A DNA stretch of 64,000 nt from Effrenium voratum. Its lineage: Eukaryota; Sar; Dinophyceae; Suessiales; Symbiodiniaceae. Position numbers and translations under genes: made by a program. Numbering within the stretch: the first letter of the stretch is position 1; every line of letters starts with the position of its first letter. The notes beneath the pieces are model-generated. The model was given only the letters and a program-made list of their open reading frames with translations, was not told where the DNA came from and ran no database searches. The stretch lies in assembly GCA_963377175.1 (NCBI GenBank), contig CAUJNA010001591.1, positions 427,501 to 491,500 on the forward strand. The letters run 5' to 3'. This document shows positions 1-64,000 of the stretch, piece by piece.

Positions 1-1699
1 CTCCTCCCCAGAGGAGGACCCTCTTGGGACTGCGGCAGTGGGCGGCTTCCAGTCCTGGAGTTGTCCCTCGCCAGGGGACGTATAAGAGGTTCTCATAAAG
101 TTAAAGCGGTAGAAAAGCCAATCATGCGAAGGGACTTGTTTTGTTGAACCAAAGTTGTGGGAGGGAAGCTTGCTTGCGATTCTGTCTCCGCTGTTGGCCG
201 TGTTAAATACTGGCCCTTGGATGAACAGCACTCTCCACCTTGTCTGGCAGTGCCTTTCCAGCGTTCGATCTGAATCCTGTCCCGCGCAAATGGGTCAAGG
301 TTTATCTCAGCGTAACTGCGACTCCAAAGCCAAGGCCTCTACAAGGAAACACACAGACAGCTGTCCCTGTTTTTTCCGGATTGAAAACTCCGCAGCGTAG
401 TGTTGTGGTTGACTTGTTTTGGTGTTTACTCGTGTTGAAAGTTCTTTGCATAGCGAGCCCCGATGTTTTGTTGTAGCTTCCTGGCATATCCTTTGACTTT
501 TAGATGTTTAGAGGGATGTATGACAAGCCGTTCTCGCTGTTCTCTATCCCTGAGACTCTTGCATGATTTCTTGTTCTTTTTGCTTTGCCACTGGACTATG
601 ATTTGCCTTTTGGAGATTGGCTTTGTTGTTAGTGGATGGTAGCTGAGATCCGGCAAGTTTTTGGGTCCGTCTTCGGTACTAAGAGTGACTGGCCACTGGC
701 TCACCAAAACAGACAAAGCCGGAGAAATCGTTTGCCGAATTTGGCTATGCATTTTAATACAGAACCACCTCACAAGCTGTTGGTGGACATGAACCTCCTA
801 AATGATGTCCACCAAAGGGTCCCCTATTCAGATTCACAGCGTAAAGGGGGAGGGCTCCTTGAAGTGGTTCTGTCTTTTTTTGAGTTTCCCCTTCTTTGGT
901 GGTTTTCAGGGACACCAATCGGACAACCCTCACTTCGGATTTGTTTGCCGACAGACCCAATGGTGACCAAGCGTATGTGCCAAGCTGCCCGGCATCAGAT
1001 GGGCTCCAAGGTTAGGGCCACCCGGAAGGTGGCAAGGCTTCGTCTTCAAGTAGAGCCCTAGCCTCCATTTGCTCAAGATGTTGTTTTTTGGTATTTTCCC
1101 TTGTTGGGTTATTATGTTTTTTGTTTTTCTTGTTTTTCTTGTTTTTCTTTTTTCTCCCTTGTTGGGTTTAAAATAATTTCATCACTCCTGAAAATATGTT
1201 TCTCTTTTCTTCCTGGGGCCTTAACCAAATGGAAGCTAGACTTCGGCGGTTTGCATTTGGGTGCCGGGGTACCTTCAAACCTGGACGCATCCAAAAGGAG
1301 AAACCCTAACGCTTGGATGTTCAATCCTCTCAGCAGTGTAGCTTATACATGCATGGTTTCAACTGGTTATACCTAGGCTTTGTTCCCTTATACCCCACGG
1401 TTATGCTCAGTTGTCCAAAGCCTTTTGACCTTCGGTTTTCCTATTTTGGTCCAGTTTTAGTCATGACCCCAAAAGGTGTTAACCTAGTTCCAGGTCGTTT
1501 GGGCAAGTGAGTATGACCTACCCAACGGTTGAACCTCCACGTACCTCTCAGCAGTGTAGCTTACACCCGTTATACCCATGGTTACAACTCGGTTTACCTA
1601 GGCTTAGTTCCCTTATACCCCACGGTTGTGACCCACCCCACGTGGTTGAACATCCAAGCTCCTTCCCGCGCTGCCTGACTTCTCCGTGACACGGCCAAC
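1..1699. other. Non-coding stretch, no gene seen
   Basis: No frame here looks coding; open frames are short and their composition is not protein-like. The stretch holds T-rich tracts near 1,110-1,160 and a diverged direct duplication described separately. It is probably intergenic or intronic. Confidence 0.5.
1329..1630. repeat. Diverged direct duplication, two copies
   Basis: The segment at 1,329-1,405 (starting CTCAGCAGTGTAGCTTA and ending near a CCCCACGGTTATG) recurs with substitutions and small indels at 1,547-1,630. The two copies share the same order of blocks: CAGCAGTGTAGCTTA, GGTTTACCTAGGCTT-like, and TTCCCTTATACCCCACGG. It is a local duplication about 218 bp apart, with no coding potential seen. 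Confidence 0.7.
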
Positions 1700-1792
1700 A
1701 GGAATGCCCGCCCGGCAGCGATGTGGAGATCCTCTCGCGGCTCAGGCGGGAAGAACGGCGGAGGAGTGGCGTTCTCAACTTCGGTTCACTCG
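1700..1792 (+). CDS. Candidate exon just before introner copy A1
   Basis: This is a GC-rich island directly upstream of an introner-like element. One frame reads as plausible protein, with an Arg/Glu-rich helical stretch (LSRLRREERRRSGVLNFG). CAG acceptors lie at its left edge and the GT of the introner at its right edge. I recognise no family. It is inferred from composition and position only. Confidence 0.3.
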
Positions 1793-1913
1793 GTCCCCCG
1801 GCTAGGTGCCCCTTTTAACCCCTTTTTTGGTTGGGAGATTCGGTTCCCCTACTAAAATAGACTACAGTAAAAAGTTGGTAGCCGTATTCTAAGCTCTCTA
1901 CTGGAGGATTTAG
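1793..1913 (+). mobile_element. Introner-like element, family A copy 1
   Basis: It begins GTCCCCCGGCTAGGTGCCC, has the internal block CTACTAAAATAGACTACAG, and ends CTACTGGAGGATTTAG. GT at the start and AG at the end fit intron boundaries. The ends are imperfect inverted repeats (AGGTCC/GGACCT in the family). Confidence 0.75.
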
Positions 1914-2200
1914 TTAAGAAGTTTCCAGACACGGTGCAACTCTCAAATGGCTTGGTGACACAATCTACAGGAAACGGCCCCGAAAACACCGCAAAAATAA
2001 GCTGTTTTCCTGTAGAATGTGCTGTAACCCAACCCATTCAAATGCTCACTTTTTTCCAAAGCAAGGTTTTGGTCAGAAACCCAATGGTGAATCCTTCCCT
2101 CCCCGATTTCTAGCCGCCAAGAACCCGTGGGAACAAATACCTCGAGTGTGAGCCAGCGTTGCCGAGCTGGGGGCGACCTCGTTACTATGAATTTGCCAAA

Positions 2201-2316
2201 TGGCTGTGGGTCAAAACTAATGGGATCTCATTTTCGGGTAGGTGCACCACCCATTTTAGTCTAGTTTAGTGGGGATTGGGATGTTCACTGGGGGTACGGG
2301 AATTTGCCCCATGGCC
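2201..2316 (+). mobile_element. MITE-like repeat, family B copy 1
   Basis: It starts TGGCTGTGGGTCAAAA and ends GCCCCATGGCC; these ends are inverted copies of each other. The core holds CACCCATTTTAG and GGGATTGGGATGTTCACTGG. Both flanks read AAA, a possible 3-bp target duplication. There is no coding capacity, so it would be a non-autonomous element. Confidence 0.7.
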
Positions 2317-4225
2317 AAATATCGGCTTCCCTCTAATCAAAAACACAGTTTTGCATAACCGCCTGGGTAAGGAAGGCTTTTTCGGATTCCTCTTCACCAC
2401 CCGAAGTAAGGGGAAATCTGTCTTCCGGCAGTCTGTCCGGGATCGTGAGTCAATGACTCATCAGATCCGTAGTCTTCCAAGTCACATGCGCTTCCTGCTG
2501 TGTGGTGAATGTTCCGCTCCCAGGACCAAACATTGTTTGGGCGCAACTTCCCTCCTTGGTGAATGAATTGTTTACATGCTAAACAAACCAATTAGCCAAA
2601 ATCAACACTCCCTCAAATCCCCTTATCTAATTTTAACACCTAAAAACAACAATAACAAAAGCATCCCAGAACCTAAAGCATATAATTTCCAGGCGTCTTC
2701 CCCATTTCCGGTTGAATTGAAGTAACCTGCCCAGATTCCGTCTTTCAGGGGATTCCTTTTTTTCACCCGAAGCCTTAAGGCTGAATCAGGTGTGCAACTG
2801 AATCTCCCTCAGTTTGGCACTTAGGTTTGCAGGGGAAGTGACCTTACATCTTCGCACGCATGTCTCACTCGCTTGACTTTATACTCTTTGAACGGAAAGC
2901 ACAAACAAACACAAGTTCAATAACAACCAACAAGTCTACTCCTTTTGTTGTGCAATCCCAGGAAGTGTGGTGTGGGATTTGTCATTTCAGGGGTCTCCAA
3001 TGTCTCTCCCAAAAGAACTGGGTCAGGGTCAGCAATCAGAGCACAGGGTTTGTGAGAAATGTGTTGACACCACCCAGGTCCCTTCAAGAGAAACCACAAG
3101 AGCGGTGTTTTTCATGGTTGGAGCAGAATCGGCCTTGTGGTTCTTGAGGATACCCTTTCTTAAGCCTGGTTTGAACAGGGTTAAACCCGCATTTTGCGGT
3201 CCATAGCTCATTTTGAGACATACCCAAAGCTCATTTGAGGAATAGCCAGTCAACCGCATGCAACATGTGCGTGTGTTGAACCCACCCCTGGCTGGAGTGG
3301 GTTTTTCTCGGCCGGCCATGCGGAGGCACAGCCTTTCGGCCTGGAACCGGCGCCAGAAACTCGGCTTTTCCCACATGAAAACGACCGAGAAAGACTGAAA
3401 TACTGTGGATGGACGGACTCCTGCACCACCGAAGAAACCTTTGCATGATGATTCCCCTGTAAATCCAGCAAGTAATGGTTTCTCTTTGTCTCAAAGTGGT
3501 GCAGGATTTTGTCCATCCACAGTAGGTCTGGGTCAAAGCACAAGTAGGATCAAACAGGTGTGGGCCAAAACCCAGAGAAGCACAAATATGCGTGGGTCAA
3601 AACCCTTTTGTGTGTAACCCCTTTTTGTTGGTCCATCTTTAAAGGGGATTTTTTGGGGGTGATACCGGGTTCTTGACCAGGTGCAAGCGGCATTCCTGGG
3701 CGCGTCTATTCTTTCGGGGACAACCCCCGCCAAACAAAAAATCAAAACACCACGAGGTGTTTCCCCGTGGTTTCCAAAGAAACACTACGCAAAACGTGGG
3801 GTTTCCCCGGTAATTTCCCAAGAAGACAACAAATGTGGCTTTCCTTGTTTCAAAAGCACCACGGGGGGTTACCAACTCCTGTAAAAAAAAGGCTGGGCCA
3901 CCCAGTGCCCACTTGGTGCGCGCCCTCGAGACGGAACTTCGTGGACCCGTTCCCAAGCTTGCACATGAACTCAAGCCAATAGGTCAGAGGGCTTGTTGAA
4001 CCAATAGCTAAGAGGGCTTTGAGTGGGAAATGCCTCAACCCCTCGAAACTCGAAACATCAAAACAAAATCCTAGGGTGTGGCTAAGAACCATCAAAACCA
4101 GCTAGCCCTTCAGCGGATGCCTATTGGCAAATATGATATGTCAAGACCTAAAGTGAGCACACGCGTCAAGGACCGACATCATGGTCAGTTCATGCTAGTC
4201 ATAACACCAGGATTTCCTTTCTTAG
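2317..4225. other. Non-coding stretch, no gene seen
   Basis: AT-rich and GC-balanced patches alternate, and no frame over about 110 codons has a protein-like composition. A short self-similar patch at 3,740-3,830 repeats 'ccacg(a)ggtgtttccccg' type words. I see no recognisable element. Confidence 0.45.
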
Positions 4226-4345
4226 TGAAATCCAAATCGTACCTCCAGTGAACATCCCCATCCAACCACTAAAATAGGTTCTAGAATGGGTGGTGAATTC
4301 ACCCAATCCAACCAAAATGGGATCCCAAAACGGTTTTGACCAGCC
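4226..4345 (-). mobile_element. MITE-like repeat, family B, minus strand
   Basis: Read on the minus strand this matches the family B core of the copy at 14,388-14,533: GGTTGGATTGGGTGAATTCA, then CACCCATT, then the block GGATGTTCACTGG. The outer inverted end is degraded on the left. It is one of two family members I could place on the minus strand among B and C. Confidence 0.6.
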
Positions 4346-4644
4346 AGGTGTTTTGGAGCAGCCGTGCCTAGCAAAGCGAGTCTATGCCACGCCCAGCGTG
4401 AGGTCAGGGGGGCCGCTTCTCGCTGGTGGAGCCTGGCAATGGCCCCAGCTGGAAAAATCAATTGGCGCTGCGGCCTGCGTTTAGGGGCCAAAAAGTAAGG
4501 GCTGAGCTTGACTATGGGCTGGAAATTTTCAGACGTTCACTTTTTGGGAAATCCACTGGGGTTTTGGGAGCTCTGCTGGGGTTTTCCACGACACCCACAA
4601 AAAGAGATTCACCTTTTGCAGAGGGTTCAACAGCAACCAAGTGA

Positions 4645-4731
4645 GCATGTAGCCAAAATGGAGCCCTGGTAAATGGAAACAAGGACTAAGACCTGGTGGT
4701 CTGATTTTTGAGCCATACCCATAATATATGA
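4645..4731 (-). mobile_element. MITE-like repeat, family C, minus strand, partial
   Basis: The reverse complement starts with CATATATTATGGGTATGGCTC and continues with a TTAGTCCTTG-like block also found in the copy at 9,064-9,170. The distal inverted end is missing or diverged. Confidence 0.5.
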
Positions 4732-5361
4732 GAATACTGCATGTAGTTGTTGAGCCCCTGGTAACCCTGAATTGGTTTGGTGGATCGGTTTGGTTTTGTG
4801 TTGTTTTCTCCTTGAACCTCCGAAACGTGCCGCTCCCCGACACGCCCTCGAGGCATAAGTTGTTTGTTTTCCCGCAGTGGTTTACCAACTAACCAGGATT
4901 CAGAGGACACGTTCTGTGCATTTGTTCAAACAACTATCGCTTCTTTACTTTGTTCATTTTCATTGGGAGGCCTGCGGATGCAAAAGCACAAAGTTTCCAA
5001 GAACCATCCAACATACCTTTGAACATATTCCAACTCGAATTCCTTTCATCAGCAGTCTGGGTCGGGTTTGCTCGAAAAAAAATGCTGGAAGGTTCTTGGA
5101 CAGTTGTTTGTCTATCTCTTATCTGGGCTCATTGGATGTTCAACCAACTACGTAAGAAGGTTTATGACCATGGTTATATTGGGATGACCTCAGTCATAAT
5201 TCTAGGGGTTTGATTCCCCATTCTTTTCAGCCATAGTTCTTTTCAGCAACCAGCAATTCCCCAGGGATTTGGTGGTTTTCTAGAAAGAAGGATCCCTGGA
5301 AAGAATGAGGAAGTTACCCCTAGAATAATCACGGTTATGACTTGCTGATTAAGCGGGTTGA

Positions 5362-5501
5362 ACACGCCTGAGGCGAAGCCTCGCCGAGTTGTACACCGAA
5401 GCATGGACGCTTCATTCCTGTCGTGTGCGGTGCTCAGATGGAATCGAAGGCCATCTTGGTCGTTGGGCGTTGACCCTTTGAAAGCTGACAATCTTGCCTA
5501 G
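5362..5501 (+). CDS. Candidate exon just before introner copy A2
   Basis: A frame starting with MDASFLSCAVLRWNRRPSW stays open up to the introner and ends in an in-frame TAG at 5,499-5,501, the junction itself. A second frame here is also open for a while, so the frame choice is uncertain. No family is recognised. Confidence 0.2.
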
Positions 5502-5625
5502 GTCCCCCAGCTAGGTGCCCTTTTACCCTTTTTTGGGGGAGGGTTCCCCTACTAAAAAAACCCTACTAAAAAAACTACAGACAAAAAAAGTACCCTTATT
5601 CTAACCTCTCTGCTGGAGAACCTAG
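5502..5625 (+). mobile_element. Introner-like element, family A copy 2
   Basis: It starts GTCCCCCAGCTAGGTGCCC and ends GCTGGAGAACCTAG. It carries a short internal duplication of the CCTACTAAAAAAA block, which makes it slightly longer than its relatives. CTAG occurs at both edges. Confidence 0.8.
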
Positions 5626-5827
5626 TTGCCATCCTTTGTCTTGGCGGTTTTAAGGCTAGACCATCAGACTAGTAGATCGGAGTTTAGAGGAAACATAACA
5701 ACCCTCCCACCCTTTTGAACATGTTGCTCCGCGACCGATGTCTCTTCCAGTTGAGCGACGTTCTAAAACCCCTGCACTTGAAAGTAGTATTCGGGAGGAA
5801 ATATCGTTTTCAAAATGTTGACTTTTG

Positions 5828-6090
5828 CCAGGTTGCGGAAGCGCCGCGCAAGGTTCGCGGAAGGGGTTTCTCATTTATGTACTCGCGGAAGCTTCGCGGA
5901 AGGGCCACGATTCAATCACGAAAGCAAGGAATTGTAGTTTTCCTTCACGCGCTGATACGAAAACGAACTTCAATCCCATTTCTCAATCCGCGGAAGCGAC
6001 GCGGAAGCGATTTCCTCTTCAATCCTCTTGTGGAAGGAACCTTTCATGCCACGCAAGCTCCGCGGAAGCCTTCGCGGAAGGGATTTGATA
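5828..6090 (+). repeat. Dispersed GCGGAAGC..CGCGGAAG repeat cluster
   Basis: The motif GCGGAAG followed by a few bases and CGCGGAAG recurs about five times across 260 bp (for example CGCGGAAGCTTCGCGGAAG near 5,882). Spacers between motifs are unrelated to each other. Two frames stay open through it and give AEA-S/T-RK or RK-rich peptides, which I regard as by-products of the repeat. Confidence 0.65.
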
Positions 6091-7971
6091 TTTCTCGTCG
6101 GCCGCAACTGGGTTTAGGACACTGCTCAGTTGTGCTCAGATAGAACTGTGACCGTACAAAGGGTTGTACGACCTCGGGCCCCATGCTGCCTCAGATTGCC
6201 TTAGTTTGGGTCTTGATCAGTGAAGTTCTGTAGTTCACCCCCACACCCCTTGGAGAATGAGACAAGCGTCTTCCTCAAGCAGTGGACACATATGCACAAA
6301 TGGAATTCATTTGCACCTGGATCCAGTCACTTGGAAATTAAGATGGCTCCCCCAAAAGTGCGCCTGAGTCACAATCAAAACCCGGGGAAGTGCAGGTTAG
6401 TAAGGGACCATCCCAACCATAAATAGCTGCGGACGCCTTCTTAATTCTTTCCATGGTTCTGGGTCGACCATTGTAATACCGTGCTTTGCTTATGACTCAC
6501 CTCATGTACAGGAACCAAATGACTTGGGCCCTTGGCCGAGTGTTTGCCCCCAAAGGTGGACCTCACACAAGTTTCTCACGGACCCAAAGGGTCGCCAGTA
6601 CGCCCTCGGCGGTTTCAAGAGGTTTAGGATCCTTGGCTAGTCACCAATGGAGCTTGGGTTCAGGGAAACCTCACATGCAGTCCTGAATGTCCGGTGTTTT
6701 GGCGGGTGTTTTTCGGCCACTGTTGATTGACTTTTCTTTCAATGCCCAAAAGCAGACGACTCTTGATGGTCCCCTTTTCAGTTTTCCACCAACTGCCACC
6801 GGCTTTGTTCTAGGGCTTGATTCCAATTCCATTCTGTTCAACCATCGTTCTTTTCAAAAACCGGATCTGTTTCCCGAAGGTCTTGGTTTTTCGGAAGGAA
6901 GGATGCCTGGATAGAATGGAAATGGAAGGTACCCCTTGTGTAGCAAGGGGGAGGGACTCCTTGGGGTTTAAAAGCTCTGCTTTTGGCATCACTTGGCCTC
7001 CAAGTCGGCAGCCGACATTCGCGAGTTTTTTTCTCGCTTTTCCGCCAGAAAGGGCGTGGAACTCCAAGTAGGCTGCGGATAGGGTTTCTGAAGTCAGTCC
7101 AGGAAAATCAAGACAGCTCTCCTGCCAAAGGGAATCTCGGAACCTCAGCTGATGGTTGGTATTGGTTTTGTCACACACCAGGAAGCCTTCCCAGTTGCGA
7201 TGTTTTAAGGCCTGCCAGTGGTAGTGCTTGCAATTCCCATTTCTTAATGATGGCAGTGGGGTCACTTTTATGCCTGAGGTCGGCCCCAGCAGCCGAGATC
7301 AGGCCCGTGCTTCACAGTGGAAGACGGTCATTTGGGCAACTCGTCACCCAGACACCAGACACTGATCGGCTTGCTTCCTTGTATCCTTTTTGTTGGAGGG
7401 CATTTCCCCCTTTGTTTCAACCACCACCAAAGAGGGTGCCCTTCTTCCAATGGCCAACGCAAGCTCGCCTCGTGTGTGGATGCTTTCTTTCGCCGGGGAG
7501 GGGGGGGGGCTGAATTGCTGTTGGGAGTTGCTGTAATTTGCCCACCTGAATTGATCTGAAGAACGTCTCGGGCCATCTCAAAGATGCCTTCTGTACTAAA
7601 AGAGGACTGACAGGATGCTAGGAGAAATCTGCCAGGGGACTAAAAGGGTACCAAATGAGTACTGAACAAGGTCGAAACCGGAAAATAATCCATGGATGGA
7701 ACATCCACACCTTTTTCTAGGGGTCTTATAGGGAAGTCCATCTCCAGGAGGAGCAGGCTTGAGACGCAGTGCCAAACAGGCTGTACAACCGTGCACTCCC
7801 ACCCCCGTTGCTCCCGATGGTTTGGTGCGATCCCCACGAGTGGAATCAGCGTCGACTTTTTTTAAGCGGCCGCACATGAGGTGTCCATGTGCACAGCGAA
7901 CTCACGGGTCAAGCTCACAAGTTGTGAAGGCCCTTTGCTGATTCTTTGATTTAGGTTGGTGAATTTTCAAG
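6091..7971. other. Non-coding stretch, no gene seen
   Basis: It contains frames up to 176 codons (6,983-7,513 +), but their composition is mixed, they overlap other open frames, and no domain is recognisable. A run of G at 7,498-7,509 is present. I cannot support a gene. Confidence 0.4.
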
Positions 7972-8093
7972 GTCCCCCAGCTAGGTGGCCTTTTTAGGCC
8001 CTTTTGTGGGGGAGGGTTCCCCTACTAAAACAAACTACAGCAAAAAAACAAAAACAGGCACCCTTATTCTAACCTCTCTACTGGAGGACCTAG
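7972..8093 (+). mobile_element. Introner-like element, family A copy 3
   Basis: It starts GTCCCCCAGCTAGGTGGCC, carries CCCCTACTAAAACAAACTACAG, and ends CTACTGGAGGACCTAG. It is preceded by CAAG and followed by ATTATAG. Confidence 0.8.
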
Positions 8094-8114
8094 ATTATAG
8101 TATAGTTAGTGCTC

Positions 8115-8207
8115 ATGTCCCGGTTCGAGAACCGGCAAGTTTTCTGCAGCGTGTTGTTTGCAACGGCGAGTGAGTGCCTGTTCAAGCGAAAAGGCAGATT
8201 CGTTTAA
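8115..8207 (+). CDS. Candidate short exon after introner copy A3
   Basis: A 30-codon frame beginning MSRFENRQVFCSVLFATAS follows the introner directly and ends in TAA. The residues are mixed and protein-like, but the length is too short for a family call. It could be a terminal exon or chance. Confidence 0.2.
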   Translation: MSRFENRQVFCSVLFATASECLFKRKGRFV

Positions 8208-8238
8208 GGATTGTTCCAGGTTTGTCCACCGGTTCCTC

Positions 8239-8361
8239 TGTGTGTGTGTGTGTGTGTTTGTTTGTGTCTTTGTTTTGCTTGGATTCTTTGTTTGTTTGCT
8301 TTGCTTGCCTTGGCAGCTTTCTTGCCTGCCGGCCCTCTCGTTATTATTATTATTATTATTA
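8239..8361. repeat. Microsatellites (GT)n and (TTA)n
   Basis: A GT run at about 8,239-8,258 is followed by T/G-rich sequence and by a TTA run at about 8,340-8,361. Several open frames across it are low-complexity artefacts. Confidence 0.9.
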
Positions 8362-9063
8362 CTTTTCGGTACTGCTTTTGTTTTGATTTGGTTTGGTTTG
8401 TCCACACATGGCCAGCACCTCTTGGAAGCGTATCCAGTCCCTGAAGCTCAAGGCATGTTTTAGCATGCCAGTCCCGCGGGAAACTGCCGGGTTAGCCATC
8501 AGCCTGGAATCCAAGGTGAAAACTCTTCAATCGTCGCCCTTGAGAGGTTCATAGAATGTGATCGACGTTTCGTTTTGTCCACCAGGTCGTGGTGAGTCGA
8601 GTTTTCGTTTTTTTGTTGTTTCTTCCTGTTTCGCACTCTTGGAATCCCTGGTATGAGGTTTGGCCAACATTTGTCCAGTCTATGTCCATTTGCTAGGAGT
8701 CTTCATGGACTCACCATAAGTTTCCTACACAACCAGGGGACTCACAAGTTGTCCCATCCTCTTGGGCAAGCAAGCAGTTTTTTTCCCCCCTGGCTCATGT
8801 CCTTCGAGTGAGTCAGTTTGGTTGATTCCGGATGTTGTCAATCTTCTGAACTGGATGAAGTGGCGATTTGTTCTTCACCAAATTGAAGGATGCCCTTTTG
8901 GCCGGGCACCTCTGCGAATCAAACCGCATGTGCCAACATTTGATGCAGGGCGCCGGAGATCCCGAAGCCCAAGGCAGACAGAGGCGGCCAAAGTTGTCGA
9001 TCAAGTCACGTTACGGAAGCTTCCGAGTCGAAAGGACAGGCCGAAGCGCCGAGCCAAGCCAAA
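8362..9063. other. Mostly non-coding; possible exon near 8,940-9,060
   Basis: A GC-rich patch at about 8,940-9,060 is open in three + frames, one of them very Arg/Lys-rich. It ends exactly where family C copy 1 begins. I cannot choose a frame and recognise no domain. Confidence 0.25.
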
Positions 9064-9170
9064 CATATGGGTATGGGTCAAAATTAAACCACCAGGGCCC
9101 GCGGGTTTTAGTCCTTGGTTTTTTGCCAGAGTTCCATGTTGGGCACAATTGTTTGACCCACACCCATATG
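9064..9170 (+). mobile_element. MITE-like repeat, family C copy 1
   Basis: The ends are a 19-bp inverted repeat with one mismatch: CATATGGGTATGGGTCAAA at the left and TTTGACCCACACCCATATG at the right. Length is 107 bp with no coding capacity. The TTTGACCC part resembles the ends of family B, so the two families may share a mobilising enzyme. Confidence 0.8.
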
Positions 9171-12100
9171 GCAGATATGACTTGTTTTGGAAAAGAGGAG
9201 CTTGTTGGAGGACGGAATTTGGTGGGGATTCAACCACTTGTGGTGTGTTTCCCAACTGTTCATTCATAGCACACGAGGATAGACAGGGGCTTCGGCGCAA
9301 CACAGAGGTGAAGATATGATGACAAATCGTGAAACAGAAAAGAACTTTGTTTGCCTCAACTAAGCCAGCCATTCCAACACAGAAACTTGCTGAAGCCTGT
9401 GTTTGACCCACCCACCCCGCCCGGCCCCCACCGAATGTTGATCACTTGGTTTGCCTCAAGCCAAGCACACCATGGTTGTGGAAAGTGGGGAGTCTTGGAT
9501 TCAAGTTCTATGATACCAAGGCAATCCATGCAAAAAATGGTATCACGAAAAGTATGACCATTAGGCAGATGGCCTGCCTTCCATTGCCTGGTTTTGTCTA
9601 GTACCATGCTAGGGAGTTTCTCACGACTTGAAGATAAAATGCTTCCTGTCCTTCTCATGTCAGACACAATACATAAGGGCTGTATTGTGCTGAGACCCCT
9701 TGGCATTGGCTCGCAACATCTTAGCTCCTTTGTTTCAATTCTGAAATGCTTTTGCATTTTGAGGTGCACTAAATGTGGAGCATCCACCCCCATGGATACA
9801 AATACATATACGAGTATTACATATACACACATTCTATATATATATATATATTTTTTCGGGCCGTCCGTAATTGCATGTCTAAAACTTATGAACAGTGGCA
9901 ACTTGTTGAACCGCGCGATTGGGAAACTCGAGCCGCGAAAGGCCGGCGATTGCACCTCGAAAGGGCAACACAATTATTGTGAATTTAGACGATGCATGGT
10001 GTTTAGATTGTGGTGCCGACGCACGTCTCGCCCATTTTGACTGCACGGGCTCGCGCAAAAGTTCCTCCTGGAAAGTTGAATGTTGATTTCACCTGCGCAG
10101 GCCCGGGCTGTGCTTTCTAAATCTGCTTACTGGCAAACGCTGGAAGCTGCGAGCCGAAGTTTCACCGCCAAATTCCGCGATTGGACCGCGCTTGGACCGC
10201 GATTGGACGATTGGATGAGTTTCACCCGTGAGGCCCTGCCATCCGAGCTATGTCGCTTCCTTCCAGTTTCCAGGTATGGATGGAGGAAGGCCAGCGCCTG
10301 AGATAAGAGAGCGAAAAGCGCAACAGACACAGCGGCGATGACCAACATTGCTCCGCGATTGGAATCTGTGGGATGCCGATTGGATCGCGATTGGCCGGCA
10401 ATTGGGGGGTCCCCAGGCAAAGTTATTTTGCACAACCCCCATATATACCGTTTACATAAACAATATACATATATATATATATACACACTGTTTACATGTT
10501 ATGTCTATACTGTTTAATATATACATATATATATATATATGTCTATATTTTCTTAATTCTTCGCCTCCCGACTCCCAGGGGCCGAAGCGCCGGGAAGACG
10601 GCATAGCCACGCCACACACAGCCATGGCCAAGCGCAGGAGGCGGGATGGGCGCATGGAGCCTTTCCCGGTTGGGCGGTAATTGAAGCCAGGCCAATAGCC
10701 CAAGGGTGTTTGCATTACGCCCTAAAGTTACGCCTAGGAAATGAATTCATTGAGGCATATGTCCGGGATAAAACCATGTTATGTTGGACCATTTTGAACC
10801 CTCTCCCAAGGGTGTAATCCCAGGGTGTACTACAACAACCGTTAGACACAGGAAAGCCGGCGATTCACGAGGTTCTCTATGTCAGGCACACACCCGGTTT
10901 TAAGGTTTGGGGGCTGAGGCTGGTTTCGCACTTATCACAGGGTTGCTTTGCTTCTCAAAGGAATGACCGGGTGAATTAGACTTCACACTTGTGGAGACTC
11001 CCACCTAACATGGAACCCAACAGAGGGGCGCTTTTGGAGGAGAACAGTCTTACAAGCACCCCAGTCTTTGTGGGCGGGATGCCTGATAGCTGCCCTTGGA
11101 AAGCCTCGGCCAGACCATTGAGGAGCCTAAATGTCAAAAGCGTGGCTCGTTTTGGCCAAGCCACCTTACACCATGCCACTGTTCCCTTATCCGCCTGCGG
11201 GCGGCTCGTTTGTGGGGTACTCAGGCTGACTGAAACCTACATGGCGGACCACCGAACTTTGGAAGGGGCTCAGTTGCCCAAAGGACCATAATGGGTGAAT
11301 CTTTCGGGGCAGAACTAAAAATGGCAAAGTGCACAAGTTTAACCCAGGTTGTGCAGTCTTCCCCCAACTGTACTCTCAAAAAGCGCCAAAAAGAGGTCCC
11401 ATTTTGCTACAAGCCTTGCGACCCCCCTCGTAAACTCCCGATCGGTGCGTTGGCAGGGCCCCCAATCGATCCTGGAACCTAGCAAGGGCAAACAGCGGTC
11501 CCTGCAACAGTGTAACAGAAAACAAGAGCATCCAATGCATTTGTTTGCCTGGGTGTATCCCCTTTGCAAAGTTTGCATAGGCTCGAACCCGAAGGTTTGG
11601 GTTCTGTATCAGATATTTGGGGCGCACGGGCAAATATGGGAAGATGGCATTTGCGAAGGCGGGTCACAAACTCAGAAGGAGCGGAGCATTCTGCAGGAAT
11701 TTTGTAAACGAGCTCACCTACTACCTACTGAAGCTCATCCAAGTGTACATAGTTCCCTTTCTGGTTGGTAGTCCTTGTTGCAATTTGGCCGAACGATCAT
11801 TTCCCAATCCGAGAACCGCCATGTCTCGAATTGGTGGGGTCATGGCCAACCAGTCAAGTTCCATCAGCTATGCGAATGTTACTGATTCTCACTGATGGAC
11901 AAGGGACATTTGGCGAGTCCGTTTTATTTTGTGGAGTTATTTACTCTGTCATTCATGTGCCTGACAAATTGCCCATGGACTGGACTTGTTCATCCAACCA
12001 TAGTCCCAAATGCGTCCAGTTGCCATCCAGTGCCAGGGAGATGAAACAGAGAGCCAGAGCTCCCACAAAAGCTTCTGGTGACACAGGCAAAAGATGTCCA

Positions 12101-12249
12101 AGTACGCGCGCAGAGGCACCATGCAGCCAAGGAGCTGAGTGGCGGAAGTGGTGAAACCATCTGGATCTGGCGTTGTATTGTTTTTTTCTTGGCGTACGGC
12201 AAGAAGGAGATTCAAGGCCTTATCGAACGCATCAATGCTGGAGATTATG
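9171..12249. other. Non-coding stretch with AT microsatellites
   Basis: TA runs lie at about 9,836-9,851, 10,467-10,485 and 10,520-10,545. A patch at 10,100-10,420 repeats the words GCGATTGGA and GATTGG several times. A GC-rich patch at 10,560-10,680 is open in one + frame but Arg-rich and unconvincing. No gene can be supported. Confidence 0.45.
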
Positions 12250-12343
12250 TGGCTGTGGGTCAAAACCAATGGTACCATGTTGGGGTAGGTGCACCACCCA
12301 TTTTAGCCTATTTTAGTGGGGATGGGGATTTTGACCCGTGGCC
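12250..12343 (+). mobile_element. MITE-like repeat, family B copy 2
   Basis: It starts TGGCTGTGGGTCAAAACC and ends TTTTGACCCGTGGCC. The flanks are ATG on both sides, a candidate 3-bp target duplication. It is shorter than copy 1 because the GATGTTCACTGGGGGTA block is missing. Confidence 0.75.
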
Positions 12344-12511
12344 ATGTTGCGCAAGGACTTGCAAGAGTTTTCACCTGCCTAGACAAACGCCTGGTGATCT
12401 GTGCCATGGCGTTGAGAGCATCCAGCGCCCCAAGCCGCGGTTGGCGTGACACCGCGACGGTGGAAACGGGCGGAGCTCAGGCAGGCTGAAACAAAGCAGC
12501 CAAACCGGATG

Positions 12512-12615
12512 TGGCCGTGGGTCAAAACCAATGGTGCCATTTGCACCACCCATTTTAGTCTATTTTAGCAGGGATTGGGATGTTCACTGGGGGTGCGGAA
12601 TTTTGACCCATGGCC
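12512..12615 (+). mobile_element. MITE-like repeat, family B copy 3
   Basis: It starts TGGCCGTGGGTCAAAACC and ends TTTTGACCCATGGCC; these ends are near-perfect inverted copies. ATG flanks both sides. It lies only about 170 bp after copy 2. Confidence 0.8.
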
Positions 12616-14147
12616 ATGTGAGTTTATCAGTATACTAAGTCCGTTTATGCAGACATACCGCCTATAGCAAACTTCCCACTCACATGGAGAACCGCCAGGC
12701 GGATACGTCCGGGCGCCCGGCTGAAATCCGTATTGTTTCATCGGGACCGGTGAGTGTTTCTCCAATGGCGGACTCCCTTTTAACATTTCAATCCATAGGA
12801 ACCGCCATTTGAGAAACGGAATATACAGGCATATTTTTGTCAGTGTTTCCTCAAGGGTATTTGAGCAAAAGGACACCAACCATAGGGGCCCGCTGTGAGA
12901 AACACCGCCTTGTTCAATGGGTGCGTGCATTGAAACAAAATATGCCTTGGTCAAACGACCTGCTTGATTGGCGATGGTCATAGACCCCTTGTAAACATTG
13001 TTGACCATGAGGAGTTATTTTCTGGGAATACCCACGGCCCATATTTGACCATGGTGAATATGCGAACAGACGAAACATTTTGCGGGTCCACCATTGGGGA
13101 GGGCATGATTTAGGGATGACCCGCGCTTCCGTGTTACAACAGGGGGATAACCTTGTCCTACGTTTTGGAACTTCTGGCATGGGTGTGTCTTTTTTTGACC
13201 CCGCCCAAAAAAAGACAACACGCCTAACAAAAATGTGGATTTTCATAGGTTTCTGATTAAAACCACCAAAAAAGGGGCGGGTACCACAAAAACAGACACA
13301 CCTGTCTGACCGCTAGCTCGCCAAATCGGCCCCAGAATAGCCTTGGATTCTTGGCTGGGCAAAGAGAGCTCACCAGCTCCTTCCCCTATGTGCAATTTGG
13401 GCCACTTTTGTCGGTGTTCAGGGGAAGCCGTTTGAAACTTAAAGGAAGAAGCTTTGGAAAAAAGCAAGCTGGCAGCCTTTGGCAGGGTTGGGTTCATAGA
13501 AATCTGTCTACTCTTCCCTTTGCCAGACCTGGGCTCACTCGGCTCGGGGTCACTCTCGCGTGGGGTCGAGGTGGACGTGCTTTCTGCCCTGAAAGACCTG
13601 CGATGCGAGTGGCGCCTTCTGATGCCTTGTTTGAAGATGCCGCCTTCTGCTGCCTTGTTTGAAGATGCTTAAAGGGAAGAAGGAAAACACACTGTTTTGA
13701 GTCGTTGCCTCATTTGAGACAAACCTGTCCTCTTTGAACTTCCAGACCTTCAGTAGCCATGGACTGTTCCTCACATTTCAACAAGTTCAGAAGCAACAGC
13801 ATTCACATGCTGATGTTTGTTTCTGAGCAACTGTTGCACACAGTTTTATGTTCTTCAGGATATCTGATGCCCAGAAAAAATATGTATAACAAAAACAAAC
13901 AAAAAAAAGACAACAAACAAAAACAGCAAACACACAACCAACAAAAACAACAACCAAAAAAACAACCAACAACCAAAAATCAACCAACAATAAAAACAGC
14001 AACGACAAAAAAAAAAAAAACAAGAGAAACACGCCAGCGGTGGGCTGGGAGCTTAGAGCTCCCGTGGAATCCCTGAGGTGGCACCAGAGCTACTTACAGA
14101 AAGTGCGGGACCGACGCGACAGACCCCGGGCCATGGGTCTTGGGATG
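12616..14147. other. Non-coding stretch with an A-rich tract
   Basis: The tract at about 13,875-14,035 is A-rich with CAACAAA-type words and produces Lys/Gln/Asn or Phe/Leu low-complexity frames on the two strands. A GC-rich patch at 13,555-13,670 has a short duplication (GATGCCTTGTTTGAAGATGCCGCC-like). No gene is supported. Confidence 0.45.
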
Positions 14148-14239
14148 CCGTGGTCAAAACCCATGGGATCCCATTTTGGGGTGGGTGCACCACCCATTTT
14201 AGCCTATTTTAGGTGGGATTGGGATTTTGACCCATGGCC
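14148..14239 (+). mobile_element. MITE-like repeat, family B copy 4
   Basis: It begins CCGTGGTCAAAACCCATGGG and ends TTTTGACCCATGGCC. ATG lies on both flanks. The core CACCCATTTTAGCCTATTTTAG is shared with copy 2. Confidence 0.7.
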
Positions 14240-14387
14240 ATGTTGCTCAAGGACTTCCAGGGTGCACCCATTTTAGTGTATTTTGGTGGGCATGGGGATG
14301 TTCACTGGTTGTCCAATCCGTTTTGGGATCGATCCCATTTTGGTTGGTCGGGTCTGAGTCTGGGGTCTTCTCAGAAACGCTTCCATA

Positions 14388-14533
14388 TGGCTGTGGTTGT
14401 CAAAAAAACCGTTTTGGGACCCATTTTGGTTGGATTGGGTGAATTCACCACCCATTTTTGAACCTATTTTAGTGATTGGATTGGGATGTTCACTTGTTCA
14501 CTGGGGGTACGATTTGGATTTTGACCCATGGCC
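14388..14533 (+). mobile_element. MITE-like repeat, family B copy 5
   Basis: This longer member runs from TGGCTGTGGTTGTCAAAA to TTTTGACCCATGGCC. It contains GGTTGGATTGGGTGAATTCA, also seen in the minus-strand copy at 4,226-4,345. A fragment of another copy (about 14,264-14,350) lies just upstream, so three copies cluster here. Confidence 0.7.
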
Positions 14534-14878
14534 ATGTTCTACAGCAAAGCGCACTTTAAAAGAGGCTCAGAAAGGGCAGCTACCCTGTTTGTAATGCTGG
14601 ATCGGCTTTTAATAGGTTTTCGAAGCAGTGCCAACAGTCATGTTGTTTTAAGTGGACAATTCGGGAGCTGGATTGTTTTTGAGTATTCCCCATTTGGAGT
14701 GGTTTTGACGAAACACCAGAAGGGAGCTATCCATTTTTTGTGGTGTCCCCAGTCTCACTTCCTGAGTTCATGAACTTTAAACTTTTTGGGAAGACCATTT
14801 TAGTGGTAAATATAAAGTTTGGACTTTTTTTGGGCCATCCACTCGGCAAGTGAGCAGTTGTGAAACACCCCCCCCCGG
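14534..14878. other. Non-coding; fragment of a dispersed TTTTTGGG repeat
   Basis: The piece at 14,770-14,850 (AACTTTTTGGGAAGACCATTTTAGTGG, then TTGGGCCATCCACTCGG) is related to 36,305-36,482 and, more loosely, to 30,930-31,030. It has no coding capacity. Confidence 0.5.
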
Positions 14879-14996
14879 TGTGTTGTCCCCCGACTTCTGT
14901 CGGATGGTGCGCGCAACTTGCGCAGGACCGCACGCGGGAGGTGCTGAAAGCCGCTTCGGACCTTTCGGCCGTCGGGCGCCCAGCGCTGAGCAGCTG
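14879..14996 (+). CDS. Candidate exon
   Basis: One + frame reads AQLAQDRTREVLKAASDLSA followed by a few residues and a TGA at the right edge. The helical pattern and the GC-rich third positions are protein-like. No family is recognised. Competing frames are also open, so this is tentative. Confidence 0.25.
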
Positions 14997-15060
14997 AAGA
15001 ACGTCACATGCCGTGTGGTGCTGCAAAATGCGGGGGGTGCCTTTTGTTCCCTTAACAATC

Positions 15061-15160
15061 CATTGGTTCCTTTGGTTTTCCTTTGGTTTTCCTTTGGTGT
15101 TCCTTTGGTTTTCCTTTGGTTTTCCTTTGGTTTTCCTTTGGTTCCTTTGGTAAAACGGTA
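15061..15160. repeat. Tandem 11-mer TTTTCCTTTGG
   Basis: About eight tandem copies of an 11-base unit with one variant unit (GTTCCTTTGG). The minus strand gives a Lys/Glu/Asn/Gln-rich frame that is an artefact of the repeat. Confidence 0.9.
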
Positions 15161-15366
15161 CCTTTGGTTCTGCAAAATGTCAGGGAAACAAAACAACTAG
15201 CAGGGATACAGGCGGAACCAGTTGGATACGGCAGGATTCCCCCGTTTGATGCACCTTGACTAAGTTTGAAAGGGAAATGGCGCCCATGGAATCCCCCCAT
15301 ATCCCCGCTCCCTCCGTATCCCCGCTGGTTCGTTTGTCCAAAAATGCGGGTTTTCCTTTTCTTGAC

Positions 15367-15473
15367 GGCTCCCAGCCATCCCCTTAGCTGTTTAGCCTTT
15401 TAGGGTTTAGTGGTAGTTTCATTTAGCCCACTACTTGTTAGTCGCTTTTAGCGGGGGATCTGAGGGCAGCCCA
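15367..15473 (+). repeat. Dispersed repeat family E copy 1
   Basis: It runs from GGCTCCCAGCCATCC to GGGGGATCTGAGGGCAGCCCA. A second, diverged full copy lies at 31,607-31,723, and a partial one near 34,735-34,813. The ends (GGCTCCCAG and CAGCCCA) are only weakly inverted. Confidence 0.65.
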
Positions 15474-16286
15474 GGTTTGGTTCCCTGAACAATCAAGGCA
15501 AATCGGGTACCTGCAAACACAGACACACCCACGTTGGGAAGATAATTGGTAGTGCTTTCTTTTGAATCCTTTTCTGGAGCTACCTCCTGGCCAGTTAGTT
15601 GAGGGAGGGTAAGAAATAATCCAAACTCACATGGAACCTAAGGCACCTCAAGCCTTGAGATGATGATTCCTTGGGGGACAGAACTAGCTCTGCTGTAGTT
15701 CTGCTTGGGAGTTTGGTCGCTGGGCATTTTGTGACATGTCAATGCGCTTCGTACTTGTCTCACTGGCTCAACACCGAGCTTGCCCTTTTGGTCTATGTTT
15801 AAGAAGTGGTCCAAAAACTGAGCCTTTACTTCTCTAGATTCGCCCTACCCAAAAGTGAAGCATCTCTTGGCCGTCACGTCGCTGTGGTGCCCCCCCTTAG
15901 CCGTGATATCCTGTGATTATGCTCATTGGATGCGGACTTGCGCTTGGCTTGAGTCTGGTTCTTTGAGGTCTTTTGTTTCTTCAGGTTGAAAGGGACCGGT
16001 CATGACTGCTGAATTGCGTTGTTTTTGGCAGGGCACCTCGGAAGACGCCATCTGGCCATCAAAGAATGAAAACAAGCACCACTTTGGGAGCATGTCCCGA
16101 TGGACAATAGAAGATTCCTTGGTTGCCCGGAAGTTGATATTTTCAAGGCGTCCAAGTGCGGCGCACCATTGATGAGAGGCTCATTTCATAGCTGGTCTTT
16201 GGATCCTCATATTGCTTGCGCACTATCGTTGGTTCCAGTCGTCCTCAAGCGATGAGATGGTTGCTCAATCTAAGATCAGAGACTAG
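15474..16286. other. Non-coding stretch, no gene seen
   Basis: There are no long frames and no recognisable repeat before introner copy A4. Confidence 0.4.
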
Positions 16287-16397
16287 GTCACCCAGCAGTG
16301 CCCTTTTACCCTTTTTTGGGGAGAATTCCCCTACTACAGTAGACTACAGGCAAAAAGTTGGTTTCCTTATTCCAACCTCTCTACTGGAGGACCTAAG
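16287..16397 (+). mobile_element. Introner-like element, family A copy 4
   Basis: It starts GTCACCCAGCAGTGCCC, has CCCCTACTACAGTAGACTACAG inside, and ends CTACTGGAGGACCTAAG. It is the most diverged full-length copy at its ends but keeps GT and AG. Confidence 0.7.
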
Positions 16398-16500
16398 GAG
16401 ATGTTTCCTGCGAAAAAGCTGCGCAGAAGCCTTTCAACTTGTCGACCCGCAGGCGGCCGCGGTGCCAGCGGCGAGGCGAGGGGAGAGGACAAATTCGGCC
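16398..16500 (+). CDS. Candidate exon just after introner copy A4
   Basis: The frame continuing from the introner 3' AG encodes CAEAFQLVDPQAAAVPAARR in the middle. GC-rich third positions and an Ala-rich composition look coding. No family is recognised. Confidence 0.3.
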
Positions 16501-19500
16501 CATGGGGGCGTATGTGGCATGGAGCCCCAAAGGTAACCCGCACAAAGGAGATCCTGGTGCAAAATGTGTCTCACTTGCCCAAAGCCGACTTATCAACCTT
16601 TTGGTTCCTTGATTTGGCCCATATTTATTCGAGGTTCCAAAGGTTAACCGTTCTCCAGGCGCGTGGGATGCTTTAGAGTTCTAGGGACGAGGCTTTCGGT
16701 GGAATTCCGGAGTTGGGCCCCGAGTGGTCATGCGCTTCAGATCGCAAAGCGCGTGGGCAGTGGCAGTGCGAGAAAGGCGCCCCAAAAGGTTCCCGGTTGC
16801 AACCACGAAGCTGCAAGGGAACTTGAGGTTCATAGCGGTCACTAGGGCCGAGATAGGACATCCTTTAGTTGGGGATTGTCCTCCAACCACTTTGGAGAGG
16901 TGGTTCCCTCCCTTTTGACATTTAGCGCCATATTTTAGTTGCCGCTGTCTATTGTAAGGGAGCGGATGGCATAAATCCACAGAACAAAACACATGAGGAA
17001 ATGGGTCAGGGTGTGCAAGAAACACGAGACTGCAGCCTCAAACTTGAAGGACCGCAGTTGAAACAGTACCCTTCAAATGGGTCGAAGCTCAAAGTTGCAC
17101 CACTTACTCCCCTGCAGATTGCGGGCGGGTCCCACCAAAGAGGTTCCTGAAACAACATGGGCATCTCCTGAGGCCCTGCGTGCCTGCTCAGGTCCTCAAG
17201 TTTGTGACAACGGATGGGGTTCCTGGATGTTGAACGCACTGGTTGATTCGCGTGTCGCACATCCGATCAAAGCCTTGTCAACGGCAAGTTGCTGGGGTTT
17301 CCACCTTGGTCCAAGAATACCTCTTCAGCGTTCAAGCGTTGGAACTTTTGATTGCCAGGTTTCTTCATCATTTGAGTCCAGGGCCAAAAACGTTTGAGCT
17401 CTTTCAAGCCAGTGAGCTCAGGTCAGTAAATAGCAACCACGAGTTCTAGAAGGGCTTGAGAAAAGACGCTCATGATCTGTCATTATTGTTTTATGGCCAC
17501 GACCTAATTTGCTTTCAGTTGCAGTGTACTCCAACCCCCCGTTCAGATGCTTTCGCCCCTGAAATGGAAGGCATGCGCCGGGCGAGAAGAGGCCGGGGTT
17601 CATGCCGATGTCAACGTGCCCGATGTCGGGTGCCGAAGCTTCTTCCCCGTGAGAAGGTTTGGACGGGCTTGCTGCTTGAGATCATGGCACTCAGGAAAAC
17701 GATTCATATTGCTCAGGTTCAGCAGGATTCCTGCAAAAGGACAAGGGTTCCATAGAAGATTGCATCGCAAACTGTTTATCGCAAACGTATTTGGGGAGTG
17801 TTTTGCCTTACGGCCGCATCGTTTTTTTGTCTTCCAGGCCCGAGAAGCCACTGCGCAGGCCTGAGCCTCGATCGGAGTGAATGCTGACGAACCCCGAAAA
17901 GAAATGGGCGGTGTCCCTTTGGTTTCTTTGACGCCAAGCCCAACAAGAGTCCCCCCTTAAAAAAGCAACAAAACAACACCTGAGTTCAGTGTCTCCATCT
18001 GGAAATCAAAGACAGGCAAGGTATAGAGACCATTTGAGAAGTGACTGCCACGGAAACCAGTACCATTTGAAGTAGGGAATATCCTCTTTGCAGAATAGGT
18101 TGTTTTTTGTTGTGGGGGTTCCACCGTGCATTTGGCGCCTTTGTTTCTGCGCGCATCGCTTCGGCGTGAGTGGTAAGGGGGGAAGGGGGAGCCGGTGGAT
18201 TTCCTCTGGGCCCCGAACCAGCCTAAGGGGTGGGCAACTTCCATGTCCCGACCACCATCCGAATGACGTAGGTGAATGCGGGTGGGCAATCCTACCACAA
18301 GGTGAACAACGGCCGCCTGTTTACGGTTGCTGAAGATGTGTTTCTCCAGTTGGTTTTTTTCAGGGGACCTGTCACTGGAGTTGTTTTTCTTTCCGGGGGA
18401 CTCCAAAAAGGGTACCCTCAAACAGAATATTCGACCGGTGCTGGACTCGAAGTCGAAGCTTGCCTTTCGGGGGTGCCCAACAAAAGCTCGAAGAGTTGAA
18501 GGGGACCTCCTCAGGTTCCCTGGTGATCAGCTTCGGCAACAAGCAACAGCTATCCAGTAGCCTATGGCCCAATTGGGAGGAAACACGGGGCTCACGAAAT
18601 GACACACGAAACCAGGTCCCCTATGGGAACCGCATATTTTGACGAAATATGGTCGACACAAGTGCGGAGGGACCTTTATACCAGAGCAACCATATCAATG
18701 AAACAAGGGAAAAGGGGGGCGGAGGGGAGGGGAGGATTTGGAGCCCCTACATTGAATCCCTGAGCTTCATTAGACCTTACCAAGCATTTCATTCATCAAA
18801 CATCGCAACCCAAGCCAAACCAGAGGGTTTTGTCCATTCACAGACCTCCTCCGCCCCCCCTCGCACGTGTGAGTGCGACAGGCCCGCAGAGAAGGACGAA
18901 TTGGAGGCTGACGCCGGGGTCCCGTTCCGAGGCTTCTCATGGACGAATCCCGCGCTGAACGTTGAGGATAAATGAATCCCCGTGATTCCATTTCTTTGTA
19001 TAGGGAACCAAGATAACCAAGGTAACCAAGGGAACCACGGGAACCAAGGTAACCATGAGCCATCTTTGAAAAGCCAAAAGGAGAATGGTAGGGACTCCAG
19101 GAGTGCCCCAACAACCTATTGGAGGCTGATGGCGCCCACAAAAAGACTGATTTCTGTTGAGGTCCATTGCCTCTTGCTGGGGGAAGAGTTTGTTGCTTTT
19201 GTGTTCCAAACACAGCAACCACTAACAAGGGTACCCTGAGTGAATGGTATCCAGCACAACTCGGGGTATATTGTGATTTTGGCTCGCTGTTTGCTGCTTG
19301 AGCAGTAAGAGCAGGGTGCAGCTGTTGCCCCCCGTAATTGTTTAGTGCCAGGCGCCCTGCTACTGTTCACCAGAAACAATACAGTTTGGTTTGTCTGACT
19401 TACGGGTCACTGGGCGAGCAAAGCGAGCGGGCCAAGCCTGGAACAGACCAGCACCACCGCAGTGCTAGAATATGGAGCCCAGAAGGGTGGCCCCCTAAAC

Positions 19501-20112
19501 TGGTTGATACATTGATACCCTTTTGGCTTTCCTTTAAATACCAACCAAAAGGTGGGCCACCATTTTGAGAGAGTTGCGCCCGCTGTTCCCCTGCCAGGTT
19601 CTCCCTAAATGCGGACACGACATGCACTGGAACTCCATGTGTTGGGAATTTTTGGAGGAAGGAAACTTTGCAATTTGACACATTCCATCACAGGAGTGAG
19701 TTTCCAAGAATTAGGGACTCCCCAAACTGGGTGGTTTTTCGTTTGTTTCCCTTGGACCTCCCACGTACCTCGGTTGTCTCTGTTGAAATCATGTTGTACA
19801 ATGTTACATTTTGAGGTTCACCATGATGCGCCAATAAGGACCTGAATCAAACATATTCTTTTTGGTTGGAGCGACAAAGCTGAGAATTATTGCCTTGCTT
19901 GCCGACTCCACTCCGCAGAATAGCTCAGGACGGCTGGCATCGGCAGAAATCGGACGACACAGAGGCGTGTGACCGCGGCCAATGCGGGGGTGCGAGCCGT
20001 GCATCGCATTTGGCGGGGAAATGTTCCAAAAACAATACGTTTTTTTTTTTAGGGCGTAAGGGGAAAAAACGTTGGCTTTCCTTTTGGCTTCCCTTTCACA
20101 CCACCAAACAAA
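16501..20112. other. Non-coding stretch, no gene seen
   Basis: A tandem AACCAAGGT-like repeat occurs at 19,009-19,058. Several frames of 90-154 codons overlap on both strands with no domain or coherent composition. A patch at 17,540-17,640 is GC-richer but ambiguous in frame. Confidence 0.4.
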
Positions 20113-20232
20113 TGGCTGTGGGTCCAAACCAATGGTACCATTTAGGGATAGGTGCGCCACCCATTTTAGAACCTATTCTAGTGGGGATTGGGATGTGCAC
20201 TGGGGGTACGATTTTTGTTTTGACCCATGGCC
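20113..20232 (+). mobile_element. MITE-like repeat, family B copy 6
   Basis: It starts TGGCTGTGGGTCCAAACC and ends TTTTGACCCATGGCC, with the full internal set CACCCATTTTAG, GGGATTGGGATGTGCACTGG and GGGGGTACGATTT. The flanks are AAA and AAT. Confidence 0.75.
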
Positions 20233-21540
20233 AATTGGGTGCCATCCAAAAAATAAGGCAGACCCAACTTCGGGCCCACTCGCCCACGTAGCGCCATGGG
20301 AAGTTTCCAGCTTGGGTGGGTGGGTGGATGCCATGGACACCGTGGGGCGGGGGGGGAGTTGGGGGTGTTTGGGGGGTTTTCGAGCCATTTTCCTGTTTGG
20401 TGTGTAGTGTAGGTTATATATTTCGATTCAGGCTTGGTTTTGGTGAGTTTCCAGGTTTGAGGATAGGCAGTGCCAGGAACCTCAGCCAGATCTTTTGATG
20501 CCCTTTGAGCATAACCCTCCCAAAATTTCGCCAGGTCTGGTATCAAGGTATGCAGTTCTTGGATCCACGACTTTCGATTTCCGAACGGGCTGGGGCCTTT
20601 TGGTTTCGCAAAGCACCCCCAATTCGAAGGAAGAAAACTCGGGAACCGGTGCCTCAAGGCTTGGGCCTTTTTTTGTCGCAGCCTCGAATTCGCCGAGTTC
20701 TGGAGTTCTGCTTCCCTGGGGTGAGGGGGCGGGCCCGGGGCTCAAAGTTTCAGCAATCTAAAGTACCAAGGCATGAAGATTTGATAGTTGAGTGCCTCCA
20801 CAGAACGGCACACCAATTTGCCACACCAACTTGGATTTGTTTGTTTCGAGCCCTCTGAGACTTAGCCATGTTCATTCAGGGAAGATGATGGAAGATTCGA
20901 ATACCTCCCGGTTTAGTGGATATGACGGCCCTGATTCAAAGGCCGCCTTGGGTTTTGATCCCCAAAAGCTGCTCACTTCTATATAGGTGTCTTCTAGCTG
21001 GCTCCTTTTTGAAGCGGTGTGGGACTCACGGCATGGGTAGGCTATGTCAATCTGAATCCGCATTGGTTGCTCTGGTGGACATGGGGGGGCTATGAACAAT
21101 CTGCACTTCTTCTTCTTCTTCTTATTATTTTCTTCCACCTCTTCTTTCATCGTCTTCAGTTGTTCTTGGAGTTGTGACAGCTTGCATCAGACTGTAGTTA
21201 CTTCTCATGACCCCAGGACCCAGGTGAGGGTATCTACTTGTTTTTATGGCTAGAGAGGGGTAGTGCTTTGGATGGAAACTCCCTTTTTGGATGGTGGTCA
21301 CACGACAATACAGAAATTGAATCACCCACGGCGGGTTGTCCACAAGCGGACATGTTCACATGTTTGAATCATGATTGTTTTAACAACCATTAACGTCGTT
21401 GCCTTTTAAGGGCAACTATGTTTGCCCAAGCTTGGACATCCTCAAACCAAACCAGCCAAGCTTCCTATGGTCAAGGGCCCCCCAGAAAAAACAATTCTTC
21501 AATTCCAATCGAATGGCGACCGATAGTATCGGGCCGATGG
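20233..21540. other. Non-coding stretch, no gene seen
   Basis: It holds G-rich runs at 20,345-20,385 and a (TTC)n run at 21,106-21,121. No coding frame is supported. Confidence 0.4.
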
Positions 21541-21712
21541 TCGGGAGCCCTTGACAACCAGAGGGCCGTGCCACACGCGGAGGAGAAGCGCCGGTCCTTT
21601 CTCGCCCAGGACGAGGAGCCAGGATCTCAGGATCTCAGGATCTCAGTTCGGGCGGGCGCGCAAATTTGGGCGGATCGCAACACCCAGTTGAGCATCAAAA
21701 CTGAGGAAGAAG
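21541..21712 (+). CDS. Candidate exon ending at a GTGAGT donor
   Basis: The frame contains ALDNQRAVPHAEEKRRSFLA and continues hydrophilic to GAAGAAG, where a consensus donor GTGAGT follows at 21,713. A short GGATCTCA triplication is included. It is a good composition for an exon of a larger + strand gene; no family is recognised. Confidence 0.35.
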
Positions 21713-23693
21713 GTGAGTAGAGGGCAGTCCCAGCCAGAAATAGGTGCGGCCGCCTTTTAATTTCCACCAGGTTTTGAGTGTGACTCAATTTGGGTTACCC
21801 TTCCTCCAAGAATCAGAGATGGGATGGTGTTGGAAGACTAGCATCTTGAAGGGGCCCACGATTGATCGAACAGGGGTTGTCTTTTTGTTGGACTTGGTAT
21901 GCATTTTGGAGATTGCTTTCAAGAAACAAAGAGACAACACACCATTTGGCGTGGCTCCCAATTTTAAGGAACATGTTGGGTCACCTCCAGCAAGTGTTTT
22001 GACCGTTTTCTTGATCAGCATGTTTTGTCAGCAGTGTTTTAGCATTGAGTATCACTTTTTGAAGCATCGTTACATGGAAGGCCTCGACTTTGCCTGGTCA
22101 ACAGAAAACACCCACGCCTCAGCAAGGTAGACATGTCCTGACAGATTGATATCGACCCTTTGAGCGCTGGACATAAATTGCCATTTGGAGGGGGATGTAT
22201 GCATAGGACCGGGTAGAAGGCCGAACTCGTACCGGCCGCATCCATATATCTGAATCTTTGCCTTCGCCCGGCCCTGAATACTAGTTCCCCATCTTTTGTT
22301 CTCCCCATGTTGAGCCAGAAGGCATGGTATGGGCCCAAGGATTCGAGCTTTTCAACGAAAGTCTGTCTTCTCTCTAAGTTTGGCTCCCCAGGGATACCCT
22401 AGCCCAAAATGGGCTTCTTTTGGCTTCCCTCTAAAGCAACCCAAACAGGATAAGAACTCCAGAAAAAAAGGACTATTGCCATGGATTTCAATAGGAACCC
22501 CCGCAAAAGTGGTCGGTCTCCATCCAAGCAGAAATGATTGTCCACCAAAGGGTCCCCAATTGAATCCTGACCGCCAAATCGGTGGCTTGCCACCGGGGGG
22601 TGTGAACCCAAATTGGAAGCTAGGCCTCCAAACCACGCCCCCAACCGATTTAGAGATCCGCGAGAAGACCCTTTGGCCTGGTCTTCCCTTCAAAAAGCAG
22701 GTTGCTCCGTTTTCCCATGGACGGAGGGGATGAAGCTGAAAGCTGCCAGCTGCCAACCTCCCGAGCGGGAGAACAAAAAACCAGCAGGGAGCAGGAATAA
22801 GGCAACTTTGGATTCGTCAGGGCCATAGAAAGGGAAGGAGAGAGACCTTCCGCCTTTACTTTGGTGCATGTTGCTTGGATGTTAGGACTTTAATTTGTTG
22901 CCAAGGAATGGGTTTTAAATTTAGCCACTAAGAGTTTTTATTAAAGCAGGGGTTAAACTTGAGCTGTTGGAATCAGAGAATACATTCAAGACATGTCCTC
23001 GTCAATGTCCGCAGCGTACCCTTCCCCCAAGGCTTCAGGCGCAATAAGGCCTTAACGGTTGGGCGAGGAGTAGTAGAGCCCCTTTTGGTTTTACAGGAGG
23101 GTTCATGTTTATAGTATTCATAGTCAAGGTGCCCAGCGGTGATATATCTTAATTGTTGTTCAAGCTGCTTCAGGGCTTACCCCTTAAGTTATTTGTTTGC
23201 CCTGCCAGTGTTGTTCACAACCACGTGAATCTCCCTTGTTTGCTTTCGCGGTGATTCCTGCAAGGAGCAAGAGGATGTTTTGTTTGTCTTAGCAGAGCCA
23301 GGGGAATGGAGAGCACCGCAGGCTTGGCACACGTTTGGTGGCCCTTATCGGTTCGAATAGGACCAAATGTACCACTTTTAGCCCTCAATTTCGAGAGCGA
23401 GATACCTCCACGGACTCGTGAAATGTTTGGCAGCTCCGGACTCGAGCGGTGAGGTTCCATGCGCAGCTCTCTCCTTCACATTCCTTGCCGCATGTACCAG
23501 CACTGTCCGGGGTCTCGGGCTTGGGGGTAATGAACTCTTTGGGGTTCGGAACTCTCAGGAGGATTCCAGGGGGAACCACCTGGGCGTAGAACTTTTCTGT
23601 CCTCTCCAACCGCTAGAAGGACAAGGCCTCATTCAACTTGGACTTCACAGCGGCATGGAGCTTGTTCTGGCAATGCACCGACCCAAGAACTAG
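21713..23693. other. Mostly non-coding; repeat family D copy 1 inside
   Basis: Family D copy 1 lies at 22,856-22,950. A frame ending at 23,693 with TAG at the introner junction includes LIQLGLHSGMELVLAMHRP just before copy A5 and may be the end of an exon. The rest is not recognisable. Confidence 0.35.
22856..22950 (+). repeat. Dispersed repeat family D copy 1
   Basis: It holds the block order TTGGTGCATGTTGCTTGGAT, GTTAGGACTT, TTGCCAAGGAATGGGTTTT. Related copies lie at 29,896-29,970, 34,468-34,575 and 38,564-38,770. Confidence 0.65.
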
Positions 23694-23810
23694 GTCCCCC
23701 AGCTAGGCGCCCTTTTTAGCCCCTTTTTTGGTTGGGAGGGTTCTTCTACTAAAATAGAAAACAGAAAAAGTTGGTACCAAATTGTTCTAACCTCTCTACT
23801 GGAGGACCTG
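23694..23810 (+). mobile_element. Introner-like element, family A copy 5
   Basis: It starts GTCCCCCAGCTAGGCGCCC and ends CTACTGGAGGACCTGG, so the usual terminal TAG is changed here. It is the first member of the tandem array and keeps the ancestral left end, unlike copies 6-8. Confidence 0.75.
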
Positions 23811-24348
23811 GAGAAAGGGACACTTCTGAGCACCCTTTGGAAAATGGTGCCCTTTTTCTTTGGAGAGCGAAACAGAGCCACAAAGTGACCAGTGGAAAAG
23901 CTCGCTTGCCCGGAGGTACCCGTTTTAAGCTCATGGCTTTCCCTTTTTGGTCCATGTTTAGTAGTCGAGGATCCAAAACTTGATAGGTCTTGGCTCAGGT
24001 TGCAGGTGAGAAAGGGCATGAAGCAAAAAGTAGCCCATGGGTGGTTTTAAGTTGTGACACATGAGCAACGGACGTATGCTCATGCTAAACGATCCATTGT
24101 TCTACAAGTGTCACTGTACCTGCCAAGGATTAAGTTCCTGGAGAATCCGCGGGAAGTGAGGTTTCACTTCCCCCTCATCTTTCCAGACAAGAACACCAAG
24201 AACCAAAGAAATGATTGATTTGTCAAAAGGAACGGCGGCTGCACCTTCGAAGCAGTTGGTTACAGACCTACATGTCCCTCGTACATTTATGCTGAGGAGC
24301 ATGTGGTCGGTTGGGGCGTTGAACGCTAGGCAGATATCGCTTTTCTAG

Positions 24349-24463
24349 GTCCCTAGGTGGCCGACCTCTCACCCCTTTTTTGGTTGGGAGGGTTCTTCTA
24401 CTAAAATAGACGACAGAAAAAAATGGTACCAATTTTTTCTAACCTCTCTACTGGAGGACCTAG
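24349..24463 (+). mobile_element. Introner-like element, family A copy 6
   Basis: It starts GTCCCTAGGTGGCCGACC and ends CTACTGGAGGACCTAG. The altered left end is shared with copies 7 and 8, which shows they descend from one another by duplication. Confidence 0.8.
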
Positions 24464-25000
24464 AGAAAGGGACACTTCCGAGCACCCTTTGGAAAATGGT
24501 GCCCTTTTTCTTTGGAGAGCAAAACAGAGCCACGAAGTGACCAGAGGAAAAGCTCGCTTGCCCGGAGGTACCCGTTTTAAGCTCATGGCTTTCCCTTTTT
24601 GGTCCATGTTTAGTAGTCGAGGATCCAAAACTTGATAGGTCTTGGCTCAGGTTGCAGGTGAGAAAGGGCATGAAGCAAAAAGTAGCCCATGGGTGGTTTT
24701 AAGTTGTGACACATGAGCAACGGACGTATGCTCATGCTAAACGATCCATTGTTCTACAAGTGTCACTGTATCTGCCAAGGATTAAGTTCCTGGAGAATCC
24801 GCGGGAAGTGAGGTTTCACTTCCCCCTCATCTTTCCAGACAAGAACACCAAGAACCAAAGAAATGATTGATTTGTCAAAAGGAACGGCGGCTGCACCTTC
24901 GAAGCAGTTGGTTACAGACCTACATGTCCCTCGTACATTTATGCTGAGGAGCATATGGTCGGTTGGGGCGTTGAACGCTAGGCAGATATCGCTTTTCTAG

Positions 25001-25115
25001 GTCCCTAGGTGGGCGACCTCTCACCCCTTTTTTGGTTGGGAGGGTTCTTCTACTAAAATAGACGACAGAAGAAAATGGTACCAATTTTTTCTAACCTCTC
25101 TACTGGAGGACCTAG
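25001..25115 (+). mobile_element. Introner-like element, family A copy 7
   Basis: Nearly identical to copy 6 and exactly 652 bp downstream; it ends CTACTGGAGGACCTAG. Confidence 0.8.
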
Positions 25116-25652
25116 AGAAAGGGACACTTCCGAGCACCCTTTGGAAAATGGCGCCCTTTTTCTTTGGAGAGCAAAACAGAGCCACGAAGTGACCAGAGGA
25201 AAAGCTCGCTTGCCCGGAGGTACCCGTTTTAAGCTCATGGCTTTCCCTTTTTGGTCCATGTTTAGTAGTCGAGGATCCAAAACTTGATAGGTCTTGGTTC
25301 AGGTTGCAGGTGAGAAAGGGCATGAAGCAAAAAGTAGCCCATGGGTGGTTTTAAGTTGTGACACATGAGCAACGGACGTATGCTCATGCTAAACGATCCA
25401 TTGTTCTACAAGTGTCACTGTATCTGCCAAGGATTAAGTTCCTGGAGAATCCGCGGGAAGTGAGGTTTCACTTCCCCCTCATCTTTCCAGACAAGAACAC
25501 CAAGAACCAAAGAAATGATTGATTTGTCAAAAGGAACGGCGGCTGCACCTTCGAAGCAGTTGGTTACAGACCTACATGTCCCTCGTACATTTATGCTGAG
25601 GAGCATATGGTCGGTTGGGGCGTTGAACGCTAGGCAGATATCGCTTTCCTAG

Positions 25653-25767
25653 GTCCCTAGGTGGCCGACCTCTCACCCCTTTTTTGGTTGGGAGGGTTCT
25701 TCTACTAAAATAGACGACAGAAAAAAATGGTACCAATTTTTTCTAACCTCTCCACTGGAGGACCTAG
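25653..25767 (+). mobile_element. Introner-like element, family A copy 8
   Basis: Nearly identical to copies 6 and 7, ending CCACTGGAGGACCTAG. The array similarity stops at its right edge. Confidence 0.8.
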
Positions 25768-25794
25768 CTTTCCCTTGAAACCACCTGTGGGACC

Positions 25795-25914
25795 CGGTCG
25801 ATAGCCAGCGGCTCTAAGCGCAGATCGATGGCCCAGGCGAGACGGGGACAAGGCGGCGCGCAATCGGGGCTGGGCGGTGGGACATCGAACCCTGGCCCTT
25901 TGTCGCGGAGGGAG
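25795..25914 (+). CDS. Candidate exon ending at a GTGAGT donor
   Basis: A GC-rich island follows introner copy A8 and ends at GGGAG|GTGAGT (GT at 25,915). Two + frames are open; one reads RWPRRDGDKAARNRGWAVG. Downstream sequence is GGTTTTGG-rich and clearly non-coding. No family is recognised. Confidence 0.25.
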
Positions 25915-27440
25915 GTGAGTTGTGTTTTGGTTGGTGTGTGCGTGTGTGTTTTGGGTGGTTTTTGGGGTGGTTTGTTTGCTTATGTTTTTTTTGAGGGTGC
26001 TGGGTTGGGTTTGGGTGGTTTTGGGAGCGCTGGGGGGGGGGTTGGTGGTTTTGGTTGGTCCAGGAGCTGTTCCACAGTTCCACATCCCTTTGGACATCCA
26101 GGGCGAATTTAGCGTGATTTAAAACATATTTGGACAACATGAGGGAAATAATTCAAGCAAAACGAGACGTGAGTGAGTTGCGACTTTGATTTGGGGAGGT
26201 CCTTCTTCAATGGAATCATGGGCGTCCGAAAGCTGTTCGTAGCATTTTGGATGCCAGACTCAGACAGGTACCCTTGGCAACTCAGCGATGTTAGTCGAAG
26301 CCCTCGGAAGTTTTGCATCCCCAGCTAGCCTCAGGCAGTTCCACGCTTGTTTCCTTTTCTTCACAGGTGCCTTAGTGGACCCAAGTGGAACCTTGTGCCA
26401 AGCATTTGACCCAAGAAAGCTAATCAAAACCAGGGCGGTCCTTCAGAGTTTTGATTGTCCCGCGCAAGTTGCCTCTTTGGTCGCCGTCTACATGATGTCG
26501 GCCCTAACAACGGGATGTTGGGTTTCCCTTTCGGGTCCCCAATTGGACAACCATCGGCCACGGATCTGGCGAGACTGTGGGAGTTAGCCATTTTTCAACC
26601 TGCAAGTTTCAACCATAGTCTCCCCCGCGTTGTGGGTATGCGTAGTGTTTCCGAAATTGACCGGCAGTTTGAGCTTCTGTGAAGCTTTGGCTTCATCAAA
26701 ATGCCAAGACCATTGGCTGCTCAACATTCAAAGGGGCCTTCCAAACGAAACAAGCCTTGGGCGCAATCCCCTCGGAGCGGTTCACATTCCCCTCACGGCG
26801 TTGGGGCGCTTCCTTGCTTCGCTGCGGGTTGCGAGCCCTGTCAGCAATTGAGTTGTGAAACCATGTGAAACCAACAAACAACAAACAACCAACAGCCACT
26901 TGTGTGTTGTAAACACCAACAAAAACGAGGGCGTTATTTTCCCCATGGATATCGTGGGCATTTGTGGGATTTTGATGGAAGGCCCAAAGGCATGGCGCCC
27001 CACCGATTTCGGGCGGAAACATGGTCGGGGCTGTGGAATTCAGGTGCCAACACCCTGTGTCTACGTTCTCCAAGTGGAAACAGGTTCTTCCATTTGTTAA
27101 GAATATCCGCTATTTTCCCCTGTTGGTTTTAAGGGGAATCTATCACTACTGGAAATAGTTTTCATTTTTTCCAGGGGACTTAAGCAAATGGAGGGGTTTG
27201 GGGCCCATGTGAACTTTCCTTTCAATCTGAAGGAGTGCAAGATGTTTGCATTTGAAACCGAATTGGCTCATAAGATGATGTGTGGGTGTCTGACTTTTGA
27301 CAAGCGCAGAGGGTCCTAAGTACCCCATATTTACGGTTTTGGGTTTGGTTCAAGGGGACTCGTCAATTACAGGTTCCTCAAATTCGCAAATATGAGCTTG
27401 GCAGTTCTTGGCCATTCCCTGAGACCTTTTTGCTTTCCCA
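25915..27440. other. Non-coding stretch, GT-rich at the left
   Basis: The first 150 bp are G/T-rich low complexity (about 25,920-26,065). The rest has no recognisable gene or repeat. Confidence 0.4.
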
Positions 27441-27570
27441 GAGGCTCCTGGCTTCGGCTTTCAATGGAAAACCCGACCCCTCCATCCCCGGAGGTGGTTG
27501 GGGGTCTCAAAACCAGGTTATCTGAAGGCCCTAAATCAATCGAATTGGAGCCTCTGGGTTGTGAAAGTTT
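27441..27570 (+). repeat. Dispersed repeat family F copy 1
   Basis: It contains CTTTCAATGGAAAACCCGAC, GGAGGTGGTTGGGGGTCTCA and AATCGAATTGGAGCCTCTGG. An inverted copy is at 38,776-38,903. Confidence 0.75.
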
Positions 27571-28589
27571 GACTTTTAGCAAGAGATCAAGGAACCACTA
27601 AGAACACGAGGCTCATAGCAAGAGAGCCTAGAAGTAATGCGTGATGATCTCGCCGAGTGTTGGCATACCGCGGTCCTGTTAGCAGGAGGGCGAGATCATT
27701 GCGCTGCAGCACCTGAAATCCACCAAGAGTCGGGCTCAGGTGCACCGAACTCGGGGGGAATCCTGCAGTATTCGCAGGTTGATCCTGGCAGAAAAGCAAA
27801 CCAACACGGATGTGCTCGTGTTTGTGTTCTGGCCTCAAGTTACGTCACTTGAGGCCAAAGGGATGTGGTTCAAACATGGTGTTGGAGTGGACCAAGCAGG
27901 TTCTAATCAGCGGATTTCAGCAACAAATGTGTGTAGCATCCCAGAGCCCATTTGCCAGAACTCAGAACCAGGGTCTCCGAAGTTCCAGGCAGGATGTATT
28001 TTCGGCTGAAGATGCAACGCTCGACGGTTGAATTCTTAGTTGTTACAAGGAAACTAAGCTGAATCTGTGCCGATCGACAGGGCTTCCCTTGTTGCCTGCT
28101 GCCAATGTTGAAGGAATGAAACTGTTCACTTGGCGACTGATGCAGTTGTACCGTTGCAACTTTCCGTGATACCAATGGGAATCCCTTCCAAGTGAAAAAC
28201 GTGCCATGAGGCATATTGTAGTCAAGTGGAAGGGGGCGTGGTAGGTGAATCCCCCCCACAGAATCAACAGGGTCGTGGGCTCCCCACTTGCAACATAACA
28301 TCTACAAATACCTGCACAAGTAGATTGTCAATCTTCTGCTATTGCCACTTGTCTTGGGAAGTTTGGCATACCTGGAAGAGGCACTGTTCTGTTTGGGTGG
28401 GGGCCATTGATCTCTTCCATTGAGGTAGTCAGATGTGAACGGTCAACGCTTTCAAATGCAAAAATTGAATGAACGTCCGACGCCACGCAAGCCACACATC
28501 GGCAGGGCTTATCTTTTGTGACCTGGTTTGGTCCAAAGGCATGGGATCTGGCGAGTTGTCATCAAAGGCTCCCTTTGAAAGAAATGGAA

Positions 28590-28699
28590 CATATGGGTGT
28601 GGCTCAAAATTATACAGGAGGGGTTACGCAGGTTTTGGTCCATGTTTCCACTTACCAATGTTCCATTTCGGTACCGGTTTTTTGGGCCACAGCCATATC
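28590..28699 (+). mobile_element. MITE-like repeat, family C copy 2
   Basis: It starts CATATGGGTGTGGCTCAAAA and ends GGGCCACAGCCATAT; the ends are inverted copies with mismatches. Internal blocks TTTTGGTCCATGTTTCCA and ATGTTCCATTT resemble copy 1. Confidence 0.6.
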
Positions 28700-29895
28700 C
28701 CTTCCTATGAATCTAGAATCATCCTCTGGACACCAAGCAAATCATAGCCCGCAGAAAGTGCACTTGCCCTTCCATTTCTTGACCATGGGGTGCCTGGCGG
28801 GTTCCGAAGAAGCGCCCCAAATTGAAAATAGATGCCCTCCATTGACTCGAGGGTATGTCCAATAGGGGACCCGCAAAATGGTGGTACTCTTTACATTCTG
28901 CTTTGAACCCATACAAAGCCGCTTGCGCCAAAGAAAGCTAATTCCCGTGCAACGACTGAAACTTGCCCAAAGCCACACTGAAATGTCGCAGCAGGTTGAT
29001 CCCCAGTGCCTAGAAAGCATGTGCTGGTTCTCAGAGAGTTTCCAGAAACCACCAGTTGGATGGTTGATCGGGGTCATTCAACCTGAAAACCCGCAAGATG
29101 ATTTCCCTGAGATGGCATGTGCCGAGCGCCTGTCACTTCGAGTCGTGCTTGGTATATGTGGTTTGAGACTTCCTCGGCGGCTCACAGGTAGGCAAGCTGA
29201 AGTAGACGCAAGAGAGGGCGGGAATCCTGGGATCGGAATCATTGGCTTGACACCATTGGAATCATGCGACCCAGCCACCGATTGGAAATTCCAGAGATAG
29301 GTGGAATCATTTAATACTTTTGGGTTTCGACCATTCTCCTCTAGAATTTCCTCTTCTGAAACCAGATGCAAGGCACCAGATCGCATCAATATCTCTGAAA
29401 ACTCCTCAACTCGCGGCCTTCCGGGAGCAAATGTGATTGCCTTCCGAAGCCAGGAAGAGCTTGTTCGCACGCCGTATTACACGATTTGTTTAACACGTGT
29501 CCTGAAGTCGGGACGCAGTCTTCATCGATGTTGCCCTTCAACCCAAGAAATGCCTCCTCCCATCCTGGGGGTGTCGAAATCAGGGCCTCGGTTTGTCAGC
29601 TTCAGGCTTCAAGCATCCTTCAGAACCACCGACAGGTGGGCGAAAAAAACAAGGCGGGTTTTCCTATTGAATTCAATGCAGGCAAAGGTGCTTCCGAAGT
29701 CGTTTTGCAGGGACAACACCGCTCAAAAGCCCGAGAATCATCAACAGCACCGCCAAACTTAGGATTCTCCTTTCGATCTCTTTTGAGCCCACCGCTGATC
29801 AAAAGACTACGCTCGCGCGTTTAAAAGACATTCTGGAAACCTGCAACAAGAACTTGGCTGGCCTTTTGTTTTCCCCGGGGAGGAACACATCATAC

Positions 29896-29970
29896 CTTTG
29901 GTGCATTTTGCTTGGATGTTAGGACTGAATAACTTTTTGCCAACAAATGGGTTTTCCGTATTAACCCCAC
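29896..29970 (+). repeat. Dispersed repeat family D copy 2
   Basis: It reads TTTGGTGCATTTTGCTTGGA, GTTAGGACT, CTTTTTGCCAACAAATGGGT and TTTCCGTATTAA in the family order. Confidence 0.65.
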
Positions 29971-30095
29971 TAAAGCAGAAAGCAACCGAGTATAGTTGGT
30001 AACCCTTCGCCTTTTTTAGTGGAAAAACCTGCACCAAGAACTTGGGTTGTTGTTCTCGGAGAGGAACACATCAGACAAAAAGCTTCTTGGAGCGC

Positions 30096-30189
30096 CGAAG
30101 ATCGCGCGATGGCCTGGTTCTCAGGGGTCATCCAGGACGTACGGCAGCGGGGCTCCGGACTGCGCGAGAGTCTCTTGGCTCGGGCATGA
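30096..30189 (+). CDS. Candidate exon
   Basis: One + frame reads AMAWFSGVIQDVRQRGSGLR and ends in TGA at 30,187-30,189. Its helix-like pattern is protein-like. Two other + frames are open across the same DNA, so the assignment is weak. No family is recognised. Confidence 0.25.
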
Positions 30190-32339
30190 GTTTCTGGTCG
30201 GTGGATGGGGCGTGGCTCAAAGTCCAAAAGACGAAAAAGCGGCAACGGCAGCAACTTTGCTCTTTTTTGGCGGTCCCCGAACTCTTTTTTAAGACCCACA
30301 TGTCCTAAGACGAAGGAAGCTCGTCTGGACCCATTTTTGTACTCCATTTTCCCGGAAGTGACCCCTTCCCCGGGTGAAGCAGATTTGTGGCAAAGCACTG
30401 GTTGCACCCGGCTGCGTTTCACAGCTGAGTCTGGTCTTCTCGACCAGACCTTTGGTGCCCTGTGTGCAAAGTTATGTATTTTGGCAAATCGCAGATAGGT
30501 CTTTTTCCAGGCAACCTATCAAATCAAGTGCCAGAAAGCAGGTGCAGGGTTTTGTTCCCTATGGCTTGTTTGTTTGCAGGGGTCTCGTGTTAGATCGATC
30601 CAACACCGAGGAGTCCGGGAGCACACCAAAGCGCTGCGCGTGAGCAACGGCAGCTCGGGCATTGAGAAATTCGCACGTGCGTGCTTCTGGACCCCCAAAA
30701 GGCTGGTTGGGAAACTTGGTGGTTTCCCTATCCTGAAAAAGGTACCCGAAAAAGAAAAAGACACTCGTGGTGCCGTATATATGTGTATATATATATATAT
30801 GTGTGCGATGCCCTTCCCCCTCTTCCCCATGATCAGAACCAAGTAGCAGACATGTGGGAGATGCCTCGCACCATGACTTATGTATTGCCGTGCACTACGA
30901 CTGTACTACCACGACTGCTATTGGGTTGGACTTTTAGACTTTAACATTTTTTGGGAAATCAATAAGTTGTCCACCAAACCACCAAAACGTTAAACTTCTG
31001 CAGGGGGTCAACAGCAACCAAGCTACCATGTAAGGCGATGTTCAGTTGGGGATTCCCCCTATTGCCCGCACATGGCTAGTTTGTTTGCGCAGCCTTAATT
31101 ATGCCCCCATTATTGGGAGGTGGTTTCCCTTTAAAGTTGCACCGAAATCCACTGGAGCTTTGGGGAGTGGCCTTTTTGGATGTTCAATGATTCGTCAGGA
31201 ATGTGATCTTGTCACGGTAAAGAAACCTGTCCCTTTTTCCAACCAGATACAACCATGTTCATGGCCTACTCAATTGGGGGTTTTTCATTGCCGCACCTTG
31301 CGATTCCCCCTTGTGTTGCCATCGCCCTTAAGGCACCTAGGCCCCTTTTTCAGGGATTCCCCTCTGGGGGGCAATTCCCCTCAAGTGGATTGAACATCGG
31401 GTTGAAGAGCCAAGTGTGACATTAATGCACCGGAGGGGATCTTGATCCATGTTCTTTAGGGGGCCATTTCCCTTGAAACGAGCTTTGGGTAGCGGAGGCG
31501 TTGGTGTGGGATCCGAGAAGAGCGCGAATGGCTTCTTGCCAGCCGAGGAGAAAGTGAAAAAATAGACTCCGTGCACGTGCTTGGGAAATGGGCGTGTTCT
31601 CTTGGTGGCTCCCAGCCATCCGGTTCCTGAGCTTTTTCGCCTTGTAGTGTTTAGTTTAGATGGGATTTCCATTTAACCGACTAGAAGTTAGGCACTTTTA
31701 GCGAGGGATGTGAGGACAGCCCAGTTCGGAAGTGAAACCAAAGAAAAAACCGCTCCAAGGAGTCCGACGCGGGAGAAAGGGATGCGTTTTGATGATTCCG
31801 GGCCTTAGGACAAGCCCCTAGATTTTTCGCAAGGCCAGTCCTGTATTCAGTTGCACCCTCCGAATTTCCCTGTTGGTGAGTGTTCAATGTACCTTACCAT
31901 GGTTCTTTCTTTGAACCCTTCAAATTTCCCTTTTTGGTGGGTGTTCAATGTACCCAGGTGATCCTACCAGGAACAGCTCCCCCGATGGTTTCTCCCTCAC
32001 GTGGCTTGAGCATCCGACCAATACATGGCACTATTTTTGTCGAGGGCCTTGGCCTCTCGGCAGATGCGATCTCTGGGGTTGAAGCAGAGAGATGACCAAA
32101 TCCTCCCCTCCGAGAATTCAAGGAATTCCCTAGTTGTCTGCAAGGGCCGTGATCGGGCGGCAAGTTCAGGTTTTCCCAGTTGCCCAGTGGTGCCTTTTGT
32201 GAATGTTTCCCCCTTTTGAGGGGGCGTTTTGGGTTCCGATTCCTCGAAAGTCAACCCACCAAAACAAAGATGCCATTTTTTTGTTTTGCCCCATGGAAAT
32301 CCACGGGGCATCGGAGTTGTTTCATTTGGGGACCCGGAG
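30190..32339. other. Non-coding stretch with family E copy 2
   Basis: A TA microsatellite lies at about 30,777-30,801 and family E copy 2 at 31,607-31,723. The short block TTTTTGGGAAATC...GGGTCAACAGCAACCAAG at about 30,950-31,020 is shared with 4,545-4,640. No gene is supported. Confidence 0.4.
31607..31723 (+). repeat. Dispersed repeat family E copy 2
   Basis: It runs from GGCTCCCAGCCATCC to GATGTGAGGACAGCCCA and matches 15,367-15,473 over its whole length with substitutions. Confidence 0.65.
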
Positions 32340-32470
32340 ACTCCGGGTCGCAGATGGGTCGCAGGAGGCGGAGCGGCGCATCGAGCACGAAGCCGCGCGC
32401 CTGCGGGAGTGCGCGGCCGCCAGCGCGTCTCGGAGAGAGAGTCAGTCGGTCGGGCCAAGACGCCCAAGAC
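32340..32470 (+). CDS. Candidate exon, helical Glu/Arg/Ala-rich
   Basis: A + frame reads DGSQEAERRIEHEAARLREC and continues Ala/Ser/Arg-rich. The heptad-like spacing suggests a coiled coil. It is very GC-rich compared with its surroundings. No family can be named from this fragment. Confidence 0.35.
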
Positions 32471-32609
32471 GCTTCGTGCCTGTTACAGTTCCCAAGGCAA
32501 ACAAAAGCTTTATATATATATACATATATATATATATATAGGGCCTCCGAAATGGTGATGTTAAGTTGTGATGCTATTTGGAGTGTAAAAAAAGATAAAA
32601 TCTCCACAG

Positions 32610-32731
32610 TTCATTCGGGATACCGAGACTCCATCCCTTGGGCTTTCGATGCCGCTTTTGGGGTCAGCGAGCGCCTTCGCAGCGTAATGTTGAAGGGGAC
32701 ACTTAAGGACAACTGGTGGCATTGCTACTAG
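32610..32731 (+). CDS. Candidate exon just before introner copy A9
   Basis: The frame reads RDSIPWAFDAAFGVSERLRS and runs on to a Trp-Trp-His-Cys-Tyr end, with an in-frame TAG at 32,729-32,731 that coincides with the introner junction. Either the gene ends here or the true splice site lies a few bases to the left. It is the clearest exon-introner pairing in the window. Confidence 0.35.
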
Positions 32732-32839
32732 GTCCCCCACTACTGCCCTTACTATCCTTTTTGGGGGGAGGGTTCCCCTACTAAAATAGACTACAGCAAA
32801 AAGGGTACCCTTTTCTAACCTCTCCACCCAAAAACCTAG
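32732..32839 (+). mobile_element. Introner-like element, family A copy 9
   Basis: It starts GTCCCCCACTACTGCCC, keeps CCCCTACTAAAATAGACTACAG, and ends CACCCAAAAACCTAG, so the right end is diverged. Confidence 0.75.
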
Positions 32840-33123
32840 TAATTTATTGTTCTGCTCCCACAGCATTCAGGAAGTGCATAATACATCATAAGCCAGGGAC
32901 AGACCACCCCCCCCCCCCGCCGCCCAGGGGTTAATAATAAAGCCAAGTTGTCCCAATTTGTCCCTCTTCCATTGGTGGCAAACACAGAGTTTGGATTGTT
33001 TGAATTCCCCAAAAACATCATCTCACCAAGAGGAAACTCACGTAACAGTCGCCAAAAGGTGATGTTCAAAACGGCAAGGGATATTATAGGAACCCCATGA
33101 AACCCCTGACTCATCAAAGTTGC
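32840..33123. other. Non-coding stretch, no gene seen
   Basis: A pyrimidine-rich CTGCTCCCACAG near 32,850 could be an acceptor site. A C run lies at 32,909-32,919. Nothing else is recognised. Confidence 0.35.
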
Positions 33124-33330
33124 GGACCTTACAGACCCCCCTGAAGCCTTGCGTTTGTTGGGGGTTTTCGAGCCCGAGTTTGAGGAAGTGCTGGAGCGGT
33201 GGCTGGTGTTGCTCCGCACAGCGCCCCGGCGCTACACGGACGCCGGCCAGGCCTTGTCCTTCAAGCAGGCCGATCGGTCGCGCTGGGGCAAGCAAGCGCT
33301 TGACATGTTCCAAGATGGGGCGGCCGGCAA
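33124..33330 (+). CDS. Candidate exon, longest island in the left half
   Basis: A + frame contains VFEPEFEEVLERWLVLLRTA, then a Tyr/Asp/Gln/Lys-rich amphipathic stretch ending near DMFQDGAAGNF. GC-rich third positions and the absence of stops over about 200 bp support coding. I recognise no family. It may belong to the same + strand gene as the neighbouring islands. Confidence 0.4.
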
Positions 33331-34467
33331 CTTCCCCAGACCACCAAACTGGGAAATGGAAAATGGGGAAGACGACTATACTTGCTGGGAACCACTGGCT
33401 GATGTAAAAACGGAAAACCCAACAGACACCAGCGGCCCCGGGTGACCCCCAACCATCAGGCGCCAGAGGATGCCAGGCAAGCCACTATAAGTTGGCAACC
33501 CTTCGCCATGGTTTTTGCTATATTTGATCGGGTGGTTTCCTTGGTAAGTTACCCACGCAATCAGGCAAATGGAATCGGCGGGCTCGGCAAGTTACTTGGA
33601 AACCAGGGAAAACGATTCCCAAGGGCAAGCAAGCCAGACCGACAAAGTGGCAACTCAAATCTGGGAGTCCTGAATTCTTCCCTTGGTGACCTGAGGTAAA
33701 TTGCATTACTGGTTGGGATTGCCTGTTTGTTTGCGTTCTTAAAGGATTAACCTGTGATGCTGCGTTGATGTTGAACTGGCATGGTAGAAATAGATGGTGT
33801 CCACTGGCTTAGATTGGCTTTGTGCCCTTGCCAGGGACACCCATTTTTTCGAAAGGTCTATGGAACTTTGTGGGGACACCCATGTTTGGCTTGGAGAGAC
33901 ACCCAAATTGAACCTTGGTTGTCCTGTTTAGGTGAGTTTGCTTGGAAAAAGAGACCGATATACTCAGGTTACAAGGGAAACCAAAAGGAACACCCACCCT
34001 TTTTGGAGGTTGTTTTTTCAATCAAAGGCACACCCAAATGGAACGAATGGAACATTTGGTTTCTTTTGGATCGCTTAGTTTGGTTGGAAATAGATGGGTT
34101 CCCTGCTTTAGATTGGTGTTATGCCCCATTCTCCAGAGAATGAAGCCTATTGATTTGCCCAAAAGGTCTGTGAATGGTGGGAACACGACACGCCCAAATG
34201 TAGGTGTCCTTTCTAGGTTGGTTTATGGGTTCCTTGGGTCAGATAGGTTTCATGCTAGGAAACCCATCTATTTGTTCCAGAAGCTCGATGGAAGCCATGT
34301 TTGGGTTTGTTTGAAAGGGAAACCACCATGACAACCCCGTTTTTGGCTTGGTTTACCAGGGTCAAACAAAAAAGCCATTTGTTTTGCGGAGATAGCTACC
34401 TTTTTGGCTTAGTTTACAAGGGACACCAACAGCAAATTCACCACCCATCTTGGAGGAGCTTGTTTTC
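33331..34467. other. Non-coding stretch with internal similarity
   Basis: The blocks at 33,781-33,960 and 34,070-34,260 share words such as GGTTTCCTTGG, AGATGGTGTCC/AGATGGGTTCC and TTAGATTGGC, which suggests an old local duplication. The open frames through it (120-129 codons) differ between the copies. No gene is supported. Confidence 0.35.
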
Positions 34468-34575
34468 TTTGGTGCATGTTGCTTGCAAACGTTAGGACTT
34501 CAACTTTTTGCCAACGAATGGGTTTTCCGTATTTAAACCACAAAAAATATTCGCTTTTAGCAGGGGAGCAGAGAG
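34468..34575 (+). repeat. Dispersed repeat family D copy 3
   Basis: It reads CTTTGGTGCATGTTGCTTGC, GTTAGGACTTCAACTTTTTG, CCAACGAATGGGTTTTCCG. It is followed by more family-like sequence and by a partial family E block at 34,735-34,813. Confidence 0.65.
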
Positions 34576-34934
34576 CAACCGAGATTATTTTCTTTCAACC
34601 CAAACAAATCCGCCACGACACCACCCCTGTTTTTTTGAACAACGACACACCACCGCCCATTTTGGAGGAGCATTGTGTTGTTTTGTTCAACAAAATCCGA
34701 CACGACATGACACGACCGGGTCCCAGAGCCCCAGCCACCACCCGCCTGGCGGTTTCCATTTAACCCACTAAAAGTTCGTCACTTTTTGCGGGGCAGCTGA
34801 AAACAGCCCATTTTGGAGGAGCTTTGTCCTTTTTCGCAGAAAAACAAAGCCGACCCCTGAGCCCCAGAGCCGCCACCACCCGCCACCCGCCCTGGGACCC
34901 TGGGACCCTGGGAGCTGAGGTCTTCCTCCGCAGC

Positions 34935-35080
34935 CACGGCCTGGAGTTCGCCTTGGACGCCTCCGCGCGGTCCCCGGAGCTCCGCAGGGCGCTGCGGAGC
35001 TACGCGTTGGCGGCGCCCGCCAGGCGCTTGCGACGCATGCGACGAGACGAGCACGTCTTAAAGCCCAGAATTTCCACCAG
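34935..35080 (+). CDS. Candidate exon ending at introner copy A10
   Basis: A pyrimidine-rich acceptor (CTTCCTCCGCAG) precedes it and the GT of an introner follows it directly. The frame contains HGLEFALDASARSPELRRAL and then an Arg/Ala-rich helix. GC content is far above the flanks. This is the best-bounded exon in the left half; the protein family is not recognised. Confidence 0.42.
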
Positions 35081-35205
35081 GTCCCCCAGCGAAAGGGTGC
35101 CCTTTGTTAACCTCTTTTTTGGTTGGGAGGGTTCAACCCGACTAAAATAGACTGCAGAAAAAAGTTGGTACCAAATTATTCTAACCTCCCTACTGGAGGA
35201 CCTAG
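35081..35205 (+). mobile_element. Introner-like element, family A copy 10
   Basis: It starts GTCCCCCAGCGAAAGGGTGCC, holds CGACTAAAATAGACTGCAG, and ends CTACTGGAGGACCTAG. The upstream base pair AG completes an AG|GT junction with a candidate exon. Confidence 0.8.
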
Positions 35206-36752
35206 TCCAGAAGACCCACTTAAGGCAAATGGGTCAAATTTGTGGGTATATTATATATATATACTATAGATTTGGAGTTTGTTGGTGTATAATATACATA
35301 TATATATATATATGTATTATAGATATGGAGAGATTTAGGGATAGGTAATATCAAGTGAAAGAGTTGTCACGGGGAATCCTGTGGTCGGTTTGCTTACAAC
35401 TTGCAACCATGGGGGTTTTGGGAGCTGCTCAGTCCTCATGTGTGAGAACACCAGAACCAAGTATGAAACAAGGGAGTCTTTAGAGACTTTCCCACCCAAT
35501 CCATGTAGTCCATATATATATATATATACACATACACACATATCTCGACTCTCATATCTCAGGGCTGGGTTTCCCCTACGCAAAAGCCGTCCCCCCCCCA
35601 AAAAAAAAAACGACTTGCAGTCAACACCTCAGGGTTGTGCGATACCTGCGGCTTAACCTGTTTAACCCGTTGCTTAATGAACTTCTCCTTTTGGTTCTCG
35701 AAGCGTAGTCAACATTGCGGAGGTGTCTCCAGGACATGGTTTCGTTTGGGAGCAGCCAAATTGTTACCCTGAAGGTGATTCTAAACGGACAGCCTAAGGG
35801 ACCATACTACTTGGACCTTCCCCCAAATGAAATCGATCCCCCTCTAGCGGAACCACCCCCGAATAGTGTGGGAGCAAAGAAGTCCGACGTGACATTGTCA
35901 CCCTTTGAATTTGTGCGTCCCTAGGCTCCTAGGTATCCAGGTGGGGTTGCAAAGAAAAAGTGAAGCAGGGCACGGTGGATGCAGCCTAGAACTTTCTTGC
36001 TTTTTCTCCCGGTTTCTTATTCCGCACTCCTAAGGCCAGCCAAAATCCCCGACCGGGCTATTGAGTACGCACGCCTACCCTGCTTGACACCAATGAATTT
36101 CAACTTGCTGTATTCCAGGTGTGATAGACGTGTGGCCAATTGCATTCTCACATGCAAGCTAAATTTGCAAACTTGGCTTGCTCTAGTTGAATGCCGTTTA
36201 CAGAGGCAATATTGGTTTTGCTGTGGGGGTGCCCAGTAAGGTGGCAGGGTCTAAACAGGGGCCATGTTTTTGACAACCCCTTTGTCTCACTTGCTGAGAT
36301 CCTGGACTTTCTACTTTTGGGAAGACCCTCTTAGTGCCACTAAAAAGGACCAAAAAAGACCATCTTAGTGCCACTGATGTTTTTTAAACACATTTTTGTG
36401 CCTACATAAAAGGACCAAGCCGCTTAGTGGCAAATGTCGCAAGTTTGGGTTCTTTTTCTTGGGCCATCCACGCGGGAAGTGAGTCGCGCGCGTCGAGGTG
36501 GCCTGAGAGTTGCCCTCCGCCCATGGCCTTTGCCCGCGCGTGCCTTGTCTCAGGGATGGGCTTGAAGAAATGTCCCTTAGCTCCCCAAAGATGCGAAAAT
36601 TGGTGGGGGGTCCCAACAAATAATGTTGACCCCGGATGAAGTTCAACCCCTGGTTGGTTTTGATTGGGGGGTGTCCCCTTTTAGTGGGGATTCATTGCTT
36701 TGCCACCCCAAACCTGCGAAAATTGGTGGGGGGTTACCCCCACGGTATCTAG
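35206..36752. other. Non-coding stretch with AT microsatellites
   Basis: TA runs lie at about 35,252-35,267, 35,295-35,314 and 35,514-35,529. Between 36,305 and 36,482 the CTTAGTGCCACT / GGACCAAAAA words repeat and resemble 14,770-14,850. The GCGAAAATTGGTGGGGGGT word occurs twice (36,594 and 36,716). No gene is supported. Confidence 0.4.
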
Positions 36753-36871
36753 GTCCCCCAGCTAGGTGCTCTTTCTCACCCCTTTTTTGGTTGGGAGGGG
36801 AAACCCCTACTAAAATAGACTACAGAAAAAAGTTGGTACCCTTATTCTAACATCTCTACTGGAGGCCCTAG
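36753..36871 (+). mobile_element. Introner-like element, family A copy 11
   Basis: It starts GTCCCCCAGCTAGGTGCTC, holds CCCCTACTAAAATAGACTACAG, and ends CTACTGGAGGCCCTAG. It is the last copy seen before the satellite. Confidence 0.8.
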
Positions 36872-38393
36872 GTATTTATTTTTTTTTGTGGGCCGCTATG
36901 TCCACGCACAACTTTTTCGATTGACTACCGGCAATACTGCCAGTTGCTCGCCACCGCAAGGTTACCCTTAGCAAAAGAGCAATGGGGCCTGCGGAAGCCA
37001 AACAAATGGCGAGCTGACCGAGGAGGGATACCCTTCCACCAGCTAACATTGAAGTGCACAGACCCCTGTAGAAAGACTACTTTCCTCTTGGAAGGGGCCT
37101 TTTTGCACTTCCATGTTGGTTGGTGGGAGGACAAATATTTTTCTTTGTTTACTTTTGCCTGCGGTTTGTTCCTTCGAATTTCCTCTCAACCTACAAAGGT
37201 CCCGAGCTTTTTCCGTGTCCAAGTCTGGCCAGGCTTGAACCGTGCGTGCCGATCTCTGTCTTTTTTTGTCCTTTTCCGGCAATGTATTAGGGACCTTTAC
37301 AAGGAAAACAGACACCACTGTTCACCAGCTCCCCGTAAATCTGTCCAGGAGTTTCAACCATTGCGCATGCGATGAGTTGAAAGCCCAGCTCTTCTGAGTC
37401 CTGAGCTTTTGGCTGAAGTGGTTGGAGCCTTTGGAGTGGAGATCCTCTGGTTCCCAGTGACTTCCTGCATACCTCACAAGGACTTTCCGAGCACATGCAC
37501 GAACAGCGCGAATGCTTCACCTCGCCTTGCAAGAGGGCAACTCGACCTGAGAATATGTTCTTTTTCTTGATGCCATGGCAACCATGGTCAGTATACTCAG
37601 GAGGGGTGAGCTTTGTTTGGTGTTCTTTCTTTCTTTGCATCCCCATGAATGAAGATATTGGGTGAAGGGTTCCGCAAGGTGATGATGCAAGGGTCTGCTA
37701 CGGTTGCGAGGTCGCAAGTGAGTCTCATGTAGACCTGGAACTGAGAAGTACGGGATAGTGCACGAACAAGCACTCGTGCGAATGTTGTCCCAGGTCTAAG
37801 GAAGGTACCAAAATCACCTGGTTGGAATCCTCAAAGTGAATTAAGCGAAACCGGAGAAACCTTAAGAGGCCCTGAAATGTCTTTTGGGATGGTAGCATCG
37901 TGTTTCGTTCAACTTGCTGGAGTTTGCCTTCGGTTTTCTCCTAAGGAGCCTAAACCTCCACAGCCCGCCAGCCCAACATACCCAACGATATCCCACCCAA
38001 ACCCACCACACTTTACCCCCAAACCCACCCCCAAAACAACCCACCCGAACCGCACCCAAACCCCACCCTACGCCCATCGTAGTCCATTTCAATCCCACAT
38101 TCCCCACCAAATGCCAAACCCCATACTCCACATCAGACCCGGAAGTAAAACCCAGGGTTTCACCCCCAAACCCACCAAACATTCACCTCAAACCCACCAA
38201 AAACAAAAGCCCCAAGCCCACAAACCACCCAAAAAGCCTGCCCCGCAACTCACCAAAAAAACACACCAAAAACCCAAGCCCACATGAATGCCAAAGCCAC
38301 ACAAACACTCACCACAAACTCACCAATTTACCCCAAGCCCACCACAAGTTCACCCCAAAAAAACCGCCCCAAAGCCACAAACAAAATCTACGG
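36872..38393. other. Non-coding stretch with CCCAAACCCACC low complexity
   Basis: From about 37,960 to 38,390 the sequence is C/A-rich (CCCAAACCCACC words) and gives Pro/Thr/His-rich frames on the + strand and Gly/Val/Trp-rich frames on the minus strand. I regard these as artefacts. No gene is seen in 36,872-37,960. Confidence 0.5.
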
Positions 38394-38505
38394 AGGTTCG
38401 TGGCGCTGCTGTGGGCGACTGTGGGGCCCACGGAGCTCTGGCTGCAGCCGTTGGCCACTCTGCTCAGCTGGGAGCAGGTGCCTAAGGGCGCGCAGGCGGA
38501 GTAGC
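38394..38505 (+). CDS. Candidate exon
   Basis: A frame reading RRFVALLWATVGPTELWLQP and ending with TAG at 38,502-38,504 is protein-like and hydrophobic. Two other frames are also open. It directly follows a low-complexity tract, so it could be chance. Confidence 0.22.
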
Positions 38506-38563
38506 GGATGGACGACGAATCGACGAATCGACGTGCGCGCCAGTGGGATGTGTTGTTTTTCCC

Positions 38564-38770
38564 CTTTGGCGCATTTTGCTTTGGAGTTGTTAGAGCTGAA
38601 CAACTGTTTTGTTTTTGTCTTCTTTTTCCCTTTGGTGCATTTTGCTTGGAAACGTTAGGACTTGTTGTTTCTCCTTTGGTGCATGTTGCTTTGGAGTTGT
38701 TAGGACTGAACAACTTTTTGCCAACCTAGTGGGTTTTCCGTATTGAAGCAACACTGAAAGTTAAACTTGT
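38564..38770 (+). repeat. Dispersed repeat family D copy 4, internally duplicated
   Basis: The CCTTTGGTGCATTTTGCTT / GTTAGGACT head occurs three times in a row before the shared tail CTTTTTGCCAACC..GGGTTTTCCGTATT. Confidence 0.65.
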
Positions 38771-38775
38771 ACTTT

Positions 38776-38903
38776 GCTTCCCAAAGGCTCCAATTCGATT
38801 GATGGGCCTTCAAAGAACCTGGTTTTGAGACCACCAACTACCTCCGGGGTGTCTAATGGACGGGTCGGGTCTTCCATTGAAAGCCCCAAGAGCCTCTGGG
38901 TTG
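38776..38903 (-). repeat. Dispersed repeat family F copy 2, inverted
   Basis: The reverse complement matches 27,441-27,570 across its length, including AATGGAAGACCCGACCCGTC and AATCGAATTGGAGCCTTTGG. Confidence 0.75.
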
Positions 38904-39060
38904 GTGCACCCTCTGCTTTTGACCTCTGGCGTGTTATATGCACTCACGTCAGAAAGGGTTAGCCTCAGAAACGAGAGTTGCAACCGTTGTTTGTTGGTAT
39001 TTACGGGGGAATCATCAGATACCAGGGTTTCTGAGGTGGTGCGTCCATCCACAGGCATTA

Positions 39061-41887
39061 GGTACCCCAGCCCGCGCGTCAGCTACTATTTTCCTTCCGC
39101 GCGTCAGGTACCCCCCATCCCCATCCGCGCGTCAGCTACTATCCCCCTTCCGCGCGTCAGGTACCCCCCATCCCCATCCGCGCGTCAGCTACTATCCCCC
39201 TTCCGCGCGTCAGCTACCCCCCATCCCCATCCGCGCGTCAGCTACTATCCTCCCTTCCGCGCGTCAGGTATGCGTCAGGCGCTCCCCACTCCCGGTCCGC
39301 GCGTCAGCCCTTTTCAAAGCTGCTATTCGCCCTGCCGCGCATCAGGTACCTCCCCTCTTGCGCGCGTCAGTTCCACCCCTACTCCCATCCGCTCGTCAGC
39401 TACTATTTTCCTTCCGATTCCGCGCATCAGGTAACCCCCATCCTCATCCGCGCGTCAGCTACTATTTTCCTTCCGCGCGTCAGGTACCCCCCACCGTCAG
39501 GTACCCCCCATCCCCATCCGCGCGTCAGCGTACGTCATCCTCTTATCCGCGCGTTCCGCGCGTCAGGTACGCGTCAGGCGCTCCCCACTCCCGGTTCGCG
39601 CGTCAGCCTTTTTCGAAGCTGCTATTCGCCCTGCCGCGCGTTAGGTACCTCCCCTCTTCCGCGCGTCAGTTCCGCCCCTACTCCCATCCGCTCGTCAGCT
39701 ACTATTTTCCTTCCGATTCCGCGCATCAGGTAACCCCCATCCTCATCCGCGCGTCAGCTACTATTTTCCTTCCGCGCGTCAGGTACCCCCCACCGTCAGG
39801 TACCCCCCATCCCCATCCGCGCGTCAGCTACTATCCTCCCTTCCGCGCGTCAGGTATGCGTCAGGCGCTCCCCACTCCCGGTTCGCGCGTCAGCCTTTTT
39901 CGAAGCTGCTATTCGCCCTGCCGCGCGTTAGGTACCTCCCCTCTTCCGCGCGTCAGTTCCGCCCCTACGTCCATCCGCTCGTCAGCTACTATTTTCCTTC
40001 CGCGCATCAGGTAACCCCCATCCTCATCCGCGCGTCAGCTACTATTTTCCTTCCGCGCGTCAGGTACCCCCCCAACCCCCATCCGCGTACTATCCCCTTC
40101 CGCGCGTCAGGTACCCCCCATCCCCATCCGCGCGTCAGCTACTATCCTCCCTTCCGCGCGTCAGGTATGCGTCAGGCGCTCCCCACTCCCGGTCCGCGCG
40201 TCAGCCTTTTTCGAAGCTGCATATTCGCCCTGCCGCGCGTCAGGTTCCTTCCGCGCGTCAGTTCCGCTCCTACTCCCATCCGCTCGTCAGCTACTATTTT
40301 CCTTCCGCGCATCAGGTAACCCCCATCCTCATCCGCACGTCAGCTACTATACCCCTTCCGCGCGTCAGGTACCCCCCACCCCCATCCGCGCGTCAGCTAC
40401 TATCCTCCCTTCCGCGCATCAGGTATCCGCGCGTCAGGTGCGCCCTATAGCGTGAGCGTGGCACCCCCCACTCCCGATCCGCGCGTCAGCCCTTCCGCGC
40501 GGCGTCAGCTGCTATTCGCCCAGCCGCACATCAGGACCCGATCCGCGCGTCAGCTACTCTCCCCCCGTCCGCGCGTCAAGTGCCGCACGCCAGCTACTAT
40601 CCCACCTTCGTCAGCCCTTCCGCACGTCGTCAGCTTCTCTATTCGCCTTGCCGTGTGTCAGGTATCGCCTGACCCGATCTACTATCCCCTCTTCCGCGTG
40701 TCAGGCACCCCCCATCCCCATCCGCGGGTGCGCCCTAGCGTGAGCTCAGGTACCCTCCAATCCCGATCCCCACGTCAGCCCTTCCGCGCGGCGTTAGGGT
40801 ACCCTCCGCGTCGGCTACTATCCCCCCTTCCGCGTGTCAGGTGCCCCGATCCGCACGTCCACTATCCCTTCCGTGCCGTCGTCAGCTGCTATTCGCCCCG
40901 CCGCGTGGTACCGCCTGACCCGATCCACCGTCCCCCCTCCCACGCGTCAGGTGCCCCCCGTCCGCGCGTCAGCTACTACCATCTCTGCGAGCTACTATCC
41001 TCCCTTCCACGCGTCAGGGAGCGTGAGCGTCAGGTACCCCCGTCAGGTACCCCTGACCCGACCCCTTCCGCGCCTCAGGCCCGATCCGTCAGCTACTATC
41101 CCAGTCAGCCCTCGTCGTCAGCTGCTATTCGCCCTGCCGCGTGTCAGGTACCGCCTGACCACTCTACTATCCCCTCTTCCGCGCGTCAGGTACCCCCCAT
41201 TCCGCCACTATCCGCGCGTGAGCTACGCGCCAGGTGTCCGCGCGTCAGGTGCGCTCTAGGGTGTCAGGTGCCCCCCAATCCCGATCCGCGCGTCAGCCCT
41301 TCCGCGCGGCGTCAGCTGCTATTTGCCCACGTCCCCCTGACACGATTCGCACGTCAGCTGCTGACCCGATCTACTATCCCCTCTTCCCCATCCCCATCCG
41401 CGCGTCAGCTACTATCCCCCTTGCGCGCGTCAGGTACCCCCATCCCCATCCACGCGTGACCTACTATCCTCCCTTCCGTGCGTCAGGTATCCGCGCGTCA
41501 GATGCGCCCTAGCGTGAGCGTGGCACCCCCCCAATCCCGATCCGCGCGTCAGCCCTTCCGCGCGGCATCAGCTGCTATTCGCCCTGCCGCGCGTCAGGAC
41601 TCGATCCGCGCGTCAGCTACTCTCCCCCCTTCCGCGCGTCAGGTGCCGATCCGCACGTCAGCTACTATCCCACCTTCGTCAGCCCTTCCGCACGGCCGCG
41701 TGTCAGGTACCGCCTGACCCGATCTACTATCCCCTCTTCCGCGCGTCAGGTACCGCCTGACCCGATCTACTATCCCCTCTTCCGCGCGTCAGGTACCCTC
41801 CAATCCCGATCCCCGCGTCAGCCCTTCCGCACGGCGTCAGGGTACCCTCCGCGCGTCGGCTACTATCCCCCCTTCCGCGTGTCACAT
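39061..41887. repeat. CGCGCGTCAG satellite with higher-order units
   Basis: The word CGCGCGTCAG, with variants CGCGCATCAG and CGTGCGTCAG, recurs at short intervals, usually followed by GTACCCCCCATCC or CTACTATCCCCC. A larger unit marked by GCGTCAGGCGCTCC starts at 39,272, 39,571, 39,858 and 40,169, so the spacing is 299, 287 and 311 bp. From about 40,450 on, the array is more diverged. The long frames through it (358 and 335 codons) are Pro/Arg/Ser-rich repeats without stops and are not genes. Confidence 0.95.
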
Positions 41888-43560
41888 GCGTGGCTAACTG
41901 CAACTTTGATGAGAGCCTGGCCACTGCGATGAGCACCTGCAATGCAAGTTCGTCAAAACACAGTGAACACATGCAATCTGCCAGGCCTTGGGGACAGAGC
42001 AGTCAACCAGCGTGGTCGCAAGGCTTCCGCGGGCCATGAAGACCATGGCGCTTCCGAAGATGTGTGCGTGAGACCTTCATGTAAAACAAGACCATGCATG
42101 TTTGATATTGCAAACATTCAGCACTTGTAAGTTTGAGACTTTCCTTCAAACCAAGACCATTAAACACCTGACCATGCCTGCACATGCATGTGATCCTGCG
42201 TGCGTCATGAGTGAGTTTGAAGCACATGCATGCATGCATGGTGTTGAATTTGAGGGACTCATGCAAACTGACAACAAAGAAATACACACACTCCCGCGCA
42301 CCCAGGCCTGTCAGCAAAGCGTCCACAGCCCACATGATGAGCTGCCCCGTACTTGCCAGTGTTGGACATGACCACTCAGCTGCTGCGTGGGGCAAAACCC
42401 AAAAATATTCGCCACATGTTTTGCGGCTTTCGCAGGTGGAGATCATGGAGGTTCGGCAGACCCTTCGCAGGGTGGTTGCGCGCCGCGTGCGGCCTGCTGC
42501 GGCCTTGAACGCGTGTGTGCGTGTGTGCTGATTGCAGCTTGCTTGCTTCATGTGGACATGTTGTGAGTAAGGAGCATCCTCTGGCATGGAGCCTGGCAGT
42601 GTGAGACTCAGCTCCCATGTGCGCATCACACATGTCAGCTGTTTGCAACTTGTGGGAGATTCACAGCATGGCCATTCATGCATGTGTGCACTCATGGCAT
42701 CTGAAACTAGGTGGGCCCAAAAAACGTGCCCGCGGAAGCAGTTCCCCATCTTCAAGCATTAGCCCAATTAATCCCAAGCCAGGCAGGACAAGCGTTGCTG
42801 ACATGGCATGACACATGATCATGCCGCACGCATGCAATCACGCATTTGCAGCAATTGCATGCAATCACGAATTTGCAGCAATTGCATGCAATCACGCATT
42901 TGCAGCAAGCCCACATGTTCGACACAGATTCATGACATGCATGCGTGGTTGCAGGAGAGGACATTCCTCCTGAGAAAGCGTTTGTATGACGTGCCGAAAC
43001 AAGCGAGGCCACATGGTTTCATGCATGCATGCATGAATGATTGGTTGCAAGTATGCACGCATGCATGGATATAGCCGCATGAGTCAACGGCCCTGCCTGC
43101 TCAGGCCGCCAGCAAATCTGCAGGTTGGCGGCGCTTGCCCTGCCCGCACCGCCCCCGCCAAGCCATCTGAGGGGCCGAATCACAAGGGCTGCACCCCCAA
43201 AGGCGCCCGGCCCAAGGGGAAGGTGGCTGTACCCGGCCATGGCATGCACGCAGCCCACACATATGAACATGTTGGCCCCTCATTCACCAGTGGGTACCCT
43301 GAAAAGAAGAAACCATGCATATTAAACAAGGCTCTTCATCATCAGCTGGGCGGGTTTTGTTGATTCATTACACAGCATGGACCCACGCATCATGCATGAG
43401 GTTGCACACGCACATGAATCGGCTGCGTGCATGCTCCGGCCGGCCTAGTGGTTTTTCACACGACTCGATCAGATTAGAGAAAGAAATGTGTGCGTGAGCG
43501 CTGCTGTTTCGAAACTTTCTACGCTTGTCTTTGCGCCCCGCGCGTCAGGTGCCATCCTCC
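41888..43560. other. CATGCA-rich stretch, no gene supported
   Basis: CATG and GCATGCA words are strongly over-represented. The longest frame (42,003-42,755 minus, 250 codons) is rich in Cys, His and Met from this bias and shows no domain. A 3 x 27 bp repeat is listed separately. A single satellite word (CGCGCGTCAGGTGCC) appears at about 43,539. Confidence 0.45.
42830..42907. repeat. 27-bp tandem repeat, three copies
   Basis: Units start at 42,830, 42,857 and 42,884, each beginning GCATGCAATCACG and containing ATTTGCAGCAATT. One substitution (CGC to CGA) marks the second unit, and the third loses its last bases. Confidence 0.9.
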
Positions 43561-43637
43561 CATTTCGAAGCTAACAAACCAACCAACAACGAACTAAGCA
43601 ACTATCCACCTAACTTACCTTACTGCTTGATGGACTG

Positions 43638-43772
43638 ATTGACTGACTGGCTGGCTGACTGACTGACTGAGTGAGTGACTGACTGACTGACTGAGTGACT
43701 GAAAAAGTGACTGACTGACTGACTGACTGACTGACTGACTGACTGACTGACTGACTGACTGACTGACTGACT
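43638..43772. repeat. GACT/CTGA tetranucleotide array
   Basis: This is a run of GACTGACT units with interspersed variants (GGCT, GAGT, AAAAAGT). Confidence 0.95.
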
Positions 43773-43792
43773 CAAACTACCAAACTACCTAA

Positions 43793-44198
43793 CTACGTCA
43801 CTAACTCACTCACTAACTAACTAACTAACTCACTCACTCACTCACTCACTCACTCACTCACTCACTCACTCACTCACTCACTCACTCACTCACTCACTCA
43901 CTCACTCACTCACTCACTCACTCACTCACTCACTCACTCACTCACTCACTCACTCACTCACTCACTCACTCACTCACTCACTCACTCACTCACTCACTCA
44001 CTCACTCACTCACTCACTCACTCACTCACTCACTCACTCACTCACTCACTCACTCACTCACTCACTCACTCACTCACTCACTCACTCACTCACTCACTCA
44101 CTCACTCACTCACTCACTCACTCACTCACTCACTCACTCACTCACTCACTCACTCACTCACTCACTCACTCACTCACTCACTCACTCACTCACTCACT
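43793..44198. repeat. (ACTC)n microsatellite of about 370 bp
   Basis: After a short AACT-rich lead-in, an apparently uninterrupted CACT run extends from about 43,830 to 44,198, on the order of 90 units. Arrays of this length are prone to assembly collapse, so the true length is uncertain. Confidence 0.95.
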
Positions 44199-45213
44199 AG
44201 CCGCCTTCCCCCCCCCCCCCCGCCTCTAGCCTCCGCGCGTCAAGTAGCCCCGAGCGTCAGGTACTCTTTGAGTTTGAGTGAGGTTACAGGTTAAGTACTA
44301 ACTCACTAAATGACTAACTTAGTAGCTTTCGATTTACTTAACTAACTAACTCGATCATTAATTAGCTAACTAGCTAGCTAGCAAACAAACTAAGTCATTA
44401 ACTAACCACCAGCTCTTTTTTTGTAGCCTTTGCGCGTCAAATCCGCAGCGATCCCATGCGTCAGGCACCTGCTCTCGAGATCCCGCGCGTTAGGTACCTC
44501 CCTCCTCCCGCGCGTCAGGTGCCCCCTTTCCGCGCGTCAGGTACCGCGATACTTTTCCCCAGCCCGTGCGGCAACTAACCAACCAAGTAAGGAACAACTA
44601 CGTCACTAACTCATCAAATAACTAACTAGCTAACTAAATAACTAACTAACTAACTAGCTAACCAACCAACTAACTAACTAACTAACTAACTACCTAACTA
44701 ACTAACTATTTAACTAACTAGCTAGCTAGCTAACTAACTAGCTAACTACCTAACTAACTAGCTAACTAACTAACTAGCCGCCTTCTCCCCCCCCCCCCCC
44801 TCCGCCTCTAGCCTTCGCGCGTCAGGTACCCCCGCACATCAGGTACTCTTGAGTTTGAGTGAGGTTACAGGTTAGGTACTAACTCACTAACTGACTATCT
44901 CACTACCTTAGTAACTTTCGAACTACTTATCCAGGTAACTCATTAATTAGCTAACTAACTAGCTAGCTAGCTAACTAACCAACTCATTAACCAACCCCCC
45001 TCTCCTCTCCGCCTTTGCGCGTCAGGTCCGCAGCGATCCCGCGCGTCAGGCGCCTGCTCTCACGATCCCGTGCGTTAGGTACTTCCCTCCTGCCGCGCGT
45101 CAGGTACCCTTTCCGCGCGTCAGGTACCGCCAAACTCAATCCCGCACGCGACGTACTTTTTTCCCCAGCCCGTGGGGCAACTAAAAACAAGTAAAACTAA
45201 TTTTCTAATTAAC

Positions 45214-45263
<50 letters not shown>

Positions 45264-45285
45264 GCTGACTAACTAACTAACTAAC
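44199..45285. repeat. Composite satellite units: CTAA arrays plus CGCGCGTCAG words (left of the retrotransposon)
   Basis: Two composite units start at about 44,199 and 44,776 with GCCGCCTTC and a C run. CGCGCGTCA words, a GAGTTTGAGTGAGGTTACAGG block and CTAA/GCTA tetranucleotide arrays follow. The first unit is almost the same as 63,409-63,975 on the other side of the retrotransposon. The retrotransposon sits in the CTAA array at the end of the second unit. Confidence 0.9.
45281..45285. repeat. Target site duplication, left copy (CTAAC)
   Basis: CTAAC directly precedes the TG of the 5' LTR and CTAAC follows the CA of the 3' LTR. Five bases is the usual size for copia integrases. The surrounding CTAA repeat makes chance agreement likely, so this is supportive only. 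Confidence 0.6.
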
Positions 45286-45634
45286 TGTTAAAACCCTCTA
45301 GGCCCCGTGCCGAAATTGGGTAGCTGTTCTGAGGTCCTTGTTGGTGTTGCTTCCCAAGTTCCATTGATCGCCATTTGGCTCAAGACACAATTGAGGTTCA
45401 AGATCTGATGTGTGACTGCATACATACGTGATCGGCATTGAGAGCGAAAACACTTTGCTTGCGCTGCATTTGTCAGGACCACTGTTGTAACTATCATTCC
45501 TTCTCCCTTACAACGTTTACACGGGTTCGGCTATAACGGCATCGTCCGTATACACCTTTCTACGTGGTTGGTATTACAGCTTGAGGGTTCGGTGCATAGC
45601 GTCCCACGGGACGTCACCTTGCCGTCTCTTGACA
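45286..45634 (+). repeat. 5' LTR, 349 bp
   Basis: It starts TGTTAAAACCCTC and ends CGTCTCTTGACA. I compared it by eye with 63,021-63,369 and found no difference. Positions 45,370-45,384 carry a spliced-leader-like sequence (separate entry). I cannot place a promoter: dinoflagellates rarely use a TATA box, and none is obvious here. Confidence 0.95.
45370..45384 (+). promoter_or_regulatory. Spliced-leader exon relic in the 5' LTR
   Basis: GCCATTTGGCTCAAG matches the last 16 bases of the dinoflagellate spliced leader (GCCATTTTGGCTCAAG) with one T missing. It is in the same orientation as the coding frames. The base pair after it is AC, not the GT that follows the exon in a spliced-leader RNA gene, so it derives from a processed mRNA end. 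It may mark the start of the R region if the element RNA is trans-spliced before reverse transcription (inference). Confidence 0.65.
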
Positions 45635-45652
45635 GGTTATCAGCCGTAACTA
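45635..45652 (+). other. Primer-binding site, probably for a half-tRNA primer
   Basis: GGTTATCAGCCGTAAC starts immediately after the LTR and lacks the TGG expected for a tRNA 3' CCA end. Its complement, GGCTGATAACC, has the layout of an anticodon arm: stem GG, loop CUGAUAA, stem CC. It differs by one base from the CUCAUAA loop of initiator tRNA-Met. Drosophila copia is known to prime from a 5' half of initiator tRNA-Met, so an internal tRNA primer fits. Confidence 0.5.
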
Positions 45653-45732
45653 CAAGCTCTACACTGGACTGGGAGACAGCTGGTTTATTGCGGGTACAGG
45701 GACAATAAAGGAACGATAACCTACACAGTACA

Positions 45733-48700
45733 ATGGCGTCTTCGGCGAGCCCAAGTACTGCAACTTTTGGGAACAGCAGCTCAGAGGGATCCAATGGATT
45801 GATGGCTCTTCCTGCGGTGATGGATATGGTTGCAGATTCACAGGACGAACCTGGGAGCGGAGGTTCCGCGCTATTCAGCGACATATCTACTCCCACAAGA
45901 TCATGGAAGCAGATCGATGTTCATCAGGAGTCGAAGAAAAGAGAATCCCCACCGAGAAGATCATCATCTTCGCCTGCGACACCACGGACGTCGCAGAAGG
46001 GCGTGAGATCGACGTCGAAGGGTGGGAGGTCAAAATCACCCACCAGTGCAGATTTTCGCGCCGTGATCAAAGAGAAGAATAAGATGGAGGTGGAGATCGG
46101 GGAATATCAAAAGACACTTGATGAAATGTCGGCAGCAATGGCGAATCTTAACCAAGAAGACTATGGAAGCACCATCCGGATCCAGGAGCTGGAAAGACGA
46201 TGCGAGATTGCCAGCAAGCAGTCGGGACATCTAGTGAGTCACCACCAACACCACATGGCTGAGGCATGGCGCAAGTTTGAGGAAGAAGCCCAACAGATGC
46301 GCAAGGTGGAAATGAACGCATTTCAGTACGGGGAGAAGAAAGACATGGAGTCGAATATTATAATGCAACAGATGAGGCAAGCTGAAGGAACTATCATGGA
46401 GCAGAAGCGGGAGATTGCATTGATGAAATCCTACATGGCAAGCGAGAAGTCGGCCGCGCAGGAATCAGCTATACGTGCAAATCAGATACACCGTGAGGCT
46501 TCACAACAGATATCAGTTTATCAGCAACAGATCAGAGGCATAGAATCTTCTACATCTATCGAGAAGTTCAACGAGGAGGAGATGGTCCAAAGTCTGAAAT
46601 CACAGTTGGAGCATGCACTCGTCAAGCGCCCCGAGACGTACTCTTTGGAGGACTCCAGGGAACAGCTGATGGCGAGGCTGAATGACGTTACAGTATTTGC
46701 GGAACAGGAATCGAAGAGAGCAGATTGCTTGCTTCGCGAAAAGGAAGAGATCGTCAAACAGTATGAGTCCGACGTGTCGATGAAGGACCAGATGATTGCT
46801 GTCGAAGGTGGTCATCGTCAAGATGCGATCTTGGAGTTAGCCCAGGTCAAAGAAGAGAAACAAGAGGAACGGCGCACGATGGACGAGAAGTCGAAGGAGG
46901 CTGAGTACTGGAGATTGACAGCTAAGGGAATGTACGATGAGTACCTCGAGGAGATGCATGAGCTTCAGAGACAACTGAAGGAAAGAGAGGCGACGCTCAA
47001 GCAAGAAGAGAGTTTTGTACGCCAACTCGATGCTGACAACGAGGAACTACGTGCACACAAGAAGCTGGAGACACAGGAAGCCTCCAGCAGCAAAGATGGA
47101 CATCGTGAACGAGCAGTAGTGAAACGCGCTGAGGGAGGAACCCAGGCTAATTCAAATAGGATAGACAAGAAGGTGGCTGGGTCAGTCCCGTCATCGTCTT
47201 CAAATCAAATCCCTAATTCGTCGCTGATGCCAGGTTCGATCCTCTTTCCGTCTTTCGGTGATCCAATGATCGATGTACACCTATCCCAGATGCAAGGGGT
47301 TGTTGGGCATGTCCCACAATCCACTACTACGACTGGTGGTGGTGATGGGGGGGGAAACAACGGTACTACGCCCCCATTGGATTACGGTGGATTCCCGCCC
47401 AATGGGAATGGGCAGGGAGCGGGTCGACGTCAGTTGAGCCTCGCTGGTGGCGGAGGAGGACCTCCGGATGATCCACCCGATGATGAGGATGAGGATGACG
47501 ACGACGAAGGAGATGAGGAAGACGAGGAAGAAGAAGAGGAAGAAGACGATCGGACACGGAGGAGACGAAGGAGATCGAGAGATAACCGAGAGATCAAGAA
47601 TGATCGACCGAGAATCTCGAGGAAAGAGGCCGAGAGAGTATCTATTCCGGCCTGGCCAAAGATCCATCAACTTGATACCTGGAAGATGCAACTGCTGATG
47701 AATGTTCTGAGCGCATGTGCGGATCCAGATACCGACGCATGGACGAAATGGCTGGAGCAGGCTCTTGGGTTGAACCCAGACCTGGATTTGCTTAGCGATT
47801 CAGGTGGCGACAGATTTGCTACGATAGATATTAAGATGGCCATGGGCATGCAGAACATGCTGAAACAAGCACCTGACGAAGCCAAGGACGTATACCTCGA
47901 TGCTACACGACACTCTGAACTACGACATCAACAAGGGGTGATCGTGAAGGGACGAGAGTTGGTGGCATTAGTTATGCAATCATTCAGAACTTCCGATAGA
48001 ACGGATCTTGTCTACCACATCGAGCATCTATTCAACCTTGACTTTCCTGGCGACAAGAACTTGGTCATGTTCAGGAACAAATGGTATGATTTGCTGCTGA
48101 AGATGAGGAGCGAGGACAGACCCAGTAAGCTGGCTCTCAGAGACATCCTTTACAGGAAGATCAAAGGGAGCAAGAAGATGGAGTTCGGCCTCAATGCCTA
48201 CCATAGACTACCGGACAAGCATCCTCAGAAGACGTATGAATTCTTATTGGCGTTGATCGACTATCAGATCAAGGCAGATCGGGAAGACCTGATGCTCGAC
48301 ATGAAGGAGAAATCGGTCAAGTCGATGATGAAGTCAGGCGGGAAGGATGCGGCTCCAGCAACTGGCAAACAGGAGAACCAGGGTGGCAAGGGCAGAAAGG
48401 GGAAACCCGGTGGACCTGATGCCGCTCCTGTGCTCCCAAAAGCCAAGGCAAAGGGCCACGCTGGCAAGAACGGCAAGTCCGACGGTGCCAGCGACAGAGG
48501 CAAGAGTCCGGGCGGAAGCAAGGATAATCCCTGCTGGTACCACTTCAAATCGGCGAAGGGGTGTGTGAAAGGAAATGAATGCACTTTTTCCCACAGCAAG
48601 AAGACGGAGCATAAGTTGGAGAGCATGTCCAAGGGGAAAGGAAAGGGCAAATCCAAGTCCAGATCATCGTCACCAAAGAGAGATGATGGAGCATGCTTCG

Positions 48701-50292
48701 CGTTTCAGAAGGGGAAGTGCGATAAGGGAAGCGCTTGCAAGTATAGGCATGAGCTCATCAAGAACAATTCAGCTCCAGCAACGTCAAATGACAAGGCGCA
48801 AGCCAAGTCGAAGGCTGCCGCCAAAGCCGCAGCGCCAGCCATTGCAAGGAGGGCCATCGCAATGCCCGCGATAGTCCTAAAGCAATCGGCTCCTGCAGGG
48901 AAGGTAAGCTTCAAGAAGGACGTTGATCAGGTCGAACCGGATGAAGCCGAGACTGTCTACCACGAGCACAATGACGACGCGATGAGCGAATCATCGAGAT
49001 GGTCTGGCGAGTCCGAGATCCCCGAGAAAATGGTGTGGTTCAAGGAAGTGCTCGACGTCGACGAGAATGGGGAGATCACCTACCTCGAAGACGAGAGAAG
49101 GCAATGGGAACGAAAAGGGGAATGGTACGGTTATGAGGACAATGAGAATGAGCCTTATCAGTACGTGTACGTCGACGAGAAGAAGTTCAAAAGCAGTGAT
49201 CATCGTGAATTATCAGCCTATCAAGTCCAACGATCATTGATACGTGCGAAGATACTGAGAGAAGTGGTGGATGATGTATATAAGAAGCACTACTTCCCGG
49301 TGACCAAGGAGAGCAGCATAATGTTCGAGTATGATCGGAACAAGGACGAGATCAAGGAATCGGCTGTCGACTGGAAGAAACAGCATGGTATGCCGAAGAA
49401 CGTTTTCGCCATGTCAACGTGCATCAGCAAACGGGTGAAATGGTTGATGGACACCGGATGTGGTCATGATCTCATCGGAAGAGCCAAGGCGAAGAGCCTG
49501 GGTGTCGACATCGTGAAAGATGACGACGAGATCGTGTTCCAGACCGCGAATGGTTCCACTTCCACATCTGATGTGGCCAAGATAGTCGTGGACGAGTTGG
49601 ACGAGACTGTCGAGCCGCATGTATTGGATGAGACACCCACGGTATTGTCAGTGGGGAGGAGATGCATGAAGATGGGTTATGCATTTCACTGGATGCCTGG
49701 TAAACTACCTTTCATGGTTACGCCAAAGCAGGGATTCGTGCACTTGCAGGTCAAGGACGACATCCCGTACCTAGTGAGTGATGGTAAGCTTCGGAGTAAC
49801 AGGCATCGCCCTACGATAGACGACCTCAAGGAGCACTTTTCGGAAGTATTGGCGATGGTAACGAACGACGAGGCAGATCAGGGAGGTGACGATGAGAACG
49901 ACGTCACACCCGCCGCTGTCGGTGAGTCCGCAGAGGCCGAGGGCGAACACCACGACGGGGCATTCGACTTCGGGCCACCCGGAGGAGCCGGTCCGGTACG
50001 TCCGCCTCCCGTGGCTGAGGAAATACCTGTAGATGTTGGGTCAGTCCCGCATCGACATGGTGATGCCGAAGCTCACGAGGAAGAGGCTGACGAAGATGAT
50101 CCAGATGCCGGAATCGAAGTAGACGTGTACGAAGGATCATCAATAAAGAGGAAAGTGGGAGTCCTCAAGAAGGACGCCAACTCCATAGCTCATTTGCTTA
50201 CACACAGATACCGAAATCCCTTCTGCGAATCATGCGTCAAGGCAAAGATGAGACACTTCAGATCACGAACGGGAGCATTCAAAGAGAAGTGA
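45733..50292 (+). CDS. Copia Gag-protease polyprotein with N-terminal part of integrase
   Basis: This 1,519-residue frame starts at the first ATG after the primer-binding site. Residues about 106-456 form a long coiled coil rich in Glu, Gln and Lys, probably for Gag assembly. Residues 577-617 are an acidic run followed by an Arg run. A helical capsid-like region spans about 620-860. Two CCCH zinc fingers follow: Cys934-x9-Cys-x5-Cys-x3-His954 and Cys988-x7-Cys-x5-Cys-x3-His1006. They replace the usual CCHC knuckle and should bind the element RNA. The aspartic protease motif is WLMDTGCGHDLIG with Asp1240. The C-terminus carries the integrase HHCC zinc site (His1487, His1491, Cys1498, Cys1501). 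The frame stops at 50,290, just before the integrase core, which continues in the -1 frame. Three copies of the TGGGTCAGTCCC/GSVP site type occur across the element, two of them here (47,178 and 50,037). Confidence 0.93.
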   Translation: MASSASPSTATFGNSSSEGSNGLMALPAVMDMVADSQDEPGSGGSALFSDISTPTRSWKQIDVHQESKKRESPPRRSSSSPATPRTSQKGVRSTSKGGRSKSPTSADFRAVIKEKNKMEVEIGEYQKTLDEMSAAMANLNQEDYGSTIRIQELERRCEIASKQSGHLVSHHQHHMAEAWRKFEEEAQQMRKVEMNAFQYGEKKDMESNIIMQQMRQAEGTIMEQKREIALMKSYMASEKSAAQESAIRANQIHREASQQISVYQQQIRGIESSTSIEKFNEEEMVQSLKSQLEHALVKRPETYSLEDSREQLMARLNDVTVFAEQESKRADCLLREKEEIVKQYESDVSMKDQMIAVEGGHRQDAILELAQVKEEKQEERRTMDEKSKEAEYWRLTAKGMYDEYLEEMHELQRQLKEREATLKQEESFVRQLDADNEELRAHKKLETQEASSSKDGHRERAVVKRAEGGTQANSNRIDKKVAGSVPSSSSNQIPNSSLMPGSILFPSFGDPMIDVHLSQMQGVVGHVPQSTTTTGGGDGGGNNGTTPPLDYGGFPPNGNGQGAGRRQLSLAGGGGGPPDDPPDDEDEDDDDEGDEEDEEEEEEEDDRTRRRRRRSRDNREIKNDRPRISRKEAERVSIPAWPKIHQLDTWKMQLLMNVLSACADPDTDAWTKWLEQALGLNPDLDLLSDSGGDRFATIDIKMAMGMQNMLKQAPDEAKDVYLDATRHSELRHQQGVIVKGRELVALVMQSFRTSDRTDLVYHIEHLFNLDFPGDKNLVMFRNKWYDLLLKMRSEDRPSKLALRDILYRKIKGSKKMEFGLNAYHRLPDKHPQKTYEFLLALIDYQIKADREDLMLDMKEKSVKSMMKSGGKDAAPATGKQENQGGKGRKGKPGGPDAAPVLPKAKAKGHAGKNGKSDGASDRGKSPGGSKDNPCWYHFKSAKGCVKGNECTFSHSKKTEHKLESMSKGKGKGKSKSRSSSPKRDDGACFAFQKGKCDKGSACKYRHELIKNNSAPATSNDKAQAKSKAAAKAAAPAIARRAIAMPAIVLKQSAPAGKVSFKKDVDQVEPDEAETVYHEHNDDAMSESSRWSGESEIPEKMVWFKEVLDVDENGEITYLEDERRQWERKGEWYGYEDNENEPYQYVYVDEKKFKSSDHRELSAYQVQRSLIRAKILREVVDDVYKKHYFPVTKESSIMFEYDRNKDEIKESAVDWKKQHGMPKNVFAMSTCISKRVKWLMDTGCGHDLIGRAKAKSLGVDIVKDDDEIVFQTANGSTSTSDVAKIVVDELDETVEPHVLDETPTVLSVGRRCMKMGYAFHWMPGKLPFMVTPKQGFVHLQVKDDIPYLVSDGKLRSNRHRPTIDDLKEHFSEVLAMVTNDEADQGGDDENDVTPAAVGESAEAEGEHHDGAFDFGPPGGAGPVRPPPVAEEIPVDVGSVPHRHGDAEAHEEEADEDDPDAGIEVDVYEGSSIKRKVGVLKKDANSIAHLLTHRYRNPFCESCVKAKMRHFRSRTGAFKEK

Positions 50293-53200
50293 AGACGTTC
50301 GGTGACCTGGTGACGTTCGACTTTGTGACGGCATCAGGAGATCATGAAGTGGAAGGCAGGTATGCGCTCATCATCCGGGACATATATACCGGAATTATCA
50401 TGGCTTATCCCACCGCGAGAAGAGACACTGACTCAGTCGTCAGGGCTATCAAGCACTTCTGCGGGAGGAGGAAAATCAAGCAGGTATATTCGGATGACGG
50501 CCCGGAACTGATCAATGCGTGCGTGGAGCTGAAGCTGAACCACGACCTATCGCTGCCTGGACGGCCGCAGAACAATTCCCTTGCTGAAAGAACAAATCAA
50601 TTCATCATTGACCAGACTTCGGCTTGTCTAGTACATGCCGGTCTACCCACGTGTTATTGGGTGCAGGCCATCACCACTCTGTGCCATCTCATGAACATCG
50701 AAGAGGTGAACGGATCGAGTGCATGGATGAGGCTGCATGGCGAGGAGTTCAAGGGCGAGAAGATACCTTTTGGTGCGCTAGTGGACTTCAAGCCGAGTGA
50801 AGCACGAGGGGGAAAGAGGGAGAAGTTCGAGCCGAGAGGGGAAACTGGTATATTTGCTGGATATGTGTTGAGCACTGGTATGCATTGGGCAAACAAGTAT
50901 CGTGCTTGGGCACTTACTGCATTTGCGGGTGCAGAGCTGAACATCAAGAAGGCAAAGGTTCCACCTCGGTTGAGAATGCCACATCAGACGGAGAGGATGA
51001 TCCTGAAATCTCCTCTGACATTCCCAATACAACAGAAGTACAAGGTTGCCAACGAGACTTTGGAAGGAATAGAGATGTCTATCGATGCAATCGGTCTGGA
51101 TGCACGTGACCGCCTGATCGAGGATGAGGACTACGAGCCTGAATTGCTGCAGAGTGACGAGAAGCGACTGCTTGACGATGAAGTCGATCAGATCGCTGGT
51201 CTACTGCTCGACGATGGCCCGGAGGTAATCGCCGGAGATCGGGGGGATCATGCAGGAGAAGAAGATGCTAGACCGAGCTCCTCAAAAGGGAAAGGAGATG
51301 GACACTCTAAGGGCGATGAGAAGGTTGCGAAGTCCGACCTTCCACACGTGTCAGTTGGGCTACCCGGGGATGGTATCACGTACGTCAACGACGATGGCAA
51401 GGAGGTTAAGATCGACAAGGCCGGGAGACCGTATCCTGTCGGGAAGGACGGATTCAGGCTAATGAAGACATCGAGACCTCCAGAGTTCACTCCTGAAGAA
51501 TGGAAGATGATGAGTAAATATTACACCAAGGAAGAGAAGGCCGAGGTGAAGGGCGGTGGCAAAAGGAAAGAGGAAGATCCCAAGAGTAAAGAGTCTGAGA
51601 TTTCCGCGCCGGCAGAGGCACGGACATTACAGATGCCCGGTGGTAAGAGAATTCGAGCGATGCTTCGGAACCGCTGGGGTGGAGTAGAATGGCAGTACAA
51701 TTGGGGATTGCGGAAGAACATATCAAAGATCAAGAACCCAATGGATGGGAAGCACTTGGCTGAGCTTGAATGGGTCAGGATTGTTGTTAATCCTGTCGAC
51801 GGGGTGGTTGTTCTCATGGATTCCAAACAATCCCAAGACGTCATGAGACGAAACGTTCAGCTTGAGAAAGAATTTGAGTGTCTGGTAGTAATTTATGCCT
51901 GGAAGTTCAAGTCTGAGGAGCGATCAAAGTCGACTCCAAACTGGACGAAGGCGGTTGCATCAGTCATGGAGAGTCATAAAGACGAAGCTGAGACGGCATC
52001 GGGGACGGATCCATCGGTCGACGAATCGACGGACCTCACCTGGTATGAATGGGAGGAGTCTGCTGAGATAGTTTCTGGAAAAGTGCCACTCGCAATGCCT
52101 GCGATAGGCGAGGACGGTGAAGCCAAGAAGTACCCATCGATGCCGTGCGTGACTTCTGAGCGAATACAGCACAGAGAGAAGGCTGTGAAAGTTGTACGAT
52201 TCTTCGACGCTTTAGTATCCAGGCCGGTAGGCCGGAAAGAGATGTTGACCAACCCTGATGCATTGGCATCAATGAAGAAAGAGTGGTCGGGATTAATCGA
52301 CCAGGGGGTCTTCGATCTTGGCGCGGTGCGTGAATATGACGCTGTAGCCAGAGAAGCAAAAGCGAAAGGGGAAGAAATACACATGGCTCGCGCACATGGC
52401 ATTTGCGTTGAAAAGCACTCACAGTTGCCTGTTGGTGATCCTAAGAGGAAGTTCAAGGGTAGAGGCGTGTTGCTGGGGAACCAAGTGAAGAACCAAAGCT
52501 TTGAGGCTGCGATGTTTCAAGATTTGGGGAACTCTCCTGCTTCATTTGAAGCCTCGCGTTGGGCGGATTTTCTGGGTTGTCATGATGGCTGGGATGTGCA
52601 GATGGCCGACGCTGTTCAGGCGTACATACAGGCCACCTTGAGAGGCACGCCGTGTTGGATTGAATTGCCACCGGAGGCCGTGCCAAGTGAATGCAAATGG
52701 GATAAGTACAGAAGACCAGTCGTCCCGTTGAGGAAGGCGCTGTACGGACACCCAGATGCGGGAACATTTTGGGAGCAGCACTGCGATGAGTCGGTGCGTG
52801 CCGTTGGTTTTGAGCCCATCGGCGAAGAATGGCCTTCAGTGTACATTCATGAAAAGCTCCAGCTTGTTCTGGTTGTGTATGTCGACGACTTCAAAATGGC
52901 AGGGCCGCAGAAGAACCTTGCCCAAGGGTGGAGCATGTTGCGTACACGTTTGAAGATTGAGCCCGAGACTGGACTTGACATGTACCTTGGTTGCAATCAA
53001 AGCAAGGGAAACGTCACTCTCGGGAACGGACACCGAGTAACAACGGTGACCTATGACATGGAACAGTTCCTACGTTCCTGTGTCGACCGCTATCTTGAAG
53101 TGGCGGGCGACGTGAAGTTGAATAAGGTTGTCACCCCTGAGTTGCATGAAGAAACAAAGAATCACGTCTCACGGAAGCCTGCCAGAGAGGGGCCGTCAGT

Positions 53201-56200
53201 CGTGTGCAATTGGTGTAACAATCTTGTGCCCACCGACGGTTCTGCCACAGTGCCGGACCAACGGGGAGGGACTCCTGAGTTGGCCATGAAGGAGCCCGTG
53301 CGTGGACACCTTGCTCCGCATGCCGCTAGCGTACTGATGAAGTTGCTGTACGGTGCGCGGATTGCTCGCTTCGATTTGTTGCGGCAAGTGAATCGCCTAG
53401 CACGGAACGTGCATAGGTGGACTGACTCCGATGATCGGGGTTTGCATCACTTGATGTGCTATGTGCATCATACCAAACATTGGCGCATGGTCGGTTGGGT
53501 TGGAGACCCTATGGACGATGTGCACTTGGCCTTGTATGCGGACGCTGACTTTGCGGGATGCATTGACTCGCTGCGTTCCACCTCCGGTGGACACTTGAAT
53601 ATACAAGGGCCTAATACCCGGTTTCCGTTGTCTGGCAGCTCTAAAAGACAGGGTTGTGTGAGTCACTCCACTCCCGAGGCCGAGATTGTTGCGGCCGATG
53701 TTGCCATGAGATCGATGGGTATGCCCGCTCTCAAGCTGGTAGAGCGGATTCTCAAGAAGTCTCCGAACTTTGTGTTCTATGACGATAACAAGGCTATGAT
53801 CGGTGTCGTGCGATCGGGGAGAAACCCCACGATGCGCCACCTTGAGAGAAGCCATGGTGTTAGCATTTCGTGGATGCATGAGATGTTCACACGTGATTAC
53901 ATGTACTTGGCGTATGAGGTCACCGACAGGATGGCGGCCGATATTTACACCAAGGCGTTCAATGATGGGCGCAAATGGAAACATGCATGTTTGCAGATTG
54001 GTCTACTTGACCCGAGCTTGCTGTCTGACCCGGATACCCTCAAGGCGCTCACACCCACGTGTGATCCCATAAAGGGGACCATGCAGACCGCTTCGGGAAC
54101 AGTTGACGGAGTTCCAACATTTCCGTACACACACATTCCGATCATGCCCCCAGACCTGTGGTGGTCTGGATTAACATCTAAAGAGGGATTGCATGAGCAT
54201 GAAGGACATGATCCGGTTGTTGTTGCCAAGGGACCCAGATTGATGCGTGTGAAACCTCCACTCGCGGTTATGACACCGTTTGGGAGCAAGTGGCTTCGTT
54301 CCACTTGGTTTCTGAAGAATGGGTCATGGCTCAAAGTTGAGGATAGAGTTGACCCGGGGCTACAATGTGTGCGAATTGATGGTTGGGTTGAACGCGCAGT
54401 TTGGCAGTTTCATCCCGTACCGGTCGCTGCACCGGCGCGGGAACGGTCTCCACGACCACGACCAATTCACGTCGGGTCCGGGGATGTTGACATGCAGTCC
54501 GTGCTGGCCGCATTTGTTGAAGAACTGTCGAACGAGCGCATAGAGTTGAAGTGTGTTAACGACCTTGCTTTGGAAACGTTGCTCCGATTGAAGTTGCTCA
54601 TGCGTTGTCTGCATATCAATCACGAGCAGCTTGTCCCTGGTCGTTGTTTTGTTCCGTATCGCATTGCGGTGAAGCACAAACCACAGTTAGCGCCGGGTAT
54701 TGAACTCGCGATGGTCAAACATGACGGTGGTGTGCTTCGCGCTCCTGTTCATGTCTCGCTTCCTGGTATGAGAACTCGCACAGTCGTCACTCTTTACAGT
54801 GTTGACTTGGCTCGGCCCATCGTGCTGATGGCATGTTCCGAACCACGTAACTGGTTCACTGCTCTTGCCCGCCATGACGGGCCGCAGGTTGTCACCATAA
54901 CTCTGGTTGATGACTTACTGAGCGAGTACGGGGGGAGAATCGCCAGACATGTGCTTACCAAACCTTCCGATTTGTTGTTCTTCGCCGGGCCTTGCACGGG
55001 GGGATCATCATGGGCACGCCTCAACAAGACTCGCGGAATTGACACCGCAGAGAAAATCGAGGCCAAACAAAGAGAATTTTGGAGATTGTTTGAACGGTTC
55101 GTTGAGATAAAACGGCATGCCATGACAAAACGAGCCGCGATTTTGTTTGAGTTGCCTGGAAGTTGTGATTATTGGAAAGATGAGAGACTGCATGAGGTTG
55201 TGCATGATGGGACTAGTCACGAGTTTGATGGGTGTCGCTATGGCTTGAAACAAAGATATGCAAAGAAACCCATGCCAATCAAGAAACCATGGAGAGTTGT
55301 ATCATGGAACTTTGAACTTGGTGGCTCGTTGTCTAAGAAATGCAATGGAAACCATGAGCATGGACCTTGTGCTGGTCGTGAAACCAAAGAAACCCAGTTG
55401 TACACGTCTATAATTGTGGGTGTGATCCTTCGCCGTTTTCGTGCTCGAGCAAGGTGCCTCAAACCGGCACCGTTGAAACTCGCTCTTGCTTGCATTACGC
55501 GAAGGAGATCGCGGAAGCACCAAGCTACTGCGAGCGAAATCTGCACCACCCCAACTGCACAACCGAGGTGCTGGGTCAGTCCCGAACCTCTGGTGCATAC
55601 GGGGAGCTGGGTCAGTCCCGAACCCCAAGCTTCAAGGAGGAGCTGGACGAGTTCGTCACCTCAATCTGAAGCTGGGATCATATTGGGACAATTCCGTGGC
55701 TCCATTTGCAGCTGCTTATTTTGGGTTTTCCTGGTTCTGGAGAATATCATCAAGATGACTGCCAATCCGACTGTCGTCAATACGAATGAGTTCTTCTGCG
55801 TGCCTGTTGGGAAATCTAGGCAAGCAGCAATCTTCTTGGGAAATTTGGTGAAGAACGCCATCGAGGATGGCAAGAGGATGCCCAAGAGGATGGAGATGAA
55901 CAGCGACCTGGGTATGTGCGTGAAGTGGATCGAGGACATCGGCGTCCCCGCTATTTATGCATACTCTGCGTACTATTCTGCCAAGGGCCGCGGGATGATG
56001 AAAGGTGAAGGGCAGTCTATGAGGGTTGCCTTAGAGTTCATCAGCAAAGTTTTCGGACAGCTTTCTGCCGACGAATGTATGCTTGGATGGAGGGAATTCT
56101 GCAGCAAGGGAAAGAAGATCGTGTCGGCGCTGAACCAACTTTGCGGTGAGGCAACGATGCTAGCGAAGAACCCCGAGTTGCTCGACGTAACCAAGTACTG

Positions 56201-58763
56201 CATAGAAGGGGCGGATATGTTGAGATCAATCGCGAACATCTGGGATCTCGCACTAGGCGTGGCCGAGGACAACGATGAACGGTCGTTCAAAGCTGCATTC
56301 CACCAGGACACCCCGGTTGGGGAGGTGTACAAAGAATTCATCAGCGACGAGTCATCTAGGGCATCGTCATCGAGAAGGTGGAGGAGCTCCGAGGAGTTCC
56401 AGACGACTGCAGAGTTTGAGAGGCACGATCGGAGAATTGCAAAGTACAGAGATCGAAACTGGGGGAAAGTGTTCACGTTGAGCGTGATCAAGGCTCCCAA
56501 GATCGACTCCTACGGTCGTGGTTCCAAGGACGACTACCAGAAGAATTGGGACCTTGGGTTGGTATACCAGAATGAGCTGCAGACATCGATGAAGAACCTC
56601 GCATATGCACTGAGGAGGGATGAGAATGCCAGCCAGAACAACCTATTGCGCTGGATGATCTGTGGGTCAACCCCCAGTGACATCTCTGATGCGTGCATCG
56701 GGGCGGTCAATTCGCTCATGTGCGTATCGTTCATCATGAGGAGATTGCAGCCATTGCTCGGTGAGAAGGACTCCAAAGATCAGTCGTATACAGCTTATTT
56801 CCGTCCAGACAAAAGGGAGCTGAACGATCTCTACCGGGAGATTGAGTACGCCAGGGATTTCCTATGGTGCATCGATATGATCTATGAGTCGAAGCTGCCT
56901 GCGATGAACATCAACTCCATCAGTTTGGCACCGCACGCGGCTGACAGGGCCGCTGAGAACCAAGATCGGCGCAAGTGGGTAAGCTGGATGAAGGAGATCG
57001 AGAAGAAGGCCGAGAAGGACGTCATGATCGAATTCTTCCAGAATAAATACTGCACGATTCATGAAATCGAGAGGGAACTGGAGAAGTACCCCGAGGATTT
57101 CGTGGTTGGGGAAGAGCCGACATGGTGGGTGATGGGCTCATCGAAGACGGAGCCGCCACGGAAGACGGAGCGACAGCAGAAGTCGGCATCAAGCTCCGGA
57201 CAAAGGAGTCAAACCGCTGGTGGGTCAGTCCCCCAGCCGGGAGCTCCAAGTGGGGGGTCGCAAGCCAGCGATGCTGTCAAGATCGACAACGAGATCATCG
57301 ACTCCATTTTCCGAATGAACTCTGGCGGTGACGACGACAGATGGGTAATTATCAACCCAACTGCTGGACATGATACCTACACTTCATTCGAAGGGGGTAT
57401 TACTTTGAGCGGCGCGACTGTCAATGTGAAATTCAACATAGACAACAATACGGGGTACCCAATCATACAAACTGTATTTGGGCCGTGTCTTGCAGAAGGC
57501 AAGAACGCAACGTATTGGGAGTGTATGCTGAGATGCCTGACCTCTTCGCTATTGCACTTCGAGGAGAAGACCAGCGCGGAGAAGATTATTCTTTCCTATG
57601 TTGGGAAGGGGAATGCGGCATGGCTACAGCTGTATGCTTTCTTGTGTGCCCAAACAGGATGCTTGATTACTGGACGCCTTCCGGGCGCCAAAGCCATCAA
57701 CGCGTTGATTCAGGCGGAGAAGAACCCGGACAACGCACCTGGACAGTTGAACCGGATTATCAAGAGGCAGAAGAGGAGCCCCATTGGCGAGGCGACGATT
57801 CGCGACATGATGATCCACAAGAAGAGCTTCTTGGTCCTGGATTGGCCCCTGAGGGCCGTCAACTCGAAAGGGAGCACGAAGACCTTCCAGATGATGGTCA
57901 ACGAACAGGGATGGACAAACATCGAGGAGAGATCATACTATGGGTCGAGTGAGCAAGTCTCCTCACCCAACGACACGTTGAATATCATCTCCCGATTGCA
58001 GAAGCTGGATAAGCTCATCGCTGAACGGCGGAGGCGAGACATGGATGACTCACCAATGTCGGTGCACATCTGGATGTCGCTATATGATTGGGTGTGCATG
58101 AGAGGATGCGGATGGCAGGTGACCGCCAACCCCATCATCGACTCCCTGCAGAAGGCGATATCTGACCTCGTCAACACATGCAAGGGCCTGGTCGTGGTGT
58201 GCGTGAATCGCGATGTTGCTTTCCATGGTGGAAGAGGGGACTTGGGGACGATCGCCAATAAGGTTAGCGAGATCTGCAAGGCGGCAGGCGCGCTGGTGAC
58301 CGAGAACGATCGCCTGTGGCGCGTGATCCATGCGCTCACAGGAAAGAACTACAAGATCCCTGGGAGCTCGAACTTGCAACATTTCCTCTTGAAGCGACTG
58401 CTGATTGAGAAATCCATCGATGCGGTCGCACCAAGCAACGCGTTTGTGCGTGAGCTGGAGGAGACGTGCATAAACGAGCCCGACCTTCGGTTCAACATCC
58501 CGAAGAACATGGAGGAATCGAAGGTGAAGTTCGAGTACAAGCCGACCTTCACTGCACAATCGAAGAGGAAACAAGAGCAGCAAGATGAAGGACACGGCGA
58601 GCAGGATGCTTTTGGGAAAGCCGATGTCGGTGATCCACGTCTTCGATGGTATACGGTCACGGAGCTCAGCAAGTTTATCTGCGAACTTTGCGCTAAAGAG
58701 ATGCAGATGAGCAAGTCGAAGGTGCTCGGACCGAATCGAAGTACAATCCCTCTTCTTGCGTGA
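50232..58763 (+). CDS. Copia Pol polyprotein (integrase core, RT, RNase H, C-terminal domain) fused to a 3' module
   Basis: The frame has 2,843 codons. The ATG at 50,232 lies inside the integrase zinc site, so translation probably enters by a -1 shift from the upstream frame near 50,270-50,290; no textbook slippery heptamer is visible. The integrase core shows Asp30 (FGDLVTFDF), Asp88 (VYSDDGPEL) and Glu119 (NNSLAERTN). Reverse transcriptase follows, with the motif A Asp near 793 and YVDD at 883-886 (VVYVDDFKMAG). RNase H follows with ALYADADFAG at about 1101-1110 and a copia-type end near 1,240. An uncharacterised conserved-looking domain spans about 1,500-1,735 (separate entry). A basic, low-quality linker joins it to a separate module that starts at Met1842. 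All catalytic motifs are intact. The fusion of Pol to the 3' module in one frame may be accidental, because another frame looks more like protein at 55,454-55,669. Confidence 0.92.
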   Translation: MRQGKDETLQITNGSIQREVKTFGDLVTFDFVTASGDHEVEGRYALIIRDIYTGIIMAYPTARRDTDSVVRAIKHFCGRRKIKQVYSDDGPELINACVELKLNHDLSLPGRPQNNSLAERTNQFIIDQTSACLVHAGLPTCYWVQAITTLCHLMNIEEVNGSSAWMRLHGEEFKGEKIPFGALVDFKPSEARGGKREKFEPRGETGIFAGYVLSTGMHWANKYRAWALTAFAGAELNIKKAKVPPRLRMPHQTERMILKSPLTFPIQQKYKVANETLEGIEMSIDAIGLDARDRLIEDEDYEPELLQSDEKRLLDDEVDQIAGLLLDDGPEVIAGDRGDHAGEEDARPSSSKGKGDGHSKGDEKVAKSDLPHVSVGLPGDGITYVNDDGKEVKIDKAGRPYPVGKDGFRLMKTSRPPEFTPEEWKMMSKYYTKEEKAEVKGGGKRKEEDPKSKESEISAPAEARTLQMPGGKRIRAMLRNRWGGVEWQYNWGLRKNISKIKNPMDGKHLAELEWVRIVVNPVDGVVVLMDSKQSQDVMRRNVQLEKEFECLVVIYAWKFKSEERSKSTPNWTKAVASVMESHKDEAETASGTDPSVDESTDLTWYEWEESAEIVSGKVPLAMPAIGEDGEAKKYPSMPCVTSERIQHREKAVKVVRFFDALVSRPVGRKEMLTNPDALASMKKEWSGLIDQGVFDLGAVREYDAVAREAKAKGEEIHMARAHGICVEKHSQLPVGDPKRKFKGRGVLLGNQVKNQSFEAAMFQDLGNSPASFEASRWADFLGCHDGWDVQMADAVQAYIQATLRGTPCWIELPPEAVPSECKWDKYRRPVVPLRKALYGHPDAGTFWEQHCDESVRAVGFEPIGEEWPSVYIHEKLQLVLVVYVDDFKMAGPQKNLAQGWSMLRTRLKIEPETGLDMYLGCNQSKGNVTLGNGHRVTTVTYDMEQFLRSCVDRYLEVAGDVKLNKVVTPELHEETKNHVSRKPAREGPSVVCNWCNNLVPTDGSATVPDQRGGTPELAMKEPVRGHLAPHAASVLMKLLYGARIARFDLLRQVNRLARNVHRWTDSDDRGLHHLMCYVHHTKHWRMVGWVGDPMDDVHLALYADADFAGCIDSLRSTSGGHLNIQGPNTRFPLSGSSKRQGCVSHSTPEAEIVAADVAMRSMGMPALKLVERILKKSPNFVFYDDNKAMIGVVRSGRNPTMRHLERSHGVSISWMHEMFTRDYMYLAYEVTDRMAADIYTKAFNDGRKWKHACLQIGLLDPSLLSDPDTLKALTPTCDPIKGTMQTASGTVDGVPTFPYTHIPIMPPDLWWSGLTSKEGLHEHEGHDPVVVAKGPRLMRVKPPLAVMTPFGSKWLRSTWFLKNGSWLKVEDRVDPGLQCVRIDGWVERAVWQFHPVPVAAPARERSPRPRPIHVGSGDVDMQSVLAAFVEELSNERIELKCVNDLALETLLRLKLLMRCLHINHEQLVPGRCFVPYRIAVKHKPQLAPGIELAMVKHDGGVLRAPVHVSLPGMRTRTVVTLYSVDLARPIVLMACSEPRNWFTALARHDGPQVVTITLVDDLLSEYGGRIARHVLTKPSDLLFFAGPCTGGSSWARLNKTRGIDTAEKIEAKQREFWRLFERFVEIKRHAMTKRAAILFELPGSCDYWKDERLHEVVHDGTSHEFDGCRYGLKQRYAKKPMPIKKPWRVVSWNFELGGSLSKKCNGNHEHGPCAGRETKETQLYTSIIVGVILRRFRARARCLKPAPLKLALACITRRRSRKHQATASEICTTPTAQPRCWVSPEPLVHTGSWVSPEPQASRRSWTSSSPQSEAGIILGQFRGSICSCLFWVFLVLENIIKMTANPTVVNTNEFFCVPVGKSRQAAIFLGNLVKNAIEDGKRMPKRMEMNSDLGMCVKWIEDIGVPAIYAYSAYYSAKGRGMMKGEGQSMRVALEFISKVFGQLSADECMLGWREFCSKGKKIVSALNQLCGEATMLAKNPELLDVTKYCIEGADMLRSIANIWDLALGVAEDNDERSFKAAFHQDTPVGEVYKEFISDESSRASSSRRWRSSEEFQTTAEFERHDRRIAKYRDRNWGKVFTLSVIKAPKIDSYGRGSKDDYQKNWDLGLVYQNELQTSMKNLAYALRRDENASQNNLLRWMICGSTPSDISDACIGAVNSLMCVSFIMRRLQPLLGEKDSKDQSYTAYFRPDKRELNDLYREIEYARDFLWCIDMIYESKLPAMNINSISLAPHAADRAAENQDRRKWVSWMKEIEKKAEKDVMIEFFQNKYCTIHEIERELEKYPEDFVVGEEPTWWVMGSSKTEPPRKTERQQKSASSSGQRSQTAGGSVPQPGAPSGGSQASDAVKIDNEIIDSIFRMNSGGDDDRWVIINPTAGHDTYTSFEGGITLSGATVNVKFNIDNNTGYPIIQTVFGPCLAEGKNATYWECMLRCLTSSLLHFEEKTSAEKIILSYVGKGNAAWLQLYAFLCAQTGCLITGRLPGAKAINALIQAEKNPDNAPGQLNRIIKRQKRSPIGEATIRDMMIHKKSFLVLDWPLRAVNSKGSTKTFQMMVNEQGWTNIEERSYYGSSEQVSSPNDTLNIISRLQKLDKLIAERRRRDMDDSPMSVHIWMSLYDWVCMRGCGWQVTANPIIDSLQKAISDLVNTCKGLVVVCVNRDVAFHGGRGDLGTIANKVSEICKAAGALVTENDRLWRVIHALTGKNYKIPGSSNLQHFLLKRLLIEKSIDAVAPSNAFVRELEETCINEPDLRFNIPKNMEESKVKFEYKPTFTAQSKRKQEQQDEGHGEQDAFGKADVGDPRLRWYTVTELSKFICELCAKEMQMSKSKVLGPNRSTIPLLA
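54700..55440 (+). other. Uncharacterised PCTGGSSW domain at the C-terminus of Pol
   Basis: Within the Pol frame, residues about 1,500-1,735 contain FFAGPCTGGSSWARLNKTR (Cys1588), ELPGSCDYWKDE (Glu1640, Cys1645), FDGCRYGL, IKKPWRV and a Cys/His cluster NHEHGPCAG. I recall very similar blocks in many dinoflagellate copia-like proteins, but this is memory and not a search. The order Pro-Cys motif, then Glu-x-Pro motif is faintly like cytosine-C5 methyltransferases (PCQ...ENV), but no SAM-binding FxGxG is visible. Function unknown. Confidence 0.5.
55454..55669 (+). CDS. Alternative C-terminal end of Pol, -1 frame
   Basis: A 71-codon frame overlaps the Pol-to-module linker, ends in TGA at 55,667-55,669, and reads as mixed, acidic protein ending near KEELDEFVTSI. 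Both TGGGTCAGTCCC copies in it are read as LGQSR. It looks more natural than the Arg/Pro/Ser-rich Pol-frame translation of the same DNA. It is therefore likely to be the real end of Pol after a one-base frame change near 55.44 kb. Confidence 0.4.
   Translation: MPQTGTVETRSCLHYAKEIAEAPSYCERNLHHPNCTTEVLGQSRTSGAYGELGQSRTPSFKEELDEFVTSI
55755..58763 (+). other. Accessory 3' module 1 (unknown, about 1,000 residues)
   Basis: From Met1842 of the Pol frame the composition changes to ordinary soluble protein: a helical N-terminal half, a Ser/Gly/Pro linker near 57.14-57.26 kb (with TGGGTCAGTCCC), then an alpha/beta-looking half. The latter has SFLVLDWPLRAV, VHIWMSLYDWV and a late SSNLQHFL, which is weakly like the block order of an SGNH hydrolase but without a clear catalytic Ser. 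A Cys pair (CELC, residues 2817-2820) lies close to the frame end. Its start AAGATGACTGCC is a plausible independent initiation site. I do not recognise the family. Confidence 0.55.
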
Positions 58764-59571
58764 ACTGTTGCGCGAACTGGAACGCGGACACGAACGGTAT
58801 TGCAATGTCTATCGAGGGGAAGAAAATGTACACGCGCCTCTTCGCGGAATGCGTGGTGGCAATCCCCGACCTTCAAAACCTCATGGTGGACGTCAACAAC
58901 ATCCAGGCCATGATCACGATCATACGGGAGCTCGTGTATTCAAGCTGAAGAAGGAGCTTTCCCACGTGGGATTCGTGAGCATGACTGTGGATCAAGCAGC
59001 GCAGTTCTACAACAACGGTCACGGGAAGCAATTGTGCGCATCCCGGGATGTGATCGTGTGCAAGAATTCCGAGGGAGTCGAGGAGAGGATGTCCATCTTC
59101 TTGATAGGCAAGGATCTTGGCAATGTGGCATATTCGTCCTGGATCAAGAGTGTGCTCGACCAAGGAACGATGTATGAACTCCTGGGACAAACCACGAACG
59201 AGGAATCCTTGGGAGACGTCGTCGAGATGGTGTTGGGATTCTTTGAGGTGATGTCGTACTTCCAGCACGAACTGCCACTGTGGAAGGATGCATGGAAGAT
59301 CAAGAGGGAGTTCGAGCAGTCAATAGTGCGACACCTCGCTGGGAACGTGACCCACACGACGGGCCAGAACAGAAAGCGGAACAGACCGTCCGCACAGCTC
59401 GGCGTGCCCACGAAGGAGGTGCTTGACATCATGAACAAGGTCAAGCCCAGACATCCACGATCCCTGATCACCGAGCCCTCTGCACAAGGTTCCAAGAGAA
59501 AGGCCACGGAGGGCGAAGATGAGGGTTTGGTCAAGCACCAGACCCGAGTCGAAGTTCTCAGCCAATGCTGA
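58756..59571 (+). CDS. Accessory 3' module 1, continuation frames (unknown)
   Basis: After the Pol frame stops at 58,763 the protein-like signal moves to the -1 frame for 58,730-58,948 (containing CVNC and MSIEGKKMYTRLFAECVV). It moves by -1 again to this frame from about 58,945 to 59,571 (starting KLKKELSHVGFVSMTVDQAA). The first part of this frame, before 58,945, is Arg/His/Gly-rich and probably not translated; there is no ATG start. The C-terminal part is basic (RKRNRPS, GSKRKATEG) and may be a nuclear signal. This pattern suggests one ancestral protein interrupted by indels. No family is recognised. Confidence 0.5.
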   Translation: MRELLRELERGHERYCNVYRGEENVHAPLRGMRGGNPRPSKPHGGRQQHPGHDHDHTGARVFKLKKELSHVGFVSMTVDQAAQFYNNGHGKQLCASRDVIVCKNSEGVEERMSIFLIGKDLGNVAYSSWIKSVLDQGTMYELLGQTTNEESLGDVVEMVLGFFEVMSYFQHELPLWKDAWKIKREFEQSIVRHLAGNVTHTTGQNRKRNRPSAQLGVPTKEVLDIMNKVKPRHPRSLITEPSAQGSKRKATEGEDEGLVKHQTRVEVLSQC

Positions 59572-62395
59572 GAAGGAAGACAAGAAGCAGCGAGTGATCG
59601 ACGGGCGGAGAGCGGCACTAGGATTCCTGGAGTCAATGGAGAAGTGCATGGGAGATATGGGGATCTGCAAGAAGTGCGCGAACCTGGCCCACGACGGCGA
59701 CTGCAAGGACATTGAGGAGGCTGCTGGAAATGAGAAGGCGATGAAGGTGCTCCGTGAGCTACTCAGCAGTGACCCTGTTTCATCTGATGAAGACATGGGG
59801 GATACGGAGGAACCGTCCTCATCAACGTCCAAGGAAAGAAAGAAAGGAGGACAAGCAGGGAAAGAAACAATTGAGATGTACAGCTACACCATTAACTTGG
59901 TGGAGATGGCTGACACGGCTGAGGGAGGAGAGCTACAATGTGGTGGCGTCGACCTCACCTACAACCCGTGCGGGGACAGCAGGACGTTCAAGAAAACGCT
60001 CGAGGTGGGATGTGACACCATCCCGTGCTACATCCCGAAGTATGGCGATGTGAGTGATGTGCACTTGCCATGGGCGTATGCGTCCATCGTTGACCCCAAA
60101 TACTTTCCCAAAGGTGCAATCCTTGAGCAAGTGGACGTGATGCAACTTGGCAAGAGTGTCAACTTCTGCATTGCTCCTTTCGACGGTGCTCCACTATGCA
60201 GGATTGGTGATGATCGCTCGGTATTTACTACAAGGGACCAAGCAAACCAGCTATCTCACGACCTATGCAGAGTCCTTCGACACAAAATCGGCAATTGCCG
60301 AGGAAGTGCTTTCAGGTGCGACGAAGGTGGTTGGGTCGACATTGATGCAGTCATTGACGACCGAAACAACGACATATTCCCACCTAACACCTCGAGAGCG
60401 AAACGATACATGGGCATCATGGAGGTGATCAAGTGGCAGGAATCTGGACACAGGAAATCGAGATTTCAGGTCCTGGCAGCAAGGTTTCCGAGCATCATGA
60501 ACCCGAACGACACGAGGGCGGCCAGGGAGGAAATGACCAAAGCTGGCATGGATCGGGACGACATCGACAGGATGTTCAACAGATGCGATGGATGGTACAG
60601 ACCTTGGTGCATCCGAGTCACAACTGGTCACAGTGATTTTGGATTCATGAGCTCATCCGCACTGGCGAATAGGTATTCCGCAAGAATGGGTGATTCTCTC
60701 GGAGGAGCATTCCATGTGACGTATGTGGAAAACCTGCCAAGCATCGTACGCTGTGGGTTAGTCCCCGGCGGAATCGATGGCGGCAACAGGCTAGCACTGC
60801 ACTTCGGGGCGTTTGCTCCATGGGATGAGATGAACGTGGCGACGAAGACGACGCTGCGGAACGTGAGGAGAGGGGATCCGATTGCGATCATCTACATTCC
60901 CAGTGCAACCCTCGCGCGGTATGGAGCTGGAGTCGCGGCTAATGGGACTTTCATGGTCTTTGACGTGATCCCGTTCTATGAGGTCAAGTCCATTTGGATT
61001 GGCAAAAGCAACGGAGGGAAGCGCCTGGAGTACGCTGACATCAAGAGGGCGTACTCGAAGTGTGTGGAGAACGAGATCTGCCCTGGCTTTGTCAACTCAT
61101 CCCAAGAGTCGGCAGCGATGTTCCTCCAGAACGTCACAAAGATCAGCGAGAGGATGCCGGAGACTGAGACAGGTGCCGATAATCTGCACTACATCGTTGA
61201 CATGGTTAATCGTGCCTGCGAACTCTATCGAATCAACAAGATGGAAGAGTTCAATGCACAGGTCAACGAGGTCCGGGACGAAATCAGCAAAGTCGTCATC
61301 CTGAATGACGAGACATGGGAAGGACTGAGGTGCCGGATATGTCCATCATGTGCGACCGCGATCCCCACCTGCTTCTGCTTATGCCTGGAGTGCGAGGCAC
61401 AACTGATCTCCATCGGAAGATACTACATTCACATCAAATCCGATGACGAGGAGGACAACCAAAACCCCAACGTCTCTGGAGATGCCAGGCGTGCACAGGA
61501 AGAAGCTAACCACGATGCGGCAGCACAGGAGGATGAAGACGAAGCGGAGGAAGTTCCGGGAGAAGATGACGACATGGACACGCAAGGATATACATCCGGC
61601 TATGCGTCAGAAGAAGAAGACAGCGGTTGGCATTACCGCGACACCGATCTGGCGTCACGGGACATTATAAGTTCCCAACGGATGGCGATCTGCCTTGACG
61701 AGCCGCGTGAGGCTCAGTACATGGCAGGATTTATCGCACTCCAGCTGTCCAAGATGTGGGGGATGTTTGAAGGTGGTGAGGAGAGAACGATGAATGCCGG
61801 ACTCGAAGGGAGGCCGGGCTGCCCTTATCACAATGACTTCAAGAGGTACCCCAACATCACCGATCAGGATCAGGAAGGTATACTCTTACCATCAACAGCG
61901 AAGAAAATTTCTCAGTCGGAGAATGTTCGGTCGAGATCCTTCCGATCGGTTGAGGAGCGTGAAGATTATATTCGTATGATGGTGTGCAAATGCGAGGGAC
62001 TTTACACATTCTACAAGCTGTGGATTGCAGCGAGAATCCTCGATGTCACCAAGGAAGAAATGAAGCTCCTGGTCAAGGACCGAGTGCACCCGGTGGGTGA
62101 TATTATTTTCAGATGTTTTGCACTAGCTTTCAACTGTAAGTATATATCATTCGTGAGGGATGGCCTGAACCTTGGCAAGAATGGTTACACGGTCAACGTG
62201 AGCGCCATCATCTCGGCCATCGACCCGAACAAATGCGACACACCCCTGCTGGATTGGTGCCTTCGGAAAGGGCACTGGTTGCCAGAGGACTACAACAAGA
62301 AGTGTGTCCGGGCACGAGAAGCCCAGAAGAACTTGGACGAGGAGTTCCGCCGACGTACCCATAGGCTGTCCATTGGGGACAGGTATGCTTCGTGA
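59519..62395 (+). CDS. RNA 2'-phosphotransferase (Tpt1/KptA)-domain protein carried by the retrotransposon
   Basis: The frame has 958 residues. Residues about 245-500 match the Tpt1/KptA fold: VLRHKIG gives Arg254-His255, GGWVDIDAV follows, CIRVTTGHS gives Arg366 and His371, AFHVTY gives His399, and NRLALHFG gives Arg424. The block FMVFDVIPFYEVKSI then resembles the family end. These four residues (Arg-His-Arg-Arg) are the known catalytic set of the NAD-dependent enzymes that remove the 2'-phosphate left at RNA splice junctions. Some members also ADP-ribosylate 5'-phosphate ends. The gap between His255 and Arg366 is about 60 residues longer than in bacterial Tpt1, so there is an insertion. 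Flanks: a Cys cluster at 42-54 (CKKCANLAHDGDC), a Cys-rich segment from 605 (RCRICPSCATAIPTCFCLC), an acidic run near 650-700, and a C-terminal helical domain of unknown type. The start codon is uncertain; the frame probably continues from the preceding one. Confidence 0.85.
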   Translation: MRVWSSTRPESKFSANAEKEDKKQRVIDGRRAALGFLESMEKCMGDMGICKKCANLAHDGDCKDIEEAAGNEKAMKVLRELLSSDPVSSDEDMGDTEEPSSSTSKERKKGGQAGKETIEMYSYTINLVEMADTAEGGELQCGGVDLTYNPCGDSRTFKKTLEVGCDTIPCYIPKYGDVSDVHLPWAYASIVDPKYFPKGAILEQVDVMQLGKSVNFCIAPFDGAPLCRIGDDRSVFTTRDQANQLSHDLCRVLRHKIGNCRGSAFRCDEGGWVDIDAVIDDRNNDIFPPNTSRAKRYMGIMEVIKWQESGHRKSRFQVLAARFPSIMNPNDTRAAREEMTKAGMDRDDIDRMFNRCDGWYRPWCIRVTTGHSDFGFMSSSALANRYSARMGDSLGGAFHVTYVENLPSIVRCGLVPGGIDGGNRLALHFGAFAPWDEMNVATKTTLRNVRRGDPIAIIYIPSATLARYGAGVAANGTFMVFDVIPFYEVKSIWIGKSNGGKRLEYADIKRAYSKCVENEICPGFVNSSQESAAMFLQNVTKISERMPETETGADNLHYIVDMVNRACELYRINKMEEFNAQVNEVRDEISKVVILNDETWEGLRCRICPSCATAIPTCFCLCLECEAQLISIGRYYIHIKSDDEEDNQNPNVSGDARRAQEEANHDAAAQEDEDEAEEVPGEDDDMDTQGYTSGYASEEEDSGWHYRDTDLASRDIISSQRMAICLDEPREAQYMAGFIALQLSKMWGMFEGGEERTMNAGLEGRPGCPYHNDFKRYPNITDQDQEGILLPSTAKKISQSENVRSRSFRSVEEREDYIRMMVCKCEGLYTFYKLWIAARILDVTKEEMKLLVKDRVHPVGDIIFRCFALAFNCKYISFVRDGLNLGKNGYTVNVSAIISAIDPNKCDTPLLDWCLRKGHWLPEDYNKKCVRAREAQKNLDEEFRRRTHRLSIGDRYAS

Positions 62396-63010
62396 AGATG
62401 CTGATTGCGGTACGATGTGGGTCAGTCCCCATCTGTTACTTGCGTCACATCGACACTGTTTCGGTGGAACGACTTATGTCATGATTTATATTCATGTGTC
62501 CAAGATGATTGGGTGTGTACATGGTTACATATTCCGATGACTATGACGCTCTGGATATTCATGGATGGAACTATTACCTTATAGATGATATCTTTTCATT
62601 ATTTATGCATTGTCCATGGTATCTGGAATGGCTATGATTTGCATTGATTACTCACCGATGTTTCTTTGCCGGAAATATGCAGACCGATTACAAGCAGGCG
62701 CCTCTGGTGGACTTTTGCGGCCAACCCATTTATGGATGACAGCTGCGCGATGCGCAAATGCGGCAGCTGGATTGTTCGTTGGTGGTCAAATGACGTGACG
62801 ATTGTGTATTATATACACCTGCATATGGATGTGTGCTTCGATTGGAGGATGAATGTTTCACTTTTCGTACAATCGAACCCGGCATGTTTCACAGCGAATG
62901 AACGGTGTAGTGATAGCAAGTAAAAGAATGCACGACACGATTTCGTAGTTGAAGCCGTGGCCAGTGGAACGTTTTGTGGTGTTTGGACCGCATGATGAAC
63001 AATGCGACCC
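62396..63010 (+). other. 3' noncoding region of the retrotransposon
   Basis: About 615 bp between the last stop codon and the polypurine tract. It holds one TGGGTCAGTCCC copy at 62,418-62,429 and otherwise shows nothing recognisable. A polyadenylation signal cannot be assigned, since dinoflagellates lack a clear AATAAA rule. Confidence 0.6.
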
Positions 63011-63020
63011 AAATGGGGGA
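63011..63020 (+). other. Polypurine tract
   Basis: AAATGGGGGA directly abuts the TG of the 3' LTR. It is a typical copia plus-strand primer with one pyrimidine. Confidence 0.8.
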
Positions 63021-63369
63021 TGTTAAAACCCTCTAGGCCCCGTGCCGAAATTGGGTAGCTGTTCTGAGGTCCTTGTTGGTGTTGCTTCCCAAGTTCCATT
63101 GATCGCCATTTGGCTCAAGACACAATTGAGGTTCAAGATCTGATGTGTGACTGCATACATACGTGATCGGCATTGAGAGCGAAAACACTTTGCTTGCGCT
63201 GCATTTGTCAGGACCACTGTTGTAACTATCATTCCTTCTCCCTTACAACGTTTACACGGGTTCGGCTATAACGGCATCGTCCGTATACACCTTTCTACGT
63301 GGTTGGTATTACAGCTTGAGGGTTCGGTGCATAGCGTCCCACGGGACGTCACCTTGCCGTCTCTTGACA
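63021..63369 (+). repeat. 3' LTR, 349 bp
   Basis: By eye this is identical to the 5' LTR, including the spliced-leader-like site at 63,105-63,119. It is followed directly by CTAAC, matching the left flank. Confidence 0.95.
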
Positions 63370-63862
63370 CTAACTAACTAACTCTCTCACTCACTCACTC
63401 ACTCACTAAGTAGCCGCCTTCCCCCCCCCCCGCCTCTAGCCTCCGCGCGTCAAGTAGCCCCGAGCGTCAGGTACTCTTTGAGTTTGAGTGAGGTTACAGG
63501 TTAAGTACTAACTCACTAAATGACTAACTTAGTAGCTTTCGATCTACCTAACTAACTAACTCGATCATTAATTAGCTAACTAACTAGCTAGCTAGAACAA
63601 ACTAACTCATTAACGAACCACCAACTCTTTTTTGCAGCCTTTGCGCGTCAAATCCGCAGCGATCCCACGCGTCAGGCACCTGCTCTCGAGATCCCGCGCG
63701 TTGGGTACCTCCCTCCTCCCGCGCGTCAGGTGCCCCCTTTCCGCGCGTCAGGTACCGCGATACTTTTCCCCAGCCCGTGCGGCAACTAACCAACCAAGTA
63801 AGGAAAATAACTAATTAACTAACTAGCTAACCAACTAACTAACTAACTAACTAACTAACTAG

Positions 63863-63906
<44 letters not shown>

Positions 63907-64000
63907 TTAACTAATTAACTAGCTAGCTAGCTAGCTAGCTAACTAACTAACTACCTAACTAACTAACTAACTAACTAGCCGCCTTCTCCCCCCTCCCCCC
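63370..64000. repeat. Composite satellite units (right of the retrotransposon)
   Basis: The first five bases (CTAAC) are the right copy of the target duplication. A short ACTC run follows. Then comes a composite unit from 63,409 (GCCGCCTTC, C run, CGCGCGTCA words, GAGTTTGAGTGAGGTTACAGG, CTAA/GCTA arrays) that matches 44,199-44,775 closely. A further unit starts at the window end near 63,979. Confidence 0.9.

Follow-up and report, generated by a model that had tools for sequence, protein, structure and literature searches.

A Tpt1/KptA domain under purifying selection in a high-copy copia retrotransposon of the dinoflagellate Effrenium voratum

In the window analyzed here, a 64,000-nt stretch of the Effrenium voratum genome (GenBank assembly GCA_963377175.1, contig CAUJNA010001591.1, positions 427,501 to 491,500), we identified a Tpt1/KptA domain (PF01885) inside a copia retrotransposon, as an earlier note on this DNA had proposed; the element has an identical pair of 349-nt LTRs and a reverse transcriptase (RT) match, RVT_2, above the Pfam cut-off. 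On sequence evidence, family membership, a complete Arg-His-Arg-Arg tetrad, linkage to Pol and LTRs, recurrence in the genome and purifying selection are established. The explanation that we prefer, with roughly even confidence when taken as a whole, is that of a genuine and selected Tpt1/KptA, which forms a fixed component of the Gag-Pol of a high-copy dinoflagellate copia family and would use NAD+ on RNA phosphates. Our literature searches did not find Tpt1/KptA-based RNA-end repair or capping described in retrotransposons.

Organization of the copia element

The 5' LTR (45286..45634) is 349 nt long, starts with TG and ends with CA, and the 3' LTR (63021..63369, 349 nt) is 100% identical to it; all features described here lie on the forward strand. 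A 14-nt primer-binding site, GGTTATCAGCCGTA (45635..45648), abuts the 5' LTR and a polypurine tract, GGGGGA (63015..63020), precedes the 3' LTR. The LTR pair, primer-binding site and polypurine tract that mark Ty1/copia elements are all present. A possible 5-bp target duplication, CTAAC, occurs on the left (45281..45285) and right (63370..63374) sides, where it is ambiguous, being located within a CTAA-type repeat.

The Gag and protease frame (45733..50292) contains CCCH/Torus-like zinc fingers and an aspartyl protease (aa 1233-1281), every Pfam match in this frame being below its cut-off. The Pol frame (50232..58763) comprises an integrase-like region, the copia RT, RNase H and a long conserved 3' extension. 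RVT_2 was matched at 52449..53015 (aa 740-928 of the frame; E 1.2e-8, 35.3 bits, cut-off 31.6). The Pfam scan of the Pol frame gave no match for integrase; the region before the RT is regarded as integrase-like on the basis of D,D,E-like motifs recognized by eye, and it aligns with other copia polyproteins. It is followed by a polyprotein piece in another frame (58756..59571), which is joined to both of its neighbors in predicted protein P0010, and by a 958-aa frame (59519..62395) containing the Tpt1/KptA domain, a Cys-rich stretch and a C-terminal part. This last frame is situated 3' of the copia Gag-Pol and is enclosed by the LTR pair. The window copy is frame-broken: its last frame forms the 3' end of a longer, interrupted polyprotein frame, and longer unbroken polyprotein frames are present elsewhere in the genome. 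Neither RNA ligase nor cyclic phosphodiesterase was recognized in Pfam scans of the element.

Other dinoflagellate Ty1/copia elements have the RVT_2 Pol in common with the window element (up to 58.7% identity over 775 aa, P0049), as well as a zinc-finger Gag and an aspartyl protease of the same kind. In the window element, by contrast, RNase H is followed by ∼8 kb of coding sequence, towards the end of which the Tpt1 domain is located.

Residues and fold of the Tpt1/KptA domain

When 59,519-62,395 was searched against PF01885, the comparison by which the earlier note proposed to check its claim, a significant match was found for aa 242-460 of the frame (60242..60898; E 1.3e-7, 32.3 bits, Pfam cut-off 26). 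In alignment set A2, 15 of the 19 members, window included, matched PF01885 at E 0.001. Single-sequence scans covered P0025, P0032, P0044 and P0058 (P0042 was left out); P0044 reached E 0.0074 only, and for the other three PF01885 was absent at E 0.1.

The motif series was located exactly as first claimed: Arg254-His255 (60278..60283, LRHK at 253), Arg366 (60614..60616, RVTTGHS at 366) and Arg424 (60788..60790, NRLALHF at 423) complete the tetrad, and His399-Val-Thr401 (60713..60721, FHVTY at 398) is the counterpart of the HGT NAD-binding motif. The tetrad of CthTpt1 is R18-H19-R68-R121 (PMC6333775), and R121 is the arginine of 'GRQYVHLS' in E. coli KptA aligned to CthTpt1 (6e3a), which identifies R424 as the fourth tetrad residue. 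The window domain resembles Tpt1/TRPT1/KptA proteins in its tetrad, its GH(S) motif and its H-x-T NAD motif. For the NAD-arch arginine, it has an Arg in VRRGDP (R450/R451 region), a part that is unaligned in several divergent copia lineages. On the other hand, unlike these proteins, the window domain is located within a retrotransposon polyprotein, has inserts between its motifs and scores far below the bacterial equivalog models (12.4-14 bits, cut-offs 231-239), including NCBIfam PRK00819 for KptA (13 bits, cut-off 239).

The tetrad is retained in four other copia polyproteins with 25-34% identity to the window domain. When the window family is aligned with four divergent lineages that are complete, giving five lineages with 23-34% pairwise identity, all six positions of the tetrad and H/T pair are invariant, as are 30 of 235 gap-free columns in total. 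The working residues of the domain have been retained by selection.

By hhalign, a profile built from 3 rows of the window family plus five divergent copia lineages matched a Tpt1/KptA profile of 113 rows with a probability of 99.1 and an E of 6e-18. A first AlphaFold2 model, built from 19 close rows, was meaningless (pLDDT 31). The usable model, of middling quality (pLDDT only 68, with Tpt1 rows in the alignment), has two lobes, putatively the winged-helix RNA lobe and the ART NAD lobe of Tpt1; in the structure check suggested by the earlier note, its closest PDB entries were Tpt1/KptA over both lobes, with KptA-DNA complexes among them. Tpt1 was absent from the results of PDB sequence searches, whether the window domain was used singly or as profile A1. 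A tblastn search of a phage collection gave no match, and none of 27 pattern matches in an IMG/VR scan was confirmed.

Copy number, linkage to Pol and selection

The Tpt1/KptA domain of the window family was found at 118 scored genomic places (window included), 117 of which lack an internal stop. An RT query (52329-53108) gave 147 scored places, all at 100% identity as listed. At least 33 RT-KptA pairs, including that of the window, have the RT 7752-7846 nt upstream of the domain, and open-frame length is identical in 8 of them. Moreover, 42 proteins were obtained by a search with part of Pol, 9 of which contain the Tpt1/KptA domain or a part of it towards the C-terminus. It could be argued that the similarity arose by chance, or that a fragment of a host gene was randomly inserted once, since PF01885 is matched at a modest 32 bits and Tpt1 was not retrieved when the PDB was searched directly by sequence. 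Such readings are extremely improbable: the curated cut-off was passed, the profile-profile comparison was strong, Pol-linked proteins and many linked copies exist, the domain is present in other lineages and it evolves under purifying selection. The single random insertion that would have undermined the earlier note is contradicted by the 118 places and the RT-KptA pairs.

The comparison of nonsynonymous and synonymous changes, also recommended in that note, gave ratios of 0.06-0.11 for the domain copies; the window was compared with 20 copies taken from a ranking by protein score, a choice that shifts the ratio to lower values. Of 40 places found by the 3' UTR, 13 were missing from the protein-ranked list; four of these 13 (L069-L072) were compared, and only they are free of the ranking bias, eight other 3' UTR-labeled copies being in both lists and fetched from the protein list. 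Compared with the window, these four copies showed 45 synonymous and 13 nonsynonymous differences (ratio 0.08), with indels in each of them. On these ratios, and on the comparisons within other families given below, we reject the view that the domain is unselected cargo.

Other retrotransposon families carrying the domain

At least 150 PF01885 matches were detected in the genome. Copia family II comprises three elements that have KptA within LTR pairs and distinct 5-bp target duplications. Together with the window element, they provide the co-occurrence of copia Pol and PF01885 within one LTR pair for which the earlier note proposed to search, although the RVT_2 match of this copia-like family is below the Pfam cut-off. 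Its domain has lost two tetrad residues, and its nonsynonymous/synonymous ratios are 0.03-0.04 in three pairs. The loss of these residues under such strong constraint, as well as the distance of the window-family domain from canonical bacterial KptA, might suggest a domain that is no longer enzymatic and instead binds RNA or has a structural function in the polyprotein. However, the window lineage keeps all six tetrad and H/T positions across the five divergent lineages, and we consider this reading quite improbable.

In LINE family I, a stronger match than the window family, the KptA frame precedes an Exo_endo_phos/RVT_1 frame; its loci were picked by HMM score, which brings the same kind of bias as the protein-score ranking, and 25 of 29, those of equal length, were compared. 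Family III is found near LINE RTs: at 8 places the RT precedes KptA by 11-23 kb on one strand, at one place by 28 kb, and at two places the order is reversed. As this distance is not fixed, we do not call it one element. A single origin of all retrotransposon KptAs was neither shown nor rejected (p-AU 0.26, long branches). The genome also contains a host-like Tpt1 frame (L036), and the need for the element's own copy is therefore not obvious.

Possible roles of the domain

The domain is likely either to remove 2'-phosphates in an NAD-dependent reaction or to ADP-ribosylate phosphate ends, with RNA of the element or tRNA as substrate. Repair of cleaved RNA, end capping and half-tRNA primer maturation are candidate roles.

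For primer maturation, KptA, acting after a phosphodiesterase, would clear the blocking phosphate from a tRNA cleaved in its anticodon arm so that the RT could start. The idea gains a little from the 14-nt site, which follows the LTR in identical form in copia family II and whose reverse complement resembles the anticodon arm of a tRNA with the loop CTGATAA; KptA is also described as acting on 2'-phosphates from anticodon-loop cleavage (PMC9503650). However, it loses from LINE family I, which carries the domain yet needs no tRNA primer, and from copia family II, which has the site but lacks two tetrad residues. The exact 17-nt anticodon arm, sought in the genome for a primer tRNA gene, gave no match. 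In addition, CthTpt1 contacts a vicinal 3'-phosphate (PMC6333775), which makes an internal 2'-phosphate the better-documented substrate and counts against this role. Overall, we regard it as unlikely.

Another possibility is that the domain adds ADP-ribose caps to 5'-phosphate ends of RNA or cDNA from the element as a shield from nucleases or sensors, a role that would fit LTR elements and LINEs alike. Human TRPT1 modifies 5'-phosphorylated RNA and DNA ends, which tetrad mutants do not, and a Streptomyces KptA modifies 5'-phosphorylated RNA (PMC6582358); the KptA-DNA complexes close to our model are in line with this. Nevertheless, copia family II is without tetrad residues required for the reaction in human TRPT1 (PMC6582358), and capping appears to us rather unlikely as the role.

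The presence of the domain in copia family II and in a LINE family favors a general RNA-end job over one in LTR priming. In our preferred explanation, the domain, after processing or inside the particle, would use NAD+ on RNA phosphates, most likely stripping the 2'-phosphates that remain after ligation of cleaved tRNA or cleaved RNA of the element, and the element RNA and the translation on which it depends might then survive RNA cleavage. Points that weigh against this explanation are the low equivalog scores, the PDB sequence searches that did not retrieve Tpt1, the weak or absent single-sequence PF01885 matches, the NAD-arch arginine that is unaligned in several divergent lineages, the host-like Tpt1 frame, and the Pfam scans of the element, in which neither RNA ligase nor cyclic phosphodiesterase was recognized. 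A broader and more tentative proposal, which falls somewhat short of even confidence, is that copia and LINE elements took up Tpt1/KptA and have retained it under selection owing to host- or stress-induced cleavage of tRNA and element RNA, so that NAD-dependent repair or capping may have become part of an arms race.

Similar associations are known from other mobile entities. KptA has been reported in phage RNA repair and in polyproteins of positive-strand RNA viruses (PMC9503650), where the genetic element carries its own KptA, sometimes inside a polyprotein, as is the case here. The carriers in that report are viruses and not retrotransposons, and its main text uses 'retrotransposon' and 'transposon' 0 times. 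In Symbiodinium, SymbioLINE-Dnmt and SymbioDIRS-Dnmt3 are retrotransposons with a captured nucleic-acid enzyme (PMC5890265), which SymbioLINE-Dnmt mostly encodes in a frame that precedes the one for the RT, like KptA in LINE family I. The difference is that they serve DNA methylation, whereas NAD-dependent RNA phosphate chemistry is predicted here, and in LTR/copia elements as well.

Many bacteria and animals possess a Tpt1 for which no natural substrate is known (PMC6333775 and PMC6582358). A domain kept for long in a mobile element points to a substrate that is important for RNA-based replication, and the many natural copies and lineages make the substrate question testable. If true, it would be an instance of retrotransposons that supply RNA repair or capping chemistry themselves, adding to the DNA methyltransferases that Symbiodinium retrotransposons have captured (PMC5890265).

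The KptA domain and its predicted catalytic residues

The 958 amino acids encoded by the frame at 59519-62395 (+) were assigned to the Tpt1/KptA family in an earlier note, and this assignment agrees with a Pfam profile search, in which residues 242-460 matched PF01885 (E 1.3e-7, 32.3 bits versus a cut-off of 26). R254, H255, R366, H399 and R424 were all located at the positions proposed there. Based on an alignment of E. coli KptA to solved Tpt1 structures, R254, H255, R366 and R424 correspond to R18, H19, R68 and R121 of CthTpt1, which form its described catalytic tetrad (PMC6333775), and H399/T401 to the NAD-contacting H101/T103. This correspondence indicates that the predicted tetrad is complete (4/4 residues) in the window domain and that R424, which aligns with R121, had been chosen correctly.

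Using hhalign, we compared a profile of the window family (window, P0008 and P0011) and divergent copia proteins (P0025, P0032, P0042, P0044 and P0058) with a profile of 113 Tpt1/KptA rows, and obtained a probability of 99.1 (E 6e-18). The window sequence and the four complete divergent proteins of the former profile are 23-34% identical in pairwise comparison. Of the 235 gap-free columns in their alignment, 30 were invariant, including all six of R254, H255, R366, H399, T401 and R424; the hypergeometric value of 2.7e-6 is indicative only, because these positions were known in advance. Judged from these sequences, the similarity to KptA exceeds chance. When scanned singly, P0025, P0032 and P0058 gave no PF01885 match, and P0044 was the sole one of these four proteins with a match, which was below cut-off. 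Bacterial KptA equivalog models reached 12.4-14 bits on the window domain versus cut-offs of 231-239, and sequence searches of PDB missed Tpt1.

Architecture of the window element

The element is bounded by two 100% identical LTRs of 349 nt (45286-45634 and 63021-63369, +; TG...CA), which suggests a recent insertion. A 14-nt primer-binding site (45635-45648, +) directly follows the 5' LTR, and a polypurine-type tract (GGGGGA, +) precedes the 3' LTR. CTAAC is present on both flanks, but as a target duplication it is not decisive because it lies within a CTAA-type repeat. The RVT_2 reverse transcriptase (RT) scored above the Pfam cut-off; the aspartyl protease and the zinc fingers of Gag type all scored below it. 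Thus, the arrangement sought in the earlier note, copia Pol and PF01885 between one LTR pair, holds for this element. The coding sequence of the window copy is split over several frames, two of whose breaks are crossed without interruption by the related predicted protein P0010.

The element lies in one of the dense minisatellites and CACT/CTAA-type repeats of 38000-45285, part of which recurs at 63368-64000. A stretch common to many copia Pol matches (54783-55451, approximately aa 1518-1740 of the Pol frame) contains the motifs FAGPCTGGSSW and ELPGSCDYW, which are reminiscent of a decayed DNA methyltransferase; it had no Pfam match. In the E. voratum protein P0023, a PPPDE domain comes after the tail of the element's KptA frame, and this protein may be either a gene-prediction chimera or a host fusion.

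Copies and selection

In the 1.156 Gb genome (3699 contigs), we identified at least 118 scored places of the KptA region (the window's own included; 97-100% identity) from 2033 first-look candidates, with an internal stop absent from 117 of the 118, and at least 147 scored places of the RT, all of 100% identity, from 4317 candidates. Comparison of the 118 KptA places with 45 of the 147 RT places revealed at least 33 same-strand RT-KptA pairs (window's included) with a spacing of 7752-7846 nt (7841 in the window). Both numbers contradict the possibility that the domain is a lone random insertion. Open-frame lengths of RT and KptA were equal in 8 of 33 pairs, and 12 of 118 KptA frames reached at least 4054 aa (longest 5573), while the window copy comprises approximately 5554 codons between the start of Gag and the last codon of the KptA frame. 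By length, these frames suggest that KptA and Pol share one frame in the long-frame copies.

The domain has been subject to purifying selection during the spread of the element. Comparison of substitution ratios across copies, as the earlier note had advised, gave low values (pN/pS 0.065-0.11). The pooled ratio for the window and 20 copies drawn from the protein-ranked list, a choice that lowers the ratio, was 0.11. A search with the 3' UTR yielded at least 40 scored places, 13 without a partner in that list; the four fetched from these 13 carry indels in the KptA region and differ from the window by 45 synonymous and 13 nonsynonymous changes (0.08, independent of protein ranking). The corresponding numbers were 67 and 15 (0.065) for eight copies present in both lists, and 237 and 70 (0.085) for the other twelve.

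Other KptA-bearing elements

A query with the Pol part, leaving out KptA, retrieved 42 proteins, nine of which had a KptA region towards the C-terminus: near-complete in P0025, P0032, P0042 and P0058, and partial in P0044 (these five being part of the search profile itself) and in P0043, P0054, P0024 and P0065, which were detected with the profile (E 1.5e-46 to 3e-7). P0054 and P0058 are from Symbiodinium sp. KB8. The other 33 had no convincing KptA match, although some may be merely incomplete sequences.

PF01885 had at least 150 scored matches in the genome, all above cut-off, from 558 candidates. Family II, a second copia-like family, has a 1114-aa KptA frame (PF01885 E 2.3e-16; copies at L032:3291-6632 (-), L033:3120-6461 and L047:3128-6469) that overlaps the end of a 2589-2591-aa Gag-Pol frame by 22 nt. 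Gag-Pol contains CCCH zinc fingers above cut-off and RVT_2 below it (E 0.00039, 20.5 bits; cut-off 31.6). Both frames lie within LTR pairs (143-146 nt, 97.9-100% identical) in three elements, on contigs C3246, C813 and C1112, so the arrangement recurs here with RVT_2 below cut-off. Five-bp duplications (GAATG, GGCTG and GAGAC) were read by eye in these elements, and Gag-Pol is broken in the C1112 one. The tetrad is R-G-K-R with the NAD-side residues kept, and ratios of 0.03-0.04 for the KptA part in three pairs of copies reveal very strong constraint; a change of function is possible. The Gag-Pol stop codon shares bases with the first ATG of this KptA frame (ATGA, L033:3141-3144), which could permit coupled re-initiation.

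In family I, KptA is encoded in a frame of 1974-2062 aa (PF01885 E 3e-45). A second frame, of 1505 aa, starts immediately downstream of its stop codon in C1668 and after a gap of 249 nt in C1591. Exo_endo_phos at the start of the latter frame (C1887) and RVT_1 within it (C1668) identify this family as a LINE by domain content. Its ratio was 0.08 (25 of 29 loci compared), and each of five motifs was present in 27 to 29 of 29 loci. Family III retains the full tetrad, with a LINE-type RT nearby at varying distance; its 1958-aa frame (L034:1323-7196) encodes KptA, with AAA_30 matching weakly and below cut-off, and frames for EN, RT and RNase H of LINE type lie upstream of it. Besides these families, a host-like Tpt1 frame was found in L036 (81% identical to P0079 of Durusdinium trenchii and 77% to P0080).

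In the phylogenetic tree, the window lineage grouped with four divergent copia lineages in one clade (support 100/98). Family II adjoined it (86/83) on long branches, and the position of family I close to host-like Tpt1 was weakly supported (82/73). A single clade of all retrotransposon KptAs was not rejected (p-AU 0.26).

Possible role of the domain

No report of a KptA-bearing retrotransposon was found in keyword searches of open-licence literature. Among the nearest precedents described there are Symbiodinium retrotransposons with DNA methyltransferases (PMC5890265), which likewise carry an enzyme, and RNA-virus polyproteins that likewise include KptA (PMC9503650).

The transfer of an RNA 2'-phosphate to NAD+ by Tpt1 is a two-step reaction (PMC6333775). 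With the same tetrad, the human enzyme TRPT1 additionally attaches ADP-ribose to RNA and DNA ends that bear a 5'-phosphate (PMC6582358). It is possible that KptA matures a half-tRNA primer in the copia families, as the window element and family II have a primer-binding site identical over 14 nt. However, this leaves both the LINEs and the altered family II unexplained, and a genome search for the primer tRNA gene by its exact 17-nt anticodon arm gave 0 matches. The complement of the window's primer-binding site resembles an anticodon arm with the loop CTGATAA. Phage and RNA-virus KptA have been proposed to function in repair or processing of nuclease-cut RNAs (PMC9503650). Because copia and LINE elements prime differently and both have the domain, the most likely role of element KptA would be such a general RNA-end job, in which it would act in repair or processing of nuclease-cut RNAs.
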